IMG/VR virus record: IMGVR_UViG_3300035660_000001 | Coordinates: 62,001 to 126,000 of that record | Direction: 5' to 3' (one strand) | DNA length: 64,000 nt | Source of the DNA: a virus | In this document: positions 1 to 64,000 of the stretch, piece by piece | How the letters are laid out: every line of letters begins with the position of its first letter | Position numbering within the stretch: position 1 is the stretch's first letter | Notes under the pieces: model-generated | Told to the model about the DNA's origin: nothing | What the model saw: only the letters and a program-made list of their open reading frames with translations | Databases searched by the model: none | Made by a program: the position numbers and the translations under genes

Positions 1-221
1 CCAAGCTCCAGATGGAGAGCTTCCTGCTCTTCTACTACAACGAGGGCTACTTCGCCGGAAACACCCCGGAGGAAGCCTTCTTCGTGGTCTGCGACGACAC
101 CAACAATCCACCGGAGGCTGTGGAGGCCGGATTCCTCTACATCAAGGTGGGGGTCGCCCCGCAGAGGCCAGCCGAATTCGTCGTGTTCCAGTTCATGCAG
201 AAGACGACGAAAGCCCAATAG
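1..221 (+). CDS. Contractile tail sheath protein, C-terminal end (partial)
   Basis: The reading frame is open from the left edge (codons begin at base 3), so only about the last 72 residues are seen. The run GYFAGNTPEEAFFVVCDD, followed by NPPEAVEAG, a GVAP turn and AEFVVFQF, is the conserved C-terminal domain of phage tail sheath proteins, which polymerise around the tube and contract at infection. The tube genes directly downstream fit the usual sheath-tube order. The family call is firm; the start lies outside the window. Confidence 0.88.
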   Translation, partial: KLQMESFLLFYYNEGYFAGNTPEEAFFVVCDDTNNPPEAVEAGFLYIKVGVAPQRPAEFVVFQFMQKTTKAQ

Positions 222-228
222 GTGAATC

Positions 229-405
229 GTGGATAAGGAACGCGCCGCACAGAGCCCGGACGGTAAGCCCGCAGAGTGGACGCCCGTAGAGAGCGCCACA
301 ACGACGGGTAACGTCCCCCCGCACTTGGGGGTCCCGCCGTTTCCGCTGGTGATGGTGCGGCGCGTCCCCCCGCGAGAAAAAGACGACGAACGAGACGACG
401 AATAG
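229..405 (+). CDS. Small hypothetical protein between sheath and tube
   Basis: A GTG-started frame of 58 codons follows the sheath stop, with AGGTG about five bases upstream. It encodes a Pro-rich centre (VPPHLGVPPFPLVMVRRVPP) and a strongly charged tail rich in Glu, Asp and Arg. It fills the gap between sheath and tube genes and ends just before the AGGAGG site of the tube gene. There is no recognisable family. The start codon is uncertain, and the ORF could be fortuitous. Confidence 0.45.
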   Translation: MDKERAAQSPDGKPAEWTPVESATTTGNVPPHLGVPPFPLVMVRRVPPREKDDERDDE

Positions 406-417
406 GAGGACTTAAAC

Positions 418-945
418 ATGGGCGCAAGAGCACAAGTAACGGACTTCCTCCAAGCATATCGCTTCCACGTGACGTGCGATGCGGGGGCCCCCGGCTACAT
501 CAAGGACGCCTTCGGACCGCCTCATGGTGGCTTCCGGACCTGTAACTTCCCAGAGTTCAGCACGGATGCCGTGGTCTACAAGGAAGGCATCTGGCGGATG
601 GAGAGGAAGTATCCTGGGAACACGACCGTTTCGGACTGCACCCTCGAACGGGGTGTGGTGAAGAGCAACAACGGGTTCTACGACTGGATCGTGAAGAAGA
701 TCAACGGCCAGGACTACCGTGTCGACATCAACATCCTGCACTTCCACCGGGACGACTGGAAGAGCGACGCCAAGCATCCGGACCCCTGGCAGGTCAACAC
801 CGGGTCGGCCAACCGGAGGGTCATCCTTCACGAGGCGTTCCCGATCCGTTGCAAGCTGGCGTCGGACTTCGACGCCACATCTGGGGAGATTTCCGTGGAG
901 TCCCTGGACCTCGCCTTCGAGTGGATGCAACTCGACGTCGGGTAA
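418..945 (+). CDS. Tail tube protein
   Basis: The 175-residue product begins MGARAQVTDFLQAYRFHV and has the layout of T4 gp19-like tube proteins: an N-terminal strand, a GGFRTCNFPEF segment, then KYPGNTT, a DWI helix and a C-terminal DATSGEISVESLDLAFE strand pair. The tube is the inner channel of the contractile tail. An AGGAGG site lies 8 bases upstream of the ATG. It sits after the sheath gene, as in most myoviruses. A second, related tube-like gene follows. Confidence 0.8.
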   Translation: MGARAQVTDFLQAYRFHVTCDAGAPGYIKDAFGPPHGGFRTCNFPEFSTDAVVYKEGIWRMERKYPGNTTVSDCTLERGVVKSNNGFYDWIVKKINGQDYRVDINILHFHRDDWKSDAKHPDPWQVNTGSANRRVILHEAFPIRCKLASDFDATSGEISVESLDLAFEWMQLDVG

Positions 946-977
946 TCGATATTCCGAGTAGAGGCCGGAGGTGACCG

Positions 978-1559
978 TTGGCAAGGAAGCATCGCTTTAC
1001 CGAGTTTCTTCAACCGAACGTTTTCTATGTCTTGGACTACTCGCTGGGAGAAACCAGCATGCTGGCCCAGCTCGTCCAGGCGGGCTTCCGGAGCATCAGT
1101 GCGCCGGAGCTCACCTTAGAGACAGCGGAAATCAAGGAAGGGAATTGGCCGTTCAAACGCAAGCTCATTACGGGGGCCGCAGTCAATACCCTGACTCTCT
1201 CGAAGGGGGTCACGTTCTTCGACAGCGACTTCTGGCGGTGGGCAAGCAGGGCCTCGGTAGGCGCGAAGACCTTCGGCCTCGATATCGGGATGTTAGGGCT
1301 CAAGAGCGGGTTTCGAAAGGACCTGTTCCTGATTCAGTTCCTGCGGGGCGTTCCGAACGCCATGAAGTTCTTCCTTCCCTTCGGGGGATGGGATCGTGGA
1401 TTGAATGTTTTTCCAGCCAAGATATGGATGCTCGAGAACACGATCCCAACCCGCTACAAGGTGGGAACGGATTTCGACGGATCGACGGGGGAGATATCGA
1501 TAGCCGAAATTGAGCTATCGATGGAAAACTTCGACGAAATAGCGATCGCTTCTCTCTGA
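978..1559 (+). CDS. Second tail tube-like protein
   Basis: The 193-residue product shares the layout of the preceding tube protein: an N-terminal FTEFLQPNVFYVLDYSLG strand, a GFRSISAPELTLE segment, a RKLITGAA turn and a closing DFDGSTGEISIAEIELSMEN strand pair. I chose the TTG at 978 because GGAGGTGACCG stands directly before it; no ATG suits better. Tandem gp19-like genes occur in large myophages, where one copy may be a tube terminator or tip variant. Which copy builds the main tube cannot be told from sequence. Confidence 0.7.
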   Translation: MARKHRFTEFLQPNVFYVLDYSLGETSMLAQLVQAGFRSISAPELTLETAEIKEGNWPFKRKLITGAAVNTLTLSKGVTFFDSDFWRWASRASVGAKTFGLDIGMLGLKSGFRKDLFLIQFLRGVPNAMKFFLPFGGWDRGLNVFPAKIWMLENTIPTRYKVGTDFDGSTGEISIAEIELSMENFDEIAIASL

Positions 1560-1586
1560 TTTTTTTTGAACGGAGGTGTGTAACTC

Positions 1587-1943
1587 ATGGCGTATATAGA
1601 TGAGGAAACTTTTTACCAGATCAAGGCGGAGGTGGTCGCCAGGGACAAGGTCTGCCAGCACTGCGGGGGAGATCAGAACCTGGTGATGCACAAGGTCGAC
1701 CCGGAGGCCAATGGGCAGGCCATCGGGTACGTTCTGCTCTGCGAGTACTGCGACTTTGTCGCCGAGAGTGAGAAGGGGAGGAAGCGGTTCGGGGATAAGA
1801 TCCCAGTGCGGGCGAACTTCCTGCTTTCCCGGGGTCAGAGAGACCTGCTCATCGAAACCGCCCGTGCCCAAAACATCAGCGCCAGCGAGTTCGTCCGGGA
1901 TTTGCTTGACCGGGAGCTCAGGCCAGCGCACCTGCGGAGATAA
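1587..1943 (+). CDS. Zinc-binding protein with possible ribbon-helix-helix C-terminus
   Basis: The 118-residue product has two CxxC pairs (VCQHCGG near residue 21 and LCEYCDF near residue 51) with a His between them, a likely zinc knuckle reminiscent of HNH-associated fingers. The C-terminal third (RANFLLSRGQRDLLIETA, then SASEFVRDLLDREL) resembles a ribbon-helix-helix DNA-binding unit: a short basic strand followed by two helices. GGAGGTGTGTAACTC precedes the ATG. A small DNA-binding role is inferred; no named family is certain. Confidence 0.55.
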   Translation: MAYIDEETFYQIKAEVVARDKVCQHCGGDQNLVMHKVDPEANGQAIGYVLLCEYCDFVAESEKGRKRFGDKIPVRANFLLSRGQRDLLIETARAQNISASEFVRDLLDRELRPAHLRR

Positions 1944-1969
1944 CCTTTAGTCTGGATGGGATTGACTCT

Positions 1970-2389
1970 ATGACTTCCTTCGGCCCGTTTAGCCCAGCTT
2001 TCTGGGAGGCGGTATCGAAATACGGAGCCCTGACCGTTGTTGCGGTGGTTGTCATTCTCGGGGCGTTGTGGTTCGCGATGAAGACCCTCGATAGGCTGAT
2101 CAAGGACAAGACGGAGCAGAGCAACAAGGCTACCGAGGAGAGGAAAACCATGACGGAGAAGTTTCTGGCTTCTCTGGAAAGGGTGACTTCGGACTACAGG
2201 ACGGTGACGATCGATAACACCAGAATCCTGCAGGCCCTAGTAGATAGCATAAACAGAAGAGAGGAGGGATGCCTCGCTCACCAGCGGAAGCAGGATGAGA
2301 CGCTGTCCACCGCCGTTTCACAGCATGGAGTGATCGCCGAGCGGATGGTGAGCATCGACCGCAGGCTTGAGGGCATAGAGAAGAAATGA
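1970..2389 (+). CDS. Membrane-anchored coiled-coil protein
   Basis: The 139-residue product has one strong membrane segment at about residues 19-38 (rich in Val, Ile, Leu and Gly) and then a long charged, heptad-like region to the C-terminus, with many Lys, Glu, Arg and Gln. The layout resembles small phage membrane proteins of the BhlA/holin-like type and also signalling anchor proteins. Its stop TGA directly abuts the ATG of the CheY-like gene, so the two are probably translationally coupled. Function unknown. Confidence 0.6.
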   Translation: MTSFGPFSPAFWEAVSKYGALTVVAVVVILGALWFAMKTLDRLIKDKTEQSNKATEERKTMTEKFLASLERVTSDYRTVTIDNTRILQALVDSINRREEGCLAHQRKQDETLSTAVSQHGVIAERMVSIDRRLEGIEKK

Positions 2390-2794
2390 ATGAGCATTCT
2401 AATCGTGGACGACAACATGTTCGTTAGAGAGATGCTAAAAGACCTCCTCGAGCATAACGGGTACACCGTTTCTCTGGCGGATGGGGGGGTATCGGGATTG
2501 CAGAAGATCAAGGAGACCAAACCCCAGCTTGTGGTCTTGGACCTGATGATGCCGGACATGGACGGGTTTACGGTTTACGAGCAGATGAAACGGGACGACG
2601 AGATGAGAAACGTGCCCGTAATCGTGCTGACGGCATTACAAGAGTCCGATCTCAAGCCGGAGAAGAGAAGTATCCTGAGCGGCGTGAGGAAGTTCATCAC
2701 GAAGGGGACACCGGCGTTCAAACCAAAGGCGTTCTTGGAAGACGTCCACCGGATCGTTTCTAGCGATAACGGGGACAAGACGTTGGTCGTGTGA
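2390..2794 (+). CDS. Stand-alone CheY-like response regulator receiver
   Basis: The 134-residue protein is a complete single receiver domain. The acidic pair is D7/D8 (ILIVDDN), the phospho-acceptor is D51 (VVLDLMMPDMDGF), the switch Thr is T81 (IVLTAL) and the conserved Lys is K105 (FITKGT). There is no output domain. Such proteins receive a phosphoryl group from a histidine kinase and act by protein contact. None of the neighbours is a kinase, so it would have to use host kinases. It starts on the base after the stop of the membrane coiled-coil gene. A receiver in a tail operon is unusual. Confidence 0.88.
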   Translation: MSILIVDDNMFVREMLKDLLEHNGYTVSLADGGVSGLQKIKETKPQLVVLDLMMPDMDGFTVYEQMKRDDEMRNVPVIVLTALQESDLKPEKRSILSGVRKFITKGTPAFKPKAFLEDVHRIVSSDNGDKTLVV

Positions 2795-2830
2795 GGCCAA
2801 TAACTTTTGATGCAGAAAGGAGTCGGAGCA

Positions 2831-3577
2831 ATGGAAACACAGGAACTTAAGCACATCCTTCCCGGGGGTCTGATCAAGGAAGGGAAGCTGTATGATCGGG
2901 TTTGCCTCCGTGAGATGACGGGCGTGGAGGAGGACATCATGATCGACCGGAAGCTCTCGGTCGGTCGCCGGATGAATCTCGTCATGGCGAACTGCATGAC
3001 GAGCCTGGAAAGCGAGGACGGGGATGAGGTCGATGGGGTCATCGACTCGAAGGGGATGCTCGACGCCGTCCAGGACCTGACGGTCGGGGATCGGGTTGTC
3101 CTGATGCTTCTTATCAGGGAGGCGTCTCTCGGCCCGATGTTTCCCATGCGGGTGAACTGCCCGGAGTGCGGGGAGGCGGGGAACTACCAAGTCAACCTTC
3201 ATGATCTCGTGATCAAGGCTCTCCCGGACAAGATGGTTCGGGAATATACCGAGACCCTTCCGTCCGGACAGAAAGCGAAGCTCAAGATCATGACGGGTCG
3301 GGAGGAGGGGCTTCTGACGGCGAAGAGGAACGACCCGGACTTTCTGAGCCATGCCATCGGGCTCCGCTTGGTGGAGCTCGAGGGCAAGCCCGTTGGGAGC
3401 GTCCACCAGATCAAGGCTTTGTCCCTGAAGGATCGCAATGCCCTTCGGACGGCCTTCGAAGAGCATGAAGGGGGGGTCGACACGGACATCGACATCACCT
3501 GCGACAAGTGCGGTCGGGAGTCGACGGTCGTCCTGGATATCGCCCAGAAAGATTTTTTCTTCCCATCGGCGACCTAG
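2831..3577 (+). CDS. Tail assembly chaperone / baseplate hub assembly protein with zinc ribbon (short frame)
   Basis: The 248-residue product carries a CPEC pair near residue 112 and a CDKC pair near residue 226, a zinc-ribbon pattern like that of T4 gp26-type hub assembly proteins. It lies just upstream of the tape measure gene, where tail assembly chaperones sit. I place the start at 2831, nine bases after AAAGGAG; an ATG at 2810 is also in frame. Near its end it reads through T TTT TTC (3553-3559), a -1 slippery heptamer that would join it to the overlapping frame ending at 3741. Confidence 0.72.
   Translation: METQELKHILPGGLIKEGKLYDRVCLREMTGVEEDIMIDRKLSVGRRMNLVMANCMTSLESEDGDEVDGVIDSKGMLDAVQDLTVGDRVVLMLLIREASLGPMFPMRVNCPECGEAGNYQVNLHDLVIKALPDKMVREYTETLPSGQKAKLKIMTGREEGLLTAKRNDPDFLSHAIGLRLVELEGKPVGSVHQIKALSLKDRNALRTAFEEHEGGVDTDIDITCDKCGRESTVVLDIAQKDFFFPSAT
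3553..3559 (+). promoter_or_regulatory. Candidate programmed -1 ribosomal frameshift site
   Basis: The heptamer TTTTTTC sits in the chaperone reading phase as T TTT TTC, the X XXY YYZ form on which two Phe tRNAs can re-pair one base back. After slippage, reading continues in the open frame to the stop at 3741, adding 60 residues to give a 303-residue product. This matches the gpG/gpG-T arrangement known upstream of tape measure genes in many tailed phages. No strong downstream pseudoknot is obvious; GAGCATGATCTC could form only a weak stem. Confidence 0.65.
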
Positions 3578-3741
3578 ACCATCTCGAGCATGATCTCATG
3601 TTTTTCTTCGAAGCGTGGAGGATGCCATACCTGGACGTTATGGCTCTTCCGTGCTCTAGGCGCCAGCGGCTGATAGACCTGAAGGTGGATATGCGGAAGA
3701 GGGGGAAGGACTTGCCTGCTCTACTCGAAGAAGGAATCTAG
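3559..3741 (+). CDS. Frameshift extension of the tail assembly chaperone
   Basis: This frame is open upstream of 3559, overlaps the chaperone end, and finishes seven bases before the tape measure start. It encodes about 60 residues after the slip (LPIGDLDHLEHDLMFFFEAW, then a basic middle and a LPALLEEGI end). The acidic/aromatic start and helical character fit T-type extensions of tail chaperones. It could instead be an independent small gene from the ATG at 3598, but no good ribosome site precedes that codon. Confidence 0.62.
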   Translation, partial: LPIGDLDHLEHDLMFFFEAWRMPYLDVMALPCSRRQRLIDLKVDMRKRGKDLPALLEEGI

Positions 3742-3747
3742 TAACTT

Positions 3748-6700
3748 ATGCCAACCTGGAATTTCCTAGTCGGTCTCGGCATCGTCGATCAGGGAACGGG
3801 TAAGTTCCTGAAGGACACTAAGAAAGAGCTCGATGGGACTACGGGTAGTTTCAAGAGCCTCGGGAATACCGCCGACGACGTAGCCGACCGGACCGCTAAG
3901 GGCGCCAAGCAGATGGCCGACGCCGTTGACAAGAGTTCCAGGGAAATGAGCCGATCGTGGAGGGATGCTGGGAAGAGCGCCCGGCAGATGGGCGGTGGCC
4001 GAGGTGGAGGCCGGGGAGGTCGGGGGGGAGATAAATACGGGTTCCTCGGTTTCGATATCAGGGACATAGGAGACAAGCTCAAGGGTCTGGGTAAGGCCGG
4101 GGGCGGTATTTTCACGGGTCTGGCCGGGGACTTCGGGGACATGATCGACACGAACGTCGAGTGGAGCTCGAGCTTTAAGGAGACGGCGGGGATATCCGAG
4201 AAGTCCGTAGCCCGCATGTCGACGTCTATCGTGACGCAGATGCATCGGGCCGGGATCGGGATCCGTGAGGCCAGCGGGGCGTGGGAGGATTTACGGGAGA
4301 ACCTGACGTCCGACGAGGCGGTCCGGGATATGAAGCGGGCGGTGGGCCTGAAGGAAGCCTTTGATATCCCGGCGTCGACGTATGCCACGTGGGTCGGGAT
4401 GTCGGAGACTTCCGGCCTGACCCAGAAGAACATGGCCGACCTGTTAGATACGTCTGCGGGCATGACCAAGAAGATGGGGCTTCCGAAGGGCTTTCTCAAG
4501 GAGATGATGGGGCTGTCGGAGACGGCCAGTGAGATCTCCCTCTCCTTTGGGTTAGCTCCCGAGAAGACCGCGAGCATGACGAAGAGCATGATGCGGGCCG
4601 CCGCGGCGATGCAGAAGACCCTCAAGATCGGGATCGAAGATGCAACCCGGTCAATTGAGAACATGGTCAAGAAAACGTCGGATCGCCGGAGGGAGATGCG
4701 GAGGTTCAGCCTCGGCCTCGGCGGGGATATGGACGCCGTTATGGACTCGGTAACGAATCTCGCTAAGGGTGTGGGGGATGCCGACTTTGCCTTCTCCCTG
4801 CTCATGGATCAGGACCCGACCGACGTTAAGAAGAAGCTGATAGATTTTGCCAAGACGATTCAGGGGGACACGACGGCGACCAACCGACTTTATGAAACCG
4901 TATCGGAAGCCTTCGGGGAGGACACGGCGAATGAGGTCGTCCGCCTGGGGAAGAAGATGGAGAAGAACCTGGGCGATGCCGCCAAGTCGCAGACGGCGAA
5001 CTTCGGGGAGATGGGGAAGTCTATCGAAGACGTCATGGCTACGGCGACCCGGGCGGAGAACCGGGCGAAGATGGCCGAACAGGTAAAGCTCTTCCAGGAG
5101 GGGTCGTTCTTCGTCGGGGAGTATGTGCGCCAGCTCGGAAAGTATGCCGACGCACAGGACAAGATCGCCAGGAAGACTACAGGCTGGGCGGGGGCCCACA
5201 AGAAGGCGATGGACTTCATAGCTAAGTTTGTCGTCGGCAAGCAGATGATGGAGTTCGCTGGCGGTAGGCGTGGTGGCGGGGGTTTTGCGGGTCTGATTCC
5301 TTCTCTCGGAATTGCGGGCGCGTCCATCGCTGGGTTGCTGGGAGGCTTTGGGGGGATGGGCAGAGGCGTGGGCCTCTTCGGAGGCGTGGCCGGGAAGTTA
5401 GGTGGAATCCAGCCGCTCGGATGGCTCAAGGGTCTCTTCGGAGCAGGGAAGGGTGTCGGGGCGGGAGCGAAGGGAGTCGGAGCGGCGGAAGAGGTTGCCG
5501 GGATGGGGGCGGGAGCCGCAGAAGCAACGGGAGGCTTTGCCCGGTTCCTCGGAGTGCTGGGAAAGGTGTCTGTTGTCCTGACGGCGATCGTCGCGGCCGC
5601 TGATTTCCTCTTCCGGGGGATCCCGAGGTTCGTCGGCATCTGGAAAGAGGGAGGGTCGATCTGGGAGAAGGGTTGGAAAACCGGAGTGGCCTACGCCGAC
5701 ACCGTGTCCCAGGTCTTGAACGATCTTACCTTCGGGCTCTACAAGTATATCGACATCTGGGGCTACATCCGTCGCTTTCTGGGCGATGACTTTCTTCTCA
5801 AATACCTTCCGAAGTTTTTCTCCGAGATCATGGGGCAGGCCGTGAGTCTTCTTAAGACAGTCATGAGCATCGGGGCAAGAATTGTCAAGTTCGGATGGGA
5901 TGTCAACGTAGCCCGGCCACTGAAGGTCGTCTGGGGTATTTTAAGGGGGGTTGCGGGAGCGATCGGATGGGCTGTTCAGAACCTCTGGAATCTCGACAAG
6001 GCCGTGTGGGGATGGGAGGCGTCTGTTGGAAAGGCTTTCGGGGGATTCGCCGTGAACCTTTTCAAATGGATTGGCCTTCCGATCGAGAACGTCGCTAAGG
6101 ATGCGATCGAGTGGGTCAAAGACATCATCCGGGTTCCCATGCAGTGGATACAGCAACACCTCGGTTGGATCAAGGACATCTGGGACAAAGCCTTCGGACC
6201 GATCAAGGATTATATCGAAGCTGTAAAGGCGTTCATCGATCTCCGGAAGGGGGAGATGGCAACCGAGACCGGGGTTGGTGGTGCAGGGACGTGGGGGAAG
6301 GATACCTGGGGGGACGTCCTTGGTGGTGGGGCCACAATGAAGCGGTTCGGGGGTGGCCCGAACGTCGCGGCCCTTCAAACGAGATTCGGCCCGGACTTTC
6401 TCGACAAGATCATGGGAATAGAATCCGCCGGGGGGAAGGCTGAGGGAAAGGCTTCTTCGAAGGGTGCCCGGGGGTTAATGCAGTTAATGCCTTCAGTTTA
6501 CGAACCCCACGGTTTGACTGCTGAAATGCTTTCCCAACCCGAAGCGGCGGCAAGAAAACATCTCGGCAAAGGAGCTTCGGAGCAGAGCATTAAGGCGATG
6601 GCCGAGACTTATCGCAAGCGGGGCGTCGAGGTCGGGACCGGGGAGCTCGTCCGCTATTACGACTCCTATCTCAAGCAGGGATACTCCCAGGATCAGGCTC

Positions 6701-7203
6701 AGGTTCTGGCGACGATGGCCTACAACATGGGCCCCGGGGGAGTAACGAAGTGGTTAAAAGGAGGAGCCCTCAATTCCGAAACCAGAAATTATATATCGAA
6801 GGCGTTCGGTGGACTCGACGTTGAGGCCCACCGGGCAGAGTATGTGACTCCCGGAGAAACTGCGGGAGGACTCGTTACTGGGGCACCAACCGTAACTGCG
6901 CCTGCCGGGTATGAGGGAGCGGATTATGATATGGGCGACGTCACTGCTGGGGGAATGCCCGAAATGCCTGGACTGCCCGGAGGTGGTGCCCCGGATATCG
7001 CTTATACTGGTGTTCCTGCCCGAGGCGGTGGTGGGGGGGGCGGGGAAGGGCTGGCGGGTGTTCTCGGGTCGATTGTGGACACCCTGAAGCGTCTCAAGGG
7101 GGATGTCTTTATGGATGGCAAGAAGATCGGCGAGGTCGTGTGGGGGAACATCAAGGACAAGGTCGATGCCGAGCTTCGTGAAGGGGTGTCCACTCGTGGA
7201 TAA
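3748..7203 (+). CDS. Tape measure protein with lytic transglycosylase domain
   Basis: The 1151-residue protein sets tail length. The N-terminal third is helical and Gly/Arg-rich near residues 85-105. Hydrophobic Gly/Ala-rich stretches follow around 505-630, then aromatic membrane-like segments to about 840. Residues about 880-1040 form a soluble lytic transglycosylase (SLT) domain: catalytic Glu at about 892 in IMGIESAGG, then GARGLMQLMPSV and ATMAYNMGPGGVTKWL. This domain would cut peptidoglycan as the tail tip penetrates. The Gly/Pro-rich C-terminus ends in a short helical region. It follows the frameshifted chaperone. Confidence 0.9.
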   Translation: MPTWNFLVGLGIVDQGTGKFLKDTKKELDGTTGSFKSLGNTADDVADRTAKGAKQMADAVDKSSREMSRSWRDAGKSARQMGGGRGGGRGGRGGDKYGFLGFDIRDIGDKLKGLGKAGGGIFTGLAGDFGDMIDTNVEWSSSFKETAGISEKSVARMSTSIVTQMHRAGIGIREASGAWEDLRENLTSDEAVRDMKRAVGLKEAFDIPASTYATWVGMSETSGLTQKNMADLLDTSAGMTKKMGLPKGFLKEMMGLSETASEISLSFGLAPEKTASMTKSMMRAAAAMQKTLKIGIEDATRSIENMVKKTSDRRREMRRFSLGLGGDMDAVMDSVTNLAKGVGDADFAFSLLMDQDPTDVKKKLIDFAKTIQGDTTATNRLYETVSEAFGEDTANEVVRLGKKMEKNLGDAAKSQTANFGEMGKSIEDVMATATRAENRAKMAEQVKLFQEGSFFVGEYVRQLGKYADAQDKIARKTTGWAGAHKKAMDFIAKFVVGKQMMEFAGGRRGGGGFAGLIPSLGIAGASIAGLLGGFGGMGRGVGLFGGVAGKLGGIQPLGWLKGLFGAGKGVGAGAKGVGAAEEVAGMGAGAAEATGGFARFLGVLGKVSVVLTAIVAAADFLFRGIPRFVGIWKEGGSIWEKGWKTGVAYADTVSQVLNDLTFGLYKYIDIWGYIRRFLGDDFLLKYLPKFFSEIMGQAVSLLKTVMSIGARIVKFGWDVNVARPLKVVWGILRGVAGAIGWAVQNLWNLDKAVWGWEASVGKAFGGFAVNLFKWIGLPIENVAKDAIEWVKDIIRVPMQWIQQHLGWIKDIWDKAFGPIKDYIEAVKAFIDLRKGEMATETGVGGAGTWGKDTWGDVLGGGATMKRFGGGPNVAALQTRFGPDFLDKIMGIESAGGKAEGKASSKGARGLMQLMPSVYEPHGLTAEMLSQPEAAARKHLGKGASEQSIKAMAETYRKRGVEVGTGELVRYYDSYLKQGYSQDQAQVLATMAYNMGPGGVTKWLKGGALNSETRNYISKAFGGLDVEAHRAEYVTPGETAGGLVTGAPTVTAPAGYEGADYDMGDVTAGGMPEMPGLPGGGAPDIAYTGVPARGGGGGGGEGLAGVLGSIVDTLKRLKGDVFMDGKKIGEVVWGNIKDKVDAELREGVSTRG

Positions 7204-7216
7204 GTGGAGATAACTC

Positions 7217-7303
7217 ATGATAAATTTTGATTTTTTTAGGGAGTTTTATCCACTTTTCCCTTACGGGGCAGTTTTACCAGCTACCAGGATTCCCCCGGCA
7301 TGA
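7217..7303 (+). CDS. Micro-ORF overlapping the start of ATP-grasp gene 1
   Basis: A 28-codon ATG frame begins eight bases after a GGAG site and ends with a TGA that overlaps the ATG of the next gene (ATGA). The product is hydrophobic/aromatic at the start (MINFDFFREFYPLFPYG) and ends LPATRIPPA. The region is AT-rich compared with its surroundings. It may be a leader for translational coupling, a small substrate peptide for the ATP-grasp enzyme, or chance. The second ATP-grasp gene is also preceded by an overlapping micro-ORF, with no clear sequence similarity. Confidence 0.42.
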   Translation: MINFDFFREFYPLFPYGAVLPATRIPPA

Positions 7304-8625
7304 GAGTCCTGATTCTCGACACTGGGCTTGCCCTCGATCTGGCTAGGAGACTGGCCGCAGAGGGGGATGAGGTCTATTATTACCTCAACAAGATCAGGAA
7401 TTACCCGGACGAGTCCGAGGCCATCTACGGCAAGGGGCTCTTTGAAGAGTGGGGGGTCAAGCGGATCGATATGTATGAATCCGTTCTAAGCTATGTCGAC
7501 TACGTTATAGCAACGGATATCGGCTACGGGAAGCACCTCGACCACTTCCGGGCGAAGGGAACGCTGGTCTACGGAGCCCCGTTCCTCGGAGAGAGGCTCG
7601 AGACGGACCGGGAGTTCGGCAGAGAGACCCTCGCAGGTTACGGGGTGAAGGTCCCGGAGGTCACGGTCCACAACACCAAAGAGGACGCCGTCCAGCATAT
7701 CAAGAAGGATCCCGGGGGCTACGCCTATAAGTCGGATGAGTCCCGCAACAAAAAGACCTTCGTGACCAAATCTCCGGAGGCCATGATCAAGTTCCTTGCC
7801 GGGCTGTCCTCCTCGGCTCCGATCCGGCTTGAGAAGTTCATCGATGGTGTGGAGATCGCCGTCGGAGGCTTTTTCAACGGGCAAGAGTTCCTGGGGCCCA
7901 AACTGACTTCCTTCGAGTACAACAAGACCTTCCCCGGAGATCTCGGGCCGATGAACTCGGAGATCGGGACGGCGATGTATTACGACGAGACCGGAGGGAA
8001 GGCGTTTGCGGAGACCCTAACGAAGATCGAGCCATTCCTGCGGATGGTCGGCTACCGGGGCTATGTGGAGGTCTCCTGCATTGTCAACGAGAACGGAACG
8101 CACGTCATTGAGTTCACTAACCGCTTCGGCTACCCGGTCTACATGATTCAGATGACGCTTCACAAACGCTTCGGGGAGGTTCTCTCGTCGGTCGCCTACG
8201 GGACCCTTCTGGACCCACGGTTCAGGCCGAAGTGGGATATCTTGAAGCGCCGCTGGGCGATCGGGACGTGCTGGTGCGTGAACGGCTATCCCTACACGGA
8301 GGTCATGAAGGCCCGGGGCGGGGACTGGTCGATCGTCTACGGCATCGACAAGGCGATCAAGGAGGGATCCCGGGTCGGGTTCTTCGGGGTGGTTAAGGAG
8401 GATGGGAAGTATATCGCCCTCCCCGACTACGGTCGGACGGTCTGCATCACGGGACAGGGCCAGACGATCTCCCAGGCCATGCAGGAGATGAACGACAGCG
8501 CCCGGAAGATATGGATCCCGGACGGCTTCTACCGTTACGATATCGGAGCCCGCACGATCGCCGAGGGGCAGAAGCTTCTCGAGTGGGGCTACGTCGACAA
8601 GGACTGGGCGAAGAGCTTCCGATGA
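7300..8625 (+). CDS. PurD-like ATP-grasp ligase, paralogue 1
   Basis: The 441-residue product resembles phosphoribosylamine-glycine ligase (GAR synthetase, PurD) in layout. It has a Rossmann-like N-terminus (MRVLILDTGLALDLARRLA), a pre-ATP-grasp VYGAP segment near residue 88, an EKFIDGVEIAVGGF strand near 180, LGPMNSEIGTAMYY near 216 (compare GPNTGGMGAYSP in PurD), and the metal-site signature HVIEFTNRFGYP near 270 (compare VVEFNVRFGDPE). The family forms acyl-phosphates and ligates an amine. Its position in a tail module and the presence of a second copy argue against simple purine synthesis; peptide or virion modification is an alternative. Confidence 0.78.
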   Translation: MRVLILDTGLALDLARRLAAEGDEVYYYLNKIRNYPDESEAIYGKGLFEEWGVKRIDMYESVLSYVDYVIATDIGYGKHLDHFRAKGTLVYGAPFLGERLETDREFGRETLAGYGVKVPEVTVHNTKEDAVQHIKKDPGGYAYKSDESRNKKTFVTKSPEAMIKFLAGLSSSAPIRLEKFIDGVEIAVGGFFNGQEFLGPKLTSFEYNKTFPGDLGPMNSEIGTAMYYDETGGKAFAETLTKIEPFLRMVGYRGYVEVSCIVNENGTHVIEFTNRFGYPVYMIQMTLHKRFGEVLSSVAYGTLLDPRFRPKWDILKRRWAIGTCWCVNGYPYTEVMKARGGDWSIVYGIDKAIKEGSRVGFFGVVKEDGKYIALPDYGRTVCITGQGQTISQAMQEMNDSARKIWIPDGFYRYDIGARTIAEGQKLLEWGYVDKDWAKSFR

Positions 8626-8744
8626 GCTACACCTTCGACCCCGACGCCGTTGAGTCTTTGATCACGACAGAGATTTTTCTGCTGTCCCCGATCACCGTCC
8701 TGCTCGATATCGAATCATACATCCCGGAGGATGATAATGGCTAG
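8622..8744 (+). CDS. Small hypothetical protein after ATP-grasp 1
   Basis: A 40-residue product from an ATG that overlaps the stop of the ATP-grasp gene (ATGA), typical of translational coupling. It is acidic with a hydrophobic centre (ITTEIFLLSPITVLLDIESY). Its last codons overlap the start of the following gene. The overlaps at both ends support it as real. No family recognised. Confidence 0.55.
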   Translation: MSYTFDPDAVESLITTEIFLLSPITVLLDIESYIPEDDNG

Positions 8745-9036
8745 GGTCTATCTCGGTCAGACTGCGTTGCGGATTCGTATAAATACGGGGGTCGATCTCA
8801 CCGGGGCAACGACACTCCAAGCCGCAGTCAAGAAACCGTCCGGGGCGGGGGTTCTGTGGGACTGTTCGGGCGAAGCCCCGCTGACGGCGGGAATCATGTA
8901 TCACGATGTCGTTACGGCCTCAGAGCTCGATGAGGCCGGGCAGTTTACTCTTCAGTCTTACGTTGTGTTCTCCGATGGCCGCTGGGCTTACGGGGACGAA
9001 GCCTTTATGATCGTTCATCCAATCTCTTCGGTGTGA
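8737..9036 (+). CDS. Predicted virion protein, beta-rich, fibre/baseplate associated
   Basis: The 99-residue product (MARVYLGQTALRIRINTGVD, then TTLQAAVKKPSG, and a C-terminal AGQFTLQSYVVFSDGRWAYG) is of the type often found beside tail fibre genes, with an N-terminal strand pattern like upper-baseplate proteins. GGAGG lies six bases before the ATG at 8737, which decides against the ATG at 8731. It overlaps the previous gene by eight bases. A structural role is inferred from context. Confidence 0.6.
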   Translation: MARVYLGQTALRIRINTGVDLTGATTLQAAVKKPSGAGVLWDCSGEAPLTAGIMYHDVVTASELDEAGQFTLQSYVVFSDGRWAYGDEAFMIVHPISSV

Positions 9037-9044
9037 GGTGAGCC

Positions 9045-9371
9045 ATGCCTGAAGGACCGAGCTTTATACAGCTTCCCGTAGACGGCCAGGGAAAGAAAAC
9101 CCGTTCGCACGTGCGGACCGTTGCGGGGGCGGACGTCCACGAGCAGTATGTCATTCTCGATACCCCGCCGTTAACGACCCGGGTAGATGAGGTGGACGCC
9201 AATACTTTCTATGTCGGGAAGGCCGCCATCGGGAGTGCCGAGACTGCGGCTGTGTGGCAGATCAAGAAGGGGATCAAGGTTGGGACGGAGACGAAGATTT
9301 TGGATCCAGTAACAACCGGAGATACGTTCGTGAATAGGTGGGATCAGCGGACTACTATAACTTACGCATAA
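9045..9371 (+). CDS. Predicted virion structural protein
   Basis: The 108-residue product (IQLPVDGQGKKTRSHVRT, AGADVHEQYVILDTPP, then a short C-terminal beta-rich domain) belongs to a type of small protein common beside phage fibre and tail genes. GAGGTGAGCC precedes the ATG. It lies directly upstream of fibre 1, three bases from its start. A structural role is inferred. Confidence 0.58.
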   Translation: MPEGPSFIQLPVDGQGKKTRSHVRTVAGADVHEQYVILDTPPLTTRVDEVDANTFYVGKAAIGSAETAAVWQIKKGIKVGTETKILDPVTTGDTFVNRWDQRTTITYA

Positions 9372-9374
9372 GCC

Positions 9375-12300
9375 ATGTCTCCTGCGAAACCAGTTTTTAA
9401 CGGCGCAAGCTCCAACGTGATGAGCACCGGCCTTTTGGCTGGTGGCGTCCTGTCGGTCACTCCCGGTCACCCATCCTGGTTCGATATCAGTGATGGGTCC
9501 GGGGTTGTCGTTGATAACTATACCGACACGCTTCATCCCCGAAAGACGGTGGTGGCTTGGTCTGGGAAGACGGGCATTGAAGTTACGAATTTGCTTACAG
9601 CTTTGGTGACCTATGTGGCCCTCGACAAAAATGGGCATGTCATCCAGTCTACTGTAAACTTTACTCCCGATGAACGCCGGGATTTGATTGTCCTTGGCGG
9701 ACTTAGTCACTTTGGTCATGCGGTGATCGAATTTATTGCGAACTATCCTTCTGTCGCATACGATGATTCCGCTCAGTTTGTCGATTTCGCCGATGCAATC
9801 GGTCCCATAAATATCACCGGTAATGTCTATGGGCCAAACGGGATGAACCTGAACCTCGATAAGTCGGGGGGATCTTCGTTTAAGATCGGCAGTAATTATG
9901 TCGCCGACAAAAAAACTCCCAACGTCCATCCTGACAACACAGGGACTGCTCTTTACTTCTTTTACGATTATCATACTGGTCCGGGTACTTGGGGAACGGT
10001 AGGCCCTCTCAATATTATCGATCCCGACCACTACGACAACGGGCTTGGATTAGAAGACGTTCCGGAGGACATGTGGACGATCCAGATGATTTTCTACGTT
10101 CCTGCGGCTGGTCTGACTTCAATTCAATATGGTCAGGAGATATACGACACCAAGGAAACTGCTCGAGCACATCTCCAGGATCCCGTGGATATTCTTCCGG
10201 AGCTAGCTTCCGGGAACGCGCTGTTCCGGGGTTGGTTAATCGTCCGTCAAGGCGCTATCGATTTAAGTGATCCTACCTGGGCTCAATTTGACATAGCGGG
10301 TAAGTTTGGTCTTGTCTCTGAAATCACAGGAACAGGTGGCGGCGAAGCGAATACGGCATCGAACAATGGCTTGGCCGGAACGGGGCTATACCTTCAGAAA
10401 CAGGGAGTCGACCTTCAGTTCAAGAATATCCGGGCGGCCTCTTCTCAGATCACAGTCGCTGACAATCCTGCCCTTAAAACGGTAGACATCGATCTTGGGG
10501 CGGGGGCCTCCGGTCAGAGCGGGTACAGTGGTCACAGCGGGTACTCTGGACAGTCCGGATTTAGCGGAGCCTCGGGTCTCAGTGGAGCTTCGGGTCTTAG
10601 CGGTTCTTCCTTTGTCGGATCGTCGGGGTATTCCGGCTTCAGCGGGTTTACAGGAGCCTCTGGTCTTTCTGGGGCCTCAGGCGCCAGTGGAGCTTCTGGT
10701 CTTTCGGGGGCATCCGGGACCAGCGGTGCCTCGGGACAGTCTGGGTATTCTGGTGCCAGTGGGTTGTCAGGGGCCTCGGGAGCCTCCGGCCAGTCCGGGT
10801 ATAGTGGTTTCTCGGGTTTCACCGGGGCGTCTGGTCTGTCCGGGGCCTCCGGTGCCAGTGGGGCATCTGGTGCCTCGGGGAACTCGGGGTATTCGGGGTT
10901 CTCCGGGTTCTCTGGATCCGGGGCTTCCGGTGCTTCCGGAGCCTCTGGGGCTAGTGGGCAATCCGGCTATTCGGGTCTATCCGGCTTCAGTGGACTTTCT
11001 GGGGCCTCTGGTGCGTCCGGTGCGAGCGGGGCTAGTGGATCATCGGGTTACAGCGGGTTGTCAGGCCAGAGTGGCCTTTCCGGGGCATCTGGGGCCTCTG
11101 GTGCGTCGGGTCAGTCCGGTTACAGCGGGTTCTCTGGGTTTTCCGGTTTATCAGGGGCATCAGGGGCATCTGGCGCTTCCGGGACCTCCGGGGCTAGCGG
11201 GGCCTCCGGGGCCAGTGGCTATTCTGGATTTAGCGGGTTCAGCGGGGCTTCAGGACTCTCCGGAGCATCCGGGGCCAGCGGCGCCTCGGGGCAGTCGGGC
11301 TACAGCGGGTTCTCTGGGTTTACGGGAGCCTCGGGACTGTCTGGGGCATCGGGACTTTCAGGAGCCAGCGGGGCCAGCGGGGCTAGCGGGACTAGCGGGT
11401 ATTCCGGCTTCTCAGGATTTACGGGTCTATCGGGAGCTTCGGGCGCTTCGGGAGCAAGTGGAGCCAGTGGACAATCCGGATACAGTGGCTTCTCGGGCTT
11501 CAGCGGAGCCAGCGGTCTTTCGGGATCTTCGGGAGCGTCCGGTGCTTCGGGTGCCTCTGGCCAGTCTGGCTACTCGGGCCTTAGTGGACTCTCCGGTTCT
11601 TCCTTTATCGGATCGTCGGGCTACAGTGGGCAGTCCGGATTCAGCGGACTCAGTGGAGAGTCAGGCGCGAGCGGGGCTTCCGGGACCGGGGCATCCGGAC
11701 AGTCAGGATATAGCGGGTTCAGTGGTTTCTCGGGGTCAGGCGCATCGGGTGCCAGTGGAGCGAGCGGAGCATCTGGTCAATCAGGTTACTCCGGTCTCAG
11801 TGGGCTCTCGGGATCCTCCTTCTCTGGATCATCCGGTTACAGTGGACAGTCCGGGTTCTCCGGGCTCTCGGGTGCGTCTGGTTTGTCGGGTGCGGGCGGT
11901 GCTTCTGGTGCTTCTGGTGCATCGGGAGCGTCCGGGGCCTCGGGCTACTCTGGGTTTAGCGGGTTCTCGGGGGAATCGGGCCTTTCTGGAGCTTCCGGTG
12001 CGAGTGGAGCGTCCGGCGCCTCTGGTGCTTCTGGACAATCTGGATATTCAGGATTTTCTGGGTTTACAGGAGCATCCGGACTTAGCGGAGCATCCGGAGT
12101 AAGCGGTACATCCGGAGCTTCCGGGCTCTCGGGTTATAGTGGTTTCTCGGGATTTACGGGGGCATCTGGCCTCAGTGGGGCGTCTGGACTTTCAGGAGCC
12201 GGTGGAGCATCCGGAGAGTCCGGTGCCTCGGGAGCATCAGGGCTCTCGGGTTACAGCGGGTTTAGTGGGTTTTCGGGAATCTCGGGAGCCTCGGGACTTT

Positions 12301-13505
12301 CCGGTGCCGGCGCCTCGGGAGCATCAGGACAATCAGGCTACTCGGGCTACAGTGGTTTCTCGGGGTTTAGCGGTCTTAGCGGCGCCTCGGGAGCTAGTGG
12401 AGCCTCCGGCGCTAGTGGGGCATCCGGGCTTTCAGGTTACAGTGGATTTTCAGGGTTCAGCGGAGCTACGGGTATCTCTGGTGCTTCTGGGCTTTCGGGA
12501 GCAAGTGGGGCCAGCGGTGCCAGTGGGCAGTCTGGGTACTCCGGTCTCAGCGGACTCTCGGGGTCATCTTTCATTGGACAATCTGGGTACTCCGGGTTGT
12601 CTGGGTTCTCGGGTCTATCCGGAGCCAGCGGTCTTAGCGGAGATTCCGGGGCATCCGGGGCCAGCGGCCAGAGCGGCTATTCGGGATATTCCGGGTTCTC
12701 GGGTTTTACTGGGGCTTCAGGAGCTTCGGGGGCTTCGGGAGCCTCTGGTCTCTCCGGCACTAGTGGTGCTTCAGGTCAGAGTGGTTATAGTGGGTATGTG
12801 GGAACGCCTGGGTCTGGTGGCTTGCTTCTGATGACCGAGCTCGCTACTCCCGGAGCAGGAACTTGGACTAAAAACGCTAGTACTAATTTTATTAGGGTGA
12901 TCGGAGTCGGTGGTGGCGGCGGTGGTGGAGGAGCGAACTCAGCGGCGAATAACGCATCTGCAGGAGGTGGAGGTGGCGGCGGTGGATTCTTTGAAATCTG
13001 GGTTACTAGTCCTCCGGCCTCGCTTAATTATTCTGTAGGAGCCGCGGGAGCGAATGGCTCTGCTACTGGTGGGACTGCCGGAGGTGCTGGGGGCCCAACT
13101 ATCTTCGGAAACGACAATGGCTCCATCAATTGCAATGCCAACGGGGGGAATGGCGGGGTGGCGGGAGGAAATGCTAATGCAAGAACTATAAACGCAGGAG
13201 GGGCAGGAGGCGTTCCTACTTCGGCTGTGGCGGCGGCTCAGGCTGTTCTGGTCACTGGTTCTAACGGGACGGATGCCTTCATCTCCAATAAGGTTCTGTG
13301 TTGGAGTGGCAACGGGTCTACTGGCTTCTGGGGCGGCGGTGGTGGTGGAGCGTATGCTACAAACGTCATTGCGATGGCCGGGGGTAATGCTCAGACCAGT
13401 CAATACGGGACAGGCGGAGGTGGGGCGGCTGTTGGTAACGGAGCGAACAGTGCTCGTGGAGGGACGGGAGCACAGGGAGTTTTGATCATCTATGAATACG
13501 CATAA
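9375..13505 (+). CDS. Tail fibre 1: Gly-X-Ser repeat fibre with glycine-rich tip
   Basis: The 1376-residue protein has three parts. Residues 1 to about 376 are a beta-rich attachment region. Residues about 377-1139 are Gly-X-Ser triplets (X mostly Ala, Leu, Tyr, Phe or Gln), with proline almost absent. Residues about 1140-1376 are a very glycine-rich tip (GVGGGGGGGG, TGGTAGGAGG, WGGGGGGAY) resembling the polyglycine-II tip domains of phage receptor-binding adhesins. I count 249 triplets with eight two-residue breaks: four of the SSF(V/I/S) type and four of GS, GT or GA. No clear ribosome site precedes the ATG, which is three bases after the previous stop. Confidence 0.85.
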   Translation: MSPAKPVFNGASSNVMSTGLLAGGVLSVTPGHPSWFDISDGSGVVVDNYTDTLHPRKTVVAWSGKTGIEVTNLLTALVTYVALDKNGHVIQSTVNFTPDERRDLIVLGGLSHFGHAVIEFIANYPSVAYDDSAQFVDFADAIGPINITGNVYGPNGMNLNLDKSGGSSFKIGSNYVADKKTPNVHPDNTGTALYFFYDYHTGPGTWGTVGPLNIIDPDHYDNGLGLEDVPEDMWTIQMIFYVPAAGLTSIQYGQEIYDTKETARAHLQDPVDILPELASGNALFRGWLIVRQGAIDLSDPTWAQFDIAGKFGLVSEITGTGGGEANTASNNGLAGTGLYLQKQGVDLQFKNIRAASSQITVADNPALKTVDIDLGAGASGQSGYSGHSGYSGQSGFSGASGLSGASGLSGSSFVGSSGYSGFSGFTGASGLSGASGASGASGLSGASGTSGASGQSGYSGASGLSGASGASGQSGYSGFSGFTGASGLSGASGASGASGASGNSGYSGFSGFSGSGASGASGASGASGQSGYSGLSGFSGLSGASGASGASGASGSSGYSGLSGQSGLSGASGASGASGQSGYSGFSGFSGLSGASGASGASGTSGASGASGASGYSGFSGFSGASGLSGASGASGASGQSGYSGFSGFTGASGLSGASGLSGASGASGASGTSGYSGFSGFTGLSGASGASGASGASGQSGYSGFSGFSGASGLSGSSGASGASGASGQSGYSGLSGLSGSSFIGSSGYSGQSGFSGLSGESGASGASGTGASGQSGYSGFSGFSGSGASGASGASGASGQSGYSGLSGLSGSSFSGSSGYSGQSGFSGLSGASGLSGAGGASGASGASGASGASGYSGFSGFSGESGLSGASGASGASGASGASGQSGYSGFSGFTGASGLSGASGVSGTSGASGLSGYSGFSGFTGASGLSGASGLSGAGGASGESGASGASGLSGYSGFSGFSGISGASGLSGAGASGASGQSGYSGYSGFSGFSGLSGASGASGASGASGASGLSGYSGFSGFSGATGISGASGLSGASGASGASGQSGYSGLSGLSGSSFIGQSGYSGLSGFSGLSGASGLSGDSGASGASGQSGYSGYSGFSGFTGASGASGASGASGLSGTSGASGQSGYSGYVGTPGSGGLLLMTELATPGAGTWTKNASTNFIRVIGVGGGGGGGGANSAANNASAGGGGGGGGFFEIWVTSPPASLNYSVGAAGANGSATGGTAGGAGGPTIFGNDNGSINCNANGGNGGVAGGNANARTINAGGAGGVPTSAVAAAQAVLVTGSNGTDAFISNKVLCWSGNGSTGFWGGGGGGAYATNVIAMAGGNAQTSQYGTGGGGAAVGNGANSARGGTGAQGVLIIYEYA
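10503..12791 (+). repeat. Gly-X-Ser triplet region of fibre 1
   Basis: These 2289 bases code for 763 residues: 249 Gly-X-Ser triplets plus eight two-residue interruptions. Aromatic clusters (GYS GFS GFS/T) recur about every 8-11 triplets with GAS and GLS triplets between. At the DNA level serine and glycine codons vary freely between copies, so protein repeats are much more alike than DNA repeats. The four SSF(V/I/S)G breaks lie near 10600, 11600, 11815 and 12565. Confidence 0.9.
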
Positions 13506-13516
13506 CGGAGGATGCG

Positions 13517-14218
13517 ATGTGGCAGAAGCGTTCTAAAAAGACAGTGTTCACATTGAATTTAGACCCGGACAAGTATCGGGAGATCACCGATATGACCTAT
13601 CCCTTGCTGAAGGAGTATGCGAGGAAGATAGAGGCGGATTTTCATGTGATCTCCGAGAGAAAGTTCCCCGAATTCAAGAGTCCGACCTACGAGAAGTGCC
13701 AGGTCTATCAACTGGCGCAGGATATGAACAATGACTGGAACATCTTTTTCGACTGCGATGCTCTCGTCCATCCCGACACGCCGGATATCACGAACCTGCT
13801 CTCGAAGGATACCGTCCTGCACAACGGCTCCGACTTTGCTCCTCTCCGGTGGAGGTATGATCGGTTCTTCCAGCGGGACGGAAGGCATATCGGCTCCTGC
13901 TCTTGGTTGGAGATCGCAAGTGATTGGTGCATAGAGCTATTTAAGCCTCTGGATGATCTCACTCCGGAAGAAGCTAACGCGAACATCTTTCCGCTTGCCG
14001 GGGAGACAGCTTCTGGCTACGAACCATATCGGTTGATTGAGGACTACGTGTTCTCCCGGAACATAGCGAAGTTCGGTTTGAAGTTCATTACGTTCGAAGA
14101 CCTCATGGTGAAGTATGCCAAGCTGAAGGGGAACTTCTTCTGGCACAACTATGCTATTCCCATTGAGGAGAAGGTGGAGCAGATGAAGCAGATTCTCCGG
14201 GAGTGGAAACTGACATGA
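13517..14218 (+). CDS. Predicted glycosyltransferase (GT-A type)
   Basis: The 233-residue product contains WNIFFDCDALVHPDTPDI near residues 73-90, where DCD is a DxD-like metal/nucleotide-sugar site preceded by hydrophobic residues, and has the general layout of small GT-A transferases (N-terminal VFTLNLD strand, a YEKCQVYQLA helix). GGAGG lies five bases before the ATG. It stands eleven bases after the fibre 1 stop and its end overlaps the radical-SAM gene start. The position suggests fibre modification; substrate unknown. Confidence 0.65.
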   Translation: MWQKRSKKTVFTLNLDPDKYREITDMTYPLLKEYARKIEADFHVISERKFPEFKSPTYEKCQVYQLAQDMNNDWNIFFDCDALVHPDTPDITNLLSKDTVLHNGSDFAPLRWRYDRFFQRDGRHIGSCSWLEIASDWCIELFKPLDDLTPEEANANIFPLAGETASGYEPYRLIEDYVFSRNIAKFGLKFITFEDLMVKYAKLKGNFFWHNYAIPIEEKVEQMKQILREWKLT

Positions 14219-15672
14219 AGTCGATGATGGAGATGGACACGGTCCAGATAGAGATTACCGATGCCTGCCGTTTGCGGTGTTCTAACTGCACCCGTTTCTG
14301 CGGACACAAGAAGCCCTACTTCATGTCCTTCGACCAGTTCAAGGAGTCGGTCGACTCGATGGTTGGGTATCCCAAGATGGTGGGGATCATGGGAGGAGAG
14401 CCTCTGCTTCATCCGGAGTTCGAGAGGTTCTGCGCCTATGCACGATCCAAGATACCAAAGGTCCAGCTCGGGCTCTGGACCTCTCTTCCAGAAGGGCATG
14501 AGGATTACAGGACGGCTATCTGCGATACCTTTGAGCATATCTTTATCAATGATCATACCCGAGGGGACGTGATCCATCACCCGCCCCTGGTGGCCGCCGA
14601 AGAAGCCGTTCCGGATCGGGGGATCATGTGGAGTTATATTAACCACTGCTGGGCCCAGGAGAGCTGGAGCGCGTCGATCAATCCGCATGGAGCCTGGTTC
14701 TGCGAGATTGCCGCCGCTATGTCTATGCTCTTCGATGGGGGGCAGGGATGGAAGGTGGAACCCGGTTGGTGGTGGAGGATCCCGAAGGACTTTACGGAGC
14801 AGATGGAAATGTTCTGTCCCCGGTGCGGGTTTGCCATCCCATTGAAGAGGCGGGTGAGCACTGGCGTAGTGGACGACATTTCCCCGAAGAACCTGGAGCG
14901 GTTGACGGGTAAGTCCCTTAAGGTAGCTCGGGGCGAGTACGAAGTTAGCCCGTTGACCCTAGAGAACGACTTCAGGCCGATGGCGACCTACAAGGACACG
15001 GACTACCGGAACGGGATAGCCAGGCGTTACGGTATGTTCGTCGTCGTGAACCAGCAGAAGTTCTGGACCCCGCACCTACTGAGGAAGCAGGATAAGTCGG
15101 AGGCGCAACCGCACAAGCCCCTGTTGGAAGTTCTACGGGAGAGAAACCTCTACAAGGGGAACGGCATCGACGGTTTTATGGCGGACGACAACCTTGTCTG
15201 GCTATTCGATATTGCTCGGAAGATGAATAGCATAGTCGAGGTTGGATCATGGAAGGGGAGGAGCACCCACGCTCTGTTGAGTGGTTGCCCGGGGACAGTC
15301 TGGGCCGTAGACCATTTCAAGGGAAGCATGGCCGAGCGTGAAAGAACCCAGTCTCACTTTGAGGCCACAATCCGGGATGTGTCGGAAGATTTTCTGAAGA
15401 ATGTCGGGATGTTCCCGAACCTGAAGCTCTTGAAGGTGGATAGCATAGAAGCGTCCAAGCACTTTGAGCCCCAATCCATAGACATGGTCTTCATAGACGG
15501 CGGGCATACCTACGAGGATATTTATCTCGACCTTGAGGCCTGGACTCCCATTGCCCGGAAGATGATCTGCGGACACGATTATGGCTCCGAGGTCAAGGAT
15601 GCCGTCGACAAGAAGTTTGGCGAAGACAGGGTTGAGACCAGGGACTTTGGGCTCTGGATGGTGAATCTATGA
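14215..15672 (+). CDS. Radical SAM and SAM-methyltransferase fusion
   Basis: The 485-residue product starts with a radical-SAM cluster motif, C18-x3-C22-x2-C25 (CRLRCSNC), and the GGEP-like IMGGEPLLHPEF near residue 60. The N-terminal half (to about 300) is a radical-SAM barrel with further Cys, including CPRCG near 202. The C-terminal part (about 320-485) is a class I methyltransferase of the Methyltransf_24 type: SIVEVGSWKGRST, AVDHFKG, and DMVFIDGGHTYEDIYLDLEAW. The ATG at 14215 overlaps the previous stop; GTG 14203 is also possible. A fusion of this kind next to a fibre gene suggests peptide or sugar modification. Confidence 0.78.
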   Translation: MKSMMEMDTVQIEITDACRLRCSNCTRFCGHKKPYFMSFDQFKESVDSMVGYPKMVGIMGGEPLLHPEFERFCAYARSKIPKVQLGLWTSLPEGHEDYRTAICDTFEHIFINDHTRGDVIHHPPLVAAEEAVPDRGIMWSYINHCWAQESWSASINPHGAWFCEIAAAMSMLFDGGQGWKVEPGWWWRIPKDFTEQMEMFCPRCGFAIPLKRRVSTGVVDDISPKNLERLTGKSLKVARGEYEVSPLTLENDFRPMATYKDTDYRNGIARRYGMFVVVNQQKFWTPHLLRKQDKSEAQPHKPLLEVLRERNLYKGNGIDGFMADDNLVWLFDIARKMNSIVEVGSWKGRSTHALLSGCPGTVWAVDHFKGSMAERERTQSHFEATIRDVSEDFLKNVGMFPNLKLLKVDSIEASKHFEPQSIDMVFIDGGHTYEDIYLDLEAWTPIARKMICGHDYGSEVKDAVDKKFGEDRVETRDFGLWMVNL

Positions 15673-16571
15673 AAATTCTAGTGACTGGTGGCGCTGGATT
15701 TATTGGAGCGCATCTCTGTCGAAGACTGCTTCGGGATGATCATGAAGTGGTCTGTGTGGACAATTTTTCTACTGGGGAGCGTAAAAACATCGAAGACTTG
15801 CTGGGTAACACAAGATTTGAATTATACCAGCAAGATGTCACTGTCCCATTCGATGAGGACTTCGAGCAGTGCTTTAGTCCAAATCAGATATACAACCTGG
15901 CGAGTCCTGCGGCTCCTGGTCAGTACCGGAAGGAGTCTCTGAATACCGTCATGACGAATGTCGTGGGAATGATCAACGTGCTTAACCTGGCTCGATCCAG
16001 CTCGGCCACCGTCCTTCAGGTGTCCACATCGAAGGTCCGGAACGTGATCGATAACTGCGGGCTGGACGGATGTTACATTGAAGGAAAGAGGTGCGCCGAG
16101 ACGATCTGTGTGGAATATCGCAACAAATTCGGGCTGGACGTGAGGATCGCACGGCTGTTTAACGTCTACGGCCCGGGGATGTCGTTGGAGGACTCTCGGG
16201 TCGTCCCGCAGTTCATCATGAGGGGCCTTGCTGGAAGACCTCTGGTCGTCTGGGGAGATGGTACGCAGGAGGATTTGTTTCTCTACGTCGACGACGCAGT
16301 GGAGGCTCTAATCCTACTGATGAACGATCCTCTTTACTCCGCTCCCACCTACATCGGAGGAAAGGCCAAGATAACCATTCGGGACTTAGCCGAGCTGGTC
16401 GACTCGCTGTTGCCGAACCGCTGTGGCATCTCGTTTGAGTTTAACGAGAACGCCGGGGCATTGGAAGTCATCGTGCCGCCTATTTTCGGGTCTCAGGCGG
16501 TTCCGCTCGTCGATGGAATCCAGAAGACCATCAGTTATTTTAAAAGTGCTCTTCAGGAGAAGGCATCATGA
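15669..16571 (+). CDS. NAD-dependent sugar epimerase/dehydratase, UDP-xylose synthase-like
   Basis: The 300-residue protein is an extended short-chain dehydrogenase. It has the NAD motif VTGGAGFIGAHL near residue 5, VDNFSTGERKN near 30, the NLASPAAPGQY segment typical of UDP-glucuronate decarboxylases near 76, STS near 118, the YxxxK pair Y136/K140 in CYIEGKRCAE, and ARLFNVYGPGM near 160. The family makes UDP-xylose from UDP-glucuronate; related members are dTDP-glucose dehydratases. It overlaps both neighbours by four bases, so it is coupled to the enzymes behind fibre 1. Confidence 0.8.
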   Translation: MKILVTGGAGFIGAHLCRRLLRDDHEVVCVDNFSTGERKNIEDLLGNTRFELYQQDVTVPFDEDFEQCFSPNQIYNLASPAAPGQYRKESLNTVMTNVVGMINVLNLARSSSATVLQVSTSKVRNVIDNCGLDGCYIEGKRCAETICVEYRNKFGLDVRIARLFNVYGPGMSLEDSRVVPQFIMRGLAGRPLVVWGDGTQEDLFLYVDDAVEALILLMNDPLYSAPTYIGGKAKITIRDLAELVDSLLPNRCGISFEFNENAGALEVIVPPIFGSQAVPLVDGIQKTISYFKSALQEKAS

Positions 16572-16936
16572 CTCTTTTCAAGACTGTAGATTTCGGTCCG
16601 GGCTACGAGAGCCTGGGGACGGTCGGATATGTCCTTTACAATCCCAACGGGTCGGTGAAGCAGGTCCGGACGACGTCGGGCGTAGTCAACATATCCCAGG
16701 CGACCTACGGATGCAACATGACGCTAGACGCCGACTGGAAGGGGAGCATCGTGTGGGACACGGGAGGAGCGAGCCCTATCTATGCCTCCGACGATTTTAA
16801 CTACGCCGAGGCTTCTCTCGGGGTGGCCGGGGCGGTCTGGGATCAGCCGACGAGCGCGCATGTGGGTGCGGGATCGTTCGGGGAGTGGGTCAAGAACGGG
16901 CTGTTATCCTTCGCCAAGTTCATCGGGCTGAAATGA
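16568..16936 (+). CDS. Predicted fibre-associated structural protein
   Basis: The 122-residue product (FGPGYESLGTVGYVLYNPNG, then MTLDADWKGSIVWDTGG and YASDDFNYAE) has a short beta-sandwich-like repeat pattern met in phage tail fibre and baseplate accessory proteins. It ends with a hydrophobic helix (WVKNGLLSFAKFIGLK). Overlaps by four bases at both ends place it in the same operon. Function unknown. Confidence 0.55.
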   Translation: MTLFKTVDFGPGYESLGTVGYVLYNPNGSVKQVRTTSGVVNISQATYGCNMTLDADWKGSIVWDTGGASPIYASDDFNYAEASLGVAGAVWDQPTSAHVGAGSFGEWVKNGLLSFAKFIGLK

Positions 16937-17040
16937 TACATCCCCTCCTCGACATGATGTGGGCGGACCACTGGACGATCCTGGCCCGGGTGATCATCAA
17001 CCTCAAATCCTTCATCGCAAAGTCATGGCCTCATTCCTGA
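16933..17040 (+). CDS. Micro-ORF overlapping the start of ATP-grasp gene 2
   Basis: A 35-codon frame begins at an ATG overlapping the previous stop (ATGA) and runs 16 bases past the start of the second ATP-grasp gene. The product is rich in Trp, Ile, Leu and His (MMWADHWTILARVIINLK in the middle) and could be an amphipathic helix. The arrangement mirrors the micro-ORF before ATP-grasp gene 1. It may act as a coupling leader or as a substrate peptide; neither is shown. Confidence 0.42.
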   Translation: MIHPLLDMMWADHWTILARVIINLKSFIAKSWPHS

Positions 17041-18350
17041 TCATGGACACGGCCCTGGCGATGGCTCTCGCCAAGAGGCTTCGAGATGAAGGCCACAAGG
17101 TCTTTTACTGGGTGAACTGGGCCCGGGCACACCCGGAGATTTACGAGACGACCTACGGCAAGGGACTCTTCGAGGAGTGGGGAGTCAAGAAAGTGGAAGG
17201 GTTTCTCGACATCGCTAAGTCCGTAGACTGCGTGGTTTCCACGGACGTCGGGTTCGGGCAGGAAGTGGACGGCCTCCGGGAAGACGGAATCAAGGTCTTT
17301 GGGGCCGGGGGAGGGATTGCCAAGTGGGAGCTCGACCGGAAGCTGGGAAAGCAGGTTATGCGGGACGCAGGGATCCAGACACCCCACTCAGAAGCCTTCC
17401 AGGACGTCAAGAAGGCCATCCAGACCGTCCAGAACGGCAAGGTGGGCTACTGCGTCAAGGTTTCCGAGATGTTGGCCAAGGGGACGTATGTCGGCAGGGC
17501 CGTGGACGACACGGTTGATTACCTCGAGAAGGTGAAGGAGAAGGCCGGGGACAAGGCTGATCTCATCCTCGAGGAGAAGGTCGAAGGCGTGGAGATGGCG
17601 ATCGGGGGGTTTTACGACGGGAAGAAGTTTGTCCGGCCTCTCTGCTTGAACTTCGAGGAGAAACGTCTCGTGGCCGGAGGGCAGGGGGCCCTCACGGGCG
17701 AGATGGGGACAAGCCTCCGTTACGTTCAGGGCGGGAAGCTCTTCGAGGAGACCCTGGCGAAGCTCGAGGGGCTGATGTCCGAGGGCGATCGCTTCCGGGG
17801 CTACTTCGACATTAACTGCATCGTAAACGAGGAAGGCGTCTTCGGAATTGAATTCACGTCCCGGTTCGGCTATCCCTTGCTTCTCATTCAGATGGCCTTG
17901 CATAAGGATGGCGTCGGAGATCTGCTTATGAAATGCGCCTTCGGGGAGAAGGATATCAGTCCCCAGATCATGCGGGGTTGGGCGGTCGGGGTGACCCTCA
18001 ACATCGGGTCTTATCCTTTCGACGAGTGCTTCCCCCAATACGACTGGGAGGTCGTGAACGGGATCCCCGAGGCCGAACAGAACGGTTGCGATCTCCAACC
18101 GTTCGGGCTTGTCCTCGAGGACGGGGTCTACAAAGTTCTCCCCGGCATGGGGCGGATTTTATGCTCAAATGGCGTGGATGAGAAACTTCCCGAGGCCCGA
18201 AGGAAGGCGCTTGATGCATTCGACTACGTCTCAGTGAACGATGGCCACTACCGGAACGATATCGGCATGCGGGTGACCTACGCCGGGGAGCGGCTCAAGA
18301 AGCTCGGCTACTTCGATGACGAGCTTCTGAAGAGCGTGGAGGAAGCATGA
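17025..18350 (+). CDS. PurD-like ATP-grasp ligase, paralogue 2
   Basis: The product is 441 residues, the same length as paralogue 1, and aligns along its whole length. Shared blocks include TYGKGLFEEWGVKKV, a VEMAIGGFYDGKKF strand, CIVNEEG followed by GIEFTSRFGYPLLLIQMALHK (the PurD-like metal site), and GHYRNDIGMR near the end. The ATG at 17025 is chosen because its product aligns with the paralogue start (MASFLIMDTALAMALAKRL). The genes bracket fibre 1, which suggests duplication and divergence. Purine ligase activity is possible but not implied. Confidence 0.78.
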   Translation: MASFLIMDTALAMALAKRLRDEGHKVFYWVNWARAHPEIYETTYGKGLFEEWGVKKVEGFLDIAKSVDCVVSTDVGFGQEVDGLREDGIKVFGAGGGIAKWELDRKLGKQVMRDAGIQTPHSEAFQDVKKAIQTVQNGKVGYCVKVSEMLAKGTYVGRAVDDTVDYLEKVKEKAGDKADLILEEKVEGVEMAIGGFYDGKKFVRPLCLNFEEKRLVAGGQGALTGEMGTSLRYVQGGKLFEETLAKLEGLMSEGDRFRGYFDINCIVNEEGVFGIEFTSRFGYPLLLIQMALHKDGVGDLLMKCAFGEKDISPQIMRGWAVGVTLNIGSYPFDECFPQYDWEVVNGIPEAEQNGCDLQPFGLVLEDGVYKVLPGMGRILCSNGVDEKLPEARRKALDAFDYVSVNDGHYRNDIGMRVTYAGERLKKLGYFDDELLKSVEEA

Positions 18351-18634
18351 AGTCCATGCCCTTCGGGTCCAGGCTCAACAAGGCGACCTACCAGACAATA
18401 GGCAACGTCGCCTTCTGGGATTCGGACTTCGTCGACGTGGCCGGGAATACGGATGATCTCTTCGTAGCCTTCACCGGAGGGGATCGGCTTGACTTTATTG
18501 CCCACCGGGCTTACGGGACCGTCCACGGCTGGTGGGTGATCGCATCGATCAACCGGATCCAGCTTCCGGTGACCGACCTGCAGGCCGGGGATCTCCTGCG
18601 GATCCCGTCCTTTGCGAAGTTCGGGGCGATATGA
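18347..18634 (+). CDS. LysM-like baseplate wedge protein (gp53/gpX-like)
   Basis: The 95-residue product contains DRLDFIAHRAYGTVHGWWVI followed by an IASINRIQ helix and LQAGDLLRIPS, the LysM-like fold signature of small baseplate or tail proteins such as T4 gp53 and P2 gpX. The spacing from a YG turn to a GD-x-LRIP strand is typical. It overlaps the ATP-grasp stop and the hub gene start by four bases each. In many myophages this gene follows the tape measure directly; here the fibre 1 block intervenes. Confidence 0.66.
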   Translation: MKSMPFGSRLNKATYQTIGNVAFWDSDFVDVAGNTDDLFVAFTGGDRLDFIAHRAYGTVHGWWVIASINRIQLPVTDLQAGDLLRIPSFAKFGAI

Positions 18635-19875
18635 AGATTGACTACGATTTCACCACGCCCTTCTGGGAGGTTAGTTTTCTCCGTCCTGTGATCGGAAATA
18701 ACGAGGCACTCGATTGTCCCCGGAAGTTTAAATACGAGAAGCGATGGAATGAGGGGGACCAGACTTTTCCCTCCTTCCGTCCCTACATCGATGAGATGAG
18801 AGTAAACTACCGATTTGCCGATGGACTCTATGGGGGGATTTTTAGCGGCTCGATATCCTTGAGGCCGGATATCGAAACGATTCAGAAGTTCATGACCGAC
18901 CCCGACTCGTGGTGGAAGTGGCTGACCGGGATCCGGTTTCGCTTCGGCTATCGGGGTCCGAGCCCGAATGCCGCGACACTTCCCATTACGGCTTTTGCAA
19001 CAAACCCCAAAGGAGGACTTTCTCTAAGTCCGGATATCGGCTTCGAGTTCTCCTATATGGGTACTGGTTTTCGGATCGGAGTGGAGGAGGGAATTGTCCT
19101 GAAGGGGACGCAAACCGTAGAAAAGTTCCTATCGCAAATCGTGGATGCTTTCGATCTCAATGCCGACTTCTCCGAAGAAACCCAATCGATTATGAGCCAG
19201 TCGATTGCCCTCAAAGATGAAATCTCTTGGAAGAGGGGATCTAGGCTTCAGGACGTTTTGAATGCGTTCTTTAGTAAATTCACTCCCGACCTCGACTATA
19301 CCGTCATGCCGGGGGAATCCGATACTGATGAGAAGCCCTGGCTGAAAATATTTAAGAGGCCAGATAAGAAAGCAACATCCATCCCGAAGCCGGAAGTTAT
19401 GTTCGTCTGGGGAAGGCCGATCAACCTGCAGGCCGATCCTCCGGTTCTCCCGATTGAGGACTTCGAGACCGAGACGAACTGGAACTTCTTTACCAGGGCG
19501 TTCGCAAAATTAGAAGCCTCCGACGATGTTAACTATCTCACAAAAGCGAGAATGCAAGCCACCAGACGGATGAGGGCGAAGGTTCTTTACGATGCCTTCC
19601 CGGCTCGGGATCAAGCGACTCTATCGAAGAACGACGATGCCGCACAGAAGTTCGGAGATGCTGGACTCGTGTTGAAGGTTGCGGTGACTGTTCCTTCTAT
19701 TCCTCTTCTGCCAATCGGAGCGGCCGCTGGACTTATGATCGGGAATAATTTTATCGGAGGGCAAAACTCTCCCTGGCAGATATGGCAGGTTGAGCATACC
19801 CTTTCGAAATCCGGATTTAAATGCAAGGTTCACCTTCATGCCCGCCCGGTGTGGGCGGATGCGCTCGGGGGTTAG
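18631..19875 (+). CDS. Baseplate hub protein (gp27/gpD-like)
   Basis: The 414-residue product lies between the LysM-like wedge protein and the OB-fold spike protein, where hub proteins occur. Visible features are an N-terminal beta-rich domain with FRPYIDEMRVNYRF, a middle domain with VEKFLSQIVDAFDLN and LQDVLNAFFSKF helices, and a C-terminal strand region (WQIWQVEHTLSKSGFKCKVH) like the closing strand of late-control-gene D/gp27 folds. The protein would form the trimeric hub joining spike and tube. Identity rests on context and fold pattern. Confidence 0.66.
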   Translation: MKIDYDFTTPFWEVSFLRPVIGNNEALDCPRKFKYEKRWNEGDQTFPSFRPYIDEMRVNYRFADGLYGGIFSGSISLRPDIETIQKFMTDPDSWWKWLTGIRFRFGYRGPSPNAATLPITAFATNPKGGLSLSPDIGFEFSYMGTGFRIGVEEGIVLKGTQTVEKFLSQIVDAFDLNADFSEETQSIMSQSIALKDEISWKRGSRLQDVLNAFFSKFTPDLDYTVMPGESDTDEKPWLKIFKRPDKKATSIPKPEVMFVWGRPINLQADPPVLPIEDFETETNWNFFTRAFAKLEASDDVNYLTKARMQATRRMRAKVLYDAFPARDQATLSKNDDAAQKFGDAGLVLKVAVTVPSIPLLPIGAAAGLMIGNNFIGGQNSPWQIWQVEHTLSKSGFKCKVHLHARPVWADALGG

Positions 19876-19877
19876 CG

Positions 19878-20684
19878 GTGGGAGCACTCGGAGAACTGTG
19901 GAATACAATCGCCACGAGGGGCTTGGAGGCTCTTGGTCGTTTCTACAGCGTCTACCGGGCGAAGGTCGTCGATAACAAAGATCCCGACTTCCTGGGTCGG
20001 ATTAAGGTTAGCTGTCCCTACATGAACCGGGGGGCCGACCTTCCGCAGTGGGTCGTTCCCATGCCCTCCTTTGCGGGAGCAGATCACGGGATTATCTTCG
20101 TGCCGGAGATCGGGGAAGGTGTTTGGATTAAGTTCGAGCGGGGCGATAAGGACTACCCGATGTATACCGCCCAATGGTGGGGAACGGGTGAGATGCCTGC
20201 GGACTTCAAGAAGAACCCGCCGACTGCCCGGGGGATCAGGACGAAGGCCAAGCACCAGCTCCTCTTCGATGACGATCCGGCCAAGCTCAAGGTCGAGCTC
20301 CGGACGTCCAAAGGCCACATCATCCAGGTGGACGAGATTGCCGAGACCCTTCTGATCAAAACGGTCAAGGGGATGAAGATGCTCTTCGAGGATAAGACCA
20401 AGAAGATCACGGTCACGGATGCCGGAGGGGACACCCTCACGATGTCCAACGGGGCGACGAAGATCGTCTGCAAGACCGCCCAGGTCGAAGCGAGTGCTAA
20501 GGCTTATATCAATAGCCCGAACGTCATTCTCGGAGGAACGTCCGGTGGACCGACGGAAAGAATTCTGAGGTATAAGGACATGGATAAGTTTAAGTGCCCG
20601 ATAACGAAGCAGGGTCACAACAAGGCGCCTATCCAGATTCCTCCGATTCCGGTTGGGTCTGGACCGGCAAAGGCGGTGGACTGA
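19878..20684 (+). CDS. Baseplate spike protein with OB fold (gp5/gpV-like)
   Basis: The 268-residue product starts at GTG 19878, two bases after the hub stop. Residues about 15-110 form a gp5/VgrG-type OB fold: YSVYRAKVVDNKDPDFLGRI, then RGADLPQWVVP, FVPEIGEGVWIKFERGDKDY and PMYTAQWWG. The C-terminal half is a strand repeat (KTVKGMKMLFEDKTKKITVT, DAGGDTLTMSNGATKIVC) as in beta-helical spike needles. It pierces the outer membrane. Confidence 0.82.
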   Translation: MGALGELWNTIATRGLEALGRFYSVYRAKVVDNKDPDFLGRIKVSCPYMNRGADLPQWVVPMPSFAGADHGIIFVPEIGEGVWIKFERGDKDYPMYTAQWWGTGEMPADFKKNPPTARGIRTKAKHQLLFDDDPAKLKVELRTSKGHIIQVDEIAETLLIKTVKGMKMLFEDKTKKITVTDAGGDTLTMSNGATKIVCKTAQVEASAKAYINSPNVILGGTSGGPTERILRYKDMDKFKCPITKQGHNKAPIQIPPIPVGSGPAKAVD

Positions 20685-20953
20685 TGGCACTCAATAGCGC
20701 CCGTCTCGGGGAAGCAATGAAGACCAAGATGGTGGGTGTTTCCGGCGGTGCAAGCATCGAAGAGGTGCTCGGACAGCTTGGATTGGCCTTAGCACAGGCC
20801 GTCGTCGAGGAGATTAACGCCCATGCGGAAATCCGAACGACCGGGACTGTGATTGCCGCGATAACCGGAGCCGGAGGTGGCGTTCCCGGACCGATACAAG
20901 GGACGACGATCGCCCCGGCCCAGGTGATTCTGCCGGAGGGATGCGTCAAATGA
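20684..20953 (+). CDS. Small hypothetical baseplate-region protein
   Basis: An 89-residue product whose ATG overlaps the spike stop. It has a helical first half (EEVLGQLGLALAQAVVEEIN) and a Gly/Pro/Ala-rich second half ending in VILPEG. Small proteins after the spike gene often encode a tip or PAAR-like cap, but the PAAR His/Cys pattern is not visible here. Function unknown. Confidence 0.55.
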   Translation: MALNSARLGEAMKTKMVGVSGGASIEEVLGQLGLALAQAVVEEINAHAEIRTTGTVIAAITGAGGGVPGPIQGTTIAPAQVILPEGCVK

Positions 20954-21234
20954 TGATCAAGGCTGATCTCATTCAGGCGATCAAGACGTTAGTCGATTCC
21001 CGGGGAGAGCAGTGGACGAGGCTTGGTCTCAGCTCTGCCGGGTATGCCTGGGGGACGGACAAGGGCATGGACGCTATTCTCGAAGTGATAGTGGATGCCC
21101 ACAATGCTGATCTGGCCTTGCTCGACCAGATAAAGGCTAAACTTAACGAGCTAATCGACCAGCATAATCAGCTTCTGGCCGACCACAACAACAGCGTGAT
21201 TCCGTCGACTGCCCAAACGGTTCAGAGGATTTAA
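20950..21234 (+). CDS. Small helical hypothetical protein
   Basis: A 94-residue product with a C-terminal heptad-like helix (LLDQIKAKLNELIDQHNQLL). GGAGGG lies about nine bases before the ATG at 20950, which overlaps the previous stop; the in-frame ATG at 20941 would sit on top of the ribosome site. Overlaps with both neighbours place it in the baseplate operon. No family recognised. Confidence 0.58.
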   Translation: MMIKADLIQAIKTLVDSRGEQWTRLGLSSAGYAWGTDKGMDAILEVIVDAHNADLALLDQIKAKLNELIDQHNQLLADHNNSVIPSTAQTVQRI

Positions 21235-21719
21235 TGCTGTTAGCAAACGATATCCATTATCTCACGAACCTCCTCTCCGGAGCAACCCCGGGTCGGATGT
21301 TCCTTCTGCTTGAGGAGCGATCGCTGAAGGAGCTACAGGGCGGCACCCCGAAGAAGATCAAGGGCCGGGCGGCGGATATCATCCCAATAATTCAGACGAT
21401 CACCCGGGACGGGCGATACATCTACAAGACCGTTACCCTGGCGAACGGGAATACCCACCAGTGCTGGGTGATGTCTTTCCCTCCGGACAGCAAGAAGCCT
21501 CTCCGGAGCATGACGCAGGACGTCCTCGTGTGGTGCGACTGCCCTTATTTTACCTATCACCTCGAGGTCGCCTTAACGCAGGACAATGCCAGCGTGATCG
21601 CCTACAGCAACGGTGCGGATCCCGTCGTGCGGAATCCCGGCAAGAGGAAGTATCTCTGTAAACACCTCTACGCCGTCCTTCGGGATATCAAAGACCGGGT
21701 CGGGGGCAAGGAGAAGTAG
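21234..21719 (+). CDS. SWIM-type zinc finger protein in baseplate cluster
   Basis: The 161-residue product carries C101-x-C103 (WCDCPYF) and C142-x-H144 (LCKHLYAVL), the CxC-xn-CxH pattern of SWIM zinc fingers, usually involved in DNA or protein binding. The N-terminal half contains a GKxxDI-like strand region (KIKGRAADIIPII). Similar proteins occur next to gp25-like genes in some large myophages. The start overlaps the previous stop by one base. Its role in the virion or in assembly is not known. Confidence 0.68.
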   Translation: MLLANDIHYLTNLLSGATPGRMFLLLEERSLKELQGGTPKKIKGRAADIIPIIQTITRDGRYIYKTVTLANGNTHQCWVMSFPPDSKKPLRSMTQDVLVWCDCPYFTYHLEVALTQDNASVIAYSNGADPVVRNPGKRKYLCKHLYAVLRDIKDRVGGKEK

Positions 21720-21721
21720 AG

Positions 21722-22096
21722 ATGTGGAATGGCCTCTCGTTTCCGTTCCGGAAAGCCGGAGATGGATTTCCCCCGGCCAGCCAGGGGGATAGCCACATCT
21801 GGGAGAGCATCCAGCAGATCCTCTTGACCCGGAGAGGCGAGCGGGTGATGAACCCGGAGTTCGGGTCCAACCTTCAGGATATCGTCTTTGAAAATAACGA
21901 TGACGACATGGCTGTGGCTATGGGGGTCTTTGAGATCAAACAGTCCCTTGCCCGGTGGGAGCCTCGGATCAACATCATCGACGTGCAGGGGACGTCCGAT
22001 CCTGTCACAGGCTACGTCAATTTTGTAATTGAATATGAGGTCGCCGGGAATCGCTACGGCAATAATCTTCCCGTAGAAAGGTCGGTAGTGATATGA
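21722..22096 (+). CDS. Baseplate wedge protein, gp25/gpW family
   Basis: The 124-residue product has the gp25 signature: IWESIQQILLTRRGERVMNPEFGSN in two pieces around residues 28-50 (the conserved Arg-Gly-Glu-Arg stretch and the PEFGS turn), followed by LQDIVFEN and a C-terminal beta pair (NFVIEYEV). It forms part of the wedge that links hub to sheath initiation. The gene precedes the gp6/J-like gene with a four-base overlap, the usual order. Confidence 0.88.
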   Translation: MWNGLSFPFRKAGDGFPPASQGDSHIWESIQQILLTRRGERVMNPEFGSNLQDIVFENNDDDMAVAMGVFEIKQSLARWEPRINIIDVQGTSDPVTGYVNFVIEYEVAGNRYGNNLPVERSVVI

Positions 22097-23868
22097 TCAT
22101 AGACGTCAGAGAGCTTTCATCTTTTCCGGACGATCCGCAGGACTACGATATCGTTTATCTCGCCCCGTCCGGAACGACCTATGTGTTCGTTTCGGGGTCG
22201 GGTTGGGTCGAGAAGACGTTTGACGCCCGTCTGCCGAGTGAGTTTCAGATGCGGGATCCCCTTACAAGGGTTTCCTACTACGGGCGGGACTACCAGACGA
22301 TCCTCGACGAGATGCAGGCGTGGCTGAGGGTGAAGTATCAGGACACCTACCAGGACTTCCTGGACAGCGATATGGGCGTGATGCTCATGCAGTTAATAGC
22401 CTACGTCGGAGATGGCCTGGCGTGGTATCAGGACTTCAAGGCCTCGGAAGCCTTTATCGGGACGGCTTCCCTCCGCAAGAACGTGGGTCGGGGAGCGTGG
22501 AATCTCGGCTACAAGGTTGGCCGGGCGATCGCCGCCCGGGCGGCGGTAACGATCGCTCTTACGCAGACCTACACCTTCGACGTGGTCATCCCGAGCGGGA
22601 CAGCCTGTGCGGGTCCAAACGACCTGCAGTTTACTCTGAACGATGACGTAAAGTTCTATACGGGAGAGCTCGTTCTTCGCCCGGTCGAAGCGGTGAAGGC
22701 TACCGTTACCGAAGGGCAGGTCATCCGCATGGCCTTTATCTCGGACGAAAGTTCCAATCAGAAATTCCCCCTCTCCGATCACCCCGCAGAAAAGTTCGTA
22801 GCCCAGGGAACGATGCTGGTTACGGTCGACGGCGTTCACTGGATGGAGCAGGATTACTGGACGTTCGACGGGACGAATCATTGCATCGTGGACTATAATG
22901 ATTCGCCGCCGACGCTCAAGTTCGGAGATGGGGTAAGCGCCCCTATCCCTCGGGACGGGGCGCAGATTGAAGTCTCTTGGAGGGCTTGTTCCGGAGCCTT
23001 GGGAAACGCGAAGAGCGCCTCCATCACGTCTTTCAAATCGCCCGTCTACGTCAAAGGGACGGAAATCCGGGCTACTCTCAACAACGTCCTCGGGGCTTCG
23101 GGAGGCGCCGACGAGGAGGACACCCGCCACGTCAAGGTTTACGCCCCCCGGATTTTCCTTACCAAAGACCGTGCGGTCACGATCGGGGACTACGAGACCC
23201 TCGCTATGAACTACGTCGACGTAGAGGGAAGCCTTGCGAGGGCCCGGGGCGTGGTGGTCAAGCAGGTTTTGGATGATGCCTACCTGCAGGGGCTTTTGAA
23301 TTTGATCACGGATGCCGGGACAAAGGCCGCCCTCACGAACTACCTTACCGGGATCATCGCCTCGGGTCGGGACGTGAATCTTATCAAGCTCTACGTTCTG
23401 TCTCTGGATGGCAGTGGGACCTATGTCGATCCGTCGACGAACTTCATGAACCGACTGTCCGATTATCTCGAGACGAAGAAGGTCGCCACCGTCGTGGTTC
23501 AAATTGTGGCCGGATCGACGCTCCTGCGGTTGGTGAATATCACCATCCAAATCGGAGTGCTCGATAACTACAACGCCGGGGACGTGATCTCCGCCGTGAA
23601 TGCCGCAGTGCAGGAGCTTCTCAAGAACAGGAACTTCGGAATTGCTCTGCGGGCCTCGCACGTTTATGAGGCCGCTCAGGAGGTCGCCGGTGTGGACTAC
23701 GTTCGGGTTACGCTCAGTCTTCCCGTGGGATCGACCGGGGTGAAGATGGACAGCGGGGACGCCATCCCTGATCCGCAGTATATCCTGGTGGCCGGGACCG
23801 TTAGCATCACCGGGACAATTAGGCCGAGGAATACACAGCCGCCTCGGGATATCAGGGCGACTTACTAA
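22093..23868 (+). CDS. Baseplate wedge protein, gp6/gpJ-like
   Basis: The 591-residue product follows gp25 and has the Baseplate_J layout: an N-terminal helical part with YQTILDEMQAWLRVKY and SDMGVMLMQLIAYVGDGLAW near residues 75-115, a beta-rich middle with LKFGDGVSAPIPRDGAQI near 275, GALGNAKSASI, then GADEEDTRHVKVYAPR near 337 and TIGDYETLAMNY, which are well-conserved J-domain elements. It forms the ring of the wedge. Confidence 0.85.
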   Translation: MIIDVRELSSFPDDPQDYDIVYLAPSGTTYVFVSGSGWVEKTFDARLPSEFQMRDPLTRVSYYGRDYQTILDEMQAWLRVKYQDTYQDFLDSDMGVMLMQLIAYVGDGLAWYQDFKASEAFIGTASLRKNVGRGAWNLGYKVGRAIAARAAVTIALTQTYTFDVVIPSGTACAGPNDLQFTLNDDVKFYTGELVLRPVEAVKATVTEGQVIRMAFISDESSNQKFPLSDHPAEKFVAQGTMLVTVDGVHWMEQDYWTFDGTNHCIVDYNDSPPTLKFGDGVSAPIPRDGAQIEVSWRACSGALGNAKSASITSFKSPVYVKGTEIRATLNNVLGASGGADEEDTRHVKVYAPRIFLTKDRAVTIGDYETLAMNYVDVEGSLARARGVVVKQVLDDAYLQGLLNLITDAGTKAALTNYLTGIIASGRDVNLIKLYVLSLDGSGTYVDPSTNFMNRLSDYLETKKVATVVVQIVAGSTLLRLVNITIQIGVLDNYNAGDVISAVNAAVQELLKNRNFGIALRASHVYEAAQEVAGVDYVRVTLSLPVGSTGVKMDSGDAIPDPQYILVAGTVSITGTIRPRNTQPPRDIRATY

Positions 23869-23877
23869 GGAGGGAGA

Positions 23878-24300
23878 ATGCCGACCACTCAGAAGTGTCT
23901 TTTCGTCTATCCCCCTGAAGGAGATACCTCCTCGTATGCTACGCTAGAGAACCTCTTTCGGGCTTTCGACCAGTTCACCTACGGGAGTTACCGGAATCAT
24001 GGCCTCATTCCCATCCAGGATGGAGGGTTCGCCTACTCGAGCGGGGCCGCGACAGTCTCGTGGACGGAGGCTAAGTGGTTCAATCCCTTCAGCGGGCAGG
24101 TCTTGACTCTTGCCGCAGGAAGCATCGCCGTTGAGGATGGGCAGTGTCTCTACTTCAAAGTCTACGACACTTCCCTCGTCTTGTATGCGGGGTCCGTCGT
24201 TCCCGTCGAGAGCACGATCTACGTGCTGGGTGTTCGATGGGGGAATGCCTTCCTTGTTATTCCGGGTCGTCTGGCCGTCACAAATCTTCCGGCGCCATAA
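23878..24300 (+). CDS. Predicted structural protein
   Basis: The 140-residue product is beta-rich (FAYSSGAATVSWTEAKWF, GQCLYFKVYDTSLVLYAGSV) and lies between the gp6-like gene and the amidase, after an AAGGAGGG site. The pattern fits a small fibre-attachment or baseplate accessory protein. No family recognised. Confidence 0.55.
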   Translation: MPTTQKCLFVYPPEGDTSSYATLENLFRAFDQFTYGSYRNHGLIPIQDGGFAYSSGAATVSWTEAKWFNPFSGQVLTLAAGSIAVEDGQCLYFKVYDTSLVLYAGSVVPVESTIYVLGVRWGNAFLVIPGRLAVTNLPAP

Positions 24301-24314
24301 TAGGAGGAGGAACC

Positions 24315-24887
24315 ATGTTAAACATTGCCGAGTATATCGTCCTTCATCACTCGTTCTCCCCGGATAACAATGTCACGTCCGACTGGGAGGGGATCAGAAA
24401 ATACCACAAGAGCTGGCGGTTCGATGGAAAGATCGTTACTCCGGAGATCGGGAAACAGCTCCAGGCGCAGGGGAAGCATGTCGAGGGTCCCTGGTCGGAT
24501 ATCGGCTATCACGGCGGCTTGGAGTTCGTCGACGGCAAACTCAGCTGGCGACGGGGGAGAATCTTCTGGACCGGTGGAAGCCATGCTCTTGGGTTCAACG
24601 ACCGGAGCCTGGGCTTCGTGGCGATCGGGGATTACGATCACAACCCCGTCCCGGATCCCGTGTGGCAGGGAATGCTCAAGATGGTTTTCGCCACCTGTTT
24701 CCTTTCCGGGATCCACATCTCGAACGTCCTCGGCCACAGGGAGACTTATGTGATGTTACATAAGCCCGTCGAGAAGCAATGCCCGGGGGCAAACTGGGAT
24801 ATGGACAAGTTCAGGGCCGATCTGAAGGCTATGCAACCGAACATCGAACAAATCATGGGGGTGTGTTATGGAGAAGGCGACTTATAA
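24315..24887 (+). CDS. N-acetylmuramoyl-L-alanine amidase (endolysin)
   Basis: The 190-residue product is an Amidase_2/PGRP-type zinc enzyme that cuts the bond between muramic acid and the stem peptide. Visible elements are IVLHHS at residues 8-13 with the first His ligand, IGYHGGLE, the NDRSLGFVAIGDYD strand, LGHRETY with a His ligand, and QCPGANWDMDKF with the Cys ligand. AGGAGGAGGAACC precedes the ATG. There is no signal peptide, so release would need a holin. The gene lies in the tail cluster, so a virion-bound role is also possible. Confidence 0.84.
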   Translation: MLNIAEYIVLHHSFSPDNNVTSDWEGIRKYHKSWRFDGKIVTPEIGKQLQAQGKHVEGPWSDIGYHGGLEFVDGKLSWRRGRIFWTGGSHALGFNDRSLGFVAIGDYDHNPVPDPVWQGMLKMVFATCFLSGIHISNVLGHRETYVMLHKPVEKQCPGANWDMDKFRADLKAMQPNIEQIMGVCYGEGDL

Positions 24888-27800
24888 AACTGGCTTTATT
24901 GAGAGCATCCAGGATGTTGTAGCTCTCATTGAGCAAGCCGAGGTAGCGAACCTCAGCGCCCTTCTCGGCGCATCCATCAAGACCTACGGCGTGGCGATCA
25001 CGTCGTATGATACTTCGGGGGCCCCCTATTCCGACCTGCAGGTGGTCGATGTCGGACCGTGGTCGTCCTACACGCTCAGGCCCGGTTACGCCCTCACCCA
25101 GAATGGGAACGTGATCTGCGTTCCCTCTGGCGGGATCCCCGGAAATTCTTATCCTGTGGTGGACGGGACGTGGATCATCGCACTGCGTTACAAGGTCTAC
25201 AATAACCCTGCCGAGGATGTAACCTACGACGAGACCTACAGCCCGGATGGCCACACCTACAATCACAACAGTTATGAGATTGTCGTGGCCGCATCGTTCG
25301 GCCCGTCCGATACCGATGTCATCCAGCTTGCCGAAGTTCATGTCACAGGTGGAGTACCTGATGCGCTGACGGATGTTCGCTATCGGAATGTTCTCGTTTT
25401 CAAGGAGGGGACGGCTCGAGGATTATTTAAGCCACCAAAGCCTCTCCATGTATCCGTTCCGGAGACTGGGCTTGACCGAGATCTTCCTCCGGACAAACTT
25501 GATCAGCCGGGAACGAACCGGAACGTGGGGCCCCATGCTTACCTTCGTGTGGTGTGGGGTGACAAGGGCGTTGGAAACTGGTCTGGAAATACGTTCACGG
25601 TTACCACGAGCCGATGCGGAAGCTATAACTCTAACGAGTGGGCGGCCTCTGGACAGGCCGATGCTTGGTATCTCTACGACATATCCGCAAAAACCTACTT
25701 CAAAATCATTTCCAACGGTGCATCGGCGGTGACCGTCGAAGGGACTGGCGGGACCGGGTCGGGACCCTTTCTGATTTTGCCGAAGGACTGCCAGATGAAG
25801 GTCTACGTCACTCCCTACACACGTCTTGGAGTGGTTACGGTTGACGAGCTTACAGAGGTTTTTGAAAACCCGTCCTTCGTTTCGGTTCCTTCCCCGGAGA
25901 TGCCTGTCAACGGTTACCCCCCGTCGCAGACGGTTATCGTTGCCAACGAGCGTTATATTCGGGGGCTTTTGACCGGAACCAAGTATCGGGTCTACGTCAT
26001 CGCCACGAAGTTCAACGTCTCGAGCGATATTTCAACCGTCGTTGACAAGACCACGGCCAGCGACGGCCCCCCTCTCCCGAAGGGTCTTGTCATCACGACC
26101 GGGATCGACGAGGACCAGAAACAGCCGGAAATCGAATTTCCGATGTGCTCCCAGTCTAGGCAGATCCCGAAGACGGCCTGGATTAAGCTCAAGTGGGGAG
26201 ATACCGGAAGCGGTTCGTGGGCTCTCAATGTTTTAACAGATGTGGGAAAGTCGTGGCTGTCGGGCTACTGGATTGGTCAGCTGATAACCGATTCCATCGG
26301 GAAAAGACAATCTTTAGTCGACAGTGGAGTTTCCACCCTAGTTGTCCCGTCTGGATCAACGGGAGCGGATGGGTCTTATGCCGTGGGTCCCGGGGCCCTC
26401 GGCTATGAGGTTCAGCTCCAACCTATGAGTTCGGGGGGCGTTTCCGGGGTGGACGAAGAGGAAGAGCTCTTCCGGATAGATCCGGCTGGCGATCCTGCGG
26501 ATGCGGCCAAGTGGACGCCGATGTATTATACCAAGCACGGGCTGACCGTAGGAGTTAAGTACCGAGCTCGTGTCCGATCATCCAATGGGCCTTCCCCGGC
26601 ACAGAAGAGCGCCTGGTCTTCGTGGTTTCCTATCATCGCCGGAGCCAGAACTAGACTGCCCGCCCCAACAGGCGGCTACATGATCAAGAGGGTTGGAGGC
26701 GTAGACCTGAGCTGGAACGGCGTGGTGAATGCGAAGGGCTACGAGATAGCGTGGACGAAGGACGGGTCAACGCCGGATTACAACTCGGCCAACTCGTTCA
26801 TCCTGCATACGATCGGCACGAGGGTTTGGTTGGGGGCCGATCTCGCACAGATCTCTGGGGTGTCGCCCATCCCGCCAACGTTCAAGGCGATAATCAGGGC
26901 TTTCGATACCGGAGGGCAGGCCGGGGACGCAACAGCCGTCATTACCCTGCAGGCCGATCCCCTCACGATGGATCACGTTGCCGATGGTGCGATTTATACG
27001 AAGCTGAAGGCTGAGGTGGTCGCATCACTTGAGACAACGCAGGTGGCGGCCGCTGAGGTTGTGAGCGCCCGGGGGACGTTCTCCTCGATCGGGGAACGCC
27101 TGTCTGCCGCCGCCGCTCAGGGCGGGTTTGCCCCGGGGTTTACGAGGATCGTGGCGAAGGAAGGAGCCCAGTTCTCCGACCCGCAAGCGGCGATCAACGA
27201 CATCAAGTCTGCCGGGATCCCAGCCTCTAGGGATAACCCCTATGTCGTCATCGTGTATCCCGGCATCTACCAGACCAACCTTCTTCTCGAGAACCTCGAT
27301 GGAATTTACGTCGTGGGTCTCGATCCCAAGACGACGGTCATTAAGGGGGACATCACCGTTCTCCGGACCGCCTGTCTGCCATCCGGCCAGGTCTACACGC
27401 CGGAGGTCGGCCTCATGAACCTGCAAGTCTACAACATCAACTCGTCTTATGGACTCGACTACGAGGTAAGCTACCAGGAGGGGTCGATCTACCCAACGAA
27501 GCAGAGCCTGTATATCCGGAACGTCGACGTCTACCAGACGGATTCCGTCTACGAAGCCATGCTGGTCTACTGCTCGGGCGGGACGGCTGGCATACCGGAA
27601 ATTCTCGCGGACATCGATGCCGGGTATCTGAGGCTGTATCCCTACAACAACAACCCCCTGCGGATCATCTACTTCCCGGACGCCACGGCTCCCAACAAGT
27701 TCTGGTGGTATAACTGCGAGTTCGATCCGGTGCTTCTCTCGGATACCGGGTCCTGGGACGGGATCGTGTGGGACGCCCTCACGGACATCGATCTTGGAGC

Positions 27801-28029
27801 GAATGCCTACGAGAAACAATGGTTCTACCGGAGTAAGATTCGGTGCTATCCCCCGGGGGCTTACGGGCCGTCCTACCCATTCAGGAATCTGGGGGCCGCC
27901 ACGCAGTGGGTGAGGGTAACTCAGTGTGTGTTCGAGAAGACCAATTACTACGATGGGCTCTTCGCCTTTAGCGGAGGATCAACCATTATCACGCTTCCGG
28001 GAAGCGTTGCCCTTACGATGGCCACATGA
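24868..28029 (+). CDS. Large tail fibre/baseplate protein with Fn3-like segments and right-handed beta-helix
   Basis: The 1053-residue product overlaps the amidase end by 20 bases. Residues about 1-180 form a beta-rich base-binding domain. Residues about 180-700 contain repeated Fn3-like units, recognisable by paired Trp and GVKYRARVRSSNG- or GTKYRVYVIATKF-type strands and AYLRVVWGDKGVGNW / AWIKLKWGDTGSGSW repeats. Residues about 750-1000 look like a pectate-lyase-type beta-helix (DPQAAINDIKSAG, VVIVYPGIYQTNLLLENLDG, VVGLDPKTTVIKG). A receptor-binding or polysaccharide-contacting role is likely. Confidence 0.68.
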   Translation: MEKATYKTGFIESIQDVVALIEQAEVANLSALLGASIKTYGVAITSYDTSGAPYSDLQVVDVGPWSSYTLRPGYALTQNGNVICVPSGGIPGNSYPVVDGTWIIALRYKVYNNPAEDVTYDETYSPDGHTYNHNSYEIVVAASFGPSDTDVIQLAEVHVTGGVPDALTDVRYRNVLVFKEGTARGLFKPPKPLHVSVPETGLDRDLPPDKLDQPGTNRNVGPHAYLRVVWGDKGVGNWSGNTFTVTTSRCGSYNSNEWAASGQADAWYLYDISAKTYFKIISNGASAVTVEGTGGTGSGPFLILPKDCQMKVYVTPYTRLGVVTVDELTEVFENPSFVSVPSPEMPVNGYPPSQTVIVANERYIRGLLTGTKYRVYVIATKFNVSSDISTVVDKTTASDGPPLPKGLVITTGIDEDQKQPEIEFPMCSQSRQIPKTAWIKLKWGDTGSGSWALNVLTDVGKSWLSGYWIGQLITDSIGKRQSLVDSGVSTLVVPSGSTGADGSYAVGPGALGYEVQLQPMSSGGVSGVDEEEELFRIDPAGDPADAAKWTPMYYTKHGLTVGVKYRARVRSSNGPSPAQKSAWSSWFPIIAGARTRLPAPTGGYMIKRVGGVDLSWNGVVNAKGYEIAWTKDGSTPDYNSANSFILHTIGTRVWLGADLAQISGVSPIPPTFKAIIRAFDTGGQAGDATAVITLQADPLTMDHVADGAIYTKLKAEVVASLETTQVAAAEVVSARGTFSSIGERLSAAAAQGGFAPGFTRIVAKEGAQFSDPQAAINDIKSAGIPASRDNPYVVIVYPGIYQTNLLLENLDGIYVVGLDPKTTVIKGDITVLRTACLPSGQVYTPEVGLMNLQVYNINSSYGLDYEVSYQEGSIYPTKQSLYIRNVDVYQTDSVYEAMLVYCSGGTAGIPEILADIDAGYLRLYPYNNNPLRIIYFPDATAPNKFWWYNCEFDPVLLSDTGSWDGIVWDALTDIDLGANAYEKQWFYRSKIRCYPPGAYGPSYPFRNLGAATQWVRVTQCVFEKTNYYDGLFAFSGGSTIITLPGSVALTMAT

Positions 28030-28625
28030 TAGACCTGAAGAACTTTAAGCTGACATCGAATCATGCCGTTATCGCCCTGGTCTTGACGATAATCGTCCTG
28101 TTGCTTGCAAGGGGAGGCAACGGCCCGCAGGTCGTGACCGTCGGTCCGGATTCGACATCGGCGGGGAAGATCGACAGCCTCACTAAGACCATCCAGATTT
28201 TAAGCGATAGGGTAATCGCCCTTTCGAACAATGGGACACAGGTGATCATCCAGAAGCCGCCCGAGGCGCACGTTACGATCATCCCCGGGAAGCCGGAGAC
28301 GACTTGGGTCTACAATTCGACCACCAAGGGGACGACTATGGTGGTCATCCAGAAGCCCCCGGACATCCAGATTCAACAGAGGGGATGGTGTCTTATCCCG
28401 GAGGTCTATGGAGGTTTCGACACGAGGGCAAAGTACCGGATCGGTGGGCGTCTTAAGTTCATGTTCAACCGGAAGTGGAACTGGGGAGTGGTCGGGACTC
28501 AGAGTTATTCCGGAATTGCCCCGGCCTACCACTTGACTCCCAACGTTGAAGCTACTTTTGGTGTTGGCTGGCTCTACAAGGGGCCGCCATGCGCCTTTGG
28601 CGGGGTTTCTATTCCACTACGATAG
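28026..28625 (+). CDS. Membrane-anchored hypothetical protein, possibly lysis related
   Basis: The 199-residue product has one N-terminal membrane segment (VIALVLTIIVLLLARGG, about residues 15-31), a short coiled-coil stretch (KIDSLTKTIQILSDRVIAL), and a duplicated IIQKPP / VIQKPP motif near residues 75 and 109. The C-terminal part is beta-rich with alternating aromatic residues. It precedes the holin candidate, so a spanin-like or envelope-spanning role is possible but not shown. Confidence 0.52.
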   Translation: MIDLKNFKLTSNHAVIALVLTIIVLLLARGGNGPQVVTVGPDSTSAGKIDSLTKTIQILSDRVIALSNNGTQVIIQKPPEAHVTIIPGKPETTWVYNSTTKGTTMVVIQKPPDIQIQQRGWCLIPEVYGGFDTRAKYRIGGRLKFMFNRKWNWGVVGTQSYSGIAPAYHLTPNVEATFGVGWLYKGPPCAFGGVSIPLR

Positions 28626-28638
28626 GAGGTGAGAGAGA

Positions 28639-28947
28639 ATGAACGGATGGGATGCACAGCTGTTGCTGATCACGGGGGTTTGCTTAGGGGTTCTTCCGAT
28701 CCTGAAGAACCTTCCCTACATCGGAAAGTTTATCACCGGCCAGGTGGCCGTGATAGCCGATGTCGTTGTGGGGGTCGGGGCCGCCGCAGTCAGAGCCTAT
28801 TACTTCATGGACCCGTTCTACGGGGTGCCGCCGAAGATGTGGCTCATCGTGGCGGTCGGTTTGATCGGCGGGTTCCTGGCGTCCGGAGGTTACAAGACGA
28901 TCAGTGATCTGTTGGCGAAGGCAAACTCGAACAACGGCAAGAAGTAA
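28639..28947 (+). CDS. Predicted holin
   Basis: The 102-residue product has hydrophobic segments at about residues 7-22, 34-52 and 66-84 and ends in a short polar tail with NGKK. That is the size and layout of phage holins with two or three membrane helices. GGAGGTGAGAGAGA precedes the ATG. Placement a few genes after the amidase supports a role in lysis timing. No family is certain. Confidence 0.58.
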   Translation: MNGWDAQLLLITGVCLGVLPILKNLPYIGKFITGQVAVIADVVVGVGAAAVRAYYFMDPFYGVPPKMWLIVAVGLIGGFLASGGYKTISDLLAKANSNNGKK

Positions 28948-28972
28948 CTTTCACTAGGAGGAGATCAGGTCG

Positions 28973-29743
28973 ATGCCTGGGTTTGGTCAGGATAGATTTG
29001 GGGAGGACCCGTTCGGTCGGGCGGCCTTTGGCTTTCCGGCCCTGTGGGGCGGAGTACCCGGAATCTATAGGGACAAAGACGACGATCGGGGAGGTGTTCT
29101 CAAGGACTTTTTCGATGTAGCCGCAACCCCCCTCGAGCGTCTCAAGGTGGCCGCCGATGGTTTCATGAGCCTTCGCGACCCCATGTCTGTCCGACCTGAT
29201 CTCCTCCACTACTTAGCCGAGATGTTCGCCATCGACGTAGACGTCCGCTGGTCAGACGATTTTCTCCGGGCGTTTCTGGACTCCTACGGCTACTGGACTC
29301 TCCGCAAGGGAGAGATATGGTGCTACGACTTCGTTCTGCGGATGACCGGGATGGACATCACAGTCAAAGACCTTTACGAGATTCAGGTCCAGCGGGGCGA
29401 TCCGGCGTCCTACTACCTTCTGCGGGCGGGCTACGAGGCGGTGGCCGGAGTGAATGAGGGGTTCGATGAGTGGATCATCTACTTTGCGGGATCTGGAAAC
29501 TGGGTTCCGAAAGAGGAGATTCCCATCGACCGTGAAGGCGTTCCCTTAAGCAAGGTTCAGGTCAACATTACGGAGAGCAATTCTCGGAAGAGAGCAGAGT
29601 GGAGTGCGGGAGATTTCAAGATGCTGAGACGTTTGGTCGGATGGATTCATCCTGCCCACGTATCGATCCCCCGGGTCCGGGTAACCTACGAGATTAACGA
29701 CCGTCTTTCGGCGTCCGATACCGTCAGCGCAATTCCATCATAA
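28973..29743 (+). CDS. Baseplate/tail protein, P2 gpI-like
   Basis: The 256-residue product contains LKDFFDVAATPLERLKVA, VRPDLLHYLAEMFAIDVD, then WSDDFLRAFLDSYGYWTLRKG near residues 90-110, which is the helix order of Tail_P2_I proteins joining baseplate and fibres. The C-terminal part (about 120-256) is beta-rich and ends PAHVSIPRVRVTYEI. AGGAGGAGATCAGGTCG precedes the ATG. Known gpI proteins lie after gpJ; here several genes separate them. Confidence 0.68.
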   Translation: MPGFGQDRFGEDPFGRAAFGFPALWGGVPGIYRDKDDDRGGVLKDFFDVAATPLERLKVAADGFMSLRDPMSVRPDLLHYLAEMFAIDVDVRWSDDFLRAFLDSYGYWTLRKGEIWCYDFVLRMTGMDITVKDLYEIQVQRGDPASYYLLRAGYEAVAGVNEGFDEWIIYFAGSGNWVPKEEIPIDREGVPLSKVQVNITESNSRKRAEWSAGDFKMLRRLVGWIHPAHVSIPRVRVTYEINDRLSASDTVSAIPS

Positions 29744-29755
29744 GGAGAAGGCATC

Positions 29756-30241
29756 ATGGAAGATTATTTGAATATGCGGGGGACTGTGGAGGTCGTTGCC
29801 CGGGAGAGTAACGGCGATGAAGTGTGGCGACGTATCTTTGAGAATACGATCGTGGACGTGCTCCGGACGCTCGTCCGCAGGCGTCTCGGGGACGGAACCC
29901 TCGGGGTGTTGCCTGTGATCAAGTATATCCGGTTTGGAAGCGATACCAGCGGCTTGGGGGTTGGCAATGTTGCTCTCGCCGGAGACTACGGGGTGAACCG
30001 GGCCGTGAACGCGCCGACGTATCCGAGCGGGACGCAGATTCAGCTTACTTACACCATCCCTCTCGTGGACGTTCTGAACGGAAAGTCTATCGGAGAGGCC
30101 GGGCTCTTCAGCGATACCGTCGTTGCGGATCCCGACTTTGGGTTGTCGGGGCAGAGATTGTTTGCCCGCGCCGTGTTCGTTCCTCCTCCCGCCAAGTCGG
30201 GGGCCATCACGCTCGAATACATCTGGACTCTCACGCTATAG
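29756..30241 (+). CDS. Predicted tail fibre-region protein
   Basis: The 161-residue product has MRGTVEVVARESNGDEVWRR at the start, an LVRRRLGDGTLGVLP helix-turn and a KSIGEAGLFSD motif common in phage tail proteins that resemble fibre bases, and ends in a strand (ITLEYIWTLTL). AAGGAGAAGGCATC precedes the ATG. Structural role inferred from gene order. Confidence 0.55.
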   Translation: MEDYLNMRGTVEVVARESNGDEVWRRIFENTIVDVLRTLVRRRLGDGTLGVLPVIKYIRFGSDTSGLGVGNVALAGDYGVNRAVNAPTYPSGTQIQLTYTIPLVDVLNGKSIGEAGLFSDTVVADPDFGLSGQRLFARAVFVPPPAKSGAITLEYIWTLTL

Positions 30242-30250
30242 GAGATCACT

Positions 30251-32149
30251 ATGTCTGATAAATCGGTTCTCGAGAAGGGGAGTTTAGACTTCTTCGATTC
30301 TGCTCTTATGGCTCTCTACTGGATGATGAACGGGGAGCCTCTTGTGGCGTGGGACGGCACTGTGGAGGGGGTCGAAGCAGACGTCTTGAATCGGGTCGGG
30401 CGCCATATCAGCGACAATTCCCGCTGGCTCCGGCAGAGGCTGTTGTCGGAGATGCAGGTCAAGGTTTTCCCGCACTACTCGAAGTGCGTTAAGACCGATG
30501 CAAATGGATCGTATAATATCTCCATGAAGTGGTCGTCTGTTCGGATCAACGCTCAAGACCTGAGAGCAGAATATGGATTTGGAGAGGCGATCGCCATCAA
30601 CGGCAAGATCTGCCGGATCGAACATATCTGGGGGACGGGGTCTTACAATCCTCTTCCCGTCGATGGTCATCCCACGACGCTGTGGGTGAGTGGTTACGAG
30701 GCCATAATCCCCTCGGGATCCAGGGTCGAGTCCGGCCCGATCGTAGAGAGCGCGATGGTCTATATCCCTCCGTTCACCATTCCTTCGGGGTCATTGATCA
30801 GCGGGTCGCCGTGCTACCCGTCTCAAGACCTGAACTTGGGCGGGTTCTGGATGGACGCCTTCGAAGCAAGCATGCCGAATGCTTCTCTGTGGAGTTCTCC
30901 TGCCCTGTCCAACATCGCCGTTCCCGCCTCACAGCAGGGTGTCCCGCCGTGGTGCAATGTCAGTTACGATGCCGCCCTGCAAACTGCCGCAAGAAGAAAC
31001 ATCAACGGGCGGTTCGGCCACCTCATGAACGGCTACGAGTGGGCGACGATCCTGTGGCTCAATCTTATCTTTGGGGCCGACCAGAAGGGGTCGAATTACT
31101 ACGGCAGGGATTTTGGGGATGCGGCCGTGCCGGACAGTTACGGGATCCCCGACCCGACCTACGGGTCGAATCTCGGCCTCGAGTTCTCCGGGGGGAGTTA
31201 CCGGATGAACCGGCTTCTTACCGGGTCCGGCCCGAACAGGTGGATGCACAACAACCGGATCCCGGGAGTCTCCGACTTCTTCGGAAATGTGCGGGAGCTT
31301 CTCGATCTCACGATTAGCTCTTCCCTTCTGACGGTCTATCGTCACGGTCGGTTCGTCGCTCCGGCATCCGCAGGAGGCACGGCGGTTTCGGTGCGGATCG
31401 ATTACATCGACGGCCTGCAGGATACTGGGAGCATCACCCTCACGAATGCCGCTGGAGCCACGGAGAACGTTGCCTTCTCCGACACCGAGAACCTGGGGAG
31501 CAAGGTCTTCCGGTTTACGACTCCTCCCCTGACCCTGAACTATGCCGCAGGAGACTTCGCGCTCATTGCCGAGACCTTCCTGTGCATGCCAAGCGGATCC
31601 CGGGGGCTTCTCTACCAGGACGACATGCACGAGCCCGTCGACGGGGACGTCATCCGGGTGAATAACGTCATCTCGAATAGGCCAGCCGGGCAGGAGTTCC
31701 TCACGGGAGATATCCTGCAGATCGGAAACGAAGAGATGCTGGTGACTGCGCCATCCGGAACGGGAGGCGGAACTTGGTTGCTCTACGTCGAGCGAGCCTA
31801 CAACGGGACGACCGGAACTACTCATGCGATCGGTACGCCCGTCGTGGCCATCTGTCCGCAAATGACCAACCATCCGCTCACGAGCCCTCCCTATGTCGGC
31901 GGGACGATCGCATCCTTCATGACCGACGTTTTCCTTCAGGGGCTTCTCATCCCGACTATGGCCTCATCCACGGAGAAGGATATCTTTATCGCCCCGGCAG
32001 GATCCCGTGTGGCCATCCGGGGGATCAAGTGGAGCGACGGCGCCGGGCGATCGCCCTACTACCTGTCGTTTACAAAGGGGTTCGCCGATGCCCCGGGTCT
32101 GGATGTCGGCTTCCGGGTCTGCATTGACGAGGTGATGCCTAATGCCTGA
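30251..32149 (+). CDS. Virion protein with C-type-lectin/FGE-sulfatase fold
   Basis: The 632-residue product has a fibre-base N-terminus, then from about residue 190 to the C-terminus features of the formylglycine-generating-enzyme/C-type-lectin fold: FWMDAFEASM, a PPWCNVSYDAALQTA segment near 235, RFGHLMNGYEWATI near 256, VSDFFGNVRELLD near 340, and the terminal VAIRGIKWSDGAGRSP and DVGFRVCID. The fold is split by a beta-rich insertion (about 375-565). Phages use this fold for receptor binding, including the targets of diversity-generating retroelements, but no reverse transcriptase is in the window. Confidence 0.7.
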   Translation: MSDKSVLEKGSLDFFDSALMALYWMMNGEPLVAWDGTVEGVEADVLNRVGRHISDNSRWLRQRLLSEMQVKVFPHYSKCVKTDANGSYNISMKWSSVRINAQDLRAEYGFGEAIAINGKICRIEHIWGTGSYNPLPVDGHPTTLWVSGYEAIIPSGSRVESGPIVESAMVYIPPFTIPSGSLISGSPCYPSQDLNLGGFWMDAFEASMPNASLWSSPALSNIAVPASQQGVPPWCNVSYDAALQTAARRNINGRFGHLMNGYEWATILWLNLIFGADQKGSNYYGRDFGDAAVPDSYGIPDPTYGSNLGLEFSGGSYRMNRLLTGSGPNRWMHNNRIPGVSDFFGNVRELLDLTISSSLLTVYRHGRFVAPASAGGTAVSVRIDYIDGLQDTGSITLTNAAGATENVAFSDTENLGSKVFRFTTPPLTLNYAAGDFALIAETFLCMPSGSRGLLYQDDMHEPVDGDVIRVNNVISNRPAGQEFLTGDILQIGNEEMLVTAPSGTGGGTWLLYVERAYNGTTGTTHAIGTPVVAICPQMTNHPLTSPPYVGGTIASFMTDVFLQGLLIPTMASSTEKDIFIAPAGSRVAIRGIKWSDGAGRSPYYLSFTKGFADAPGLDVGFRVCIDEVMPNA

Positions 32150-32822
32150 TCTCGGAAGCATCGCTTCCTCTGCCTTCCAGGGTTACTTCCTTAAGCGAAG
32201 AAGGAAGCTGGCTTCGGTTTTCATTCTTGCCAAAGACCCTGGCGGGGCCACTCTGTCGTCCACTCGGGAACTCAACAGGAAGTTCTACAACAGCAGTCTC
32301 CTAACCCTTAAATTGCAGTTTTTCCCGGAGACCTTGACCGACGACGGCGGTGGAGTAACCTGGGCGAACATCGACGTTCCCTTTGCCCCCGTTCCGATCT
32401 ACCAGTGGACGGGAGGAGGCGAGCGGACGGTTTCCTTTACGGCGGTTCTCTACCGTGAAGTCTACCGTGAGAATACCGATCTCTCTCCGATGAAAGAGAG
32501 TAAGTATAACGTCGACATCAACGAACACATCAAGGTTCTCCGGTCGATGAAAACGGGGCGTTACGACACCAGTTCAAGTAACCAACCTTTGCAGGCTCCA
32601 CCTCTCCTGCTTCTTTACTTCCCCAAGACCCATCTCCGGATTCTCCCGAAGCAGGGGGCGGATATCCTGCCGTGCGTGATGACGAACTGCTCGATTGGCT
32701 ACAAGGCGTGGTTCGAGGACGGAACGCCGAGGCTGGCGTCCGTGGAGCTAACCTTTACGGAGATTTCGCAGTATTCCGGAACAGTTCTTTGGTTGGGAAG
32801 GGAAAAGTTTACAAACCGATAA
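32142..32822 (+). CDS. Baseplate/tube-tip protein of the CIS-tube (gp48/gp54-like) type
   Basis: The 226-residue product has TLKLQFFPETLTDDGGGVTW, an IYQWTGGGERTVSFTAVLYR segment near residues 87-107, then PPLLLLYFPKTHLRILP, a CSIGYKAWFEDGTPRLASVE stretch and LTFTEI at the end. This order (strand pair, PPxLxFxW-like strand, F-xDGTPxxAxVxLTFxE) is that of contractile-injection-system tube-initiator proteins. It would cap or start the tube on the baseplate. It overlaps the previous gene by eight bases. Confidence 0.62.
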   Translation: MPDLGSIASSAFQGYFLKRRRKLASVFILAKDPGGATLSSTRELNRKFYNSSLLTLKLQFFPETLTDDGGGVTWANIDVPFAPVPIYQWTGGGERTVSFTAVLYREVYRENTDLSPMKESKYNVDINEHIKVLRSMKTGRYDTSSSNQPLQAPPLLLLYFPKTHLRILPKQGADILPCVMTNCSIGYKAWFEDGTPRLASVELTFTEISQYSGTVLWLGREKFTNR

Positions 32823-32838
32823 AGAAAGGGGATGCGAT

Positions 32839-33243
32839 ATGCGAAACGGCGTCAAGGCGTTGTCCTATGAGCTTGTTTCTAATGCTCTGATTTCAGCTGG
32901 GAGATATGATGATGGCGAAGCGAAGGACTTCCTCAAGGGCTATCACGAGACGATCTGGAGCGAGATCCTGCCCGTCGACGATGACATGATCGATCGTGCT
33001 CTTCGGGCGAGGCTCAAAAGCTCCTCTCGGGTGAAGGAGTTTTTCGTCCACATAGCGGCCTTGAAGATGGCGGGGCGAGGGGGACTTACACCAACCCAGT
33101 TTGCTCTTCACCTGGGGATCACGGTTCCCAAAGCCTCCACAATTCTGACGGAGCTGAAGCGGCGCGGCAAGCTCAAGTGCGTATCCTGCAGAGGGATGCG
33201 AATCTACACTCCAAAGAATGGGAATGGCAACGGGCATAAGTGA
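32839..33243 (+). CDS. Winged-helix DNA-binding protein upstream of fibre 2
   Basis: The 134-residue product has a helical N-terminal part and, at about residues 78-122, a helix-turn-helix pattern (GLTPTQFALHLGITVPKAST, ILTELKRRGKLKCVSCRG), followed by RIYTPK, a likely wing strand, and an Asn/Gly-rich end. The pattern matches winged-helix regulators. Its stop overlaps the GTG start of fibre 2. A regulator here could control fibre expression or have an unrelated target. Confidence 0.6.
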   Translation: MRNGVKALSYELVSNALISAGRYDDGEAKDFLKGYHETIWSEILPVDDDMIDRALRARLKSSSRVKEFFVHIAALKMAGRGGLTPTQFALHLGITVPKASTILTELKRRGKLKCVSCRGMRIYTPKNGNGNGHK

Positions 33244-36200
33244 GTCCGACTAATCCTGGTGACATTCGTGGAGAACGGAAGAGTCCGGATGGCGTATCCA
33301 AATCTCTTCCGTCTTCCATCTTCTCCTGGCATTTAAATAACGAGATCTACGGCCAGGGACTCCCGGCGCCTGTCGGGGCATCCGGCTATTCCGGAACCGA
33401 CAAGCACATCAGCCCGAGGGATCACGTTCACGAGGGCGTTCACTCGATCGGGATCATCTCGCCCGTCGCGCCTCCTGCCCTGCACGGAGACGTTCGCTTC
33501 CAGGGTTACAGCGGGATCGACGTTGTCCAGAGCGGCCAGACGATCGCCATCAGTGGGGCGTCCGGTGGATCGGGGACATCGGGGGCCAGCGGGTATTCGG
33601 GGTTCAGTGGATACAGCGGGCCATCCGGGGCTTCAGGAGCTTCTGGGGCCTCGGGCCTGTCCGGGGCTTCAGGCGTGTCCGGGGAGAGCGGTTATTCGGG
33701 GGCCAGCGGGGCTTCAGGGGCTTCAGGAGCCTCTGGGACGTCCGGGACGTCCGGATACTCGGGTCAGTCGGGGTTCTCAGGCCAGAGTGGCCTTTCCGGG
33801 GCTTCTGGGGCATCCGGGACCTCGGGAGCTAGCGGTCAGAGCGGGTATAGCGGGTTTTCCGGGTTTTCAGGCCAAACGGGGGCTTCTGGGGCGTCCGGAG
33901 CCTCCGGGTCGAGCGGATCATCGGGTTACTCGGGACAATCGGGCTGGTCCGGCCTTTCCGGGGCTTCTGGGGCTACAGGAACGTCAGGCGCCTCCGGCCA
34001 GAGCGGGTACTCCGGCCTTTCGGGCTTTTCCGGCCTATCTGGGGGGTCCGGGGCTTCAGGAGCCTCGGGCGCCTCCGGGCAATCCGGATACTCGGGGTTC
34101 TCCGGGTTCACGGGAGCCAGCGGGGCATCAGGAGCCAGTGGATCGTCTGGTGCCTCGGGGAACTCGGGATACTCGGGGTTCTCGGGGTTCTCTGGATCCA
34201 GCGGGGCGTCTGGTCTGTCGGGGGCCAGTGGAGCGTCCGGAGCCAGTGGGGCAAGTGGTCTTTCCGGCTACAGCGGCTTCTCCGGGTTTAGTGGACCTTC
34301 CGGGGCATCCGGGCAGAGTGGAGCGAGCGGTGCATCAGGAGCATCAGGATATAGCGGGTTCAGCGGATTCACAGGAGCATCAGGAGCGTCAGGTGCCAGT
34401 GGAGCTTCAGGTGCATCAGGACAATCAGGCTACAGTGGTTTCTCGGGTTTCAGTGGCCTATCGGGAACTTCAGGAGCATCTGGTGCATCAGGGGCCAGCG
34501 GTCAGTCTGGGTATTCTGGGTTCTCTGGATTCAGCGGGGCATCCGGCCTCTCGGGTACGAGTGGTGCTTCCGGAGCCTCTGGGGCGTCTGGAGCTTCAGG
34601 TGCTTCTGGATACAGCGGGTTCAGCGGGTTCTCTGGGATCTCCGGAGCCTCGGGAGCTAGTGGTCTTTCAGGTGCGTCTGGACAGTCGGGCTACTCGGGA
34701 CTTTCTGGATTTTCTGGCCCGTCAGGTGCGTCTGGGGCCAGTGGAGCATCCGGGCAGTCCGGGTACTCCGGGTTCTCGGGGTTCACCGGGGCATCCGGTT
34801 TAAGCGGAGCGTCGGGAGCCAGCGGCGCAAGTGGCGCCAGCGGTCAATCGGGTTACTCAGGGTTCTCGGGATTTACAGGACTCAGCGGGGCCTCTGGTCT
34901 CAGCGGTGCCAGCGGGGCATCAGGTGCCAGCGGCCAGTCCGGGTACTCCGGCCTCAGTGGTTTCTCGGGTCCAGGTGGGGCGTCCGGTGCTTCTGGGGCT
35001 AGTGGTCAATCGGGATATAGTGGGTTCAGTGGTTTCTCGGGCCTCAGCGGAACTTCCGGAGCATCCGGCGCGTCGGGAGCTTCAGGCCAATCAGGGTATT
35101 CGGGCTTCTCGGGATTTTCCGGTTTGTCCGGATTGTCCGGAGCGTCAGGCGCGAGCGGTGCGTCTGGTGCTTCAGGTCAGTCCGGATATTCTGGTTTCTC
35201 GGGGTTCACTGGTGCTTCCGGTCTCTCCGGGGCCAGCGGAGACTCGGGGGCCTCGGGTCAGAGCGGGTATTCTGGATTTTCAGGTTTCACAGGGGCATCG
35301 GGAGCGTCCGGCCTTAGTGGTGCGTCCGGCCAATCTGGTTATTCTGGATTCTCCGGCTTCAGTGGGATCTCGGGAGCCAGCGGAGCTTCCGGGGCCTCGG
35401 GAGCATCGGGGCAAAGCGGTTACAGCGGGTTTTCTGGATTCAGTGGTCTGTCAGGTTCTTCCGGCGCATCGGGGGCCTCCGGCGCCTCGGGAGCATCAGG
35501 ACAATCCGGCTACTCGGGATTCAGTGGATTCACGGGGGCATCGGGACTAAGCGGAGCATCGGGGGCCTCGGGAGCGAGCGGACAAAGTGGATACTCAGGT
35601 CTCAGTGGTCTTTCTGGAGCGGTGGGACTTTCGGGCGCGTCTGGTTATTCAGGATTTAGTGGGTTCAGCGGTGCGAGCGGGGCATCAGGTCTTTCTGGTG
35701 CGAGTGGGGCATCCGGGGCCAGCGGCCAGAGCGGCTATTCGGGATTCAGTGGGTTCACCGGGGCTTCCGGAGCCTCAGGTGCGAGTGGAGCTTCTGGTGC
35801 TTCCGGACTCTCCGGCTACAGCGGTCTTAGCGGACTCAGCGGATCGTCTGGCGCGTCTGGCGCGTCCGGGGCCTCCGGCCTCAGTGGGTATTCCGGATTC
35901 TCGGGATTCACTGGGCTTAGTGGAGCTTCCGGGGCAAGTGGAGCTTCCGGGGCCAGCGGCCAAAGCGGTTACAGCGGCTTCTCCGGGTTTTCAGGACTTT
36001 CTGGTGCGAGTGGCGCGTCCGGAGCTTCCGGCGCATCAGGACTTTCAGGTGCTTCCGGAGCCAGTGGCCTCAGCGGCTACTCCGGATTTAGCGGATTCAC
36101 GGGAGCCTCTGGCCTTAGTGGGGCCTCGGGAGCGAGTGGAGCAAGTGGGCAGTCCGGATATTCCGGCTTCTCAGGCTTCACCGGAGCCTCTGGGCTCAGC

Positions 36201-39200
36201 GGAGCTTCAGGAGCGAGTGGAGCCTCCGGTCAGTCTGGGTATTCCGGATTCAGCGGATTCAGCGGCCTCAGCGGTGCTTCCGGCCTTTCAGGAGCCTCGG
36301 GTGCCAGTGGTGCTAGTGGAGCATCCGGAGCCAGCGGAGCGAGTGGCTACTCGGGCTTCTCGGGCTTCACGGGAGCCTCGGGACTTTCTGGGGCATCCGG
36401 CGCTTCCGGAGCTTCCGGCCTCAGTGGATACTCAGGCTTTTCGGGATTCACTGGGGCTAGTGGTCTCTCTGGAGCCTCCGGCGCCTCAGGCGCCAGCGGA
36501 CAGTCCGGCTACTCGGGCTTCAGCGGATTCAGTGGACTCTCGGGTGCCTCGGGAGCGAGTGGAGCATCTGGGGCTTCTGGACAGTCGGGATATAGCGGAC
36601 TCTCTGGGTTTTCTGGACTCTCTGGGGCCTCCGGAGCCTCGGGAGCATCAGGGCTCTCGGGAGCATCCGGGGCCAGCGGTCTAAGCGGCTACTCAGGCTT
36701 CAGTGGGTTCACGGGTGCTTCCGGCGCATCGGGTCTTAGCGGGGCCTCTGGTGCATCCGGACAAAGTGGATATTCGGGCTTCAGCGGCTTTACCGGGGCG
36801 AGTGGTCTGTCTGGTCTTTCCGGGGCCAGCGGGGCCTCCGGGGCCAGCGGCTATTCCGGATTCAGCGGGTTCTCGGGACTGTCCGGTGCATCCGGTCTCA
36901 GCGGAGCGAGCGGGGCCAGCGGAACTTCCGGAGCTTCGGGCCAATCAGGTTACTCTGGTCTCAGCGGTTTCTCTGGCCTCAGTGGAGCTTCAGGAGCCTC
37001 GGGGGCCAGCGGGGCATCTGGACAAAGCGGGTACTCTGGTTTCAGCGGCTTCACTGGTGCTTCGGGTCTCAGCGGAGCGTCAGGCGCCTCCGGTGCTTCC
37101 GGTCTAAGCGGTTATTCCGGGTTCAGCGGATTTACGGGCGCCAGCGGGCTTTCCGGATTATCCGGAGCTAGTGGCGCCTCTGGCGCGTCGGGGGCTTCAG
37201 GCCAATCGGGTTACAGTGGATTCTCGGGGTTCACGGGGTTATCCGGTGCATCAGGTCTTTCGGGTGCCAGCGGGGCTAGTGGAGCGTCCGGCCAGAGTGG
37301 GTATAGTGGTTTCAGCGGATTCAGCGGGTTGTCCGGTCTCTCCGGAGCTAGTGGGGCTTCAGGAGCGAGCGGGGCAAGCGGAGCTTCCGGCCAGTCGGGC
37401 TATTCCGGGTTCTCTGGGTTCACCGGCGCCTCCGGCCTCAGTGGAGCAAGTGGTGCTTCTGGAGCCTCCGGTCTCAGCGGATATAGTGGCTTCAGTGGCT
37501 TTTCCGGGATCTCAGGCGCGTCTGGACTTAGCGGGGCCTCTGGTGCCAGTGGTCTATCGGGCTACTCCGGCTTCAGCGGATTCACCGGGGCCTCGGGCCT
37601 CAGTGGGGCTTCGGGAGCATCGGGTGCATCAGGCGCCTCGGGAGCTTCCGGCCTCTCGGGCTACTCAGGCTTCTCAGGCTTCAGTGGTTTAAGTGGAGCG
37701 TCAGGAGCCTCAGGTGCTTCCGGGGCTTCCGGTCAGAGCGGGTATTCCGGATTTAGTGGATTTACGGGTCTTAGCGGTGCCTCGGGAGCAAGCGGAGCAT
37801 CCGGAGCTTCTGGCCTCTCCGGGTATTCTGGTTTTAGTGGATTCACAGGAGCCTCTGGTCTTTCTGGGGCATCTGGGGCCAGCGGCGCCTCGGGGCTAAG
37901 TGGATATTCCGGCTTCTCAGGCTTTTCTGGTCTCTCCGGCCTCAGCGGAGCGAGCGGAGCCTCTGGTGCTTCGGGAGCGAGCGGAGCGTCTGGACTTTCT
38001 GGTTATTCTGGATTCTCTGGTTTTACCGGGGCTAGTGGCTTGTCCGGAACTTCAGGGGCTTCAGGAGCTTCTGGGGCCTCAGGTGCCAGCGGGGCATCGG
38101 GGTATAGTGGCTATCTCTCTCCTTCTCTGTTTAGAAACTATACCAACGCAGAATATCTGGCCAGCGATACAGCGGGATGGTACGCTCCCGTGGCGAGAAC
38201 TGGAAACGAAAGAGTTTATCTCTGCCAGACTCCGCAGACTCAGAATAATGTTGGGTTCCGCATCAGAGCGGCGTTTAAGCCCAATGCCTCGACAGATACC
38301 TACGGAATATGTTTTGGATGGAATGGAGTAAACCCGGCATCTGCTACGGGGTTGGTCTTTTACTATACTGGTGCCGGAACTACACTAAATATGTCTGTTG
38401 ATAATGCCGGAAGCTGGTCTAGTGTGTCTGGCGGTGCTTTTACGGTCACATTGGCTACGGGACAGTGGCATAATATAGAACTCTATATATATCCCAACGT
38501 TGGAAGTGCTGTCAATGTAGTCGATTGCTATTGCGATGGTATTTTCTACTATCGGATGACGACTTCCGACTTCTCTGCTTTCGCCGCTTATACGGGTTAC
38601 TATGGGGTCTGGTTGGATGCCACGGCGGTCAGGGTTCACCCCGACTTTATCGTCGATGAACTTGGGTCGGTTATGGCCCCGAAGATCAGCTACGAAGGTT
38701 ATCCGGGTTTCTACGACCACTTCGACGGGACCTCTCTCGACACAAATTCTTGGACTAAGGTGGGAGCCTCTGCTACTTATTCGGTGAATCAAAGTATAAT
38801 AGGTATCCTGAACGCCGGGGGCACCTATGGTGAAATGTATACAAAGAGGACGTGGCTATACGGTAGACTTTCCATGCGGGTGAAGGATGATTTCGATAGG
38901 TCGGGTGTGTTCCGAAACGCCGTTGGTTTCTGGAATGCGGCAGGTACTTATTATGTTCGCTTTAATGACGGTAAGTTTGAGACCTACGATGGGACAGTAA
39001 CTCAGACGACGGTCGCGGTTCCAGCCAAGGCATGGCATCTTATAGAGATTACGTGGGACCCTAATAAGTGTAGGATGTTATTAAACGGTCAGGTCGTTGC
39101 AGAACATACGACACACATTCCGACGAACGTTTGGTTGCCTGTCCATATTTTTTCTGGCGACACTTCTGTTGGTATTAGTTTCGATTGGATTGGTGTTGTC

Positions 39201-39578
39201 GGGGCGTATGGTCTTAAGAACATAGACCACCTGTCTTTCGGAACTTTGGCTGGAGCAGGCGACCGCTATTTCAGCGTTGGGAACGAAGCGACTGGAACAA
39301 GATATTCAACACTGATGATGTCTCCCGGAAGAATTATAGGGTTACGGTGTCGTGGTGCGACCATAGGATTGAGGACAGCACTTAGGAATGTAGCTCCCGT
39401 CTACTTTGCTGAGGGTGATGATATATCTGTCCGAATATGGTATACTATGGTTGGAGGAACTTTTGTGGAAGTTTGGAAGAATGGTGCTCTGGCGACAGGG
39501 TGGTCTGATAATGTTGATGCGGTCAGTGATTCTCGTAACCAGGAGTGGGTTGCTACGGTCTTGGTGGAGTACCTGTAA
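33240..39578 (+). CDS. Tail fibre 2: giant Gly-X-Ser repeat fibre with lectin-like tip
   Basis: The 2112-residue protein starts at a GTG overlapping the previous stop. Residues 1 to about 105 are a base with the motif HISPRDHVHEGVHSIG common in phage fibres. Residues about 106-1623 are Gly-X-Ser triplets; I count 506 (4554 bases, an exact multiple of nine) and saw no break. Residues about 1624-2112 are beta-rich and look like concanavalin/laminin-G jelly rolls, for example GYPGFYDHFDGTSLDTNSW and WHLIEITWDPNKCRMLLNG. Proline is almost absent from the repeat. Its role is receptor binding at long reach. Confidence 0.85.
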   Translation: MSPTNPGDIRGERKSPDGVSKSLPSSIFSWHLNNEIYGQGLPAPVGASGYSGTDKHISPRDHVHEGVHSIGIISPVAPPALHGDVRFQGYSGIDVVQSGQTIAISGASGGSGTSGASGYSGFSGYSGPSGASGASGASGLSGASGVSGESGYSGASGASGASGASGTSGTSGYSGQSGFSGQSGLSGASGASGTSGASGQSGYSGFSGFSGQTGASGASGASGSSGSSGYSGQSGWSGLSGASGATGTSGASGQSGYSGLSGFSGLSGGSGASGASGASGQSGYSGFSGFTGASGASGASGSSGASGNSGYSGFSGFSGSSGASGLSGASGASGASGASGLSGYSGFSGFSGPSGASGQSGASGASGASGYSGFSGFTGASGASGASGASGASGQSGYSGFSGFSGLSGTSGASGASGASGQSGYSGFSGFSGASGLSGTSGASGASGASGASGASGYSGFSGFSGISGASGASGLSGASGQSGYSGLSGFSGPSGASGASGASGQSGYSGFSGFTGASGLSGASGASGASGASGQSGYSGFSGFTGLSGASGLSGASGASGASGQSGYSGLSGFSGPGGASGASGASGQSGYSGFSGFSGLSGTSGASGASGASGQSGYSGFSGFSGLSGLSGASGASGASGASGQSGYSGFSGFTGASGLSGASGDSGASGQSGYSGFSGFTGASGASGLSGASGQSGYSGFSGFSGISGASGASGASGASGQSGYSGFSGFSGLSGSSGASGASGASGASGQSGYSGFSGFTGASGLSGASGASGASGQSGYSGLSGLSGAVGLSGASGYSGFSGFSGASGASGLSGASGASGASGQSGYSGFSGFTGASGASGASGASGASGLSGYSGLSGLSGSSGASGASGASGLSGYSGFSGFTGLSGASGASGASGASGQSGYSGFSGFSGLSGASGASGASGASGLSGASGASGLSGYSGFSGFTGASGLSGASGASGASGQSGYSGFSGFTGASGLSGASGASGASGQSGYSGFSGFSGLSGASGLSGASGASGASGASGASGASGYSGFSGFTGASGLSGASGASGASGLSGYSGFSGFTGASGLSGASGASGASGQSGYSGFSGFSGLSGASGASGASGASGQSGYSGLSGFSGLSGASGASGASGLSGASGASGLSGYSGFSGFTGASGASGLSGASGASGQSGYSGFSGFTGASGLSGLSGASGASGASGYSGFSGFSGLSGASGLSGASGASGTSGASGQSGYSGLSGFSGLSGASGASGASGASGQSGYSGFSGFTGASGLSGASGASGASGLSGYSGFSGFTGASGLSGLSGASGASGASGASGQSGYSGFSGFTGLSGASGLSGASGASGASGQSGYSGFSGFSGLSGLSGASGASGASGASGASGQSGYSGFSGFTGASGLSGASGASGASGLSGYSGFSGFSGISGASGLSGASGASGLSGYSGFSGFTGASGLSGASGASGASGASGASGLSGYSGFSGFSGLSGASGASGASGASGQSGYSGFSGFTGLSGASGASGASGASGLSGYSGFSGFTGASGLSGASGASGASGLSGYSGFSGFSGLSGLSGASGASGASGASGASGLSGYSGFSGFTGASGLSGTSGASGASGASGASGASGYSGYLSPSLFRNYTNAEYLASDTAGWYAPVARTGNERVYLCQTPQTQNNVGFRIRAAFKPNASTDTYGICFGWNGVNPASATGLVFYYTGAGTTLNMSVDNAGSWSSVSGGAFTVTLATGQWHNIELYIYPNVGSAVNVVDCYCDGIFYYRMTTSDFSAFAAYTGYYGVWLDATAVRVHPDFIVDELGSVMAPKISYEGYPGFYDHFDGTSLDTNSWTKVGASATYSVNQSIIGILNAGGTYGEMYTKRTWLYGRLSMRVKDDFDRSGVFRNAVGFWNAAGTYYVRFNDGKFETYDGTVTQTTVAVPAKAWHLIEITWDPNKCRMLLNGQVVAEHTTHIPTNVWLPVHIFSGDTSVGISFDWIGVVGAYGLKNIDHLSFGTLAGAGDRYFSVGNEATGTRYSTLMMSPGRIIGLRCRGATIGLRTALRNVAPVYFAEGDDISVRIWYTMVGGTFVEVWKNGALATGWSDNVDAVSDSRNQEWVATVLVEYL
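33555..38108 (+). repeat. Uninterrupted Gly-X-Ser triplet region of fibre 2
   Basis: These 4554 bases code for 506 successive Gly-X-Ser (rarely Gly-X-Thr, -Val or -Gly) triplets with no shift of register that I can see. Aromatic groups GYS GFS GFS/T recur every 8-11 triplets, often preceded by GQS and followed by GAS or GLS runs. Codons for Gly, Ser and Ala vary from copy to copy, so long exact DNA repeats are rare. The base composition also leaves other frames open, giving several long false ORFs. Confidence 0.92.
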
Positions 39579-39590
39579 AAAGGAGGATGC

Positions 39591-39827
39591 ATGAAGTATT
39601 TTAGGCAAGGAGTTCTGGTGCCGGGGGAAACGTTCGGGACGTTCATGAAGAAACCCATCCCCATCCAGGCGGCGCGAATTGACGAGCCCTTCGAGGTTCA
39701 GACTCTCGAGGGAACGATGACGGGGAATGCAGGAGACTATCTGCTGATCGGGGTCCTGGGCGAGCTGTATCCCTGCAAGAAGGAGATCTTCGAAACAACC
39801 TATCAACCCGTGGAGGAGACGAAATGA
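39591..39827 (+). CDS. Small conserved phage protein (PGDYLI/YPCK type)
   Basis: The 78-residue product includes KPIPIQAARIDEPFEVQTLE, then GNAGDYLLIGVLGELYPCKK and EIFETTYQP, a pattern widespread in small phage proteins found in many gene neighbourhoods. AAAAGGAGGATGC precedes the ATG. Function unknown. It overlaps the radical-SAM gene by four bases. Confidence 0.68.
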   Translation: MKYFRQGVLVPGETFGTFMKKPIPIQAARIDEPFEVQTLEGTMTGNAGDYLLIGVLGELYPCKKEIFETTYQPVEETK

Positions 39828-40585
39828 ATACCTCCGGAGCCCTCGAAATAACGACCGTGATCGGCTGTGTCAACCGGTGCAAATACTGCCCGCAGAAGAA
39901 GCTGGTCTATAATTACCACCTGCAGGCGAAGCAACCGAAGGAAATGGCATTGGCCGACTTTGAGACTATCATCTCTACGGTTCCCAAGCCCGTCCGGATC
40001 GACTTCTCCGGCTTCTCGGAGCCCTTCCTGAATCCGGAGGGTTCACGGATGATACGGGCGGCCGCTGATAAGGGGCATCCCGTAGCCCTCTACACGACGA
40101 TGGTCGGCATGACGGAGAAGGATGTGGCCACCATCCAGGGGATCGCCTTCGACACCCTAGTCATCCACAGGACGGCTTCCCCGGAGCTCACGGACGAGTG
40201 GTTCAAGAAGAAGCGGGATGCCCTGGCCGGAGCCGTGGACGCGAAGATCAAGAACCTCGAGGATCGGGTGCATTCCCCCGTCTCCCGGGCCGGAAATCTG
40301 TATCCCACCGTCACGGCGGTGGAGGGCCCCCTTCACTGCGGGGCATGCGGGGATCACTTCAACCGCAACGAAGTTCTGCCGAACGGGAACGTCTACCTGT
40401 GTTGCATGGACTACGGCCTGAAGCACAGGATCGGAAATCTCCTGAAGCAGAGCTGGGATAGCCTAGACCGGGATTCCATCCGGAAGATGGCCCGGGCAGA
40501 TAGCTCGGATTTACTATGTCGTTCATGTGAAAATGCGAGGAGGAGCAATGTCTCTCATCAAGACGGACCGGTTCCAACGGCGTGA
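39824..40585 (+). CDS. Radical SAM/SPASM-type protein
   Basis: The 253-residue product has the cluster motif C15-x3-C19-x2-C22 (CVNRCKYC), a GFSEPFLNPEG strand near residue 64 in place of GGEP, and a C-terminal Cys-rich segment with CGACGDHF near 170, CCMDYG near 190 and CRSCE near 233, as in SPASM auxiliary cluster domains. Such enzymes modify peptides or sugars by radical chemistry. It starts inside the stop of the previous gene, in the block directly behind fibre 2. Its end overlaps the DNA methyltransferase start by 38 bases. Confidence 0.76.
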   Translation: MNTSGALEITTVIGCVNRCKYCPQKKLVYNYHLQAKQPKEMALADFETIISTVPKPVRIDFSGFSEPFLNPEGSRMIRAAADKGHPVALYTTMVGMTEKDVATIQGIAFDTLVIHRTASPELTDEWFKKKRDALAGAVDAKIKNLEDRVHSPVSRAGNLYPTVTAVEGPLHCGACGDHFNRNEVLPNGNVYLCCMDYGLKHRIGNLLKQSWDSLDRDSIRKMARADSSDLLCRSCENARRSNVSHQDGPVPTA

Positions 40586-42779
40586 GCGGGATCTGCTAAT
40601 CCACCTCCGCAAGTGGTGGGGTGTTTTAGCGAAGGACGTATTCCGGAACAAGAAAGACAAGTTCGACTCGGAGGATCCCGAGGGGGATGCCCTCCGGCTG
40701 AAGGAGATCACCCGCAGGATTCTCGACCGGATCGTGTTCATCCGGTTCTGTGAGGATCGCAAGGCCCTTGCCAGACCCCACCTGAATACCCTCTTCCCCG
40801 AAGGCACCACAGGCAACGCCCTCGACGTTCTCCGGCAGGAGTTCCAGCACTACCACGGTATTTTCGGGGGAGACTTATTTGAAGCCCAGGAGTGGGAGTC
40901 CTGGGTCTTTATCACCCCGGACGTCCTGCGGTCGATCCTTGCCGATGCCTATGAATCCCACCAGTTCGACCAGATCTCCCTGGATATTCTCGGCACCATG
41001 CACGAGGCCTACTTCGGATGCTCTATTAAGATAGTGAAGTGGACGTCCGTCGGCGAGGGGGAATCCGAGAGAGGTAAGACGATGCACGATGTCGAGTACT
41101 CCTTCAATTCGGAGGAGCGGAAGGTCGGCGGAGTTTACTATACCCCGAAGCACATCGTGGATCACATCATCGACCAGACAGTCCGATTGTGCATGCGGGA
41201 TGTTTCCTTAGACGAGGCGAAGGGCCTCCGGATCATCGACCCTGCCTGTGGCTCCGGTAACTTCCTCGTCGCGGCCTACGAGTATCTGCTGGCCTACTTC
41301 GAGAGCAAGAAGGGGAGCAAGCTCGAGTTCAAGGACCGGGCGACTATTCTTGTCACCCAGATCTTCGGCGTCGACCTGGACGCTAATGCGGTGCGACTGG
41401 CCCGGCTCTCCCTGCTCCTGAAGCTCTATGAGGGGCAAGAAGTCGATGTTTCTCCGGGTGAGGTTAACCTGAATCTAACCCTAAACATCCAGTGCGGGAA
41501 TACGCTTGTGGGCCCGGATATCGCAGAGAAGCCAGAGTTCTTTAATCTCCCCGAGGCAGAGCGGCAGAAGATCAACCCATTCGACTGGAATAAAAACTTC
41601 CCGGAAGCCATGTCCGATGGGGGCTTCGACGTCATCATCGGAAATCCGCCATACGTTACGACGGGATCCATGCATGACCCTCTGCAGTCTGCCTACTTTA
41701 AGGACAAGTATGCCACCCCGAAGGTGAAGTCCAACCTCTACATCCTGTTCATCCTAAAGTCCATCTCCCTCCTGAAGCCGGGCGGCTACTTCTCGTTCAT
41801 CGTTCCGATATCCCTGCTCTTCACCCAGGACGGGGAGCCCGCCCGCAGGGCCCTCCTCGACTGGAAGATCCTCGAGGTCAACGACGTCGGACCAGCCTTC
41901 GATGGGATCGCCATCGAATGCACTGTGTTCGCCATGCAGAAGGTTCTCCCCGGGCAGAACGTGATCACCGCCCGGATCGTCAACAAGACGGGGACGTTCG
42001 AGAGGACTAATCCCGTCAAGCAGGAGAGGTTCAAGGGTTTTCCAAGAGCCCTCCTCAACGTATTCTGCTCCGATAAGGACATAGAGATGTTCTCGAAGAT
42101 AACCGTGCCCGGCAGGCCAACGATCGGGGACTTCCTTGCCCTCCACAGCGGGTTCCGTTGGGACGAGGCTCACAACGTCGCCGGTCCAGAACAGGGCGGG
42201 GTCAGGTCCCTCCTTGGGGCGGAAATCGAACGCTACAAGCTCGACCTGCGGGAGCACTGGGTGGATCCCGCCAAGAGCAAAGAGACCGCCCGGCTGGTCG
42301 ACCGTTTCAAGGACGTTCCAGAGAAGATAGTCATCCGGGGTTTCACCAACCAGCTTATCGCCTCCCTGGATACCGACCGTTGCCTCTTCGTGGACGCCGT
42401 CTACGGGTGCGAGAACAACGGCAAGATGGATAACCGCTATCTGCTGGGCGTCCTAAATACCCAGCTCCTCAATTACTTTGTGCGGAGATACTTCGTTCAG
42501 ACCCGCAGGAGGATTCTCTGCGAGATACACATCTACCAGATCCTTGAGCTCCCCGTCCCGGCTATAGGTCCGGCAGAGCAGGCTACCCATGACCAGATCG
42601 TAGCCCTCGTGAGCGAGCTCCTAACCCTCCACAAGACCCTCCCTTCCATCCAGGGCCATCACGAGAAGGCGTCGGCCCGCTGGCGGATTAAGACCGCCTA
42701 CCAGGAGGTGGAGGACTTGGTTTCCGACCTTTACGGGCTCACCGCATCCGAGAGAAGGATGGTCGCTACCGGAATGTAG
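40548..42779 (+). CDS. Large N6-adenine DNA methyltransferase, Eco57I/type IIG-like
   Basis: The 743-residue product has an N-terminal helical part (RFQRRERDLLIHLRKWWGVL, RILDRIVFIRFCEDR) typical of type IIG and PglX-like proteins. The methyltransferase core from about 200 has GGVYYTPKHIVDHII, motif I DPACGSGNFLVAAYEY near 236 and motif IV GNPPYVTT near 367. A C-terminal target-recognition region extends to the end. No PD-(D/E)xK nuclease stretch is visible in the N-terminus, so it may only methylate, protecting phage DNA. AGGAG precedes the ATG at 40548. Confidence 0.8.
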   Translation: MSLIKTDRFQRRERDLLIHLRKWWGVLAKDVFRNKKDKFDSEDPEGDALRLKEITRRILDRIVFIRFCEDRKALARPHLNTLFPEGTTGNALDVLRQEFQHYHGIFGGDLFEAQEWESWVFITPDVLRSILADAYESHQFDQISLDILGTMHEAYFGCSIKIVKWTSVGEGESERGKTMHDVEYSFNSEERKVGGVYYTPKHIVDHIIDQTVRLCMRDVSLDEAKGLRIIDPACGSGNFLVAAYEYLLAYFESKKGSKLEFKDRATILVTQIFGVDLDANAVRLARLSLLLKLYEGQEVDVSPGEVNLNLTLNIQCGNTLVGPDIAEKPEFFNLPEAERQKINPFDWNKNFPEAMSDGGFDVIIGNPPYVTTGSMHDPLQSAYFKDKYATPKVKSNLYILFILKSISLLKPGGYFSFIVPISLLFTQDGEPARRALLDWKILEVNDVGPAFDGIAIECTVFAMQKVLPGQNVITARIVNKTGTFERTNPVKQERFKGFPRALLNVFCSDKDIEMFSKITVPGRPTIGDFLALHSGFRWDEAHNVAGPEQGGVRSLLGAEIERYKLDLREHWVDPAKSKETARLVDRFKDVPEKIVIRGFTNQLIASLDTDRCLFVDAVYGCENNGKMDNRYLLGVLNTQLLNYFVRRYFVQTRRRILCEIHIYQILELPVPAIGPAEQATHDQIVALVSELLTLHKTLPSIQGHHEKASARWRIKTAYQEVEDLVSDLYGLTASERRMVATGM

Positions 42780-42826
42780 TCCCATTTTCGGTAAAACCCC
42801 TGCTTGGCTATTTTCACCTGCCTCGT

Positions 42827-42844
42827 AATCCCATTATTGGGACT
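42827..42844. promoter_or_regulatory. Operator-like palindrome, copy 1
   Basis: AATCCCATTATTGGGACT is an inverted repeat with a TTAT centre and one mismatch in the 7-base arms; flanking GTA and AC extend the symmetry. The same core recurs at 42930 and as a half site at 42778. It is likely a protein-binding site for a dimeric regulator. Confidence 0.5.
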
Positions 42845-42929
42845 ACGACATTTCCGTCTTATTACTTAAGGTCCTTTGTTGTTTCTTAAAGCCGTTTGTA
42901 GTATTTAAGCTGTTTAGATAATAGCGTGT

Positions 42930-42947
42930 AGTCCCATTATTGGGACT
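42930..42947. promoter_or_regulatory. Operator-like palindrome, copy 2
   Basis: AGTCCCATTATTGGGACT has perfect 7-base arms around TTAT and lies 24 bases upstream of the -35 box at 42972. A run of six T follows eight bases after the stem, so a weak terminator is an alternative; the separation from the stem and the second copy at 42827 favour an operator. Confidence 0.5.
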
Positions 42948-42971
42948 CGTATAACTTTTTTAGATAGGGTC

Positions 42972-43000
42972 TTGACAATCAAATTGGAATCAGTTATACT
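42972..43000 (+). promoter_or_regulatory. Sigma70-type promoter of the glycan operon
   Basis: TTGACA at 42972-42977 and TATACT at 42995-43000 are separated by 17 bases. The spacer has TTGGAAT at 42984-42990, a position shared with two other promoters in the window. It drives the run of overlapping genes from 43040 to 53199. Confidence 0.85.
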
Positions 43001-43039
43001 ATTTGCCAATCTATGATGCAGGAGAAGAACCTCTAATTC

Positions 43040-44569
43040 ATGTGGTCTGCGGAAACATCTAAAGGCTTCGAGTCCCGTAAGTGTCGTGCTCGTCTCGAAG
43101 GGTTCTGTAAAGGAACCGGCGTTGATCTCGGATGTGGTGATGAGAAGGTCGTTCCCACAGCTATCGGAGTGGATCGTGCTGGCAAGGAAGTGAATGTCGC
43201 CGGAGACATCACTTCCCTTCCTATTTTCTCGGACGACGCCTTCGATTACGTATTCTCCTCCCACGCCCTCGAAGATCAGGTCGACACGATGGCGACCCTT
43301 CGGGAGTGGTGTCGGCTTGTGAGGCCGGGGGGCTATCTTGTTCTCTACGTTCCGCACAAGAACTTCTATCCCAATATCGGAATGCCGGGATCTAATCCGA
43401 ACCACCGCTACGACTTCTTGCCGGAGGATATCCTTCGGCTTTTAGCTCTTCTGGACGGCATGGAGTTCCTTCACGTCGAATCCCACAACGAGAACGACGA
43501 GTATGCCTTTGACCTCGTAGCCCGGAAGGTCGACTTCCAGTCCGACAGGGATCGGCTGATCACGACCGTGAAGAATTTGAACTACCTGCCGGAGGATCCC
43601 GTGCTTCTGGCTCAGCTGAAGGACTTGCGGACGAAGGTCGACTCCATCCAGGTTCAGAGGCTCGGGATGCTCGGGGACATGCTCATGACCCTCCCCGCCG
43701 TGTCCCAGCTCAAGAAGAAGCACGACGTCCTCATTTACCTCACCGATCCCAAGTGGCTCCCCTTGATTGCAGACCATCCGGACATCGACGTTATCCGCTT
43801 CTCTAACCCGCCCGGGACGCCTCCCGGGGAGAAGGGCTTCGCCCAGTGGCCGGACACGGATATCTACTTCCGGTATCCCGATCGGAAGGTCCAGGACACG
43901 AAGCATCTCACGGAGTGGTTCTGTGAGCAGGCCAGGGTCCCGCCGAGCCGAGATATCTACTACCCCGTCGACCCGAACGTCTGGAAGACTATGGGGGAGA
44001 TCGTCGGCAAGGTCGGCATGCCCTATATCGTCGTTCACCCTTACCCCGGCTTCACGATCAACAAGGCCTGGCCGCCCCGGCTGTGGGCCCGGCTTTGCCA
44101 GCGTCTGATGGTAGAGGGCTACAGGATCATTCAGGTCGGAGATCGTGGGGAAGAGCCCGTCCTGAAGGAGAGCTACAATTTTACTTGTGCCGCTGGGATG
44201 ACGAACCTGAAGGGTCTGGCCGCCCTCATAGGCCGGGCTCAGGCGTTGATCTGCGGGGACTCCGTGACCAATCATCTCTCGCAGGCCATGAAGACCCGCG
44301 CGGTCGTGATTTTCGGAAGCACGTGCCCGAAGAGCTCCGGCTACGATCAGAATGTAAATATCTTCCAGGGCGTCAAGTGCCAGCCCTGCTATATGGAGGA
44401 CAAGATTTGCAACCACAGGGCATGCCTCGACGGGGTTTCCGTTGAGCAAGTCTACGACGCCCTGATGTCGGTCCTGAAGGTGGGGAAAACTTCAAGTATA
44501 GAAGAACCCCGCATTCACAATCGGGATCAAGAGGAGGTGAAGAAAAGTGAAGATAGCGTTCGACCTTGA
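43040..44569 (+). CDS. Methyltransferase / GT9 heptosyltransferase-like fusion
   Basis: The 509-residue product joins two enzymes. Residues about 1-165 are a class I methyltransferase: motif I GVDLGCGDEKV near 29, FDYVFSSHALEDQVD near 69, and VRPGGYLVLYVPH near 95. Residues about 190-490 resemble the ADP-heptose:LPS heptosyltransferase family (GT9): RLGMLGDMLMTLPAVSQL, YIVVHPYPGF near 331, GLAALIGRAQALICGDSVTN near 393, and a final Cys-rich loop CQPCYMEDKICNHRACLDG. It is the first gene behind the promoter. The ribosome site (AGGAG) is 14-17 bases away, so the start is somewhat uncertain. Confidence 0.78.
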   Translation: MWSAETSKGFESRKCRARLEGFCKGTGVDLGCGDEKVVPTAIGVDRAGKEVNVAGDITSLPIFSDDAFDYVFSSHALEDQVDTMATLREWCRLVRPGGYLVLYVPHKNFYPNIGMPGSNPNHRYDFLPEDILRLLALLDGMEFLHVESHNENDEYAFDLVARKVDFQSDRDRLITTVKNLNYLPEDPVLLAQLKDLRTKVDSIQVQRLGMLGDMLMTLPAVSQLKKKHDVLIYLTDPKWLPLIADHPDIDVIRFSNPPGTPPGEKGFAQWPDTDIYFRYPDRKVQDTKHLTEWFCEQARVPPSRDIYYPVDPNVWKTMGEIVGKVGMPYIVVHPYPGFTINKAWPPRLWARLCQRLMVEGYRIIQVGDRGEEPVLKESYNFTCAAGMTNLKGLAALIGRAQALICGDSVTNHLSQAMKTRAVVIFGSTCPKSSGYDQNVNIFQGVKCQPCYMEDKICNHRACLDGVSVEQVYDALMSVLKVGKTSSIEEPRIHNRDQEEVKKSEDSVRP

Positions 44570-44855
44570 CGGGACGCTTGCGAGGGAGACCCCAGGAAAA
44601 GAGGGAGGAGAGATCGGAGAGCCTATATTCCCGAATATCGATCTGGCGATGAAGTGGATGCGGGAAGGGAACCTGGTCTTTATCTTTACCGCCCGGGGCT
44701 GGTGGGAATACGAAGTCATCCGGTCTTGGATGGAGAAGAACGGCCTGAAGGATGCTGTCCTCGTCTGTGGGAAGCTCCACGCCGATATCTACTTTGATGA
44801 TCGTGGACGACAGCTCGACGAAAACACCTTAACCGGAATGAAGAGCCCCGCATGA
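44547..44855 (+). CDS. HAD-type phosphatase
   Basis: The 102-residue product begins MKIAFDLDGTLARETPGK; D6 and D8 form the HAD DxD nucleophile pair. FIFTARGWWEYEVIRSWMEK holds the motif II Thr, and IYFDDRG a motif IV-like acidic pair. It is a minimal HAD fold without a clear cap. GAGGAGGTGAAGAAAA precedes the GTG start. In a glycan operon such enzymes often remove phosphate from sugar intermediates. It overlaps its neighbours at both ends. Confidence 0.76.
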   Translation: MKIAFDLDGTLARETPGKEGGEIGEPIFPNIDLAMKWMREGNLVFIFTARGWWEYEVIRSWMEKNGLKDAVLVCGKLHADIYFDDRGRQLDENTLTGMKSPA

Positions 44856-46606
44856 TCTCGGTTGTGATGCCCATTCTGAACCGGGTTTCTCTCCTCAAGA
44901 GGGGACTCCCATCGATCTACACCCAGGACTATCCTCGAGAGAATTACGAGGTCATCTTCGTCGACTACGGGTCCACGGATGGCCTCAAGGAATACCTGCA
45001 GGCCCTTTCCGGCGTTCTGAATCTCACCTACCTTCGGATCGACGACTCGAAGGCCAAGATCCCCGTCTATCACGGTCCCACCGGGACATGCAACCCCGCT
45101 CTGGCCTGGAACGTCGGGATCCGAAGGGCCCGGGGCAATCTGATCATGCTGACCAGCCCGGAGGTCATCCACGTTACCGAGACCTTATGGCAAGCCGATG
45201 AGGTCGGCAAGGAGGGTCGGGTCGTCCGTGCTCGGGTCGTGGACGTCCCTCCCTGGACCCAGGATTTGATCGACGAGCTCCACACCTTCAGTTCCTCGGG
45301 GATGATCAACCTCACCAGTTCCACCGAGCGACCGGACATGGCCGGACTTTACTTCATCGGGGTCGTCCCGAAGGCCCTGCTCGAGAAGATCGGGGCGCTC
45401 GATGAGGACTACATGATGGGTCTGGCATGGGAGGATACGGACGCTGGACAGCGGATGCTGGCTACGGGAGCGGAGCTCTACCATGCCGACGATATGATCG
45501 GGCTCCACCAGTGGCATCCCCGGGTCGATCTCCGGGAAGACCCCTACTGCCTCAAGAACCAGGTTCGCCACCTGAGAGAGTTCAAGACCGTCGCCAACGT
45601 CGGTCGGGTTTGGGGGGATCCCGACGTGATCGTGGACGAGTGGCACTGCACCCCTGTTGCGGATCGCAAACTACCCCGGTTCAACATCCTGAAGCCCGCG
45701 AAACGCCTCGTGGGATTCGTTCGGACGTATAACGAGGTCGGGCGGGACTACTTCGATCAGTTCTTCGATCAGGCCAAGACCTGGGGTCTCGATGCACTCT
45801 TCGTTCTCGACGACTGCTCCACGGATGGGACGGTAGCGGCCGTCCGGAAGCACACGAAGTATGTCTGGGTTCGAGACCATAATCACGGGAAGCACTACGA
45901 GATCCAAAATATGATGTTCCTGGTCGACCGGTGCAAAGAGGTCGGGGCCCAGTGGATGCTTTGGATGGACATCGACGAGGTCTTGACCAATCGCGCCGGG
46001 GAGATCATGAAGCGGCTGATGGAGGAAGGTGACAAGCAGGACTGGTCGTCGGTCTACTTTCCCGAATACAATCTCTGGAAGACGCCCCGCTGGCGTCGTC
46101 GGGACATGGGTTGGTCGTGTAGCACGGGTTGGGCGAGGCTGTGGAGGAACGACGGAGTTATGTTCTACGATCAGGCCGCGAACGTTGGAGCCCACCTTCA
46201 GCTGTGGCCCCGATGCCTCGACAGGAACTCGTTCCGGACGGAGGAGGTTGCCGTCCTGCACTACGGCTACGCATCGAAGGAGAACATCGATGCCAAGTGG
46301 GAAGAGTATACGAGGCTTGATTCCCGTCGCCTCTTCCTCTACACAAGAATTCTGGACGAGACGAACCTGGTCCTGCAGGCGTTGCCGAATTCGATTTTCC
46401 CTGCGGGGCTGGAGCCGGGGCCGGAGGACGATATGTTTCCGAGATGGACGGAGAAGGATCTCGATCGCATCGCAGAGGTCATTGGGAGGTGCGGATGGAC
46501 AATGAGGCCGTTGGTGGAAGCCGATTTTCTGCAGACAGTATATCAGGAAACCCAGCAGATAAAATTGGCAGGCTTGCCCGATATTACTTTTGCGGGTACG
46601 CTTTAA
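44852..46606 (+). CDS. Two-domain GT2 glycosyltransferase
   Basis: The 584-residue product carries two GT-A domains. The first (about 1-250) has ISVVMPILNRVSLLKRGLPS, VIFVDYGSTDGLKE and ALDEDYMMGLAWEDTDAGQR. The second (about 285-540) has RLVGFVRTYNEVGRDYFDQF, FVLDDCSTDGTV, MLWMDIDEVLTNRAGE (acidic metal site) and YNLWKTPRWRR. The second domain is a clear paralogue of the gene at 47711. The ATG overlaps the HAD stop. The last 112 bases overlap the next gene in another frame. Confidence 0.8.
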   Translation: MISVVMPILNRVSLLKRGLPSIYTQDYPRENYEVIFVDYGSTDGLKEYLQALSGVLNLTYLRIDDSKAKIPVYHGPTGTCNPALAWNVGIRRARGNLIMLTSPEVIHVTETLWQADEVGKEGRVVRARVVDVPPWTQDLIDELHTFSSSGMINLTSSTERPDMAGLYFIGVVPKALLEKIGALDEDYMMGLAWEDTDAGQRMLATGAELYHADDMIGLHQWHPRVDLREDPYCLKNQVRHLREFKTVANVGRVWGDPDVIVDEWHCTPVADRKLPRFNILKPAKRLVGFVRTYNEVGRDYFDQFFDQAKTWGLDALFVLDDCSTDGTVAAVRKHTKYVWVRDHNHGKHYEIQNMMFLVDRCKEVGAQWMLWMDIDEVLTNRAGEIMKRLMEEGDKQDWSSVYFPEYNLWKTPRWRRRDMGWSCSTGWARLWRNDGVMFYDQAANVGAHLQLWPRCLDRNSFRTEEVAVLHYGYASKENIDAKWEEYTRLDSRRLFLYTRILDETNLVLQALPNSIFPAGLEPGPEDDMFPRWTEKDLDRIAEVIGRCGWTMRPLVEADFLQTVYQETQQIKLAGLPDITFAGTL

Positions 46607-47553
46607 GAGACTACAGCATCCAGACCGTCTGCGTGGCCGGAGAAGAAAGCGCAGAGGAGAAGCGGATACTGTCGGACATGGGATTTAAGGTGGTCGACCT
46701 AAAGGGGTCACCCCCCGATGCATTCGTTTGCCTCGATACGTTCAATAAGACGTCCGACTGGACGAACTTTGAATATGGGAAGCAGTTAGTAGGGTGTGCC
46801 ACGAAGGTTTTAATGTTTTCCGTTAAGACCGATGAGTTCGATCGGGGAGTTCTGCCCCCGGAGACAACCCTTTTCTACCAGACGTCCGAAGGATTTATTT
46901 ATGATCGGGATACGCACTTCCTTCCGGCCTCCTATCTCATAGGGCTCATAGTTAAGGAGCAGAAGGAGGGGCCTCTCCGTGTCATCCTGGGGTATCACTG
47001 GGCCCAGGCGCCCGGATGGAAGATTTTAACGCATGCCGATCAGGATATTACGAAGCCCCTGCAGTTTCAGGCCGGGAGTGTGGAGTGCCTGTTTATGGAG
47101 CATGTCCTCGAGCATGTGGACTTCGTGGACGCCCTCAAGTTCTTCGGGGAGGCTTACCGGGTCTTGAAGCCGGGAGGCGTTCTCCGGATCGTATCCCCGG
47201 ATCTCGATAAGCTAGGTTGGTTTATGCGAAGGGGTGAGATCGAAAGTCGAGACAAGGAGTATATCAAGACGTTGGTCGATAAGTATTCTATCCCCGAGAG
47301 CCTTCAGGACCGCGACACGTTTTACGTCTTTCTGGTGAACGAGATAGTTCGGGAGCATGGCCATAAGTTCGTTTGGACCGTCCCGCTCATTACCGATGCC
47401 CTTCGGGAGTCCGGCTTTGAGGTTGAGGTATTCGGGGTTGGGGAGGGGACCAATCCTGACTTCTGCCTTGAGCGGAAACGCCGGGGCCTGAAGGATGAGA
47501 TCGGACCGCCATACGACTGCGAGAGTTTCCACGTGGAGGGGATCAAGCCGTGA
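46495..47553 (+). CDS. Tandem methyltransferase-like protein, first domain degenerate
   Basis: The 352-residue product has an N-terminal half (about 1-165) related to the methyltransferase at 48618: LARYYFCGYAL pairs with LVRYYFAAEIL, and TLFYQTSEGFIYDRDTHFLP with TKFFYQTEDGLIYDR. Its SAM motif I is lost, however. The second half (about 170-350) is an intact Methyltransf_11 type: SVECLFMEHVLEHVDFVDAL and RVLKPGGVLRIVSPDLDKLG. GGGAGG five bases before the ATG decides the start, deep inside the preceding gene. Confidence 0.7.
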   Translation: MDNEAVGGSRFSADSISGNPADKIGRLARYYFCGYALRDYSIQTVCVAGEESAEEKRILSDMGFKVVDLKGSPPDAFVCLDTFNKTSDWTNFEYGKQLVGCATKVLMFSVKTDEFDRGVLPPETTLFYQTSEGFIYDRDTHFLPASYLIGLIVKEQKEGPLRVILGYHWAQAPGWKILTHADQDITKPLQFQAGSVECLFMEHVLEHVDFVDALKFFGEAYRVLKPGGVLRIVSPDLDKLGWFMRRGEIESRDKEYIKTLVDKYSIPESLQDRDTFYVFLVNEIVREHGHKFVWTVPLITDALRESGFEVEVFGVGEGTNPDFCLERKRRGLKDEIGPPYDCESFHVEGIKP

Positions 47554-47714
47554 CCCATTACTACGCATGGAAAAATAATCCCAAGAGGAGGGAACTCTAT
47601 GGGCGTAAGTGTCGAATCGTAGCGAGGGGGAAAATGAATAGCATTCTGATTGAGTTTGAGAATGGACAGCGGGAATGCGTATCACGCAATGCGGTGAGGA
47701 GAATTAAGCCATGA
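47550..47714 (+). CDS. Small conserved protein (YGRKCRIVARGKMNS type)
   Basis: A 54-codon GTG-started frame overlaps the stops and starts of both neighbours by four bases. It encodes a basic protein with YGRKCRIVARGKMNSILIEF followed by ENGQRECVSRNAVRRIKP. The pattern of a strand-rich half with an ARGKMN turn is met in small phage proteins of unknown role and may form an SH3-like barrel. The clean coupling supports it as real. Confidence 0.6.
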   Translation: MTHYYAWKNNPKRRELYGRKCRIVARGKMNSILIEFENGQRECVSRNAVRRIKP

Positions 47715-48625
47715 TGAAGATGGCCGCTATCGTTCGTGTTTACAACGAGATGATCACGGGGCATGCCCAACGGTTCTTTGCCCACTGGAAGGACTGGGGA
47801 GCGGACGAGCTCTTTGTCCTCGACGATCACTCCGACGACGGGACAGCGGAGTATGCCCGGAAGTTCACGCCTCACGTCTGGGTGCGGGAGAACAGGTTCG
47901 GCAGGAACAGGGAGAAGGAGAATACGGTATTCCTTCTGGACCGGGTGAACGATGTTGGAGCCGAGTATATCCTTTTCATGGACTGCGATGATATCCTTAG
48001 CCGGGGGGCCGGACAGCGTCTGCGGGAATACTGGCTTCCTATGATGGATGATCGGAACTTCAGCTCCCTGGTCTTTACGTCCTACAATCTATGGCGGAAA
48101 CCCCGCTGGCGTCGGGTCGACTCGATGTGGGCATGTGAGGATCAGTTCTATCGGCTGTGGAAGAACGAGGGCCTGAAGTTCGATGTGATTGAAGAGAAAC
48201 AAATGCATGCCCCCCCAGCTCCTCCGCAGGTTTTTCGGTACTGGACGATCGTGCCTCACACGGATATCACGTTCCTGCATTACGCCTATGCCGACCTTTA
48301 CGGATTAAGGAAACGCTTCCTGCACTACGCCAATCTCGACGGGAAACGCATAGGGATGTATGCCCGGATCATCGACGAGTCCAACCTGATGTTAGAGCGG
48401 GTTCCGGATGAGCGGTTTCCGGAGGATCTCGTGCCCGGCTCTGATCAGGAGGAGTATCTCAGAACCCCAATGGACGACCTGCACCTTCTCGGCAGGTCTA
48501 TGGGCCGGGCCTGTTGGAAGGACAAGCCCATTGAAGAACGGACGGAGTGGTGGGATTGTGCCGATGTGAATAAGCGTATTCTGGAATCTAACCGACCGGG
48601 AATGAGGATTTTAGGCGATGAGTAA
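47711..48625 (+). CDS. GT2 glycosyltransferase
   Basis: The 304-residue product has AAIVRVYNEMITGHAQRFFA, LFVLDDHSDDGTAEYARKF, YILFMDCDDILSRGAGQRLR (acidic metal site) and YNLWRKPRWRR, which align with the second domain of the gene at 44852. It resembles WaaE-type GT2 proteins. It lies between a small basic protein and a methyltransferase, with overlaps on both sides. Sugar donor and acceptor cannot be told. Confidence 0.8.
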   Translation: MMKMAAIVRVYNEMITGHAQRFFAHWKDWGADELFVLDDHSDDGTAEYARKFTPHVWVRENRFGRNREKENTVFLLDRVNDVGAEYILFMDCDDILSRGAGQRLREYWLPMMDDRNFSSLVFTSYNLWRKPRWRRVDSMWACEDQFYRLWKNEGLKFDVIEEKQMHAPPAPPQVFRYWTIVPHTDITFLHYAYADLYGLRKRFLHYANLDGKRIGMYARIIDESNLMLERVPDERFPEDLVPGSDQEEYLRTPMDDLHLLGRSMGRACWKDKPIEERTEWWDCADVNKRILESNRPGMRILGDE

Positions 48626-49115
48626 CATTCACCTGTCCGCGATTTTCAGGAAATTAGTCCGCTACTACTTCGCCGCCGAAATTCTGGAAGAGTGTGGGGT
48701 CCAGGGTTTTGTCATGGACGTCGGGTGCGGGGATGGTCTGGGATCAGACGCTTTGGCTAAGTCAGGCTTCCACGTCGTGGGGATCGACAATTCCGTCCAG
48801 TATGCCAACGATCACTTCGGGGACTCGGGTCGATCTATCTTTTTGCCGTCCACCATCGAAGATATAAAGTTCAAGGTCGACGCTGTGGTCGCCTTCGATG
48901 CCTTCGGGAGCGACAAGTTCAAGTTCTTCCTTTTCCCCGTCCTTGCGGAGATGGCGAAGAGGGTGTTCATCTTCTCGGAGACTTATATCCCGAAGGAGAC
49001 GATGATACCGGAGGGAACGAAGTTCTTCTATCAGACCGAGGATGGTTTGATCTACGACCGGATGCCGACCAAGCATCCCCCGATCAACCTTATCGGAGTG
49101 GTGATAAAGCCATGA
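48618..49115 (+). CDS. Class I methyltransferase (short)
   Basis: The 165-residue product has motif I VMDVGCGDGLGSDALA near residue 30, VVGIDNS near 52, and AVVAFDAFGSDKF near 85, then FFYQTEDGLIYDR and LIGVVIKP. It is shorter than most family members and is a relative of the N-terminal half of the gene at 46495. It overlaps both neighbours. Methylation of a sugar or a small acceptor is possible. Confidence 0.68.
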   Translation: MSNIHLSAIFRKLVRYYFAAEILEECGVQGFVMDVGCGDGLGSDALAKSGFHVVGIDNSVQYANDHFGDSGRSIFLPSTIEDIKFKVDAVVAFDAFGSDKFKFFLFPVLAEMAKRVFIFSETYIPKETMIPEGTKFFYQTEDGLIYDRMPTKHPPINLIGVVIKP

Positions 49116-50182
49116 TGCGATCTAAACCGTTGGAGGGCGCCCGGGTGCTGGTGACCGGAGGGACCGGCTCTTTAGGGAAGGTGCTGGTCCGGAGGATTTT
49201 TTCCGGGGAGATTGGCCTCCCCGACGAGGTGATCATATTCTCCCGGGATGAGGCCAAGCAACACTTTATGAGGATGGAGTGGCAACGAGCGACTGGGGCG
49301 GTCACCGACGAGAGGATTTATGAGGACTTCCGGAACAAGCTAAAGTTCGTGATCGGGGATGTGCGGGACTACGACAGCGTCTTTCGGGTGTTGGAGGACG
49401 TGGACGTTGTGTTCAATGCCGCCGCTTTAAAACAAGTCCCGACCTGCGAATACTTTCCCCTCGAGGCCGTGAAGACCAACATTCTCGGGGCGGGGAACAT
49501 CGTTCGTGCGGTCGAGGCGCACCCCCGAGTGAAGACGGTCGTGGGGATATCTACCGACAAGGCCGTGAAGCCCGTGAACGTCATGGGGATGACCAAAGCC
49601 ATCCAGGAGCGTGTCTTTATCGAAGCGAACATTCACTGCCCGGCCTGCTTCATCGTCGTCCGTTACGGTAACGTGCTGGCTTCTCGGGGATCTGTGATTC
49701 CCCTCTTCCACGATCAGATCAAGCACGGCGGTCCTCTCACGATCACCACGAGGGACATGACGAGGTTCCTGCTTACCCTCGACGATGCCGTGACTGCTGT
49801 TTTTACCGCTCTCAAAGAAGGGGAGCCTGGGGAGACCTACGTGCCGATCGTTCCCTCGGCGCGAGTTATTGATATCGCCGTAGCCTTGAAGGGTGACAGG
49901 CCGATCGACGTGCAGGTTATGGGGATCAGGCCGGGCGAAAAGACTCACGAGATCCTGGTCAGCGAAGAGGAGGCTTACCGAACAGTTCGGAGGGAATGCT
50001 ATTACGTTATCCTTCCGATGCTTCGGGAAATCCGGGGTGACGGCGAGCTCAAGCATCCTCTCGAGAAGGAATACAGTTCCGATGATGCCTTCATGAAATT
50101 CGACGATGTCGAAGCGTTCTTGAGGGGGAAGGGGCTGATGGTCGAGGACTACAAGCCCGAGTCGATGGAGTCCTTGCGATGA
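49112..50182 (+). CDS. CapE/FnlA-like UDP-GlcNAc 4,6-dehydratase/5-epimerase
   Basis: The 356-residue product is of the FlaA1/CapE group: VLVTGGTGSLGKVLVRRIF for NAD binding near residue 12, IFSRDEAKQHFMR near 43, NAAALKQVPTCEYFPLEAVK near 107 and GISTDKAVKPVNVMGMTKA near 140. The last segment shows the Met-x3-Lys site that replaces Tyr-x3-Lys in CapE-type enzymes. These enzymes start the UDP-N-acetyl-L-fucosamine pathway from UDP-GlcNAc. The CapG-like gene follows with a four-base overlap, but a CapF reductase is not in the window. Confidence 0.8.
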   Translation: MMRSKPLEGARVLVTGGTGSLGKVLVRRIFSGEIGLPDEVIIFSRDEAKQHFMRMEWQRATGAVTDERIYEDFRNKLKFVIGDVRDYDSVFRVLEDVDVVFNAAALKQVPTCEYFPLEAVKTNILGAGNIVRAVEAHPRVKTVVGISTDKAVKPVNVMGMTKAIQERVFIEANIHCPACFIVVRYGNVLASRGSVIPLFHDQIKHGGPLTITTRDMTRFLLTLDDAVTAVFTALKEGEPGETYVPIVPSARVIDIAVALKGDRPIDVQVMGIRPGEKTHEILVSEEEAYRTVRRECYYVILPMLREIRGDGELKHPLEKEYSSDDAFMKFDDVEAFLRGKGLMVEDYKPESMESLR

Positions 50183-51300
50183 AGATCGCGACCCTCTTCG
50201 GGACCCGCCCGGAGATCATTCGGCTTTCTCTCGTGATTGAACGGCTTGACCTTCTCTGCGAACAGATCGTCGTCCACACCGGGCAGAACAGCGATCCCTG
50301 CCTCTCCGAGGTGTTCTTTGAGGAACTCGAAATCAAGAACATTCTCCGGCGCCTCATGATCACGGGGGAGACCTTCGAGAATCGGGTTGCCGACATTTTC
50401 AACAAGGTTGGAGATCTCTTTCGGAAGGAGAGGCCAGACCGGGTTCTTATTCTGGGGGATACCGACAGCGGTCTGGCGGCGATCGTGGCCAAGAGAATGG
50501 GAATTCCGGTCTACCACATGGAGGCCGGGAACAGATGCTACGACAATCGGGTGCCGGAGGAGGTTAACCGGAGAGTGATCGACCACGCCAGCGACATCTT
50601 GATGCCCTACACCCAGCGGAGCAAGGAAAACCTTCTGCGGGAGGGGATCCCGCCAAACCGCATTTACGTTACGGGGAATCCGATCTACGAGGTCATCTGC
50701 CGTTGGGGAGAACAGATAAGGCAGTCTAACGCTTTATTTTCTGTTCAGGAACACCCCCTGCTGTCCGGGCGGTATTTTCTGGCGACCTTCCATCGGCAGG
50801 AGAACGTGGACATCCCGAACCGGCTGACGCACATCATCCAGGGGCTGTCCCTCGTGGGGGATCATTATTCGATGCCTGTGGTCGTTAGCCTGCATCCCCG
50901 GACGAAGGATAGAATAAATCAACTCATACTTCTCGATGAGATCGATCTTAGCAAGTGGGTTGCCTTCCGGGATCCCTTCGGTTTCTTCGACTTCGTGAGG
51001 CTCGAGCAGAACGCCTGCTGTATCTTGACCGACAGCGGGACGGTCCAGGAGGAGGCTTGTATTTTCAAGGTTCCGACCGTCACGGTCCGGGATACGACCG
51101 AGAGGCCGGAGACCCTCGAGTGCGGGAGCAACATTCTCTCGGAGGCCGATCCGGAAGCCATCCTGGGGGCCGTGGAGACCGTCTTTTCTGGAACAGAGGG
51201 GGATCAGGATGGTTGGTGGAAGGTTCCCCCCGAATACGAGAACGGGTCTGTATCGAAGGCCGTAGCCAAAATCCTTTTAGGACATCACCATGATACCTGA
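50179..51300 (+). CDS. CapG/FnlC-like UDP-N-acetyl sugar 2-epimerase
   Basis: The 373-residue product begins MKIATLFGTRPEIIRLSLVI, with VVHTGQNSD near residue 31, RVLILGDTDSGLAAIVAKR near 93, and YHMEAGNRCYDNRVPEEVNR near 114, which is closer to the WbjD/CapG/FnlC branch than to WecB. ATFHRQENVDIPNRL and LTDSGTVQEEA are the nucleotide-sugar site of the GT-B-like epimerase fold. In the family it converts UDP-pneumosamine to UDP-N-acetyl-L-fucosamine. It overlaps the neighbours on both sides. Confidence 0.82.
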   Translation: MKIATLFGTRPEIIRLSLVIERLDLLCEQIVVHTGQNSDPCLSEVFFEELEIKNILRRLMITGETFENRVADIFNKVGDLFRKERPDRVLILGDTDSGLAAIVAKRMGIPVYHMEAGNRCYDNRVPEEVNRRVIDHASDILMPYTQRSKENLLREGIPPNRIYVTGNPIYEVICRWGEQIRQSNALFSVQEHPLLSGRYFLATFHRQENVDIPNRLTHIIQGLSLVGDHYSMPVVVSLHPRTKDRINQLILLDEIDLSKWVAFRDPFGFFDFVRLEQNACCILTDSGTVQEEACIFKVPTVTVRDTTERPETLECGSNILSEADPEAILGAVETVFSGTEGDQDGWWKVPPEYENGSVSKAVAKILLGHHHDT

Positions 51301-52183
51301 TTATCTGATAACCGAGTTCAATCCGCTGTTTGATACCCAAGATCCCCGCTACCGGATCGAAGTCGTGGTCACCACGAAGGAGCGGTACACCAACCTGTGC
51401 ATGCTCCTGTCCTCCCTGCTCGCTCAGAACTACGGGAACTGGGATTTGACCGTCGTGGACGACAACGAAGGGGCAAGGCCGATCAGCGAGGTCTTCCCGA
51501 CGTGCAACATTCTCGATCAGCTCAACCACCAGGGGCATAACTGGCGGGTGATCTGGGGGCCGAAGTGTGGGCCCCATGCCGCCTTCTATGCGGGGTTCGT
51601 TAACCGTCGCCACGAGCTTGTGGCCAATATCGATGACGACTTCGTGCTCTTCCCGAATTACCTTCAGTGGATGGTCGTCCCCTTTGTGCAGTGCGAGCAA
51701 ATCCTGGGCCCGGGGAAGATGCTGGGAGGCGTGGGTAGTGTCTACCTCCTGCCCCGGATGACCCTCGAGAGCCAGGTTGCCCCGAGTAACTGGGCGTCCG
51801 TCACCATGTTCGGGGGGAAGATGAAGCCGATGACCCCCCTCCTGCACCAGACCCTCTCCCCGGACGTCAATCTCAAGGAGGCCGAGCACATTAACTCCTG
51901 CTTCCTCGTTTCGGGCTCCGCCGTGGACGCCTCCGGAGGGATCTGCCTCGATTATTCCCCCGCAGGCCACCGCTGGGAGAGCGATCTCACCTACCACATG
52001 TTCAAGAAGGGCTACATCCTCCTGGTCCAGCCCCGGGCGATCGCATGGCATTATGCCTCCCTTGAGGGCGGCATCCGGGTGACGAAGGGCGTCCCTAACC
52101 CCGAGAGCTACTGGATTGCAGACCAACAGTTATTCGACCGCAGAATGTCGGAGCTCGATGGAACGAACCCCCCGGCTCTGTAA
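51290..52183 (+). CDS. GT2 glycosyltransferase
   Basis: The 297-residue product has IEVVVTTKERYTNLCMLLSS, LTVVDDNEGARP, HELVANIDDDFVLFPNY (metal site) and an AGHRWESDLTYHMFKKGY segment near residues 224-242 that matches the acceptor part of GT2 proteins. It overlaps the CapG-like end by eleven bases and the small zinc-ribbon ORF by 26 bases. Its last codons (SELDGTNPPAL) are repeated in the next small ORF. Confidence 0.76.
   Translation: MIPDYLITEFNPLFDTQDPRYRIEVVVTTKERYTNLCMLLSSLLAQNYGNWDLTVVDDNEGARPISEVFPTCNILDQLNHQGHNWRVIWGPKCGPHAAFYAGFVNRRHELVANIDDDFVLFPNYLQWMVVPFVQCEQILGPGKMLGGVGSVYLLPRMTLESQVAPSNWASVTMFGGKMKPMTPLLHQTLSPDVNLKEAEHINSCFLVSGSAVDASGGICLDYSPAGHRWESDLTYHMFKKGYILLVQPRAIAWHYASLEGGIRVTKGVPNPESYWIADQQLFDRRMSELDGTNPPAL
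52150..52176 (+). repeat. 27-base direct repeat, copy 1
   Basis: This copy begins GGAGCTCGATGGAACGAACC and spans the GT2 end and the start (ribosome site and ATG) of the zinc-ribbon ORF. It differs from the copy at 52265 at one base (G for A). The copies are 115 bases apart. Confidence 0.8.
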
Positions 52184-52298
52184 TCTCTGTGACGCAGACT
52201 CCTCAAATATGAGTTTGGAGTTGTGTCCGAAATGTCGTGCTATACTTTCCGAGTTCGAGAAAAGGGAGCTCGATGGAACAAACCCCCCGGCCATCTAA
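52158..52298 (+). CDS. Small zinc-ribbon protein in a repeat-flanked cassette
   Basis: A 46-residue product starts at an ATG five bases after GGAG and contains CNLCDADSSNMSLELCPKC, a two-pair zinc ribbon. It ends RELDGTNPPAI, the same words as the previous gene end (SELDGTNPPAL), because a 27-base repeat spans both gene junctions. It could be a real small protein or a by-product of the duplication. Confidence 0.5.
   Translation: MERTPRLCNLCDADSSNMSLELCPKCRAILSEFEKRELDGTNPPAI
52265..52291 (+). repeat. 27-base direct repeat, copy 2
   Basis: This copy begins GGAGCTCGATGGAACAAACC and spans the end of the zinc-ribbon ORF and the start of the GT9 gene. It matches copy 1 at 26 of 27 bases. The pair shows that the zinc-ribbon cassette arose by, or created, a junction duplication. 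Confidence 0.8.
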
Positions 52299-53199
52299 CT
52301 GGTACACCCTCGTAATCGACGGGGGCATCGGGGATCATATCTGTGTCACCCCGATGCTCCGGGCGACCAAGAAGGCCTACCCGGACCACCACATCATCGT
52401 CTCGGCATGCTACTGGGACGTCCTGGACGGGAATCCGAACATCGACAAGCTCTTCCACATCTCTGCGGAGGATGCTCGGGAGTTCTACGAGGACTGGGTC
52501 ATCCCCCAGAAAGACCCCAAGAAAACCATCCGGGCGGACCTCTACACCCGGCGCTGGAATCACGTTTACGACGGGCTCCAATCTAAGGCTTGGTCGGAGA
52601 TCTGCGGGCTTCCCTGGGACAACGACGAGCTCGAGGTTTTCCTCCGCCCGTCCGAGCTTATTTGGGGCATGGAGTTTATCAAGAACTTTGGCGAGAAGGT
52701 TGTCCTGATCAACAGTGCGGCCGCTAACATCCCTCTCACCGGGAAGAAGGGGACGCCGAACAAAGACTGGTTCCACGATCGCTGGGTAGCCCTCGTAAAG
52801 CGGCTCCGGGAAGCGGGTGTCTCCGTCCTCCAAATCGGAGGCAACGGGGAGACCTGTATCCCCGGAGTAAACGCCAACCTCTGCGGGGGCCTCTCGATCC
52901 GTCAGACCCTGTCTATTCTCACGTTCTGCTCCTCCTACGTCACGGTCGAATCCTTTATCGGCCATGCGGGCCCCGCCGTCGGGAAACCGGGGGTCGTTCT
53001 CTTCGGAAGAAGCAACCCCCACATCTCCGGCCACGCCATGAATACGAACCTGTGGATCCCGGGCTCCTGCGATAACTTATTCTGCTGTCGGCCAGAGGGA
53101 TATTACCTGGACGGGTTTAATTGCCCCTCGAGGCCCTGCATGAGCTCAATTACTGTCTCTGCCGTTTTCGACGCTTTAGCCCCTCTCATCCCCCTTTAG
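52273..53199 (+). CDS. GT9 heptosyltransferase-like glycosyltransferase
   Basis: The 308-residue product has LVIDGGIGDHICVTPMLRAT near residue 12, VVLINSAAANIPL near 143, then VLQIGGNGET near 189 and LSIRQTLSILTFCSSYVTVE near 207 with FIGHAGPAVGKPGVVLFGRS, the layout of GT9 enzymes. The C-terminus has NLFCCRPEGYYLDGFNCPSR, a Cys loop like that at the end of the fused GT9 gene at 43040. The ATG at 52273 lies five bases after GGAG inside the second 27-base repeat. It is the last gene of the glycan operon. Confidence 0.76.
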   Translation: MEQTPRPSNWYTLVIDGGIGDHICVTPMLRATKKAYPDHHIIVSACYWDVLDGNPNIDKLFHISAEDAREFYEDWVIPQKDPKKTIRADLYTRRWNHVYDGLQSKAWSEICGLPWDNDELEVFLRPSELIWGMEFIKNFGEKVVLINSAAANIPLTGKKGTPNKDWFHDRWVALVKRLREAGVSVLQIGGNGETCIPGVNANLCGGLSIRQTLSILTFCSSYVTVESFIGHAGPAVGKPGVVLFGRSNPHISGHAMNTNLWIPGSCDNLFCCRPEGYYLDGFNCPSRPCMSSITVSAVFDALAPLIPL

Positions 53200-53356
53200 G
53201 AAGGCCTCCCAGACAGCCACCTGATGCCCCTACGGTGCATCTAAGGCCTGGACTGACCTAGATGCCCTGTCCCGCAACCCGACCCGCCCTGGGAAGGGCT
53301 TAGTGCACGAACATACCCCTCCGAGAAAGATTTCCTAAGATTTTCCCGCAACCCCC

Positions 53357-53385
53357 TTGACTTGCACTTTGGATTATGCTATACT
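53357..53385 (+). promoter_or_regulatory. Sigma70-type promoter of unit 53443-58705
   Basis: TTGACT at 53357-53362 and TATACT at 53380-53385 have a 17-base spacer with ACTTTGGA, like the promoter at 62884. TAGTGCACGAA lies exactly 56 bases upstream of the -35 box, as it does at the promoter at 58828. Confidence 0.82.
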
Positions 53386-53414
53386 CTTGTCGTAGCGAGC
53401 AGGTATTCGAGCCC

Positions 53415-53426
53415 TTAACCCCAAGT
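53415..53426 (+). promoter_or_regulatory. YTAACCCCAA leader motif, copy 1
   Basis: TTAACCCCAAGT lies 28 bases before the ATG at 53443, followed by GAGGAGGAG as ribosome site. The motif recurs before genes at 54113, 58908, 60123, 60547 and 62039 at 26-32 bases and in a shortened form before 55250. Confidence 0.72.
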
Positions 53427-53442
53427 GAGGAGGAGAGCAGAG

Positions 53443-53763
53443 ATGGACAAGCGGACGTTGATCGTGAGGACGGACGGGACGGTGTTCGACGCCGGGGACG
53501 GCGGGATCTTCTTGATGAGCGGAGTTCGGGTTCCTCCAAACGAACCCACGGACGATCGCCACATCGCCGACACCAATAAGAATGAGGTCGTGCGGAGGTG
53601 GAATGCCTTCCCGGAATTCGTTGAGTCATTGAAGCAGAGCGTGGCCTGCATGGAGCACCTCGACAAGTTGCTCCTCGATCTGGCGGGACAGAAAAAGGAG
53701 TGCGACCGGGGTGAGGTAGCCAGGGCGAAGGAAGTTCTGGCCGCCTGGGAACCAAAGGTTTAA
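53443..53763 (+). CDS. Hypothetical early protein
   Basis: The 106-residue product begins MDKRTLIVRTDGTVFDAGDG and has a helical C-terminal half with FVESLKQSVACMEHLDKLLL. It is the first gene after the promoter at 53357, which suggests early expression. GAGGAGGAGAGCAGAG precedes the ATG. No family recognised. Confidence 0.62.
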   Translation: MDKRTLIVRTDGTVFDAGDGGIFLMSGVRVPPNEPTDDRHIADTNKNEVVRRWNAFPEFVESLKQSVACMEHLDKLLLDLAGQKKECDRGEVARAKEVLAAWEPKV

Positions 53764-53773
53764 GGAGGAGAGC

Positions 53774-54058
53774 ATGAGTCAGGTGTGGCCGGAAGGTTGG
53801 AAGAAGGAAAACTGGGTGACGGCGTTGTCGAGGGAGGGATTCCAAATCTGGATTCCCCGATCCGTCGAGGAGACCCTGCCCGCCAGTTTCTGTGCGGAGG
53901 TTCAGAGGGTTTACCCGGAGGGCAAGCGATGTCAGAACTGCCCGGCGCAAGATTACTGCGTGAAGGTCATGAACGAGGAGGTCGACTACCCCAAGGTGCT
54001 GGCCTGGATTTACGCCTGGGCGAGAACATTGAAGGTGAAGTTACCGAGTGCGGTCTGA
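53774..54058 (+). CDS. Hypothetical protein with Cys cluster
   Basis: The 94-residue product has CQNCPAQDYC at about residues 54-63, a compact metal-binding-like cluster, flanked by Trp-rich helices. AAGGAGGAGAGC precedes the ATG. It is in the first early unit. Function unknown. Confidence 0.6.
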   Translation: MSQVWPEGWKKENWVTALSREGFQIWIPRSVEETLPASFCAEVQRVYPEGKRCQNCPAQDYCVKVMNEEVDYPKVLAWIYAWARTLKVKLPSAV

Positions 54059-54083
54059 GGTTTTACTCATTGATGTATCGACG

Positions 54084-54095
54084 TTAACCCCAATT
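54084..54095 (+). promoter_or_regulatory. YTAACCCCAA leader motif, copy 2
   Basis: TTAACCCCAATT lies 29 bases before the ATG at 54113 and is followed by AAAAGGAG. No promoter-like sequence is directly upstream, so the element works, if at all, inside a longer transcript. Confidence 0.68.
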
Positions 54096-54112
54096 CAAAA
54101 GGAGAAGCGGAA

Positions 54113-55183
54113 ATGTCACACAATCTGATGGAGAGAGCGGACGGAAAAGGGCACAGCATGTTCTGGTTTGGGGAGTCGCCCTGGCACGGTTTGGGGACTC
54201 AGCTGAACGGCCCGGCCACGTCCAAAGAGGCCATCACAGCCGCAGGGCTTGACTGGCCAGTTAAGAAGTATGAGCTGTTCGCCCAAGAGGAAGGGGAAGG
54301 CGATCCGTCCTTGCAACCCTGTCTGCGGGTCCCGGACAAGTTCGCTACCGTTCGTGAGGACGGGGACAAGCGGGTTGTCCTGGGCGTGGTGGGGAAGCAG
54401 TATACCCCACTGCAGAATACGGAAGCCTTCGGCTTCTTCGACAACATCGTGGGGGAGGGTCAGGCGATCTACCACACAGCCGGGGCCCTGGGCCAGGGCG
54501 AACGCATCTGGGTCCTGGTCAAGCTTCCGGACAGCATCCGGGTTCTCAAGGGGGACGTGGTCGACAAGTACCTCCTCCTTTACAACACCCACGATGGGTC
54601 CAGCTCGGTCGGTGTGAAGTTCACCCCGATCCGGGTCGTCTGTCAGAACACTCTGCAGATGGCGACGGGGGACGGGAAGAAGGCTTACAAGGTTCGGCAC
54701 TTCCCGGACGTGGCCGTCAACCTCGACAAGGTGGCCGATCTGATGGGCATCGTGCGGAAGTCCTACGATCAGATCGAAGAGCTCATTAGGGAGACCGCCA
54801 AGGTTCCCATGAACAACGAGCGGGCCGTGAACTACTTCAAGGCCGTTGTTCTCGACGATCCGAAGGCTGTGAGCCCGGACGAAATCCGGCGCAACGATCG
54901 CAACGCCTTCATCCGGAACGAGATGATGAGGCTGGCGAACGAAGGCCGGGGATCGAACATCCCTGGTGTCAGGGGGTCGCTGTGGGGCGCCCTGAACGGC
55001 GTGACGGAGTTCGTGGACTACCAGGACACCCGCAGGGGCGGGGGAGAGGGACGCCTCGAGCGCATCTTGTTCGGGACGGGCTCGGACCTCAAAGCGAGGG
55101 GTTTCGCGATGGCCACGAAGATCGTGGACGACGGGCCGGATGCCCTCGACGCCATCCTGAAGAACGCCTACAAGGGCGCGTAA
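54113..55183 (+). CDS. DUF932 phage/plasmid-like protein
   Basis: The 356-residue product has the DUF932 (TIGR03299-type) signature: SPWHGLGTQL near residue 22, VLGVVGKQYTPLQNTEAFGF near 86, LYNTHDGSSSVGVKFTPIRV near 160 and CQNTLQMA near 182, followed by DRNAFIRNEMMRLANEGRG. Members are common on phages and plasmids and are linked to DNA replication or recombination; the activity is not known. The leader carries the YTAACCCCAA motif. Confidence 0.85.
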   Translation: MSHNLMERADGKGHSMFWFGESPWHGLGTQLNGPATSKEAITAAGLDWPVKKYELFAQEEGEGDPSLQPCLRVPDKFATVREDGDKRVVLGVVGKQYTPLQNTEAFGFFDNIVGEGQAIYHTAGALGQGERIWVLVKLPDSIRVLKGDVVDKYLLLYNTHDGSSSVGVKFTPIRVVCQNTLQMATGDGKKAYKVRHFPDVAVNLDKVADLMGIVRKSYDQIEELIRETAKVPMNNERAVNYFKAVVLDDPKAVSPDEIRRNDRNAFIRNEMMRLANEGRGSNIPGVRGSLWGALNGVTEFVDYQDTRRGGGEGRLERILFGTGSDLKARGFAMATKIVDDGPDALDAILKNAYKGA

Positions 55184-55200
55184 TCGATCTGAGGAGGAAT

Positions 55201-55228
55201 GGGGAGGGACGGTTCGCCGCCCCTCCCC
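55201..55228 (+). promoter_or_regulatory. UUCG hairpin and shortened leader motif
   Basis: GGGGAGGG and CCCTCCCC pair around CGG TTCG CCG, giving a strong stem with a UUCG tetraloop. It follows the DUF932 stop by 17 bases and is followed by CTAACCCATTC, a shortened form of the leader motif, and the ribosome site of the gene at 55250. There is no T run, so it is not a typical terminator; it may tune or protect the transcript. Confidence 0.6.
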
Positions 55229-55249
55229 TAACCCATTCAGGAGAATAAC

Positions 55250-55912
55250 ATGAGCGGCTACGACCTTACCGAGAAGTTACTGAAGATCAAGTCCGGCGTC
55301 CCTGCCGGGAAGTCCGGATCGTGGGAGGTGGAGAAGTTCACGATCACGGAGGCCGAAGCGAAGTTTGAAAGGATGCGCCACACGGTCCAGGCTATGCAGG
55401 GTCGGGGGTTCCGGGCTCCGGATCCCGGGAACTATACGAAGCTCACAAGGAACGGTGAGTGCATCATGTCAGACACCACTGCGGAGATGGAGGACATGCG
55501 ATCCCTGGTTAATCGTGCGGAGGGCAACGTCCTCATCCACGGCCTCGGCCTCGGGTTGGCCACGGAGATCTGCCTACAGCATCCTGCGGTCAAGTCCGTC
55601 ACCGTGATCGAGCGGTCGGAGGACGTGCTCAAGCTTGTGGAGCCCTATCTTACAGGGAAATACTCAGCCTCAGATGGCCGTCACCAATATCCGCAGGGTC
55701 GGTGTCTTACCATCATCCAGGCCGACGCCTTCGTGTGGCGTCCCCCGAAGGGTGTGGTCTACGAGACCATCTGGAGCGACATCTGGGACAACCTCTGCAC
55801 GGACAACATCGCCGAGTTCACGAAGCTCCGGAGGATTTACTGCCGGAAGAAGAAGTGGCATGGCTTCTGGTGTGAGACGGACGTTCAGCGCCTCAAGATG
55901 AGAGGATGGTAG
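55250..55912 (+). CDS. Class I methyltransferase-like protein
   Basis: The 220-residue product has NVLIHGLGLGLATEICLQHP near residue 97 (motif I), VTVIERSEDVLKLVEPYL near 122 and a DAFVWRPPKGVVYETIWSDI segment near 158. The layout is close to spermidine synthase-like methyltransferases carried by many phages. The substrate is unknown. CAGGAG precedes the ATG. An SD and hairpin leader separate it from DUF932. Confidence 0.66.
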   Translation: MSGYDLTEKLLKIKSGVPAGKSGSWEVEKFTITEAEAKFERMRHTVQAMQGRGFRAPDPGNYTKLTRNGECIMSDTTAEMEDMRSLVNRAEGNVLIHGLGLGLATEICLQHPAVKSVTVIERSEDVLKLVEPYLTGKYSASDGRHQYPQGRCLTIIQADAFVWRPPKGVVYETIWSDIWDNLCTDNIAEFTKLRRIYCRKKKWHGFWCETDVQRLKMRGW

Positions 55913-55914
55913 AG

Positions 55915-56211
55915 ATGAAACACCTACCATTATCCCGGCCAGCCTGCGGGTCGCATCGGAAAGTCCGGGGCGAGGTCATCAAGGTCGTGAAGGCCAGAAA
56001 CTGCAAGGCTGGGCCCTTCGAGATGAAGTCCTACTTCTACCCCGGCCACAAGATCGTTCGTGACCGCTACGGTCGGACGTATGATTTCATCGACGGGAGC
56101 ATCCACGGACTCAGTGCGAATTTTAAGAAGGGAACGAAGGTGTGGGTCCAGGTGCAGTGGGGCCCGTCCTACAGCCTGCCCTTCGCCTGGATCCGGAAGG
56201 ACGGCGAATGA
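55915..56211 (+). CDS. Small hypothetical protein
   Basis: The 98-residue product is basic with a KVVKARNCKAGPFEMKSYFY strand and KKGTKVWVQVQWGPSYSLPF near the end, a possible small beta barrel. The ATG at 55915 lies ten bases after AGAGG; an in-frame ATG at 55906 overlaps the previous stop. No family recognised. Confidence 0.55.
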   Translation: MKHLPLSRPACGSHRKVRGEVIKVVKARNCKAGPFEMKSYFYPGHKIVRDRYGRTYDFIDGSIHGLSANFKKGTKVWVQVQWGPSYSLPFAWIRKDGE

Positions 56212-56456
56212 GAAATAGTGAATTCAAACACAATCGGGCGAAGGCTGGCGGGAAGGGCTATGCCGCATCTCGCAGACGCCGGGCCCCTCTTCGGAAGGTC
56301 GTGATGGAGCTCGTCGGCGGCATGGAGCGTCTTGAATGCGGGCATGAGATTTACCCGCCTCGGGACATGATAGGCCGGACGAACGCGAACGCAAGACGAT
56401 GTCTGAAGTGCCTGATGGAGAAAGATCAAATTCTAAAAGAGGAGGTTCAGTCATGA
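56208..56456 (+). CDS. Small zinc-finger-like protein
   Basis: The 82-residue product is strongly basic at the N-terminus (SRRRRAPLRKV) and has LECGHEIYPPR and RRCLKCLM, a Cys/His-Cys/Cys set typical of a zinc finger of small phage proteins. It overlaps the previous stop (ATGA) and its end overlaps the secreted protein start. Function unknown. Confidence 0.58.
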   Translation: MRNSEFKHNRAKAGGKGYAASRRRRAPLRKVVMELVGGMERLECGHEIYPPRDMIGRTNANARRCLKCLMEKDQILKEEVQS

Positions 56457-57220
56457 AGAAGTTCCTGTTAGTAATCGCAGTGCTCGTGATGAGCGCAACC
56501 GCTTATGCGGCGGACACCCTCACGACGTTCGCCAACATGGAGAGCACCTACGTCGCTTACAACGTGAGGTACATCTGGGGTTGGCAAACTCCTTACGGAG
56601 GTTATCTGTTTCGGGCGGATTCAGTTCACTTTGTCTCGCCGAGTCACAGCCTACGGTTTCCGGGGAGTAATACAGATGTAGCAAAGAACTTCCTGAAGGT
56701 TCCGTCCATTCACGGGCCTGGAACCTACCAGGTGCATCTTAACGTGAAAGTGAAGTTAGTGAATATCGGGCGAACGAATGATTCAACCTGGGTTTCCTAC
56801 ACGGGGATAAGGGGGTTCTGCAGGGACAGCAACCCTGGTGGGCCTACGATGTGGGAGGCGTGGCGAACGGACACCCTGCCATACGACACGCTTTGGCATA
56901 TCCTGGACGAGGACTTGATGACCATTGTCCTGAAGACGGGGGACTCTCTCCGGGTGAGGGATACATTGAGCCAGATTACCATTGCGAGGCTGTCTGTCGG
57001 AGACAGCTCCTGCGTGGACGATGCTTACCTTACGGGGACGTTCACGCTCAACGGAGTGGAGGAGGGTCCAGCGGAGCCGAAGGCTACGGTCCACGTCAGC
57101 GGCTTGAGGCCGGGGATTTACGATCTCCTGGGCCGCCGGGTCGATCAGATGGAGCACTGCGGGATCTACTTCGTGGTCGGTCGTGACGGATCCCGGACGA
57201 AGGTCGTTCATCTACGGTAA
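56453..57220 (+). CDS. Secreted protein with type IX sorting-like C-terminus
   Basis: The 255-residue product starts with a type I signal peptide (MKKFLLVIAVLVMSATAYA, cleavage likely after AYA at residue 19). Residues 20 to about 205 are beta-rich without a recognised family. The last 40 residues (VHVSGLRPGIYDLLGRRVDQ, then HCGIYFVVGRDG and TKVVHLR) resemble the C-terminal sorting domain of type IX secretion proteins (YDLLGRRV and GIYFV signatures). AGAGGAGGTTCAGTC precedes the ATG. A secreted protein in an early phage operon suggests it acts on the host surface. Confidence 0.68.
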   Translation: MKKFLLVIAVLVMSATAYAADTLTTFANMESTYVAYNVRYIWGWQTPYGGYLFRADSVHFVSPSHSLRFPGSNTDVAKNFLKVPSIHGPGTYQVHLNVKVKLVNIGRTNDSTWVSYTGIRGFCRDSNPGGPTMWEAWRTDTLPYDTLWHILDEDLMTIVLKTGDSLRVRDTLSQITIARLSVGDSSCVDDAYLTGTFTLNGVEEGPAEPKATVHVSGLRPGIYDLLGRRVDQMEHCGIYFVVGRDGSRTKVVHLR

Positions 57221-57224
57221 TGCC

Positions 57225-58385
57225 ATGAGCGTAATCTTAGAAGTCGTCTACGATCCGTCGAAGCGGAAACTGCGGGTGCGACCGCAGGGCAGGGATGGCT
57301 GGGTTCAGTTCCCGAACGGCCTCCGGACGGAAGGCGCTCGTTACGAGGTGGACGATCTCAAGGCCGATCCCACAGGTTTCTACCGTGTGGTCGGGTCGAT
57401 CCGGCCTTGCACCTCTCGACCCGTCACCTTAGAGGCCACGACGCCACACCTCGTGAAGGCGGCTAAGGTGGTCGAAGCCCGGAGCGTCGATCAGGTCGCC
57501 CGGAGCACCTACATGGGATGCAAGGGACAGACGCCGAGCGATCTGCTCGGGGACTACGATGAGGGCTACATCGCCGATCTGAAGCTCGACGGGAACTGGG
57601 GTGAGTTCCGGTTTGATCACCAATGCAGGTTGCGGGTGACTTCCCGATCGGGCATGGATGCCACCAACCGGAAGGGTATCCGGGAGTGCGTGGAGCGATT
57701 GGAGGCCTCGGCCTTGAAGTGCAGACTGCACGACACGATTCTGATCGTGGAGAACATGATTGGGACGCAGATCGGGGTCAAGGCTCAGGAGGAGTTCGGG
57801 TTTGCCCCAAACATCGTATTCGATGTGATCGGGGTCCAGGGAAAGAACCTCTGCGACGCCTTCCTGATGGATCGGAGGCGCCAGCAGGAGGAGATCGTTC
57901 GGAAACTTCAGGCCCATCTGCCGGAGGGGATGCTTCGGAACGTGGAGTGGTGGGACGGCAAGTTCAAGACCCAATACGACAAGATCATCGCCCGGGGCGG
58001 GGAGGGGCTTGTCCTCAAGCTCAAGAATTCGATCTACCGATCCGGGATCGACTCGCCGGACTGGATCAAGTGCAAGAAGGAAGTGGAGTCCGACATGGTT
58101 CTGATGGGCGTGACCTTCTCGGATGCGAAATCCTATGTCGGCGAGGGCCTGATCAAGTGCATCCGGGTCGGGATGTTCAGGGACGGAGAGCTCGTTCACG
58201 TCAACGATGTCGGGGCGATGACCGTGGAAGATCGCCGCTGGTTCACCAAGAACTGGAAGGCTAACGTCGGGAAGCTCGTGGTGGAAATCCACGGCTGGGA
58301 GCGGTTCGAGTCCGGAGCCCTCCGGCATCCGGCGTTCAGGCGTATCCGCACGGACAAGAGAGCAGAGGAGTGCATCCTATCATGA
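57225..58385 (+). CDS. ATP-dependent DNA ligase with extra N-terminal domain
   Basis: The 386-residue product has the adenylation Lys K120 in YIADLKLDGNWGEF (motif I). The usual Arg two residues after the Gly is Trp here. A motif III-like ILIVENMIGTQIG lies near 185, motif IV GGEGLVLKLKN near 263 and motif V DWIKCKKEVE near 284. The OB-like domain follows (YVGEGLIKCIRVGMF). Residues 1-65 form a separate domain (VRPQGRDGWVQFPNGLRTEG) that is duplicated as the next gene. It seals DNA nicks. Confidence 0.78.
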   Translation: MSVILEVVYDPSKRKLRVRPQGRDGWVQFPNGLRTEGARYEVDDLKADPTGFYRVVGSIRPCTSRPVTLEATTPHLVKAAKVVEARSVDQVARSTYMGCKGQTPSDLLGDYDEGYIADLKLDGNWGEFRFDHQCRLRVTSRSGMDATNRKGIRECVERLEASALKCRLHDTILIVENMIGTQIGVKAQEEFGFAPNIVFDVIGVQGKNLCDAFLMDRRRQQEEIVRKLQAHLPEGMLRNVEWWDGKFKTQYDKIIARGGEGLVLKLKNSIYRSGIDSPDWIKCKKEVESDMVLMGVTFSDAKSYVGEGLIKCIRVGMFRDGELVHVNDVGAMTVEDRRWFTKNWKANVGKLVVEIHGWERFESGALRHPAFRRIRTDKRAEECILS

Positions 58386-58705
58386 GCGTCATTCTGGAAT
58401 GCGTCTATGATGACGTGAAGCACAAACTGCGGGTCCGCCCGCAGGACAGGAACGGCTGGGTCCAGTTTCCGAAGGGCCTTCGCAGGGAGGGGGCTCTGTT
58501 TGAGGTCGACGATCTCAAGCATGATGCCCGGGGCTTCTGGCACGTGGTCGGGGATATCCGTCCCTGCACGTCCCTACGGAGGGAGATGGAGAGGACGGAG
58601 CGTCGGCCTGCACCCCGGCCTACGGTGCGAGCTCGGGGGCGGGATGCCCAATCGCCCGTCCCTACCGATGATGACGCACCGTTCGGCGTTGTGGGGGGCT
58701 TGTGA
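58382..58705 (+). CDS. Stand-alone copy of the ligase N-terminal domain
   Basis: The 107-residue product starts MSVILECVYDDVKHKLRVRP, aligning with the ligase start (MSVILEVVYDPSKRKLRVRP), and continues to IRPCTS as in the ligase. It then ends in an Arg/Pro-rich, probably disordered tail. The ATG overlaps the ligase stop. A tandem duplication is the simplest origin. A DNA-binding role is possible. Confidence 0.66.
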   Translation: MSVILECVYDDVKHKLRVRPQDRNGWVQFPKGLRREGALFEVDDLKHDARGFWHVVGDIRPCTSLRREMERTERRPAPRPTVRARGRDAQSPVPTDDDAPFGVVGGL

Positions 58706-58726
58706 GGCCACGATCTGCAGGTCTTG

Positions 58727-58763
58727 GGGTTTACAGTATCCCCTACGGGGATACTGTAAACCC
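58727..58763 (+). terminator. 17-bp perfect inverted repeat, likely end of unit
   Basis: GGGTTTACAGTATCCCC and its exact complement surround a TAC loop, 21 bases after the last stop of the unit and 64 bases before the next -35 box. The stem could end transcription, but it lacks the usual T run; an operator or an RNA-stabilising stem is an alternative. Confidence 0.5.
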
Positions 58764-58827
58764 TGGGTGGATAGTGCACGAAGATGCCCTACTTGGAAAA
58801 GATTTTTAAGAATTCTCGTCAAAGCCC

Positions 58828-58856
58828 TTGACTGTCAATCTGAGGTATGTTATAAT
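58828..58856 (+). promoter_or_regulatory. Sigma70-type promoter of unit 58908-62827
   Basis: TTGACT at 58828-58833 and TATAAT at 58851-58856 have a 17-base spacer. TAGTGCACGAA lies 56 bases upstream of the -35 box, exactly as at the promoter at 53357, and the two leaders share AGGTA, TAACCCCAAGT and AGGAGGAGAGCA blocks. Confidence 0.85.
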
Positions 58857-58881
58857 ATAACCGTAGTCAGAAGGTAATCCC

Positions 58882-58893
58882 CTAACCCCAAGT
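58882..58893 (+). promoter_or_regulatory. YTAACCCCAA leader motif, copy 3
   Basis: CTAACCCCAAGT lies 26 bases before the ATG at 58908 and is followed by AGGAGGAGAGCAAG. Confidence 0.72.
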
Positions 58894-58907
58894 AGGAGGA
58901 GAGCAAG

Positions 58908-59225
58908 ATGTCAGACGTGAAGATCAGCAGGACGCAGACCATCGTGGGTTATGACTTTCGGAGCGGCATCGATTCCGGCCTAGACATTTTCAGAGGCCGG
59001 GGAGAGATGCTCGACGAAGGCAAAGCTCCGGTGGTCTTTACCTGGGAAGCCCGGAAGGACGGAAAGAAGGCCCACCTGAGCGTGGCCATCATCCTTCCGA
59101 AGAACGCCCCAGAGGAAATGGCGGACATTACTAAGAGGCTGTATCCGGCCATTCTCGACAGCATCAAGCCTCCCAGAAAATCCCGCAAGGCTTTCAAAAT
59201 CCACGTCGGCGAAGAGAGGAGCTAG
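58908..59225 (+). CDS. Hypothetical early protein
   Basis: The 105-residue product begins with strands (ISRTQTIVGYDFRSGIDSGL), has an acid/Gly-rich turn and ends with a basic region (RKSRKAFKIHVGEE). It is the first gene after the promoter at 58828. No family recognised. Confidence 0.6.
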   Translation: MSDVKISRTQTIVGYDFRSGIDSGLDIFRGRGEMLDEGKAPVVFTWEARKDGKKAHLSVAIILPKNAPEEMADITKRLYPAILDSIKPPRKSRKAFKIHVGEERS

Positions 59226-59227
59226 CC

Positions 59228-59548
59228 ATGACCCCGAAGACAGCGAAGGACTTCACAAGGTGGATGGCCCCGAGGCTTCTCGAGACGCTCGAGGGCGAAG
59301 AGATCAGGCTGTTCATGACTTCCCCTGGCGCTCACAAGGAGTTCGGGGGGCAGGAGCCCTACAACGGAGTCATCGCAGTGAAGGGCGGCCATCTTATGTT
59401 CGACGGGACGGATCGGGGGCGGATCTCGAGTGCCCTGGCGATGTCCCTGTTCAGAGATGCGTTCTACGGTCAGTTCGGATACCTGCCGGGATCCCAGCGG
59501 GCGGTCCAGGCCATGCACGAAGAATTCGGGTCACCGAAAGGAGTATGA
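59228..59548 (+). CDS. Hypothetical protein
   Basis: The 106-residue product starts two bases after the previous stop. It has a helical first third (DFTRWMAPRLLETLEGEEIR), then strands with GGHLMFDGTDRGRISSAL and a final FGYLPGSQRAVQAMHEEFG. No family recognised; the position suggests an early accessory role. Confidence 0.58.
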   Translation: MTPKTAKDFTRWMAPRLLETLEGEEIRLFMTSPGAHKEFGGQEPYNGVIAVKGGHLMFDGTDRGRISSALAMSLFRDAFYGQFGYLPGSQRAVQAMHEEFGSPKGV

Positions 59549-59552
59549 AGCC

Positions 59553-59978
59553 ATGAAGCAGAACGACGTCGGAATCAACATCCAGCCGCCCGAGCAGGCG
59601 GTGGGGTCGCTCAGGGACGATCTCAAGAGGTGGCTGACCGTGAAGGCCAACCTCAGCGACATGCGGAAGGAAGTCGAGCGGCTCGAGGAGATCGAAGAGG
59701 GTATCCGGAGGGCGCTCGCTCCCGAGATCATGACCTTCCCCAACCAGCAGGTGGCGGTTGGAGATAGCACGATCGTGGCGTCGATCGCCCACAGGGACTC
59801 GCCCAAGTATAAGGATGCCTTCGAGCTCGCCCTCACGAAGGTCAATGAGGCGACGCAGGCCATCATAGCCGACGCCCTGGCCTCGACGATGGGTCACAGC
59901 GAGTGGCCGGAGCTCAAGGTCAAAGCCGGGAAGAAGCTCAAGGTCAAGGCCATCGTGGGAACGGTTCAGGTAGCCTGA
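59553..59978 (+). CDS. Hypothetical coiled-coil protein
   Basis: The 141-residue product has a heptad-like stretch at about residues 22-52 (LSDMRKEVERLEEIEEGIRR) followed by strands with FPNQQVAVGDSTIV and a helical part. GAAAGGAG lies about ten bases before the ATG. No family recognised. Confidence 0.58.
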   Translation: MKQNDVGINIQPPEQAVGSLRDDLKRWLTVKANLSDMRKEVERLEEIEEGIRRALAPEIMTFPNQQVAVGDSTIVASIAHRDSPKYKDAFELALTKVNEATQAIIADALASTMGHSEWPELKVKAGKKLKVKAIVGTVQVA

Positions 59979-60094
59979 GAGCCGAGGGGTGCGGGGGCGA
60001 CCTCGCAAGACGGTGTGCGTATCCGACACCATGACGCAGAGTCCACCCCCGCACTAAGGCCACGCAGGATATCCCAAGTAACCTGCAGGCGAAG
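59979..60094 (+). promoter_or_regulatory. Structured leader upstream of gene 60123
   Basis: GTGCGGGGG (59989-59997) pairs with CCCCCGCAC (60046-60054), enclosing a small stem GGTGT/ACACC. A second stem GCAGG/CCTGC (60064-60068 and 60082-60086) follows. The leader motif and ribosome site come next. The same order, in shortened form, is found before 62039. It may be a regulatory RNA element; it does not fold as a tRNA. Confidence 0.55.
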
Positions 60095-60106
60095 TTAACC
60101 CCAAGT
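60095..60106 (+). promoter_or_regulatory. YTAACCCCAA leader motif, copy 4
   Basis: TTAACCCCAAGT lies 28 bases before the ATG at 60123 and is followed by AAAAGGAG. Confidence 0.72.
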
Positions 60107-60122
60107 AAAAGGAGAGACGGAG

Positions 60123-60518
60123 ATGAAGTTCAGAGATTCATACGGAGAGTTCAAAACGAAGGTGAAGGATGCCTTCGTGGCGCTGAGGAAGCAGGGCTAT
60201 CAGTGCCGGATGAATTTCATGTGCTGTCAGTCATGCGGCTGGGCGGCTCTCTCGACTGAGGGCGAGAGAGCGGTCTTCTGGCACAGGCAGGACACCGAAG
60301 GCTACAACGATCAGGAGCCCGGCCTCTACATGGCTTGGAGCGGTGACGGAAACGAAATTAAGAAAGCTCTTGAGGACGCAGGGCTGAAGGTGGAGTGGGA
60401 CGGAACCCGTGACGGGCGCATCTGGGTCGAGCTAAAGCCTGCGCTTGAAATCAAGCCGGTGCTCATGCCCCAGAGCGAGGCATACCTTCGGACGATGGCT
60501 CTTTCGATCGGCGCGTAA
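60123..60518 (+). CDS. Hypothetical protein with CCQSCGW motif
   Basis: The 131-residue product has MNFMCCQSCGWAALS near residues 32-46 and VFWHRQDTEGYNDQEPGLYM near 54-73, then LEDAGLKVEWDGTRDGRIWV. The first two blocks recall DUF6891-type proteins, found in bacteria and phages; this is recall, not a search. Function unknown. Confidence 0.6.
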   Translation: MKFRDSYGEFKTKVKDAFVALRKQGYQCRMNFMCCQSCGWAALSTEGERAVFWHRQDTEGYNDQEPGLYMAWSGDGNEIKKALEDAGLKVEWDGTRDGRIWVELKPALEIKPVLMPQSEAYLRTMALSIGA

Positions 60519-60520
60519 CG

Positions 60521-60533
60521 ATAACCCCAAGAG
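60521..60533 (+). promoter_or_regulatory. YTAACCCCAA-type leader motif, copy 5
   Basis: ATAACCCCAAGAG (A in place of the first pyrimidine) lies 26 bases before the ATG at 60547 and three bases after the previous stop; AGGAGAG follows. Confidence 0.65.
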
Positions 60534-60546
60534 AGGAGAGACGACA

Positions 60547-61101
60547 ATGGGAGTGGATGCGAAGGTGAACTTAGACCCGAGAACCGAAGTGCGGAAGGTT
60601 TCGGAAGTACTCGGGAAAATCCTGGGCTGTGAGAGCTCGATCCAACCCCTTCCTGGGGGCGGGGGAGAGTATCACATCTACGTCGACGTTCAGGGCGCGA
60701 AGGTGAGGCCGTCCAACGAAGTAACCTGTTGCTATATCGATGTCGACAACGGCAGGGGCTACGCCCACAGCTTTCTGTATCACTTCGAAGGCTACGACGG
60801 GGGTCGGCTGATTATGGGCGGGTCGACGGCGACGAACATCGCCATCTTCCGGCGCCTGGCGGACTTCTTCGGAGGGACGGTCGACTACAACGACTGCGAC
60901 AGCAAGAAGGTGAACTACCGATGCCAGCCCCTGCCCTTCGCCTTCGCAGACGACGACGAGGATTGGGCGAAGCTCCAGAGGGAGATCAATGGGGTCCAGC
61001 CGCTCACCCTGCACGAGGTCAAGAAGTTCGATCGGTACGCCGGGTATCCCTGGGATCGGGACGAGGAGGAAACACTCAAGAGGATCAGCGGGGAGGCGTG
61101 A
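60547..61101 (+). CDS. Hypothetical protein
   Basis: The 184-residue product begins MGVDAKVNLDPRTEVRKVSE, has a Gly-rich GGGGEYHIYVDVQGAKV strand and FADDDEDWAKLQREINGVQP near the end. No family recognised. The stop overlaps the ATG of the next gene. Confidence 0.6.
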   Translation: MGVDAKVNLDPRTEVRKVSEVLGKILGCESSIQPLPGGGGEYHIYVDVQGAKVRPSNEVTCCYIDVDNGRGYAHSFLYHFEGYDGGRLIMGGSTATNIAIFRRLADFFGGTVDYNDCDSKKVNYRCQPLPFAFADDDEDWAKLQREINGVQPLTLHEVKKFDRYAGYPWDRDEEETLKRISGEA

Positions 61102-61349
61102 TGCGGAAAGCCCGGATCATTAAAATAACCCCGGAGTTCGATGAGAATGTCCGCAGTCGCAACCTTTTCAGGGTTACTTATCGGGGGTGGGACGGCCAGG
61201 AGTGGTTCGGAGATAATACCTGGGAGGACGTCCGACTTCAGAAGATCTGCGAGAGGTTGATCGATGCCGGATTCAAGGAAGAGGATTTGAGAGAGTTCGA
61301 AGAGGCGGTCCGGGAGCTCGTGGATTGTGAACGAGAATATCAGGACTGA
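61101..61349 (+). CDS. Small hypothetical protein
   Basis: The 82-residue product (MRKARIIKITPEFDENVRSR, VTYRGWDGQEWFG, then an acidic helix LREFEEAVRELVDCEREY) starts at an ATG overlapping the previous stop. The coupling supports it. Function unknown. Confidence 0.57.
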   Translation: MRKARIIKITPEFDENVRSRNLFRVTYRGWDGQEWFGDNTWEDVRLQKICERLIDAGFKEEDLREFEEAVRELVDCEREYQD

Positions 61350-61363
61350 GGGAGGAATAGATT

Positions 61364-61555
61364 ATGGTGAAGCGATTCGACGTAATGATTAGGCAGGGCT
61401 TCATCAGGAGATGGCGCCGTTCCGTGACGATGAGGAAGGCGTTGAAGCTCGGCGTTCCACGGCTGGCGGTGTCGGATCTCGATGTGATGGACGAATATGC
61501 TGAGGGTGAGGATCTCGGCAAGCCGGATAATCTCCGGGTGATAAGAGTGCAGTGA
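61364..61555 (+). CDS. Small basic hypothetical protein
   Basis: The 63-residue product has a basic N-terminus (RFDVMIRQGFIRRWRRSVTM) and an acidic C-terminal part. GGAGGAATAGATT precedes the ATG. No family recognised. Confidence 0.52.
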   Translation: MVKRFDVMIRQGFIRRWRRSVTMRKALKLGVPRLAVSDLDVMDEYAEGEDLGKPDNLRVIRVQ

Positions 61556-61590
61556 TAATTAAAATTTTGAAGGATAGGAGGTGAATCATA

Positions 61591-61941
61591 ATGTCCAATA
61601 AGAAGTCCGCAGACGCATATCGTGATCGGGTGATCGCCTTGCACAAGGAGGGCAAGAAGGATTCCCAGATCGTTCGGGATCTGAAGATCTCGAGAGGCAT
61701 GGTGTGGAGAATCATGAAGGCTTTCAAGAAGGGCGGGCACGTGGCCAAGCCGGGATCCAAGAAGGCCGCTCCGAAGGCCCAACCGAAAGCGAAGGCCGAG
61801 GCCAAGAAGCCGGAGGCAAAACCGGAGGCCCCGAAAGCGGAATCCGCAAAGGCCGATCCGAAGGCTCAGGTCGTGGACGCCGACAAGGCTCGGGCGGAGG
61901 CCAAGCTGAGAGGCGCCAAGGTCACAGCCAAAGGTCTATAG
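61591..61941 (+). CDS. HTH protein with histone H1-like tail
   Basis: The 116-residue product has a Hin-like helix-turn-helix (residues about 10-45: RVIALHKEGKKDSQIVRDLK, ISRGMVWRIMKAF) that resembles the DNA-binding part of resolvases and transposases. The rest is Lys/Ala/Pro/Glu-rich (KKAAPKAQPKAKAEAKKPEA and similar), like the tail of histone H1. GGAGGTGAATCATA precedes the ATG. It may bind or compact DNA. No recombinase domain follows, so it is not a resolvase. Confidence 0.62.
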   Translation: MSNKKSADAYRDRVIALHKEGKKDSQIVRDLKISRGMVWRIMKAFKKGGHVAKPGSKKAAPKAQPKAKAEAKKPEAKPEAPKAESAKADPKAQVVDADKARAEAKLRGAKVTAKGL

Positions 61942-62019
61942 CCGATGGGGTGCGGGGTCATCCCCGCACTTAAGGCACAAGGCAGGTCCAAAGTCCTGCC
62001 CTGGATCTAACCCCAATAC
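61942..62019 (+). promoter_or_regulatory. Structured leader and YTAACCCCAA motif, copy 6
   Basis: A hairpin GTGCGGGG/CCCCGCAC with loop TCAT (61950-61969), a second hairpin GGCAGG/CCTGCC (61981-62000) and the motif CTAACCCCAATAC (62007-62019) lie 32 bases before the ATG at 62039. The order and the GTGCGGGG and GCAGG arms match the leader of gene 60123. Confidence 0.6.
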
Positions 62020-62038
62020 CCGGTCTGAAGGAGATGCG

Positions 62039-62269
62039 ATGGCGAGAGAACAAAAACGACAGGAAGTGAAGGACGCCCTCTGGCGGCTTGACGAAGAAGT
62101 TTCCCGGCTATCCGGAGAAGCTTCTCGGAGAGTTGGTGAGGCGTGGAAGGCTTACGTCGAGCACGAGAAGGACTGGCGTAAGCACCTCAAACACGCCGGG
62201 GTCGCCTTGAGAGATGCGGAAAATAAAGTAAGTATGGCGTGGGAATCACTCGACGTGAAAGACTTATAG
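62039..62269 (+). CDS. Small helical hypothetical protein
   Basis: The 76-residue product is one long charged helix pattern (KDALWRLDEEVSRLSGEASR, AWKAYVEHEKDWRKHLKHAG). GAAGGAGATGCG precedes the ATG. Function unknown. Confidence 0.56.
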   Translation: MAREQKRQEVKDALWRLDEEVSRLSGEASRRVGEAWKAYVEHEKDWRKHLKHAGVALRDAENKVSMAWESLDVKDL

Positions 62270-62278
62270 GAGGATGTG

Positions 62279-62488
62279 ATGGGGCTGAATGATTCTCAGG
62301 GATGCTCGACAACCAAGACCCCCGGTCAGTTCGCCTACGATGAATTCACATCGAAGTTCACAGGCCGGAGGATGGTGCAGTGGGACTACCGGGACAGCAA
62401 AGGCAATCTCTTCTCCGGGGTGGCCAAGTCCGTGGAGGCCGCCCGGGAGGTCGCTCGGAAACAATCTGGGGAGCCCGTAGAGGGCTAA
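62279..62488 (+). CDS. Small hypothetical protein
   Basis: The 69-residue product (GRRMVQWDYRDSKGNLFSGV, then an amphipathic helix SVEAAREVARKQSG) follows an AGGAGG site four bases before the ATG. A GTG at 62276 is also in frame. No family recognised. Confidence 0.52.
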   Translation: MGLNDSQGCSTTKTPGQFAYDEFTSKFTGRRMVQWDYRDSKGNLFSGVAKSVEAAREVARKQSGEPVEG

Positions 62489-62500
62489 AGGAGGCTGTAG

Positions 62501-62827
62501 GTGCTTACGCTCGTTCTGGTGGGGGTTTCCCTCCTACTCCTGGTGATCGCCCGCCTGTGGGCTTACAGGAGGCTAAAAAGGGGGGTAAACGCCTCTACCC
62601 AGCGGGTGCTCAGAGCGTGGGACTGGGGGAGGCTGATCCTGCTGAGCCTGGGGGGCGTGGCTTCCGTGATCGGGGGCGGTCTGTGGGCTTGGGGCCTAAT
62701 GATCGTGGTGGTCATCCTGATTGAAGTGGCCATGCCCTTCGTGATGGTCAGTCCCCCGGATCGGTCCAACGGGAAGTGCAGGCGGCCTCCCCCGACCCGG
62801 GGCAACGAGAACAGAATAGTTCTATGA
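62501..62827 (+). CDS. Small membrane protein
   Basis: The 108-residue product has hydrophobic segments at about residues 2-20, 46-62 and 65-83 (VLVGVSLLLLVIARLW, ILLSLGGVASVIGGG, GLMIVVVILIEVAM) with a basic loop between the first two. The start is GTG 62501 after AAAGGAGGCTGTAG. The unit ends with a terminator directly after it. Confidence 0.58.
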   Translation: MLTLVLVGVSLLLLVIARLWAYRRLKRGVNASTQRVLRAWDWGRLILLSLGGVASVIGGGLWAWGLMIVVVILIEVAMPFVMVSPPDRSNGKCRRPPPTRGNENRIVL

Positions 62828-62833
62828 AGGAAG

Positions 62834-62873
62834 CCCTGGCGGGTCCAGCGGGATTCGCCAGGGTAACTTTTTA
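62834..62873 (+). terminator. Rho-independent terminator
   Basis: CCCTGGCG (62834-62841) and CGCCAGGG (62856-62863) form an 8-bp perfect stem around a 14-base loop, followed by TAACTTTTTAA. It begins seven bases after the last stop of the unit and eleven bases separate its end from the next -35 box. Confidence 0.8.
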
Positions 62874-62883
62874 ATGAACCCTC

Positions 62884-62912
62884 TTGACAATTACTTTGGA
62901 ATCCGCTATAAT
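62884..62912 (+). promoter_or_regulatory. Sigma70-type promoter of unit 63021 onward
   Basis: TTGACA at 62884-62889 and TATAAT at 62907-62912 are the consensus boxes with a 17-base spacer holding TTGGAAT at 62896-62902, the same place as in the promoters at 42972 and, as TTGGATT, at 53357. Confidence 0.88.
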
Positions 62913-62949
62913 GTTAACCTCTGATGGATGTTCTTTACAAAGGAGTCGG

Positions 62950-63000
62950 TTGTGGTGTGATGGGGTGGATGTCCCTCTCGATAGGGAATTCACCCCATAA
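62950..63000 (+). CDS. Possible 16-residue leader peptide
   Basis: TTG at 62950 follows AAAGGAG at a normal distance and opens a 16-codon frame ending at TAA 63000 (MWCDGVDVPLDREFTP). It covers the hairpin in the 5' leader of gene 63021. It may be a regulatory leader ORF or chance. Confidence 0.3.
   Translation: MWCDGVDVPLDREFTP
62960..62998 (+). promoter_or_regulatory. Two-stem hairpin in 5' leader
   Basis: ATGGGGTG (62960-62967) pairs perfectly with CACCCCAT (62991-62998), enclosing a second stem TCCCT/AGGGA (62972-62976 and 62983-62987) with loop CTCGAT. It lies between the promoter at 62884 and the start at 63021. It may control translation; no known riboswitch class is recognised. Confidence 0.65.
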
Positions 63001-63020
63001 CCTCATGAGGAAGATTTATT

Positions 63021-63548
63021 ATGGCTAGGATTTATCAGCGAAAGAAATTAAGGGTTGGCGACCACGTCGAAGTCCTTCAGATCCATTCCCAGTCCGATTA
63101 TAGTTTCCTGGTCGGGACTCGGGGGGTCGTTAAGGGGGCCGGACATGCCGGGGCTTACGCCGTCCAGTTCTGCAAGAGACATCGGGATCTGAATACCTGT
63201 GATGGGTGTTGCCTTCCGGATCGTGGTCTGTGGCTTGGGAGGTCTCAGCTCAAGCTCGTGTCCGATCATCCCGTTTACTACCCATCCGATCAGGTGAGAA
63301 GGTCCCGGCGTAATGCGGCTCAGGCAGTTCCCCGGCGTCGTGTTCACAACGCCGACGAGCGGGAGGCTCTGGGGAGGCGTGGACGGGTCGGAACGGATCC
63401 CGTCAGCCAGGCCCGGGCGCATTATCGGAACACGGTAAGGACTCTAGCGATGGCCGCCGTCCAGATGGTCACCCGGAAGGAAAAGCAAAGGCGTTCTCGG
63501 AAACCGTCCCTGAACGAGGAGGGCTTCGGAGTGATCGGGGAGCTGTGA
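63021..63548 (+). CDS. Hypothetical protein with SH3/KOW-like start and Cys cluster
   Basis: The 175-residue product begins with a strand-rich region (KLRVGDHVEVLQIHSQSDYS, LVGTRGVVKGAGHAGAYAVQ) resembling KOW/SH3-like folds, then CKRHRDLNTCDGCCLP, a Cys cluster. The C-terminal half is very basic (RRSRRNAAQAVPRRR, KEKQRRSRK). It is the first gene of the unit behind the promoter at 62884. Nucleic-acid binding is a possible role. Confidence 0.58.
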   Translation: MARIYQRKKLRVGDHVEVLQIHSQSDYSFLVGTRGVVKGAGHAGAYAVQFCKRHRDLNTCDGCCLPDRGLWLGRSQLKLVSDHPVYYPSDQVRRSRRNAAQAVPRRRVHNADEREALGRRGRVGTDPVSQARAHYRNTVRTLAMAAVQMVTRKEKQRRSRKPSLNEEGFGVIGEL

Positions 63549-63811
63549 GTTCGAAGCCGAAGTTCAAGGTCGGCCAGCGGGTCAGGGTGACTTGGGAGCA
63601 TACGCAGGAAGAAGAAGGGTTGCTCAATGAGGCCGGGACGATCGTGGAAGTTAAGGCCAGCGATTTTCTCTACGGGGTCCAGATGGACAAGGAGTCTCTC
63701 GGCCTGCACGACTGCTCGGGGAAGGCCAAGGAGGGGACGGGAAGATACCTCGAGGAGGTCCAGCTAGAGAGGGAAGAGGAGAAGCCCTTCGGAGTGGAGG
63801 GCGAGATATGA
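63545..63811 (+). CDS. Hypothetical SH3/KOW-like protein
   Basis: The 88-residue product starts at a GTG overlapping the previous stop (GTGA). FKVGQRVRVTWEHTQEEEGL, AGTIVEVKASDFLYGVQMD and YLEEVQLEREEE suggest a small beta barrel like that of the first part of the preceding protein. The product ends at 63811 and its stop overlaps a short frame. Confidence 0.57.
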   Translation: MSSKPKFKVGQRVRVTWEHTQEEEGLLNEAGTIVEVKASDFLYGVQMDKESLGLHDCSGKAKEGTGRYLEEVQLEREEEKPFGVEGEI

Positions 63812-63832
63812 AACCCAAAGAAGGGAGATGTC

Positions 63833-64000
63833 ATGGTTAAGAAGCAGTCCACGAAAGAGAAGGCAGAGCTGAGGAAGCGGCTCAAGGAGGAGTTCGCCAA
63901 CAAGCATCCTGGGGTGAAGAGCGGGATGACTTCGGATGAAGTGTTCCGGATGGACACCGGACAGCTCTGGTACGTCGACAAGACCAAGACCTTTATGTTC
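63833..64000 (+). CDS. Hypothetical protein, cut by the window edge
   Basis: The frame from ATG 63833 is open to the edge. GGGAG is five bases upstream. The first 56 residues are basic (MVKKQSTKEKAELRKRLKEE) followed by HPGVKSGMTSDEVFRMDTGQ. No family recognised; the full length is unknown. Confidence 0.52.
   Translation, partial: MVKKQSTKEKAELRKRLKEEFANKHPGVKSGMTSDEVFRMDTGQLWYVDKTKTFMF

Follow-up and report, generated by a model that had tools for sequence, protein, structure and literature searches.

What do two relatives of the purine biosynthesis enzyme PurD do around a phage fibre gene? The window studied here, a stretch of 64,000 nucleotides corresponding to bases 62001-126000 of a virus record totalling 160,139 bases, encodes two such proteins, copies A and B, which bracket a collagen-like fibre block and are the only matches to A within the 160,139-base record.

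Two PurD-fold proteins around a fibre block

The genes of the region are the following:

3748..7203, + strand: probable tape measure, a large gene (1151 aa) with an SLT transglycosylase domain (Pfam SLT, 3.7e-7), its tape-measure role being read from size and place
7300..8625, + strand: copy A, PurD-fold ATP-grasp protein with an altered active site, 96 nt after the preceding gene
8731..9036, + strand: 101-aa gene, 47% to its sister-phage counterpart
9045..9371, + strand: 108-aa gene, 43% to its sister-phage counterpart
9375..13505, + strand: collagen-like fibre, 1376 aa (Pfam Collagen, 7e-90)
13517..14218, + strand: glycosyltransferase-like (GT-like) gene by sequence reading only, with no Pfam match and no PDB match up to E 1
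14203..15672, + strand: fusion of radical SAM and Methyltransf_24
15669..16571, + strand: NAD-dependent epimerase
16568..16936, + strand: 122-aa gene preceding B, with a weak sister-phage match (32% over 75 columns)
17025..18350, + strand: copy B, PurD-fold ATP-grasp protein with the family motifs kept, according to sequence comparison, motifs and predicted structure
18347..18634, + strand: baseplate-wedge-like gene (PHROG "baseplate wedge subunit", phrog_7145, 1.5e-9), its start overlapping the stop of copy B by 4 nt

The initial annotation had placed both copies correctly. Copy A starts at an ATG and encodes 441 aa, and copy B also has 441 aa when counted from its ATG, which is the frame found for copy B in the sister phage; the mechanically called ORF of copy B begins at a GTG at position 16959 and has 463 aa. 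As had been noticed, the two products align along their whole length (37% identity and 58% positives over 442 columns, BLASTP E 6e-99, far above chance) and both carry an EFxxRFGYP site, which reads EFTNRFGYP in A and EFTSRFGYP in B. The same annotation had located them in a tail module between a tape measure and a LysM-like baseplate gene: the SLT gene upstream and the baseplate wedge match downstream agree with this setting, but the LysM-like character was not recovered, the gene at 18347-18634 matching no Pfam family up to E 0.1.

The PurD fold that had been proposed for both copies was confirmed by structure comparison. AlphaFold models reached a pLDDT of 89.6 for A and 88.6 for B, and PurD chains headed the VIA structure lists of both copies, with Z 36.0 at 2.9 Å over 389 residues for A (best non-PurD row 25.5) and Z 35.4 at 3.1 Å over 388 residues for B (best non-PurD row 24.2). 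Both proteins also matched PurD chains of the PDB, as well as GARS_A and GARS_C with E values of at most 5e-6, the GARS_C match being just below the curated cut-off in both. Other ATP-grasp enzymes encoded by phages include the R2K peptide ligases, compared here by description, which passages of PMC7824862 present as predicted to modify proteins, and the LUZ24-like enzyme of UFV-P2, which, according to passages of PMC3890496, has 291 aa and is counted as an early gene, thus differing from the 441-aa copies A and B. RimK and R2K were absent among the listed rows of the PDB structure lists headed by PurD, RimK-named BFVD rows aligned to A in part only, and the named viral ATP-grasp proteins of BFVD likewise gave partial alignments to A, with a best TM of 0.43 by query length. 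Peptide ligation, one of the roles suggested in the initial annotation, is conjecture at this stage.

Comparison with a sister phage bears on whether A and B serve the fibre that they surround. In this phage, copy A is kept at 86-94% and copy B at 92%, whereas no counterpart of the fibre, GT-like, radical SAM or epimerase gene turned up in the sister loci examined. Thus, although A and B flank the fibre block of the window, a scheme in which they modify the collagen-like fibre together with the three enzyme genes between them is disfavoured and looks quite improbable. Nor does the probable tape measure stand out as a partner conserved together with A, being only 43% identical in the sister phage where A is 94% identical. 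Against the sister phage, dN/dS was 0.094 over 273 codons of A and 0.098 over 441 codons of B, showing that both copies are under purifying selection.

Departure from GAR synthetase and family membership

When compared to PurD (GAR synthetase, EC 6.3.4.13; E. coli PurD, A. aeolicus 2YW2), A and B share the whole-length fold, the similarity to GARS_A and GARS_C, most residues in contact with ATP and Mg and the Arg responsible for binding the carboxylate of glycine, but they differ by lacking a GARS_N match and the N-terminal loop, and by the changes D214E, G229E, N288T, D293 to Y and E295 to V or L. Against the TIGR00877 equivalog model, A scored 79.1 and B 120.5, far under the cut-off of 288, while the E. 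coli PurD control scored 631, and neither copy matched GARS_N up to E 0.1 (E. coli PurD, 7e-40). In the N-terminal loop of PurD (GxGGREHA), R11 and E12 were found in all eight PurD rows but in none of 40 phage and 73 cellular rows of relatives. D293 of the RFGDPE motif was also kept in none of these 113 rows, E295 was kept in 0/40 phage and 1/73 cellular rows, and D214 to E, N288 to T and K105 to R were present in every phage and cellular row. E102, K145, E194, E286 and R290 were kept in all rows of both sets, and K216 in 39/40 phage and 73/73 cellular rows. Passages of PMC8880213 give D212, R287 and E292 as the glycine contacts of A. aeolicus PurD; by our own matching of residues across species, A and B keep the Arg alone, with the Asp replaced by Glu, the Glu by Val (A) or Leu (B), and the Asp of RFGDPE by Tyr.

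A and B have the PurD fold, yet their scores and motifs indicate that they are not GAR synthetases. A genuine PurD that would boost purines through GAR synthesis, as an AMG annotation would have it, is disfavoured and highly improbable, even if PurD is the best named family and even if the relevant passages of three surveys (PMC11360552, PMC11097641, PMC12043954) list a viral phosphoribosylamine-glycine ligase by annotation name: the TIGR00877 cut-off is missed by more than 160 bits, the N-terminal loop and the glycine contacts are changed, and PurM/PurL and PurC were each found in 0 of 23 virus records, which were chosen among the longer ones and may be fragments. Two haloarchaeal "extra PurD-like" proteins, rrnAC0307 and Hlac_1553, were rejected as PurD on the same signs in passages of PMC3261824, where they are described as missing GARS_N and not keeping the Asp of R[LF]GDPE; they are cellular and are likened to A and B by this description. 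The role other than GAR synthesis proposed in the initial annotation is thus supported.

We confirmed relatives in 417 IMG/VR stretches, which are not all independent since IMG/VR contains near-duplicates, in 151 cellular stretches and in one named phage record; scans may share members. Studied in detail were 80 of the 417 IMG/VR stretches, 80 of the 151 cellular ones and 80 of the 87 from a second virus scan. Every other record hit in the named-phage searches was taken as ordinary PurD, since each is matched by E. coli PurD too (44-94%). Dereplication of the first survey at 85% gave the 40 phage rows used above, which include A, B and L006 and leave out L004, L058, L068 and L070. The cellular set consisted of the 73 of 80 loci with a called gene matching A, on contigs that can be contaminants when they come from MAGs, and was reduced to 34 rows at 72% for the first tree. 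In the trees, these relatives, to which a podophage-type member (L011) belongs, formed a clade, which we call the TGE family, that split from PurD with a support of 100/100 in one tree and 100 in another; its TGExGT loop belonged to the search patterns, but the D214E, N288T and K105R sites did not. The trees and motifs place A and B in a distinct PurD-fold ATP-grasp family of phages and cells, of which we found no description in phages in the open-access literature. A role of this family in anti-phage defence was also considered and rejected, PADLOC giving no match for four members.

That the two copies arose through local recruitment of a duplicated PurD, as had been suggested, was not borne out, since A and B belong to an old separate family that is also present in cells, and since their identity to each other is about that of each to another phage's gene (36% and 40%). 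The tree leaves the branching order of A and B open, their closest outside kin being L176 and L195; the joining of A with B and then of L186 with L190 was flagged as a meeting of long branches, and L186 and L190 are unplaced.

Gene context and possible roles

In the first survey (38 dereplicated members, the window being excluded), the upstream gene encoded at least 600 aa in 28 members and overlapped by 4 nt in 23, both features being combined in 21. None of the named phage records searched carried the gene behind an ejection-type gene. At three and five places upstream, representative genes matched PHROG "DNA ejection" and "head closure"; the ejection role of the genes of about 450-1260 aa found one or two places upstream is read from position, since five of six representatives had no PHROG match. 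The second survey, for which 52 loci were chosen from 80 and 46 remained once 6 without a called gene were set aside, is weaker for such a virion-gene context: a + strand upstream gene of at least 600 aa was found in 13/46 loci, a 4-nt overlap in 12/46 and both in 5/46. Some members also lie outside structural modules, adjoining DUF2828 genes (L069, L074), QueD/QueE-like genes (L176) or genes read as methyltransferase-like (L195/L186). The virion-related setting proposed in the initial annotation thus stands for the window and for many relatives, which have a late-gene context beside virion genes, but not for these others. A 7-deazaguanine link, suggested by the QueD/QueE-like genes, was rejected, PTPS occurring in only 1 of 23 virus records, and so was a zincin-like neighbour, the motif being present within four genes in 3/198 loci and in 0 beyond, which is too few.

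One relative is itself part of a virion protein. In L047, a portal, GARS_A and Phage_Mu_F lie in a single 1236-aa frame, which is the sole fusion to a virion protein that we found; 11 of 14 portal relatives of L047 are portal-MuF fusions without ATP-grasp, and the other three run off their contigs. Between the portal and the ATP-grasp lies a HEIIEL segment that is zincin-like by motif only, with no Pfam match. Pfam searches gave no portal or MuF domain in A or B.

The reading that we favour, tentatively and somewhat short of calling it probable, is that A and B represent a carboxylate-amine ligase that uses ATP, is made late and is linked to genome delivery, distinct from GAR synthetase, with B conventional and A altered. 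By homology, such an enzyme would bind Mg-ATP, activate a carboxylate as acyl phosphate and then transfer it to an amine; neither glycine nor phosphoribosylamine fits the altered sites. In phages it is most likely made late, alongside genome-delivery proteins (ejection proteins, portal/MuF, tape measure, baseplate), and would act on these proteins or travel with them; we infer late expression, catalysis, target and virion presence alike. The broader proposal that a widespread, unrecognised phage family has turned a PurD-derived ATP-grasp ligase, which virions would carry or use, into a component of the genome-delivery machine or an enzyme that builds it, is conceivable but rather doubtful.

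A sharper form of the favoured explanation is a virion-borne effector, packaged with ejection proteins or within the portal-MuF chain, that would enter the host with the DNA and ligate a host molecule early. The order of portal, ATP-grasp and MuF in the single frame of L047 and the overlaps with ejection-type genes are consistent with it, and passages of PMC5512222 describe portal/MuF-fused enzymes that are packaged, injected and subject to zincin-like processing, for which the HEIIEL segment would be a counterpart. The polyvalent and MuF-portal effectors of PMC5512222 and PMC5576092 share with L047 the fusion of an enzyme domain to portal and MuF in a late-gene context, but the passages concerned contain no PurD-type ATP-grasp domain, and A and B are separate proteins. 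Considering that the fusion comes from a single contig and that all further copies found stand as genes of their own with no known packaging signal, we regard this effector as unlikely, though worth retaining.

Cellular relatives, which include Micrarchaeota, Patescibacteria, Woeseiaceae and other lineages, among them a Halobium contig (L173) and Ekhidna lutea (L123), point in another direction. No neighbour cluster was shared by more than 5 of 80 cellular loci, and this absence of a conserved neighbourhood suits a small-molecule substrate. Accordingly, the ligase might use a non-purine small molecule to alter the infected cell and merely sit in a late operon, a form of auxiliary metabolism with which the free-standing relatives in very different lineages, the phage copies away from structural modules and the lower counts of the second survey would agree. 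This is less likely still, because of the repeated 4-nt overlaps beside ejection-type genes in the first survey, the portal-MuF fusion and the fact that two phages retain the A/B pair at their tail module.

If a late ligase tied to genome delivery is indeed encoded here, what looks like a purine gene on hundreds of phage contigs from the environment would be a virion-assembly or infection enzyme, and viral "purD", which metagenome surveys might class among purine AMGs, would have to be read differently. It would also give a handle on the orphan ligase family of the cellular lineages named above.

The altered site of copy A

Copy B carries all motifs of the TGE family and should be the conventional enzyme, with a pocket predicted to be formed by Glu211, Arg280 and its TGEMGT loop. 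Copy A retains the Glu at D214, the Thr at N288 and the Arg at K105, but it has Asn208 where E. coli PurD has Lys216, and its loop reads NSEIGT instead of TGExGT; Asn at K216 and Ser at G228 are confined to A among the 40 phage rows, and A further carries Asn at T227. Lacking these otherwise near-invariant residues of the ATP site and loop, A may be a partner subunit or may use a different substrate.

Inteins interrupt the family gene in 11 contigs, in 10 of them at the active-site motifs GPN|TGE, TGEMG|T or EF(T)|xRFG, and among the long frames listed in the surveys those that end in a Hint motif are inteins. One of the 10 active-site insertions lies at the EFT motif of copy A in the sister phage.

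It is plausible, though short of probable, that A and other degenerate copies are non-catalytic structural or regulatory partners, which would be compatible with the other readings. The substitutions that set A apart among the phage rows suggest this, as does the L195/L186 record, which likewise holds one conventional and one degenerate copy. Against it, A keeps E102, K145, E194, E286 and R290, and its low dN/dS together with the intein at the EFT motif of its sister-phage counterpart suggest that this site is under selection.

The paired PurD-like proteins and the cassette between them

Two PurD-like ATP-grasp proteins, A and B, are encoded in the window; across the whole 160-kb virus record, nothing beyond these two matches A. 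The features concerned are:

7300-8625: A, 441 aa
8622-17033: predicted exchangeable cassette, with flanking A and B kept in the sister phage
14203-15672: fusion of radical SAM and Methyltransf_24 domains, inside the tail-fibre cassette
17025-18350: B, 441 aa
33240-39578: ORF of 2112 aa, the longest among the window ORFs listed

A and B share 37% identity across 442 columns (E 6e-99), which bears out the initial annotation's description of two 441-residue paralogues around the fibre block. This block holds genes for a collagen-like fibre, an epimerase and a radical SAM-methyltransferase fusion, as well as a GT-like gene. The gene 5' of A encodes 1151 aa with a transglycosylase (SLT) domain, while the gene 3' of B is baseplate-wedge-like, with a start overlapping the B stop by 4 nt.

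The sister phage (IMGVR_UViG_3300031873_000001) carries a B of 92% identity, a baseplate-wedge-like gene at 87% and an A at 94% over residues 1-273 and 86% over a 183-residue piece that includes the intein end. Selection on both genes is seen in dN/dS values against this phage of 0.094 for A (over 273 codons) and 0.098 for B (over 441), from a simple Nei-Gojobori script. The sister's A-B interval has a different gene content: two small genes are kept (47% and 43%) and a third weakly so (32%, 75 columns), but the corresponding block holds no match for the fibre, GT-like, radical SAM or epimerase genes. By this comparison, the fibre cassette is exchangeable while A and B on either side of it are conserved, and their target is accordingly more likely to lie outside the cassette. 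The sister's probable tape measure matches at 43% over 504 columns, and the tape measure is not clearly the target.

Fold, phylogeny and departure from PurD

The AlphaFold models (pLDDT 89.6 for A and 88.6 for B) align along their length with PurD (for A, Z 36.0 at 2.9 Å over 389 residues; for B, Z 35.4 at 3.1 Å over 388), whereas the best non-PurD chains reach Z values of at most 25.5 and 24.2, respectively. Sequence searches also gave PurD as the best named relative, so that both proteins, likened to PurD from sequence motifs in the initial annotation, are placed in the PurD fold among ATP-grasp enzymes. On the curated PurD model, however, A scores 79.1 and B 120.5, where the cut-off is 288 and E. 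coli PurD reaches 631. PHROG gave no match for either protein, and BFVD none over the whole length (best TM 0.43 by query length).

In trees, the PurD-like family with a TGExGT loop ("TGE" family) separates from PurD with full support. Of 491 IMG/VR stretches from a first profile scan, 417 were confirmed as relatives (80 loci kept; 37 distinct rows at 85% identity); a second scan, using other patterns, confirmed 87 of 93 (80 kept), two totals that may overlap and are not additive. A cellular scan, in which a single genome stood for each species, confirmed 151 stretches out of 258 (80 kept, L096-L175), owned, by record title, by Micrarchaeota, Woesearchaeota, Patescibacteria, Woeseiaceae, Acidobacteria and others. 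These loci form a free-standing PurD-like family across archaea and bacteria, and no conserved neighbour is shared among the 80. Out of 50,697 phage records, MW202796 is the sole carrier, with the gene unannotated; the remaining matches are ordinary PurD.

The main phage clade holds 13 rows (support 100/100), and six further phage rows (L047, L009, L179, L183, L016 and L185) lie among cellular ones. A and B form one group (97/94) with locus L176 and with the L195/L186 record's conventional copy, and all four have an insertion around KGLFEEWG in common; a further scan found no other close members of this clade. A and B are accordingly paralogues inside one clade. They are about as distant from each other (37%) as either is from L195 (36% and 40%), and the tree does not fix their branching order, so that the duplication proposed initially is not demonstrated as a recent event private to this phage.

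Eight PurD sequences were compared with 40 phage and 73 cellular rows. Every family row carries K105 to Arg, D214 to Glu, G229 to Glu and N288 to Thr; the TGE loop and the GVExAVGG motif were part of the scan patterns and are conserved by construction, while D214E, N288T and K105R lie outside them. D293, R11 and E12 are kept in no row (0/40 and 0/73), E295 in 0/40 phage and 1/73 cellular rows, and the N-terminal loop residue H13, adjacent to R11 and E12, in 0/40 and 4/73. Excerpts of PMC8880213 name D212, R287 and E292 as glycine contacts of the A. aeolicus enzyme, and K103, K143, E185, E192, K214 and E100 as ATP/Mg contacts; the conversion to E. coli numbers is ours. R290, K145, E194 and E102 are kept in every row and K216 in every row except A, while E187 is Gln in 38/40 phage and 73/73 cellular rows and Glu in A and B. 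From these kept and changed contacts, ATP use and carboxylate activation by the family are plausible, whereas the places that in PurD take phosphoribosylamine and the amino group of glycine are altered; the initial annotation had proposed to check the residues for phosphoribosylamine. PMC3261824, in its relevant part, describes a pair of haloarchaeal "extra PurD" proteins with the same features and judges them not to be GAR synthetases. The family would act as an acyl-phosphate ligase, joining a carboxylate to an amine.

PurM/PurL and PurC were each found in 0/23 virus records, which may be fragments (controls 14/14). Surveys list viral phosphoribosylamine-glycine ligases as AMGs (excerpts of PMC11360552, PMC11097641 and PMC12043954), and these may include the present family. 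The fold is known and the family appears to have been noticed once, in archaea; its phage setting is apparently undescribed, as we found no description in the open-access literature searched.

Alone among the 40 rows, A carries Asn in place of K216 and Ser in place of G228; it also has Asn at T227, whereas B has the family residues at all three. The L195/L186 record likewise pairs a conventional copy with a degenerate one, the latter (L195:17015-18361) without the TGE loop. Our reading is that B is the putative enzyme and A an altered copy, perhaps a partner of B.

Inteins in the family

Hint-type in-frame insertions occur at four places in 11 contigs (L003:1829-4189; L188, L189, L191, L192, L193, L216, L319, L323, L325 and L326), ten of them in active-site motifs: GPN|SGE in six contigs (L192/L193 and L189/L191 are near-identical at the junctions, and the far junction of L323 was not found), TGEMG|T in one, EFT or EWS|CRFG in three, and an earlier place in L326. 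All nine frames scanned (L003, L188, L191, L193, L216, L319, L323, L325 and L326) gave LAGLIDADG_3 matches with E no higher than 0.01, that of L188 falling below the curated cut-off. L325 and L326 are remote members with no GARS match. One EFT intein lies in copy A of the sister phage; A and B of the window have none. Since inteins favour conserved sites of needed proteins, the interrupted loops probably take part in catalysis, and the protein is probably required.

Phage neighbourhoods and a portal fusion

In a first survey, the genes most often ran in the order head-closure-like (often -5), GNAT (-4, 14 loci), DNA-ejection-like (-3), ~450 aa (-2), ~1000 aa (-1) and ligase, followed by a small gene, fibre-like by reading, with no Pfam or PHROG match, and then genes read as lysozyme- or holin-like. 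Among 38 dereplicated members (window left out), the upstream gene had at least 600 aa in 28/38, an exact 4-nt overlap with it occurred in 23/38 and both in 21/38; the same small gene family came next downstream in 17/37. One -1 protein starts with an endolysin-like domain, comparable to the SLT domain upstream of A. The ligase would be produced along with genome-delivery proteins. A second survey was weaker (at least 600 aa in 13/46 called loci, 4-nt overlap in 12/46, both in 5/46), and these counts, together with the non-structural surroundings of L069/L074, L176 and L195/L186, count against a genome-delivery neighbourhood; a virion-related setting, like the tail module noted initially, holds for many phage relatives but not for all.

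In two phages and one Patescibacteria contig (L212, L257, L175), the ATP-grasp gene has as its direct neighbour a small protein (124-133 aa) bearing an HE[AIL]VE motif; the motif was not found farther from this gene in 198 loci.

On one contig, L047 (IMGVR_UViG_3300028654_000089), portal, GARS_A/GARS_C and Mu F domains follow in that order in a single frame:

L047:2256-5966: portal / ATP-grasp / MuF frame, 1236 aa

Among 14 portal relatives on other contigs (three frames are cut by the contig end, and L284 resembles L285), portal and MuF share a frame in 11 and ATP-grasp is present in none, so that the ligase seems, on this single contig, to have entered a pre-existing portal-MuF fusion. Enzymes fused to portal or MuF have been read as packaged and injected (excerpt of PMC5512222). 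An HEIIEL segment, zincin-like by motif only, lies between portal and ATP-grasp in L047. Another ATP-grasp frame, L204:5139-6725, has ~110 extra end residues that, by reading, resemble the beginning of a HAD phosphatase (FDLDKTLA).

Follow-up and report, generated by a model that had tools for sequence, protein, structure and literature searches.

Proteins with a polyglycine-II fold, such as the S16 gp38 adhesin and the snow-flea antifreeze protein, consist of short strands joined by loops. Collagens also have glycine at every third residue. Stabilisation by imino acids or charge pairs is usual in bacterial and phage collagens without being strictly defining, and bacterial collagens carry 19-31% Pro in X (PMC8968730). 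In EPclA and EPclB of E. coli O157 prophages, Pro fills almost half of the X positions, 22% of residues are charged and the collagen domain spans 111 residues (PMC3368898). Glycosylated Thr is associated with stability in Riftia cuticle collagen (PMC10141479, PMC11766948), and BclA of Bacillus is also glycosylated (PMC8968730). Glycans on virion proteins are described for mycobacteriophages (Freeman et al. 2023, cited by PMC12619734). A Gly-X-Ser rod with a glycosyltransferase operon (APC43908-APC43911) is encoded by the cultured Methylophilaceae phage P19250A (KX815270.1), in which the rod is misannotated as a tape measure. This phage of 38.7 kb has been described as a siphovirus (PMC8163748).

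Here we analysed a window of 64,000 nt, positions 62,001-126,000 of IMG/VR record IMGVR_UViG_3300035660_000001, from an uncultured phage. Like EPclA and EPclB, it encodes a Gly-X-Y phage protein with non-collagen ends, but with 4 Pro and 2 charged residues in 507 triplets and a trimeric state that is putative. The rod resembled that of P19250A in being proline-poor and hydrophobic-X. The P19250A rod, however, has 281 triplets in three runs, whereas the 507 of the window are unbroken, and its X residues are mainly Y/I/F, compared with A/F/L/Y in the window.

The rod protein and its repeat

The rod protein is encoded by a single open frame on the + strand (33240..39578; 2112 aa, GTG start), with similarity to PHROG tail-fibre families and Pfam Collagen (PF01391, 1.2e-210) across the rod. 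It had been predicted that 506 Gly-X-Ser triplets occupy 33555-38108 without a register break and almost without proline. The number was exact, and the next triplet, GYL, also begins with Gly, which extends the rod to 507 triplets (33555..38117). Translation of the ORF placed Gly at every third residue in 507/507 triplets, and only 4 of 1012 X and Y residues were Pro.

Within the 506 triplets, the third position was Ser or Thr in 504 (S 479, T 25, G 1, V 1). The second position was mainly A (219), F (91), L (76), Y (55) or Q (35); T (10), S (6), P (4), I (3), G (2) and V, E, W, N and D (1 each) were rarer. With 4 Pro and two charged residues (1 Asp, 1 Glu), the rod is without the usual imino-acid or charge-pair stabilisation. 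The X positions formed about 49 cassettes of the type Q/L-Y-F-F-A-L-A-A-A, mostly of 9 triplets and marked by Y-F-F. A 20-triplet Gly-X-Ser pattern gave 545 matches in the window, in both of its Gly-X-Ser proteins, and 0 in 100 shuffles, so the pattern is not due to chance.

We defined a class of hydrophobic-X Gly-X-Ser rods in which at least 60% of third positions are Ser and at least 35% of X positions are hydrophobic. The window rod, with 95% Ser and 45% hydrophobic residues, was the longest unbroken rod of this class found. The expectation that 506 triplets would be exceptional among phages did not hold, since Ser/Thr-X rods in IMG/VR reach about 930 unbroken triplets without proline. If the rod is collagen-like, it would be about 436 nm long at 0.86 nm per triplet.

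The rod is preceded by a 105-aa N-terminal segment (33240..33554, +), kept in a sister virus and presumably, from its position, the attachment end. It is followed by a beta-rich region (38118..39227, +) that matched PF06439 (4.5e-7, aa 1826-1961). Foldseek matches of this region, obtained with a low-confidence AlphaFold2 (AF2) model, were mainly to LG, galectin and GH16 folds and hint at concanavalin/laminin-G-like domains; the C-terminus is probably lectin-like. A distal tip module of about 116 aa (39228..39575, +) is fused to the rod protein in the window; in the sister virus it comprises three separate overlapping ORFs. The tip had no relatives beyond the sister virus, and the window copy gave no Pfam match and no convincing PDB match. 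Phage records contained no match to the N-terminal segment and no relatives of the rod DNA or the C-terminus, and in IMG/VR the C-terminus was found in one sister virus only.

The gene lies in a tail/baseplate module on the same strand, with a probable tape-measure protein with an SLT domain (3748..7203, +; 1151 aa, PF01464), assigned from its size and position, a baseplate wedge/J-like protein (22093..23868, +; phrog_219 6.6e-37, baseplate J in phage records) and a P2 gpI-like tail protein (28973..29743, +; PF09684 7.9e-6). Given this location and the probable lectin-like end, a tail-fibre shaft is the best reading of the rod protein; it also has non-repeat ends and similarity to tail-fibre families, with family matches mainly on the repeat.

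A second Gly-X-Ser fibre protein (9375..13505, +; 1376 aa) has eight interruptions, four G4G and four G1G, and a glycine-rich C-terminus. In the sister virus, no counterpart of its N-terminus was found. This protein, the X-position cassettes, the C-terminal lectin-like domains and the glycosyltransferase link were absent from the original prediction. G1G and G4G are interruption types named for collagen IV (PMC9778032), and G1G accounted for 452/675 breaks in hydrophobic-X rods generally. The breaks in the paralogue and in hydrophobic-X rods resemble natural collagen interruptions.

Selection on the repeat register

The rod was aligned with that of the sister virus. In 459 aligned Gly codons, 304 synonymous changes and 1 replacement were found; the corresponding numbers were 306 and 39 at the Y position and 168 and 130 at the X position. 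Rod length differed between the two viruses, and almost all indels were whole triplets (multiples of 3 aa). The conservation of Gly codons together with the whole-triplet indels indicates that the register of the rod is under strong selection. In the N-terminal segment, 79/103 aligned residues were identical. TRF detected only short sub-arrays in the rod (71-100% matching, at most about 300 bases), and Gly was encoded by all four codons (164/139/104/100) and Ser by all six.

Association of hydrophobic-X rods with a glycosyltransferase operon

In about half of the virus clusters, hydrophobic-X rods are followed by a conserved glycosyltransferase (GT) operon encoding a GT2-methyltransferase (gtA), a GT2 (gtB) and a GT9-like protein (gtC). 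With gtA/gtB profiles seeded from eight loci of the class itself, the operon was located downstream of the rod in 26/50 virus clusters, upstream in 1/50, and beside other Gly-X-S/T rods in 0/40 clusters (Fisher P 7e-9 vs 26/50). A GT was adjacent downstream on the same strand for 55 of 100 hydrophobic-X rods, 0/36 Ser/Thr-X rods and 0/13 X-Thr rods; random loci contained a GT in 1/213 cases. Conversely, a hydrophobic-X rod was present upstream in 47/63 gtB loci, compared with 1/213 random loci. Among contigs of at least 20 kb, GT2 occurred in 10/13 with hydrophobic-X rods (24/32 in an independent sample), in 8/27 with Ser/Thr-X rods and in 6/33 and 4/39 random contigs.

The GT set lies immediately beside the rod gene, mostly at a distance of 60 bp or less and with strict polarity. 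gtB was almost confined to viruses, with at least 543 viral stretches against 3 genome contigs among the matches listed. Ser/Thr-X and X-Thr rods, with no adjacent GT found, were rejected as partners of the set. As Ser/Thr-X rods have Ser in the third position but are without GTs, Ser alone is not the trigger. Within the hydrophobic-X class the X residue was no strong discriminator of an adjacent GT, and in about half of the clusters a GT was missing from the 3 kb around the rod. The association could be confounded by the lineage of the host or of the virus.

The methyltransferase, GT2 and GT9-like genes of P19250A lie directly downstream of its rod. About half of the class has gtA/gtB directly after the rod, but the window does not. 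Its homologues of the three enzymes lie 5-14 kb downstream, and a radical-SAM gene and an Eco57I-type gene intervene. These homologues belong to a larger glycan island, all on the + strand, which includes a methyltransferase-GT9 fusion (43040..44569; PF01075 6.7e-16, PF08241 1e-9), a GT2-GT2 protein similar to gtA (44852..46606; PF00535 1.5e-20, gtA profile 1.8e-6) and a methyltransferase (46444..47553; PF08241 3.6e-8). A GT2 (47711..48625; PF13704 2.1e-8), another methyltransferase (48618..49115; PF13649 5.3e-6), a nucleotide-sugar dehydratase-like protein (49112..50182; PF02719 2.3e-88) and a UDP-GlcNAc 2-epimerase (50179..51300; PF02350 5.8e-89) follow. Next come the gtB homologue, a GT2 (51290..52183; gtB profile 1.9e-19) whose sole match in 50,697 phage records was the rod-operon GT2 of P19250A, and the gtC homologue, a GT9 (52237..53199; PF01075 1.6e-9, gtC profile 1.3e-10). 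The gtA-, gtB- and gtC-like genes were kept in the sister virus. Within such an island, the window GTs could have another purpose.

Discussion

The register, the selection on it, the cassette order, the tail neighbourhood and the link of the rod class to a GT operon were observed directly. They can be combined in a model in which the protein is a tail-fibre collagen-type trimer, O-glycosylated on Ser/Thr by phage GTs and ending in lectin-like domains and a tip, a reading to which we give an even chance. In a phage with a baseplate, the protein would serve as a tail-fibre (adhesin) subunit. Its 507 triplets would most likely form an extended collagen-type helix of three chains, with lectin-like domains and a putative receptor-binding tip at the far end. 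Since the rod is without proline and charge pairs, the known stabilisers of bacterial collagens, its third-position Ser/Thr would probably be O-glycosylated by phage-encoded GTs, and the GT link offers a possible explanation of stability without proline. The glycans would keep the helix hydrated and stable and cover its aromatic bands.

In this working model the third-position hydroxyl residue is the glycan site, as in Riftia cuticle collagen and BclA. Riftia uses Thr, on which the glycan is established, whereas the window rod uses Ser, where it is predicted; BclA is a spore protein and the window rod a probable phage tail fibre. The glycan targets in mycobacteriophages, according to PMC12619734, are the C-termini of capsid and tail-tube subunits rather than a repeat rod.

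The original prediction of a low-proline rod on a tail fibre was supported, and its two candidate folds, an unusual collagen or another fold with Gly at every third residue, were the right ones, with the choice between them undecided. A polyglycine-II assembly would place left-handed 3-residue helices side by side, folded back at each 27-residue cassette or bundled between chains, in a shorter and thicker shaft. The rod shares Gly-rich three-residue periodicity with S16 gp38 and the snow-flea antifreeze protein and has almost no proline, and each cassette, mostly of 9 triplets, could correspond to a strand of about 8 nm. Unlike those proteins, however, it is a single unbroken run of 507 triplets. 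Folding back should leave turn residues or register shifts at cassette ends, but no turn-like breaks were found and indels keep the register. AF2 of a 336-residue monomer fragment gave no compact fold (pLDDT 30), weak evidence that neither supports nor excludes either fold. As far as the sequence can tell, the strict register, the whole-triplet indels and the G1G/G4G-type breaks of the paralogue and relatives favour an extended collagen-type helix over a folded-back bundle, and we consider the polyglycine-II assembly unlikely.

It is also doubtful that the rod is collagen-like but unglycosylated, with the neighbouring enzymes acting on host surface glycans, another virion protein or DNA. Phage GTs are known for DNA and host serotype (PMC12619734), the window island has sugar-nucleotide enzymes beyond the three GTs, and half of the rod clusters are without an adjacent GT. 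Such enzymes would nevertheless not be expected to abut the rod gene with one polarity and to be tied to one rod class as against other rods and random loci. A flexible disordered tether or slippery low-complexity linker with no defined rod would agree with the composition, the absence of AF2 structure and the length change between sisters, but hardly with 1 Gly replacement against 304 synonymous changes in 459 codons and whole-triplet indels, and is highly improbable. An assembly or repeat-slippage artefact is scarcely credible: long repeats are prone to misassembly and the exact triplet number in a metagenome contig is uncertain, but TRF sub-arrays are short, Gly and Ser codons vary, copies differ at synonymous sites with Gly kept against the sister, the frame is open for 2112 codons, and the gene recurs in the sister contig and its class in many viruses.

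The collagen-type reading may extend beyond the window. Somewhat tentatively, we propose a widespread phage class of proline-free hydrophobic-X glyco-collagen fibres, in which a virus-specific GT operon would put a methyl-capped glycan on Ser, replacing proline as helix stabiliser. No description of the hydrophobic-X rod class was found among passages of the open-licence literature on polyglycine-II, on collagen in phages and on its glycosylated forms. The link between these rods and the GT operon is new here and suggests, at the level of sequence, that glycans, rather than proline, hold these rods together or coat them.

If true, this would be a second route to a long collagen-type rod, one that does without proline, without hydroxyproline and without charge pairs. 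The tape-measure gene of P19250A is corrected to a rod, and this cultured phage provides a direct test case for a glycosylated one. A virus-specific glycosyltransferase family, at present annotated as hypothetical, gains a proposed function. Should the model be true, the phage would probably bear a glycan coat where it makes contact with the host.

Sequence features of the rod

Translation of the plus-strand ORF at 33240–39578 (2112 aa) gave 507 consecutive triplets with Gly at every third residue (33555–38117), a number read from a metagenome contig that may be off. The 506 triplets of the original prediction were exact, the register being intact. Among them the third residue was Ser in 479 and Thr in 25, acidic residues numbered two, and proline, claimed to be almost absent, occurred four times. 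Chance origin was rejected, as a 20-triplet pattern gave 545 matches in the window and none in 100 shuffles. Origin by slippage was also rejected: tandem-repeat arrays were short and imperfect, Gly was spread over all four codons (164, 139, 104 and 100) and Ser over all six.

The second (X) positions were non-random and followed a cassette, Q/L-Y-F-F-A-L-A-A-A. The rod carried 49 Y-[FL]-[FL] marks with a modal spacing of nine triplets (26 of 48 gaps; range 6–18), and F/Y autocorrelation at lag 9 was 0.57 versus a maximum of 0.18 over 500 shuffles. Because the marks recur at this spacing, an aromatic band lies roughly every 27 residues along the rod. Thr mostly directly followed the second F of the cassette (GFTG).

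Selection and interruptions

One sister virus was found in IMG/VR (L009/L010, 159,536 bp). In a codon alignment of the two rods, 459 Gly codons showed 304 synonymous differences and 1 replacement; the corresponding counts were 306 and 39 at the third position and 168 and 130 at the X position. Nearly all indels were multiples of three residues. Register is constrained, whereas length can vary freely. The sister rod comprised 13+127+324 triplets with small breaks between. The paralogue, a second Gly-X-Ser protein (9375–13505), had four G1G and four G4G breaks, and G1G was the commonest break in hydrophobic-X rods (452 of 675 in 190 rod ORFs). Collagen IV has interruption types of these names (PMC9778032). 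Taken together, these patterns favour, as an inference, an extended chain whose Gly residues face inward, rather than one repeatedly folded back on itself.

Proteins partially similar to phosphoribosylglycinamide synthetase (ATP-grasp) flanked the paralogue (7300–8625 and 16959–18350). A radical-SAM/methyltransferase fusion and a nucleotide-sugar epimerase lay a little downstream of it (14203–16571).

Tail context

The source record is a virus contig of 160,139 bp, the window being its positions 62001–126000. Upstream of the rod were a probable tape measure with an SLT domain (3748–7203), a baseplate J/wedge protein (22093–23868) and a P2 gpI-like protein (28973–29743). The rod gene thus occupies a position typical of tail-fibre genes. 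PHROG tail-fibre families and Pfam Collagen matched the repeats. The C-terminus matched PF06439 weakly, and its low-confidence predicted structure matched laminin-G/galectin-type folds. Beyond this lectin-like region lay a tip module of about 116 aa (39228–39575). In the window it forms a fusion with the rod protein; the sister virus has three separate overlapping small ORFs (L009:11068-12166; 44–60% identity to the module), possibly a set of alternative tips. If the tape-measure assignment is right and each residue accounts for 0.15 nm, the tail would be about 170 nm, against about 436 nm for the rod if collagen-like.

Glycosyltransferase genes

A glycan island at 43040–53199, also kept in the sister virus, contained GT2 and GT9 genes, methyltransferases, a dehydratase and a 2-epimerase. 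An Eco57I/TaqI-like restriction-modification type protein (40527–42779) lay between it and the rod, and a DUF932 protein (54113–55183) lay just past it.

Among contigs 20 kb or longer, GT2 (PF00535) accompanied hydrophobic-X rods, the class of the window rod, in 10 of 13 cases and, in an independent second sample, 24 of 32; it was found on 8 of 27 Ser/Thr-X rod contigs and on 6 of 33 and 4 of 39 random contigs. The second sample is the test of this association because the X-class split was chosen after the first had been seen. In seven of eight loci read, glycosyltransferase genes lay beside the rod gene, mostly abutting, in the order rod, gtA (GT2-methyltransferase, ~410 aa), gtB (GT2, ~323 aa) and gtC (GT9-like, ~145 aa). 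Profiles built from these loci, and thus seeded from the class under test, located a same-strand glycosyltransferase no more than 3 kb downstream in 55/100 hydrophobic-X rods, against 0/36 for Ser/Thr-X and 0/13 for X-Thr; they also matched 1 of 213 random loci. After clustering, hydrophobic-X rods had one downstream in 26/50 and upstream in 1/50, about half of the class being without an adjacent one; none lay beside Ser/Thr-X (0/29) or X-Thr rods (0/11). Conversely, a Gly-X-Ser rod lay upstream in 47 of 63 gtB loci with enough upstream sequence, compared with 1 of 213 random loci carrying a rod of this kind. The association may be inflated by virus lineage.

Judged by its matches, at least 543 stretches in viruses and three contigs in 84,980 genomes, gtB is almost virus-restricted. 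A contig binned as Candidatus Nitrosotalea carried rod, gtA, gtB and gtC beside phage-like genes and is probably a misbinned virus.

The cultured Methylophilaceae phage P19250A (KX815270.1) encodes a 1201-aa Gly-X-Ser rod at 21390–24995, which carries a tail length tape-measure annotation and is followed by methyltransferase, GT2 and GT9-like genes. Among 50,697 phage records, the gtB-like GT2 of the window matched P19250A only. The window also has homologues of gtA, gtB and gtC (E 1.8e-6, 1.9e-19 and 1.3e-10 in the profile search), but these lie 5–14 kb from its rod.

Discussion

Bacterial collagens owe their stability to proline at X, to charge pairs and to hydration involving Thr/Gln (PMC8968730; PMC3368898), whereas the window rod is without proline and charge. 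Stability of Riftia cuticle collagen is linked to glycosylated Thr (PMC10141479, PMC11766948), and BclA is glycosylated (PMC8968730). AF2 modelled a 336-residue rod fragment as a monomer with very low confidence (pLDDT 30). Tyr in X is a possible alternative acceptor to Ser. A radical-SAM/SPASM gene (39824–40585) starts 246 bp 3' of the rod gene; as peptides are frequent substrates of SPASM enzymes, its product might conceivably modify the rod in a second way.

Scanning IMG/VR for 30 Gly-X-[S/T] triplets gave at least 119 stretches. Those listed fell into three X classes, Ser/Thr, hydrophobic (F/Y/I/W/L) and X-Thr, and the window rod was the longest unbroken hydrophobic-X rod among them (the second had 333 triplets); it holds no overall record, as Ser/Thr-X rods ran unbroken to about 930. 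Proline-free rods are thus widespread in these viral sequences. The simplest reading joining all facts is that the window rod is a collagen-type tail-fibre shaft, the Ser residues of which would be O-glycosylated.
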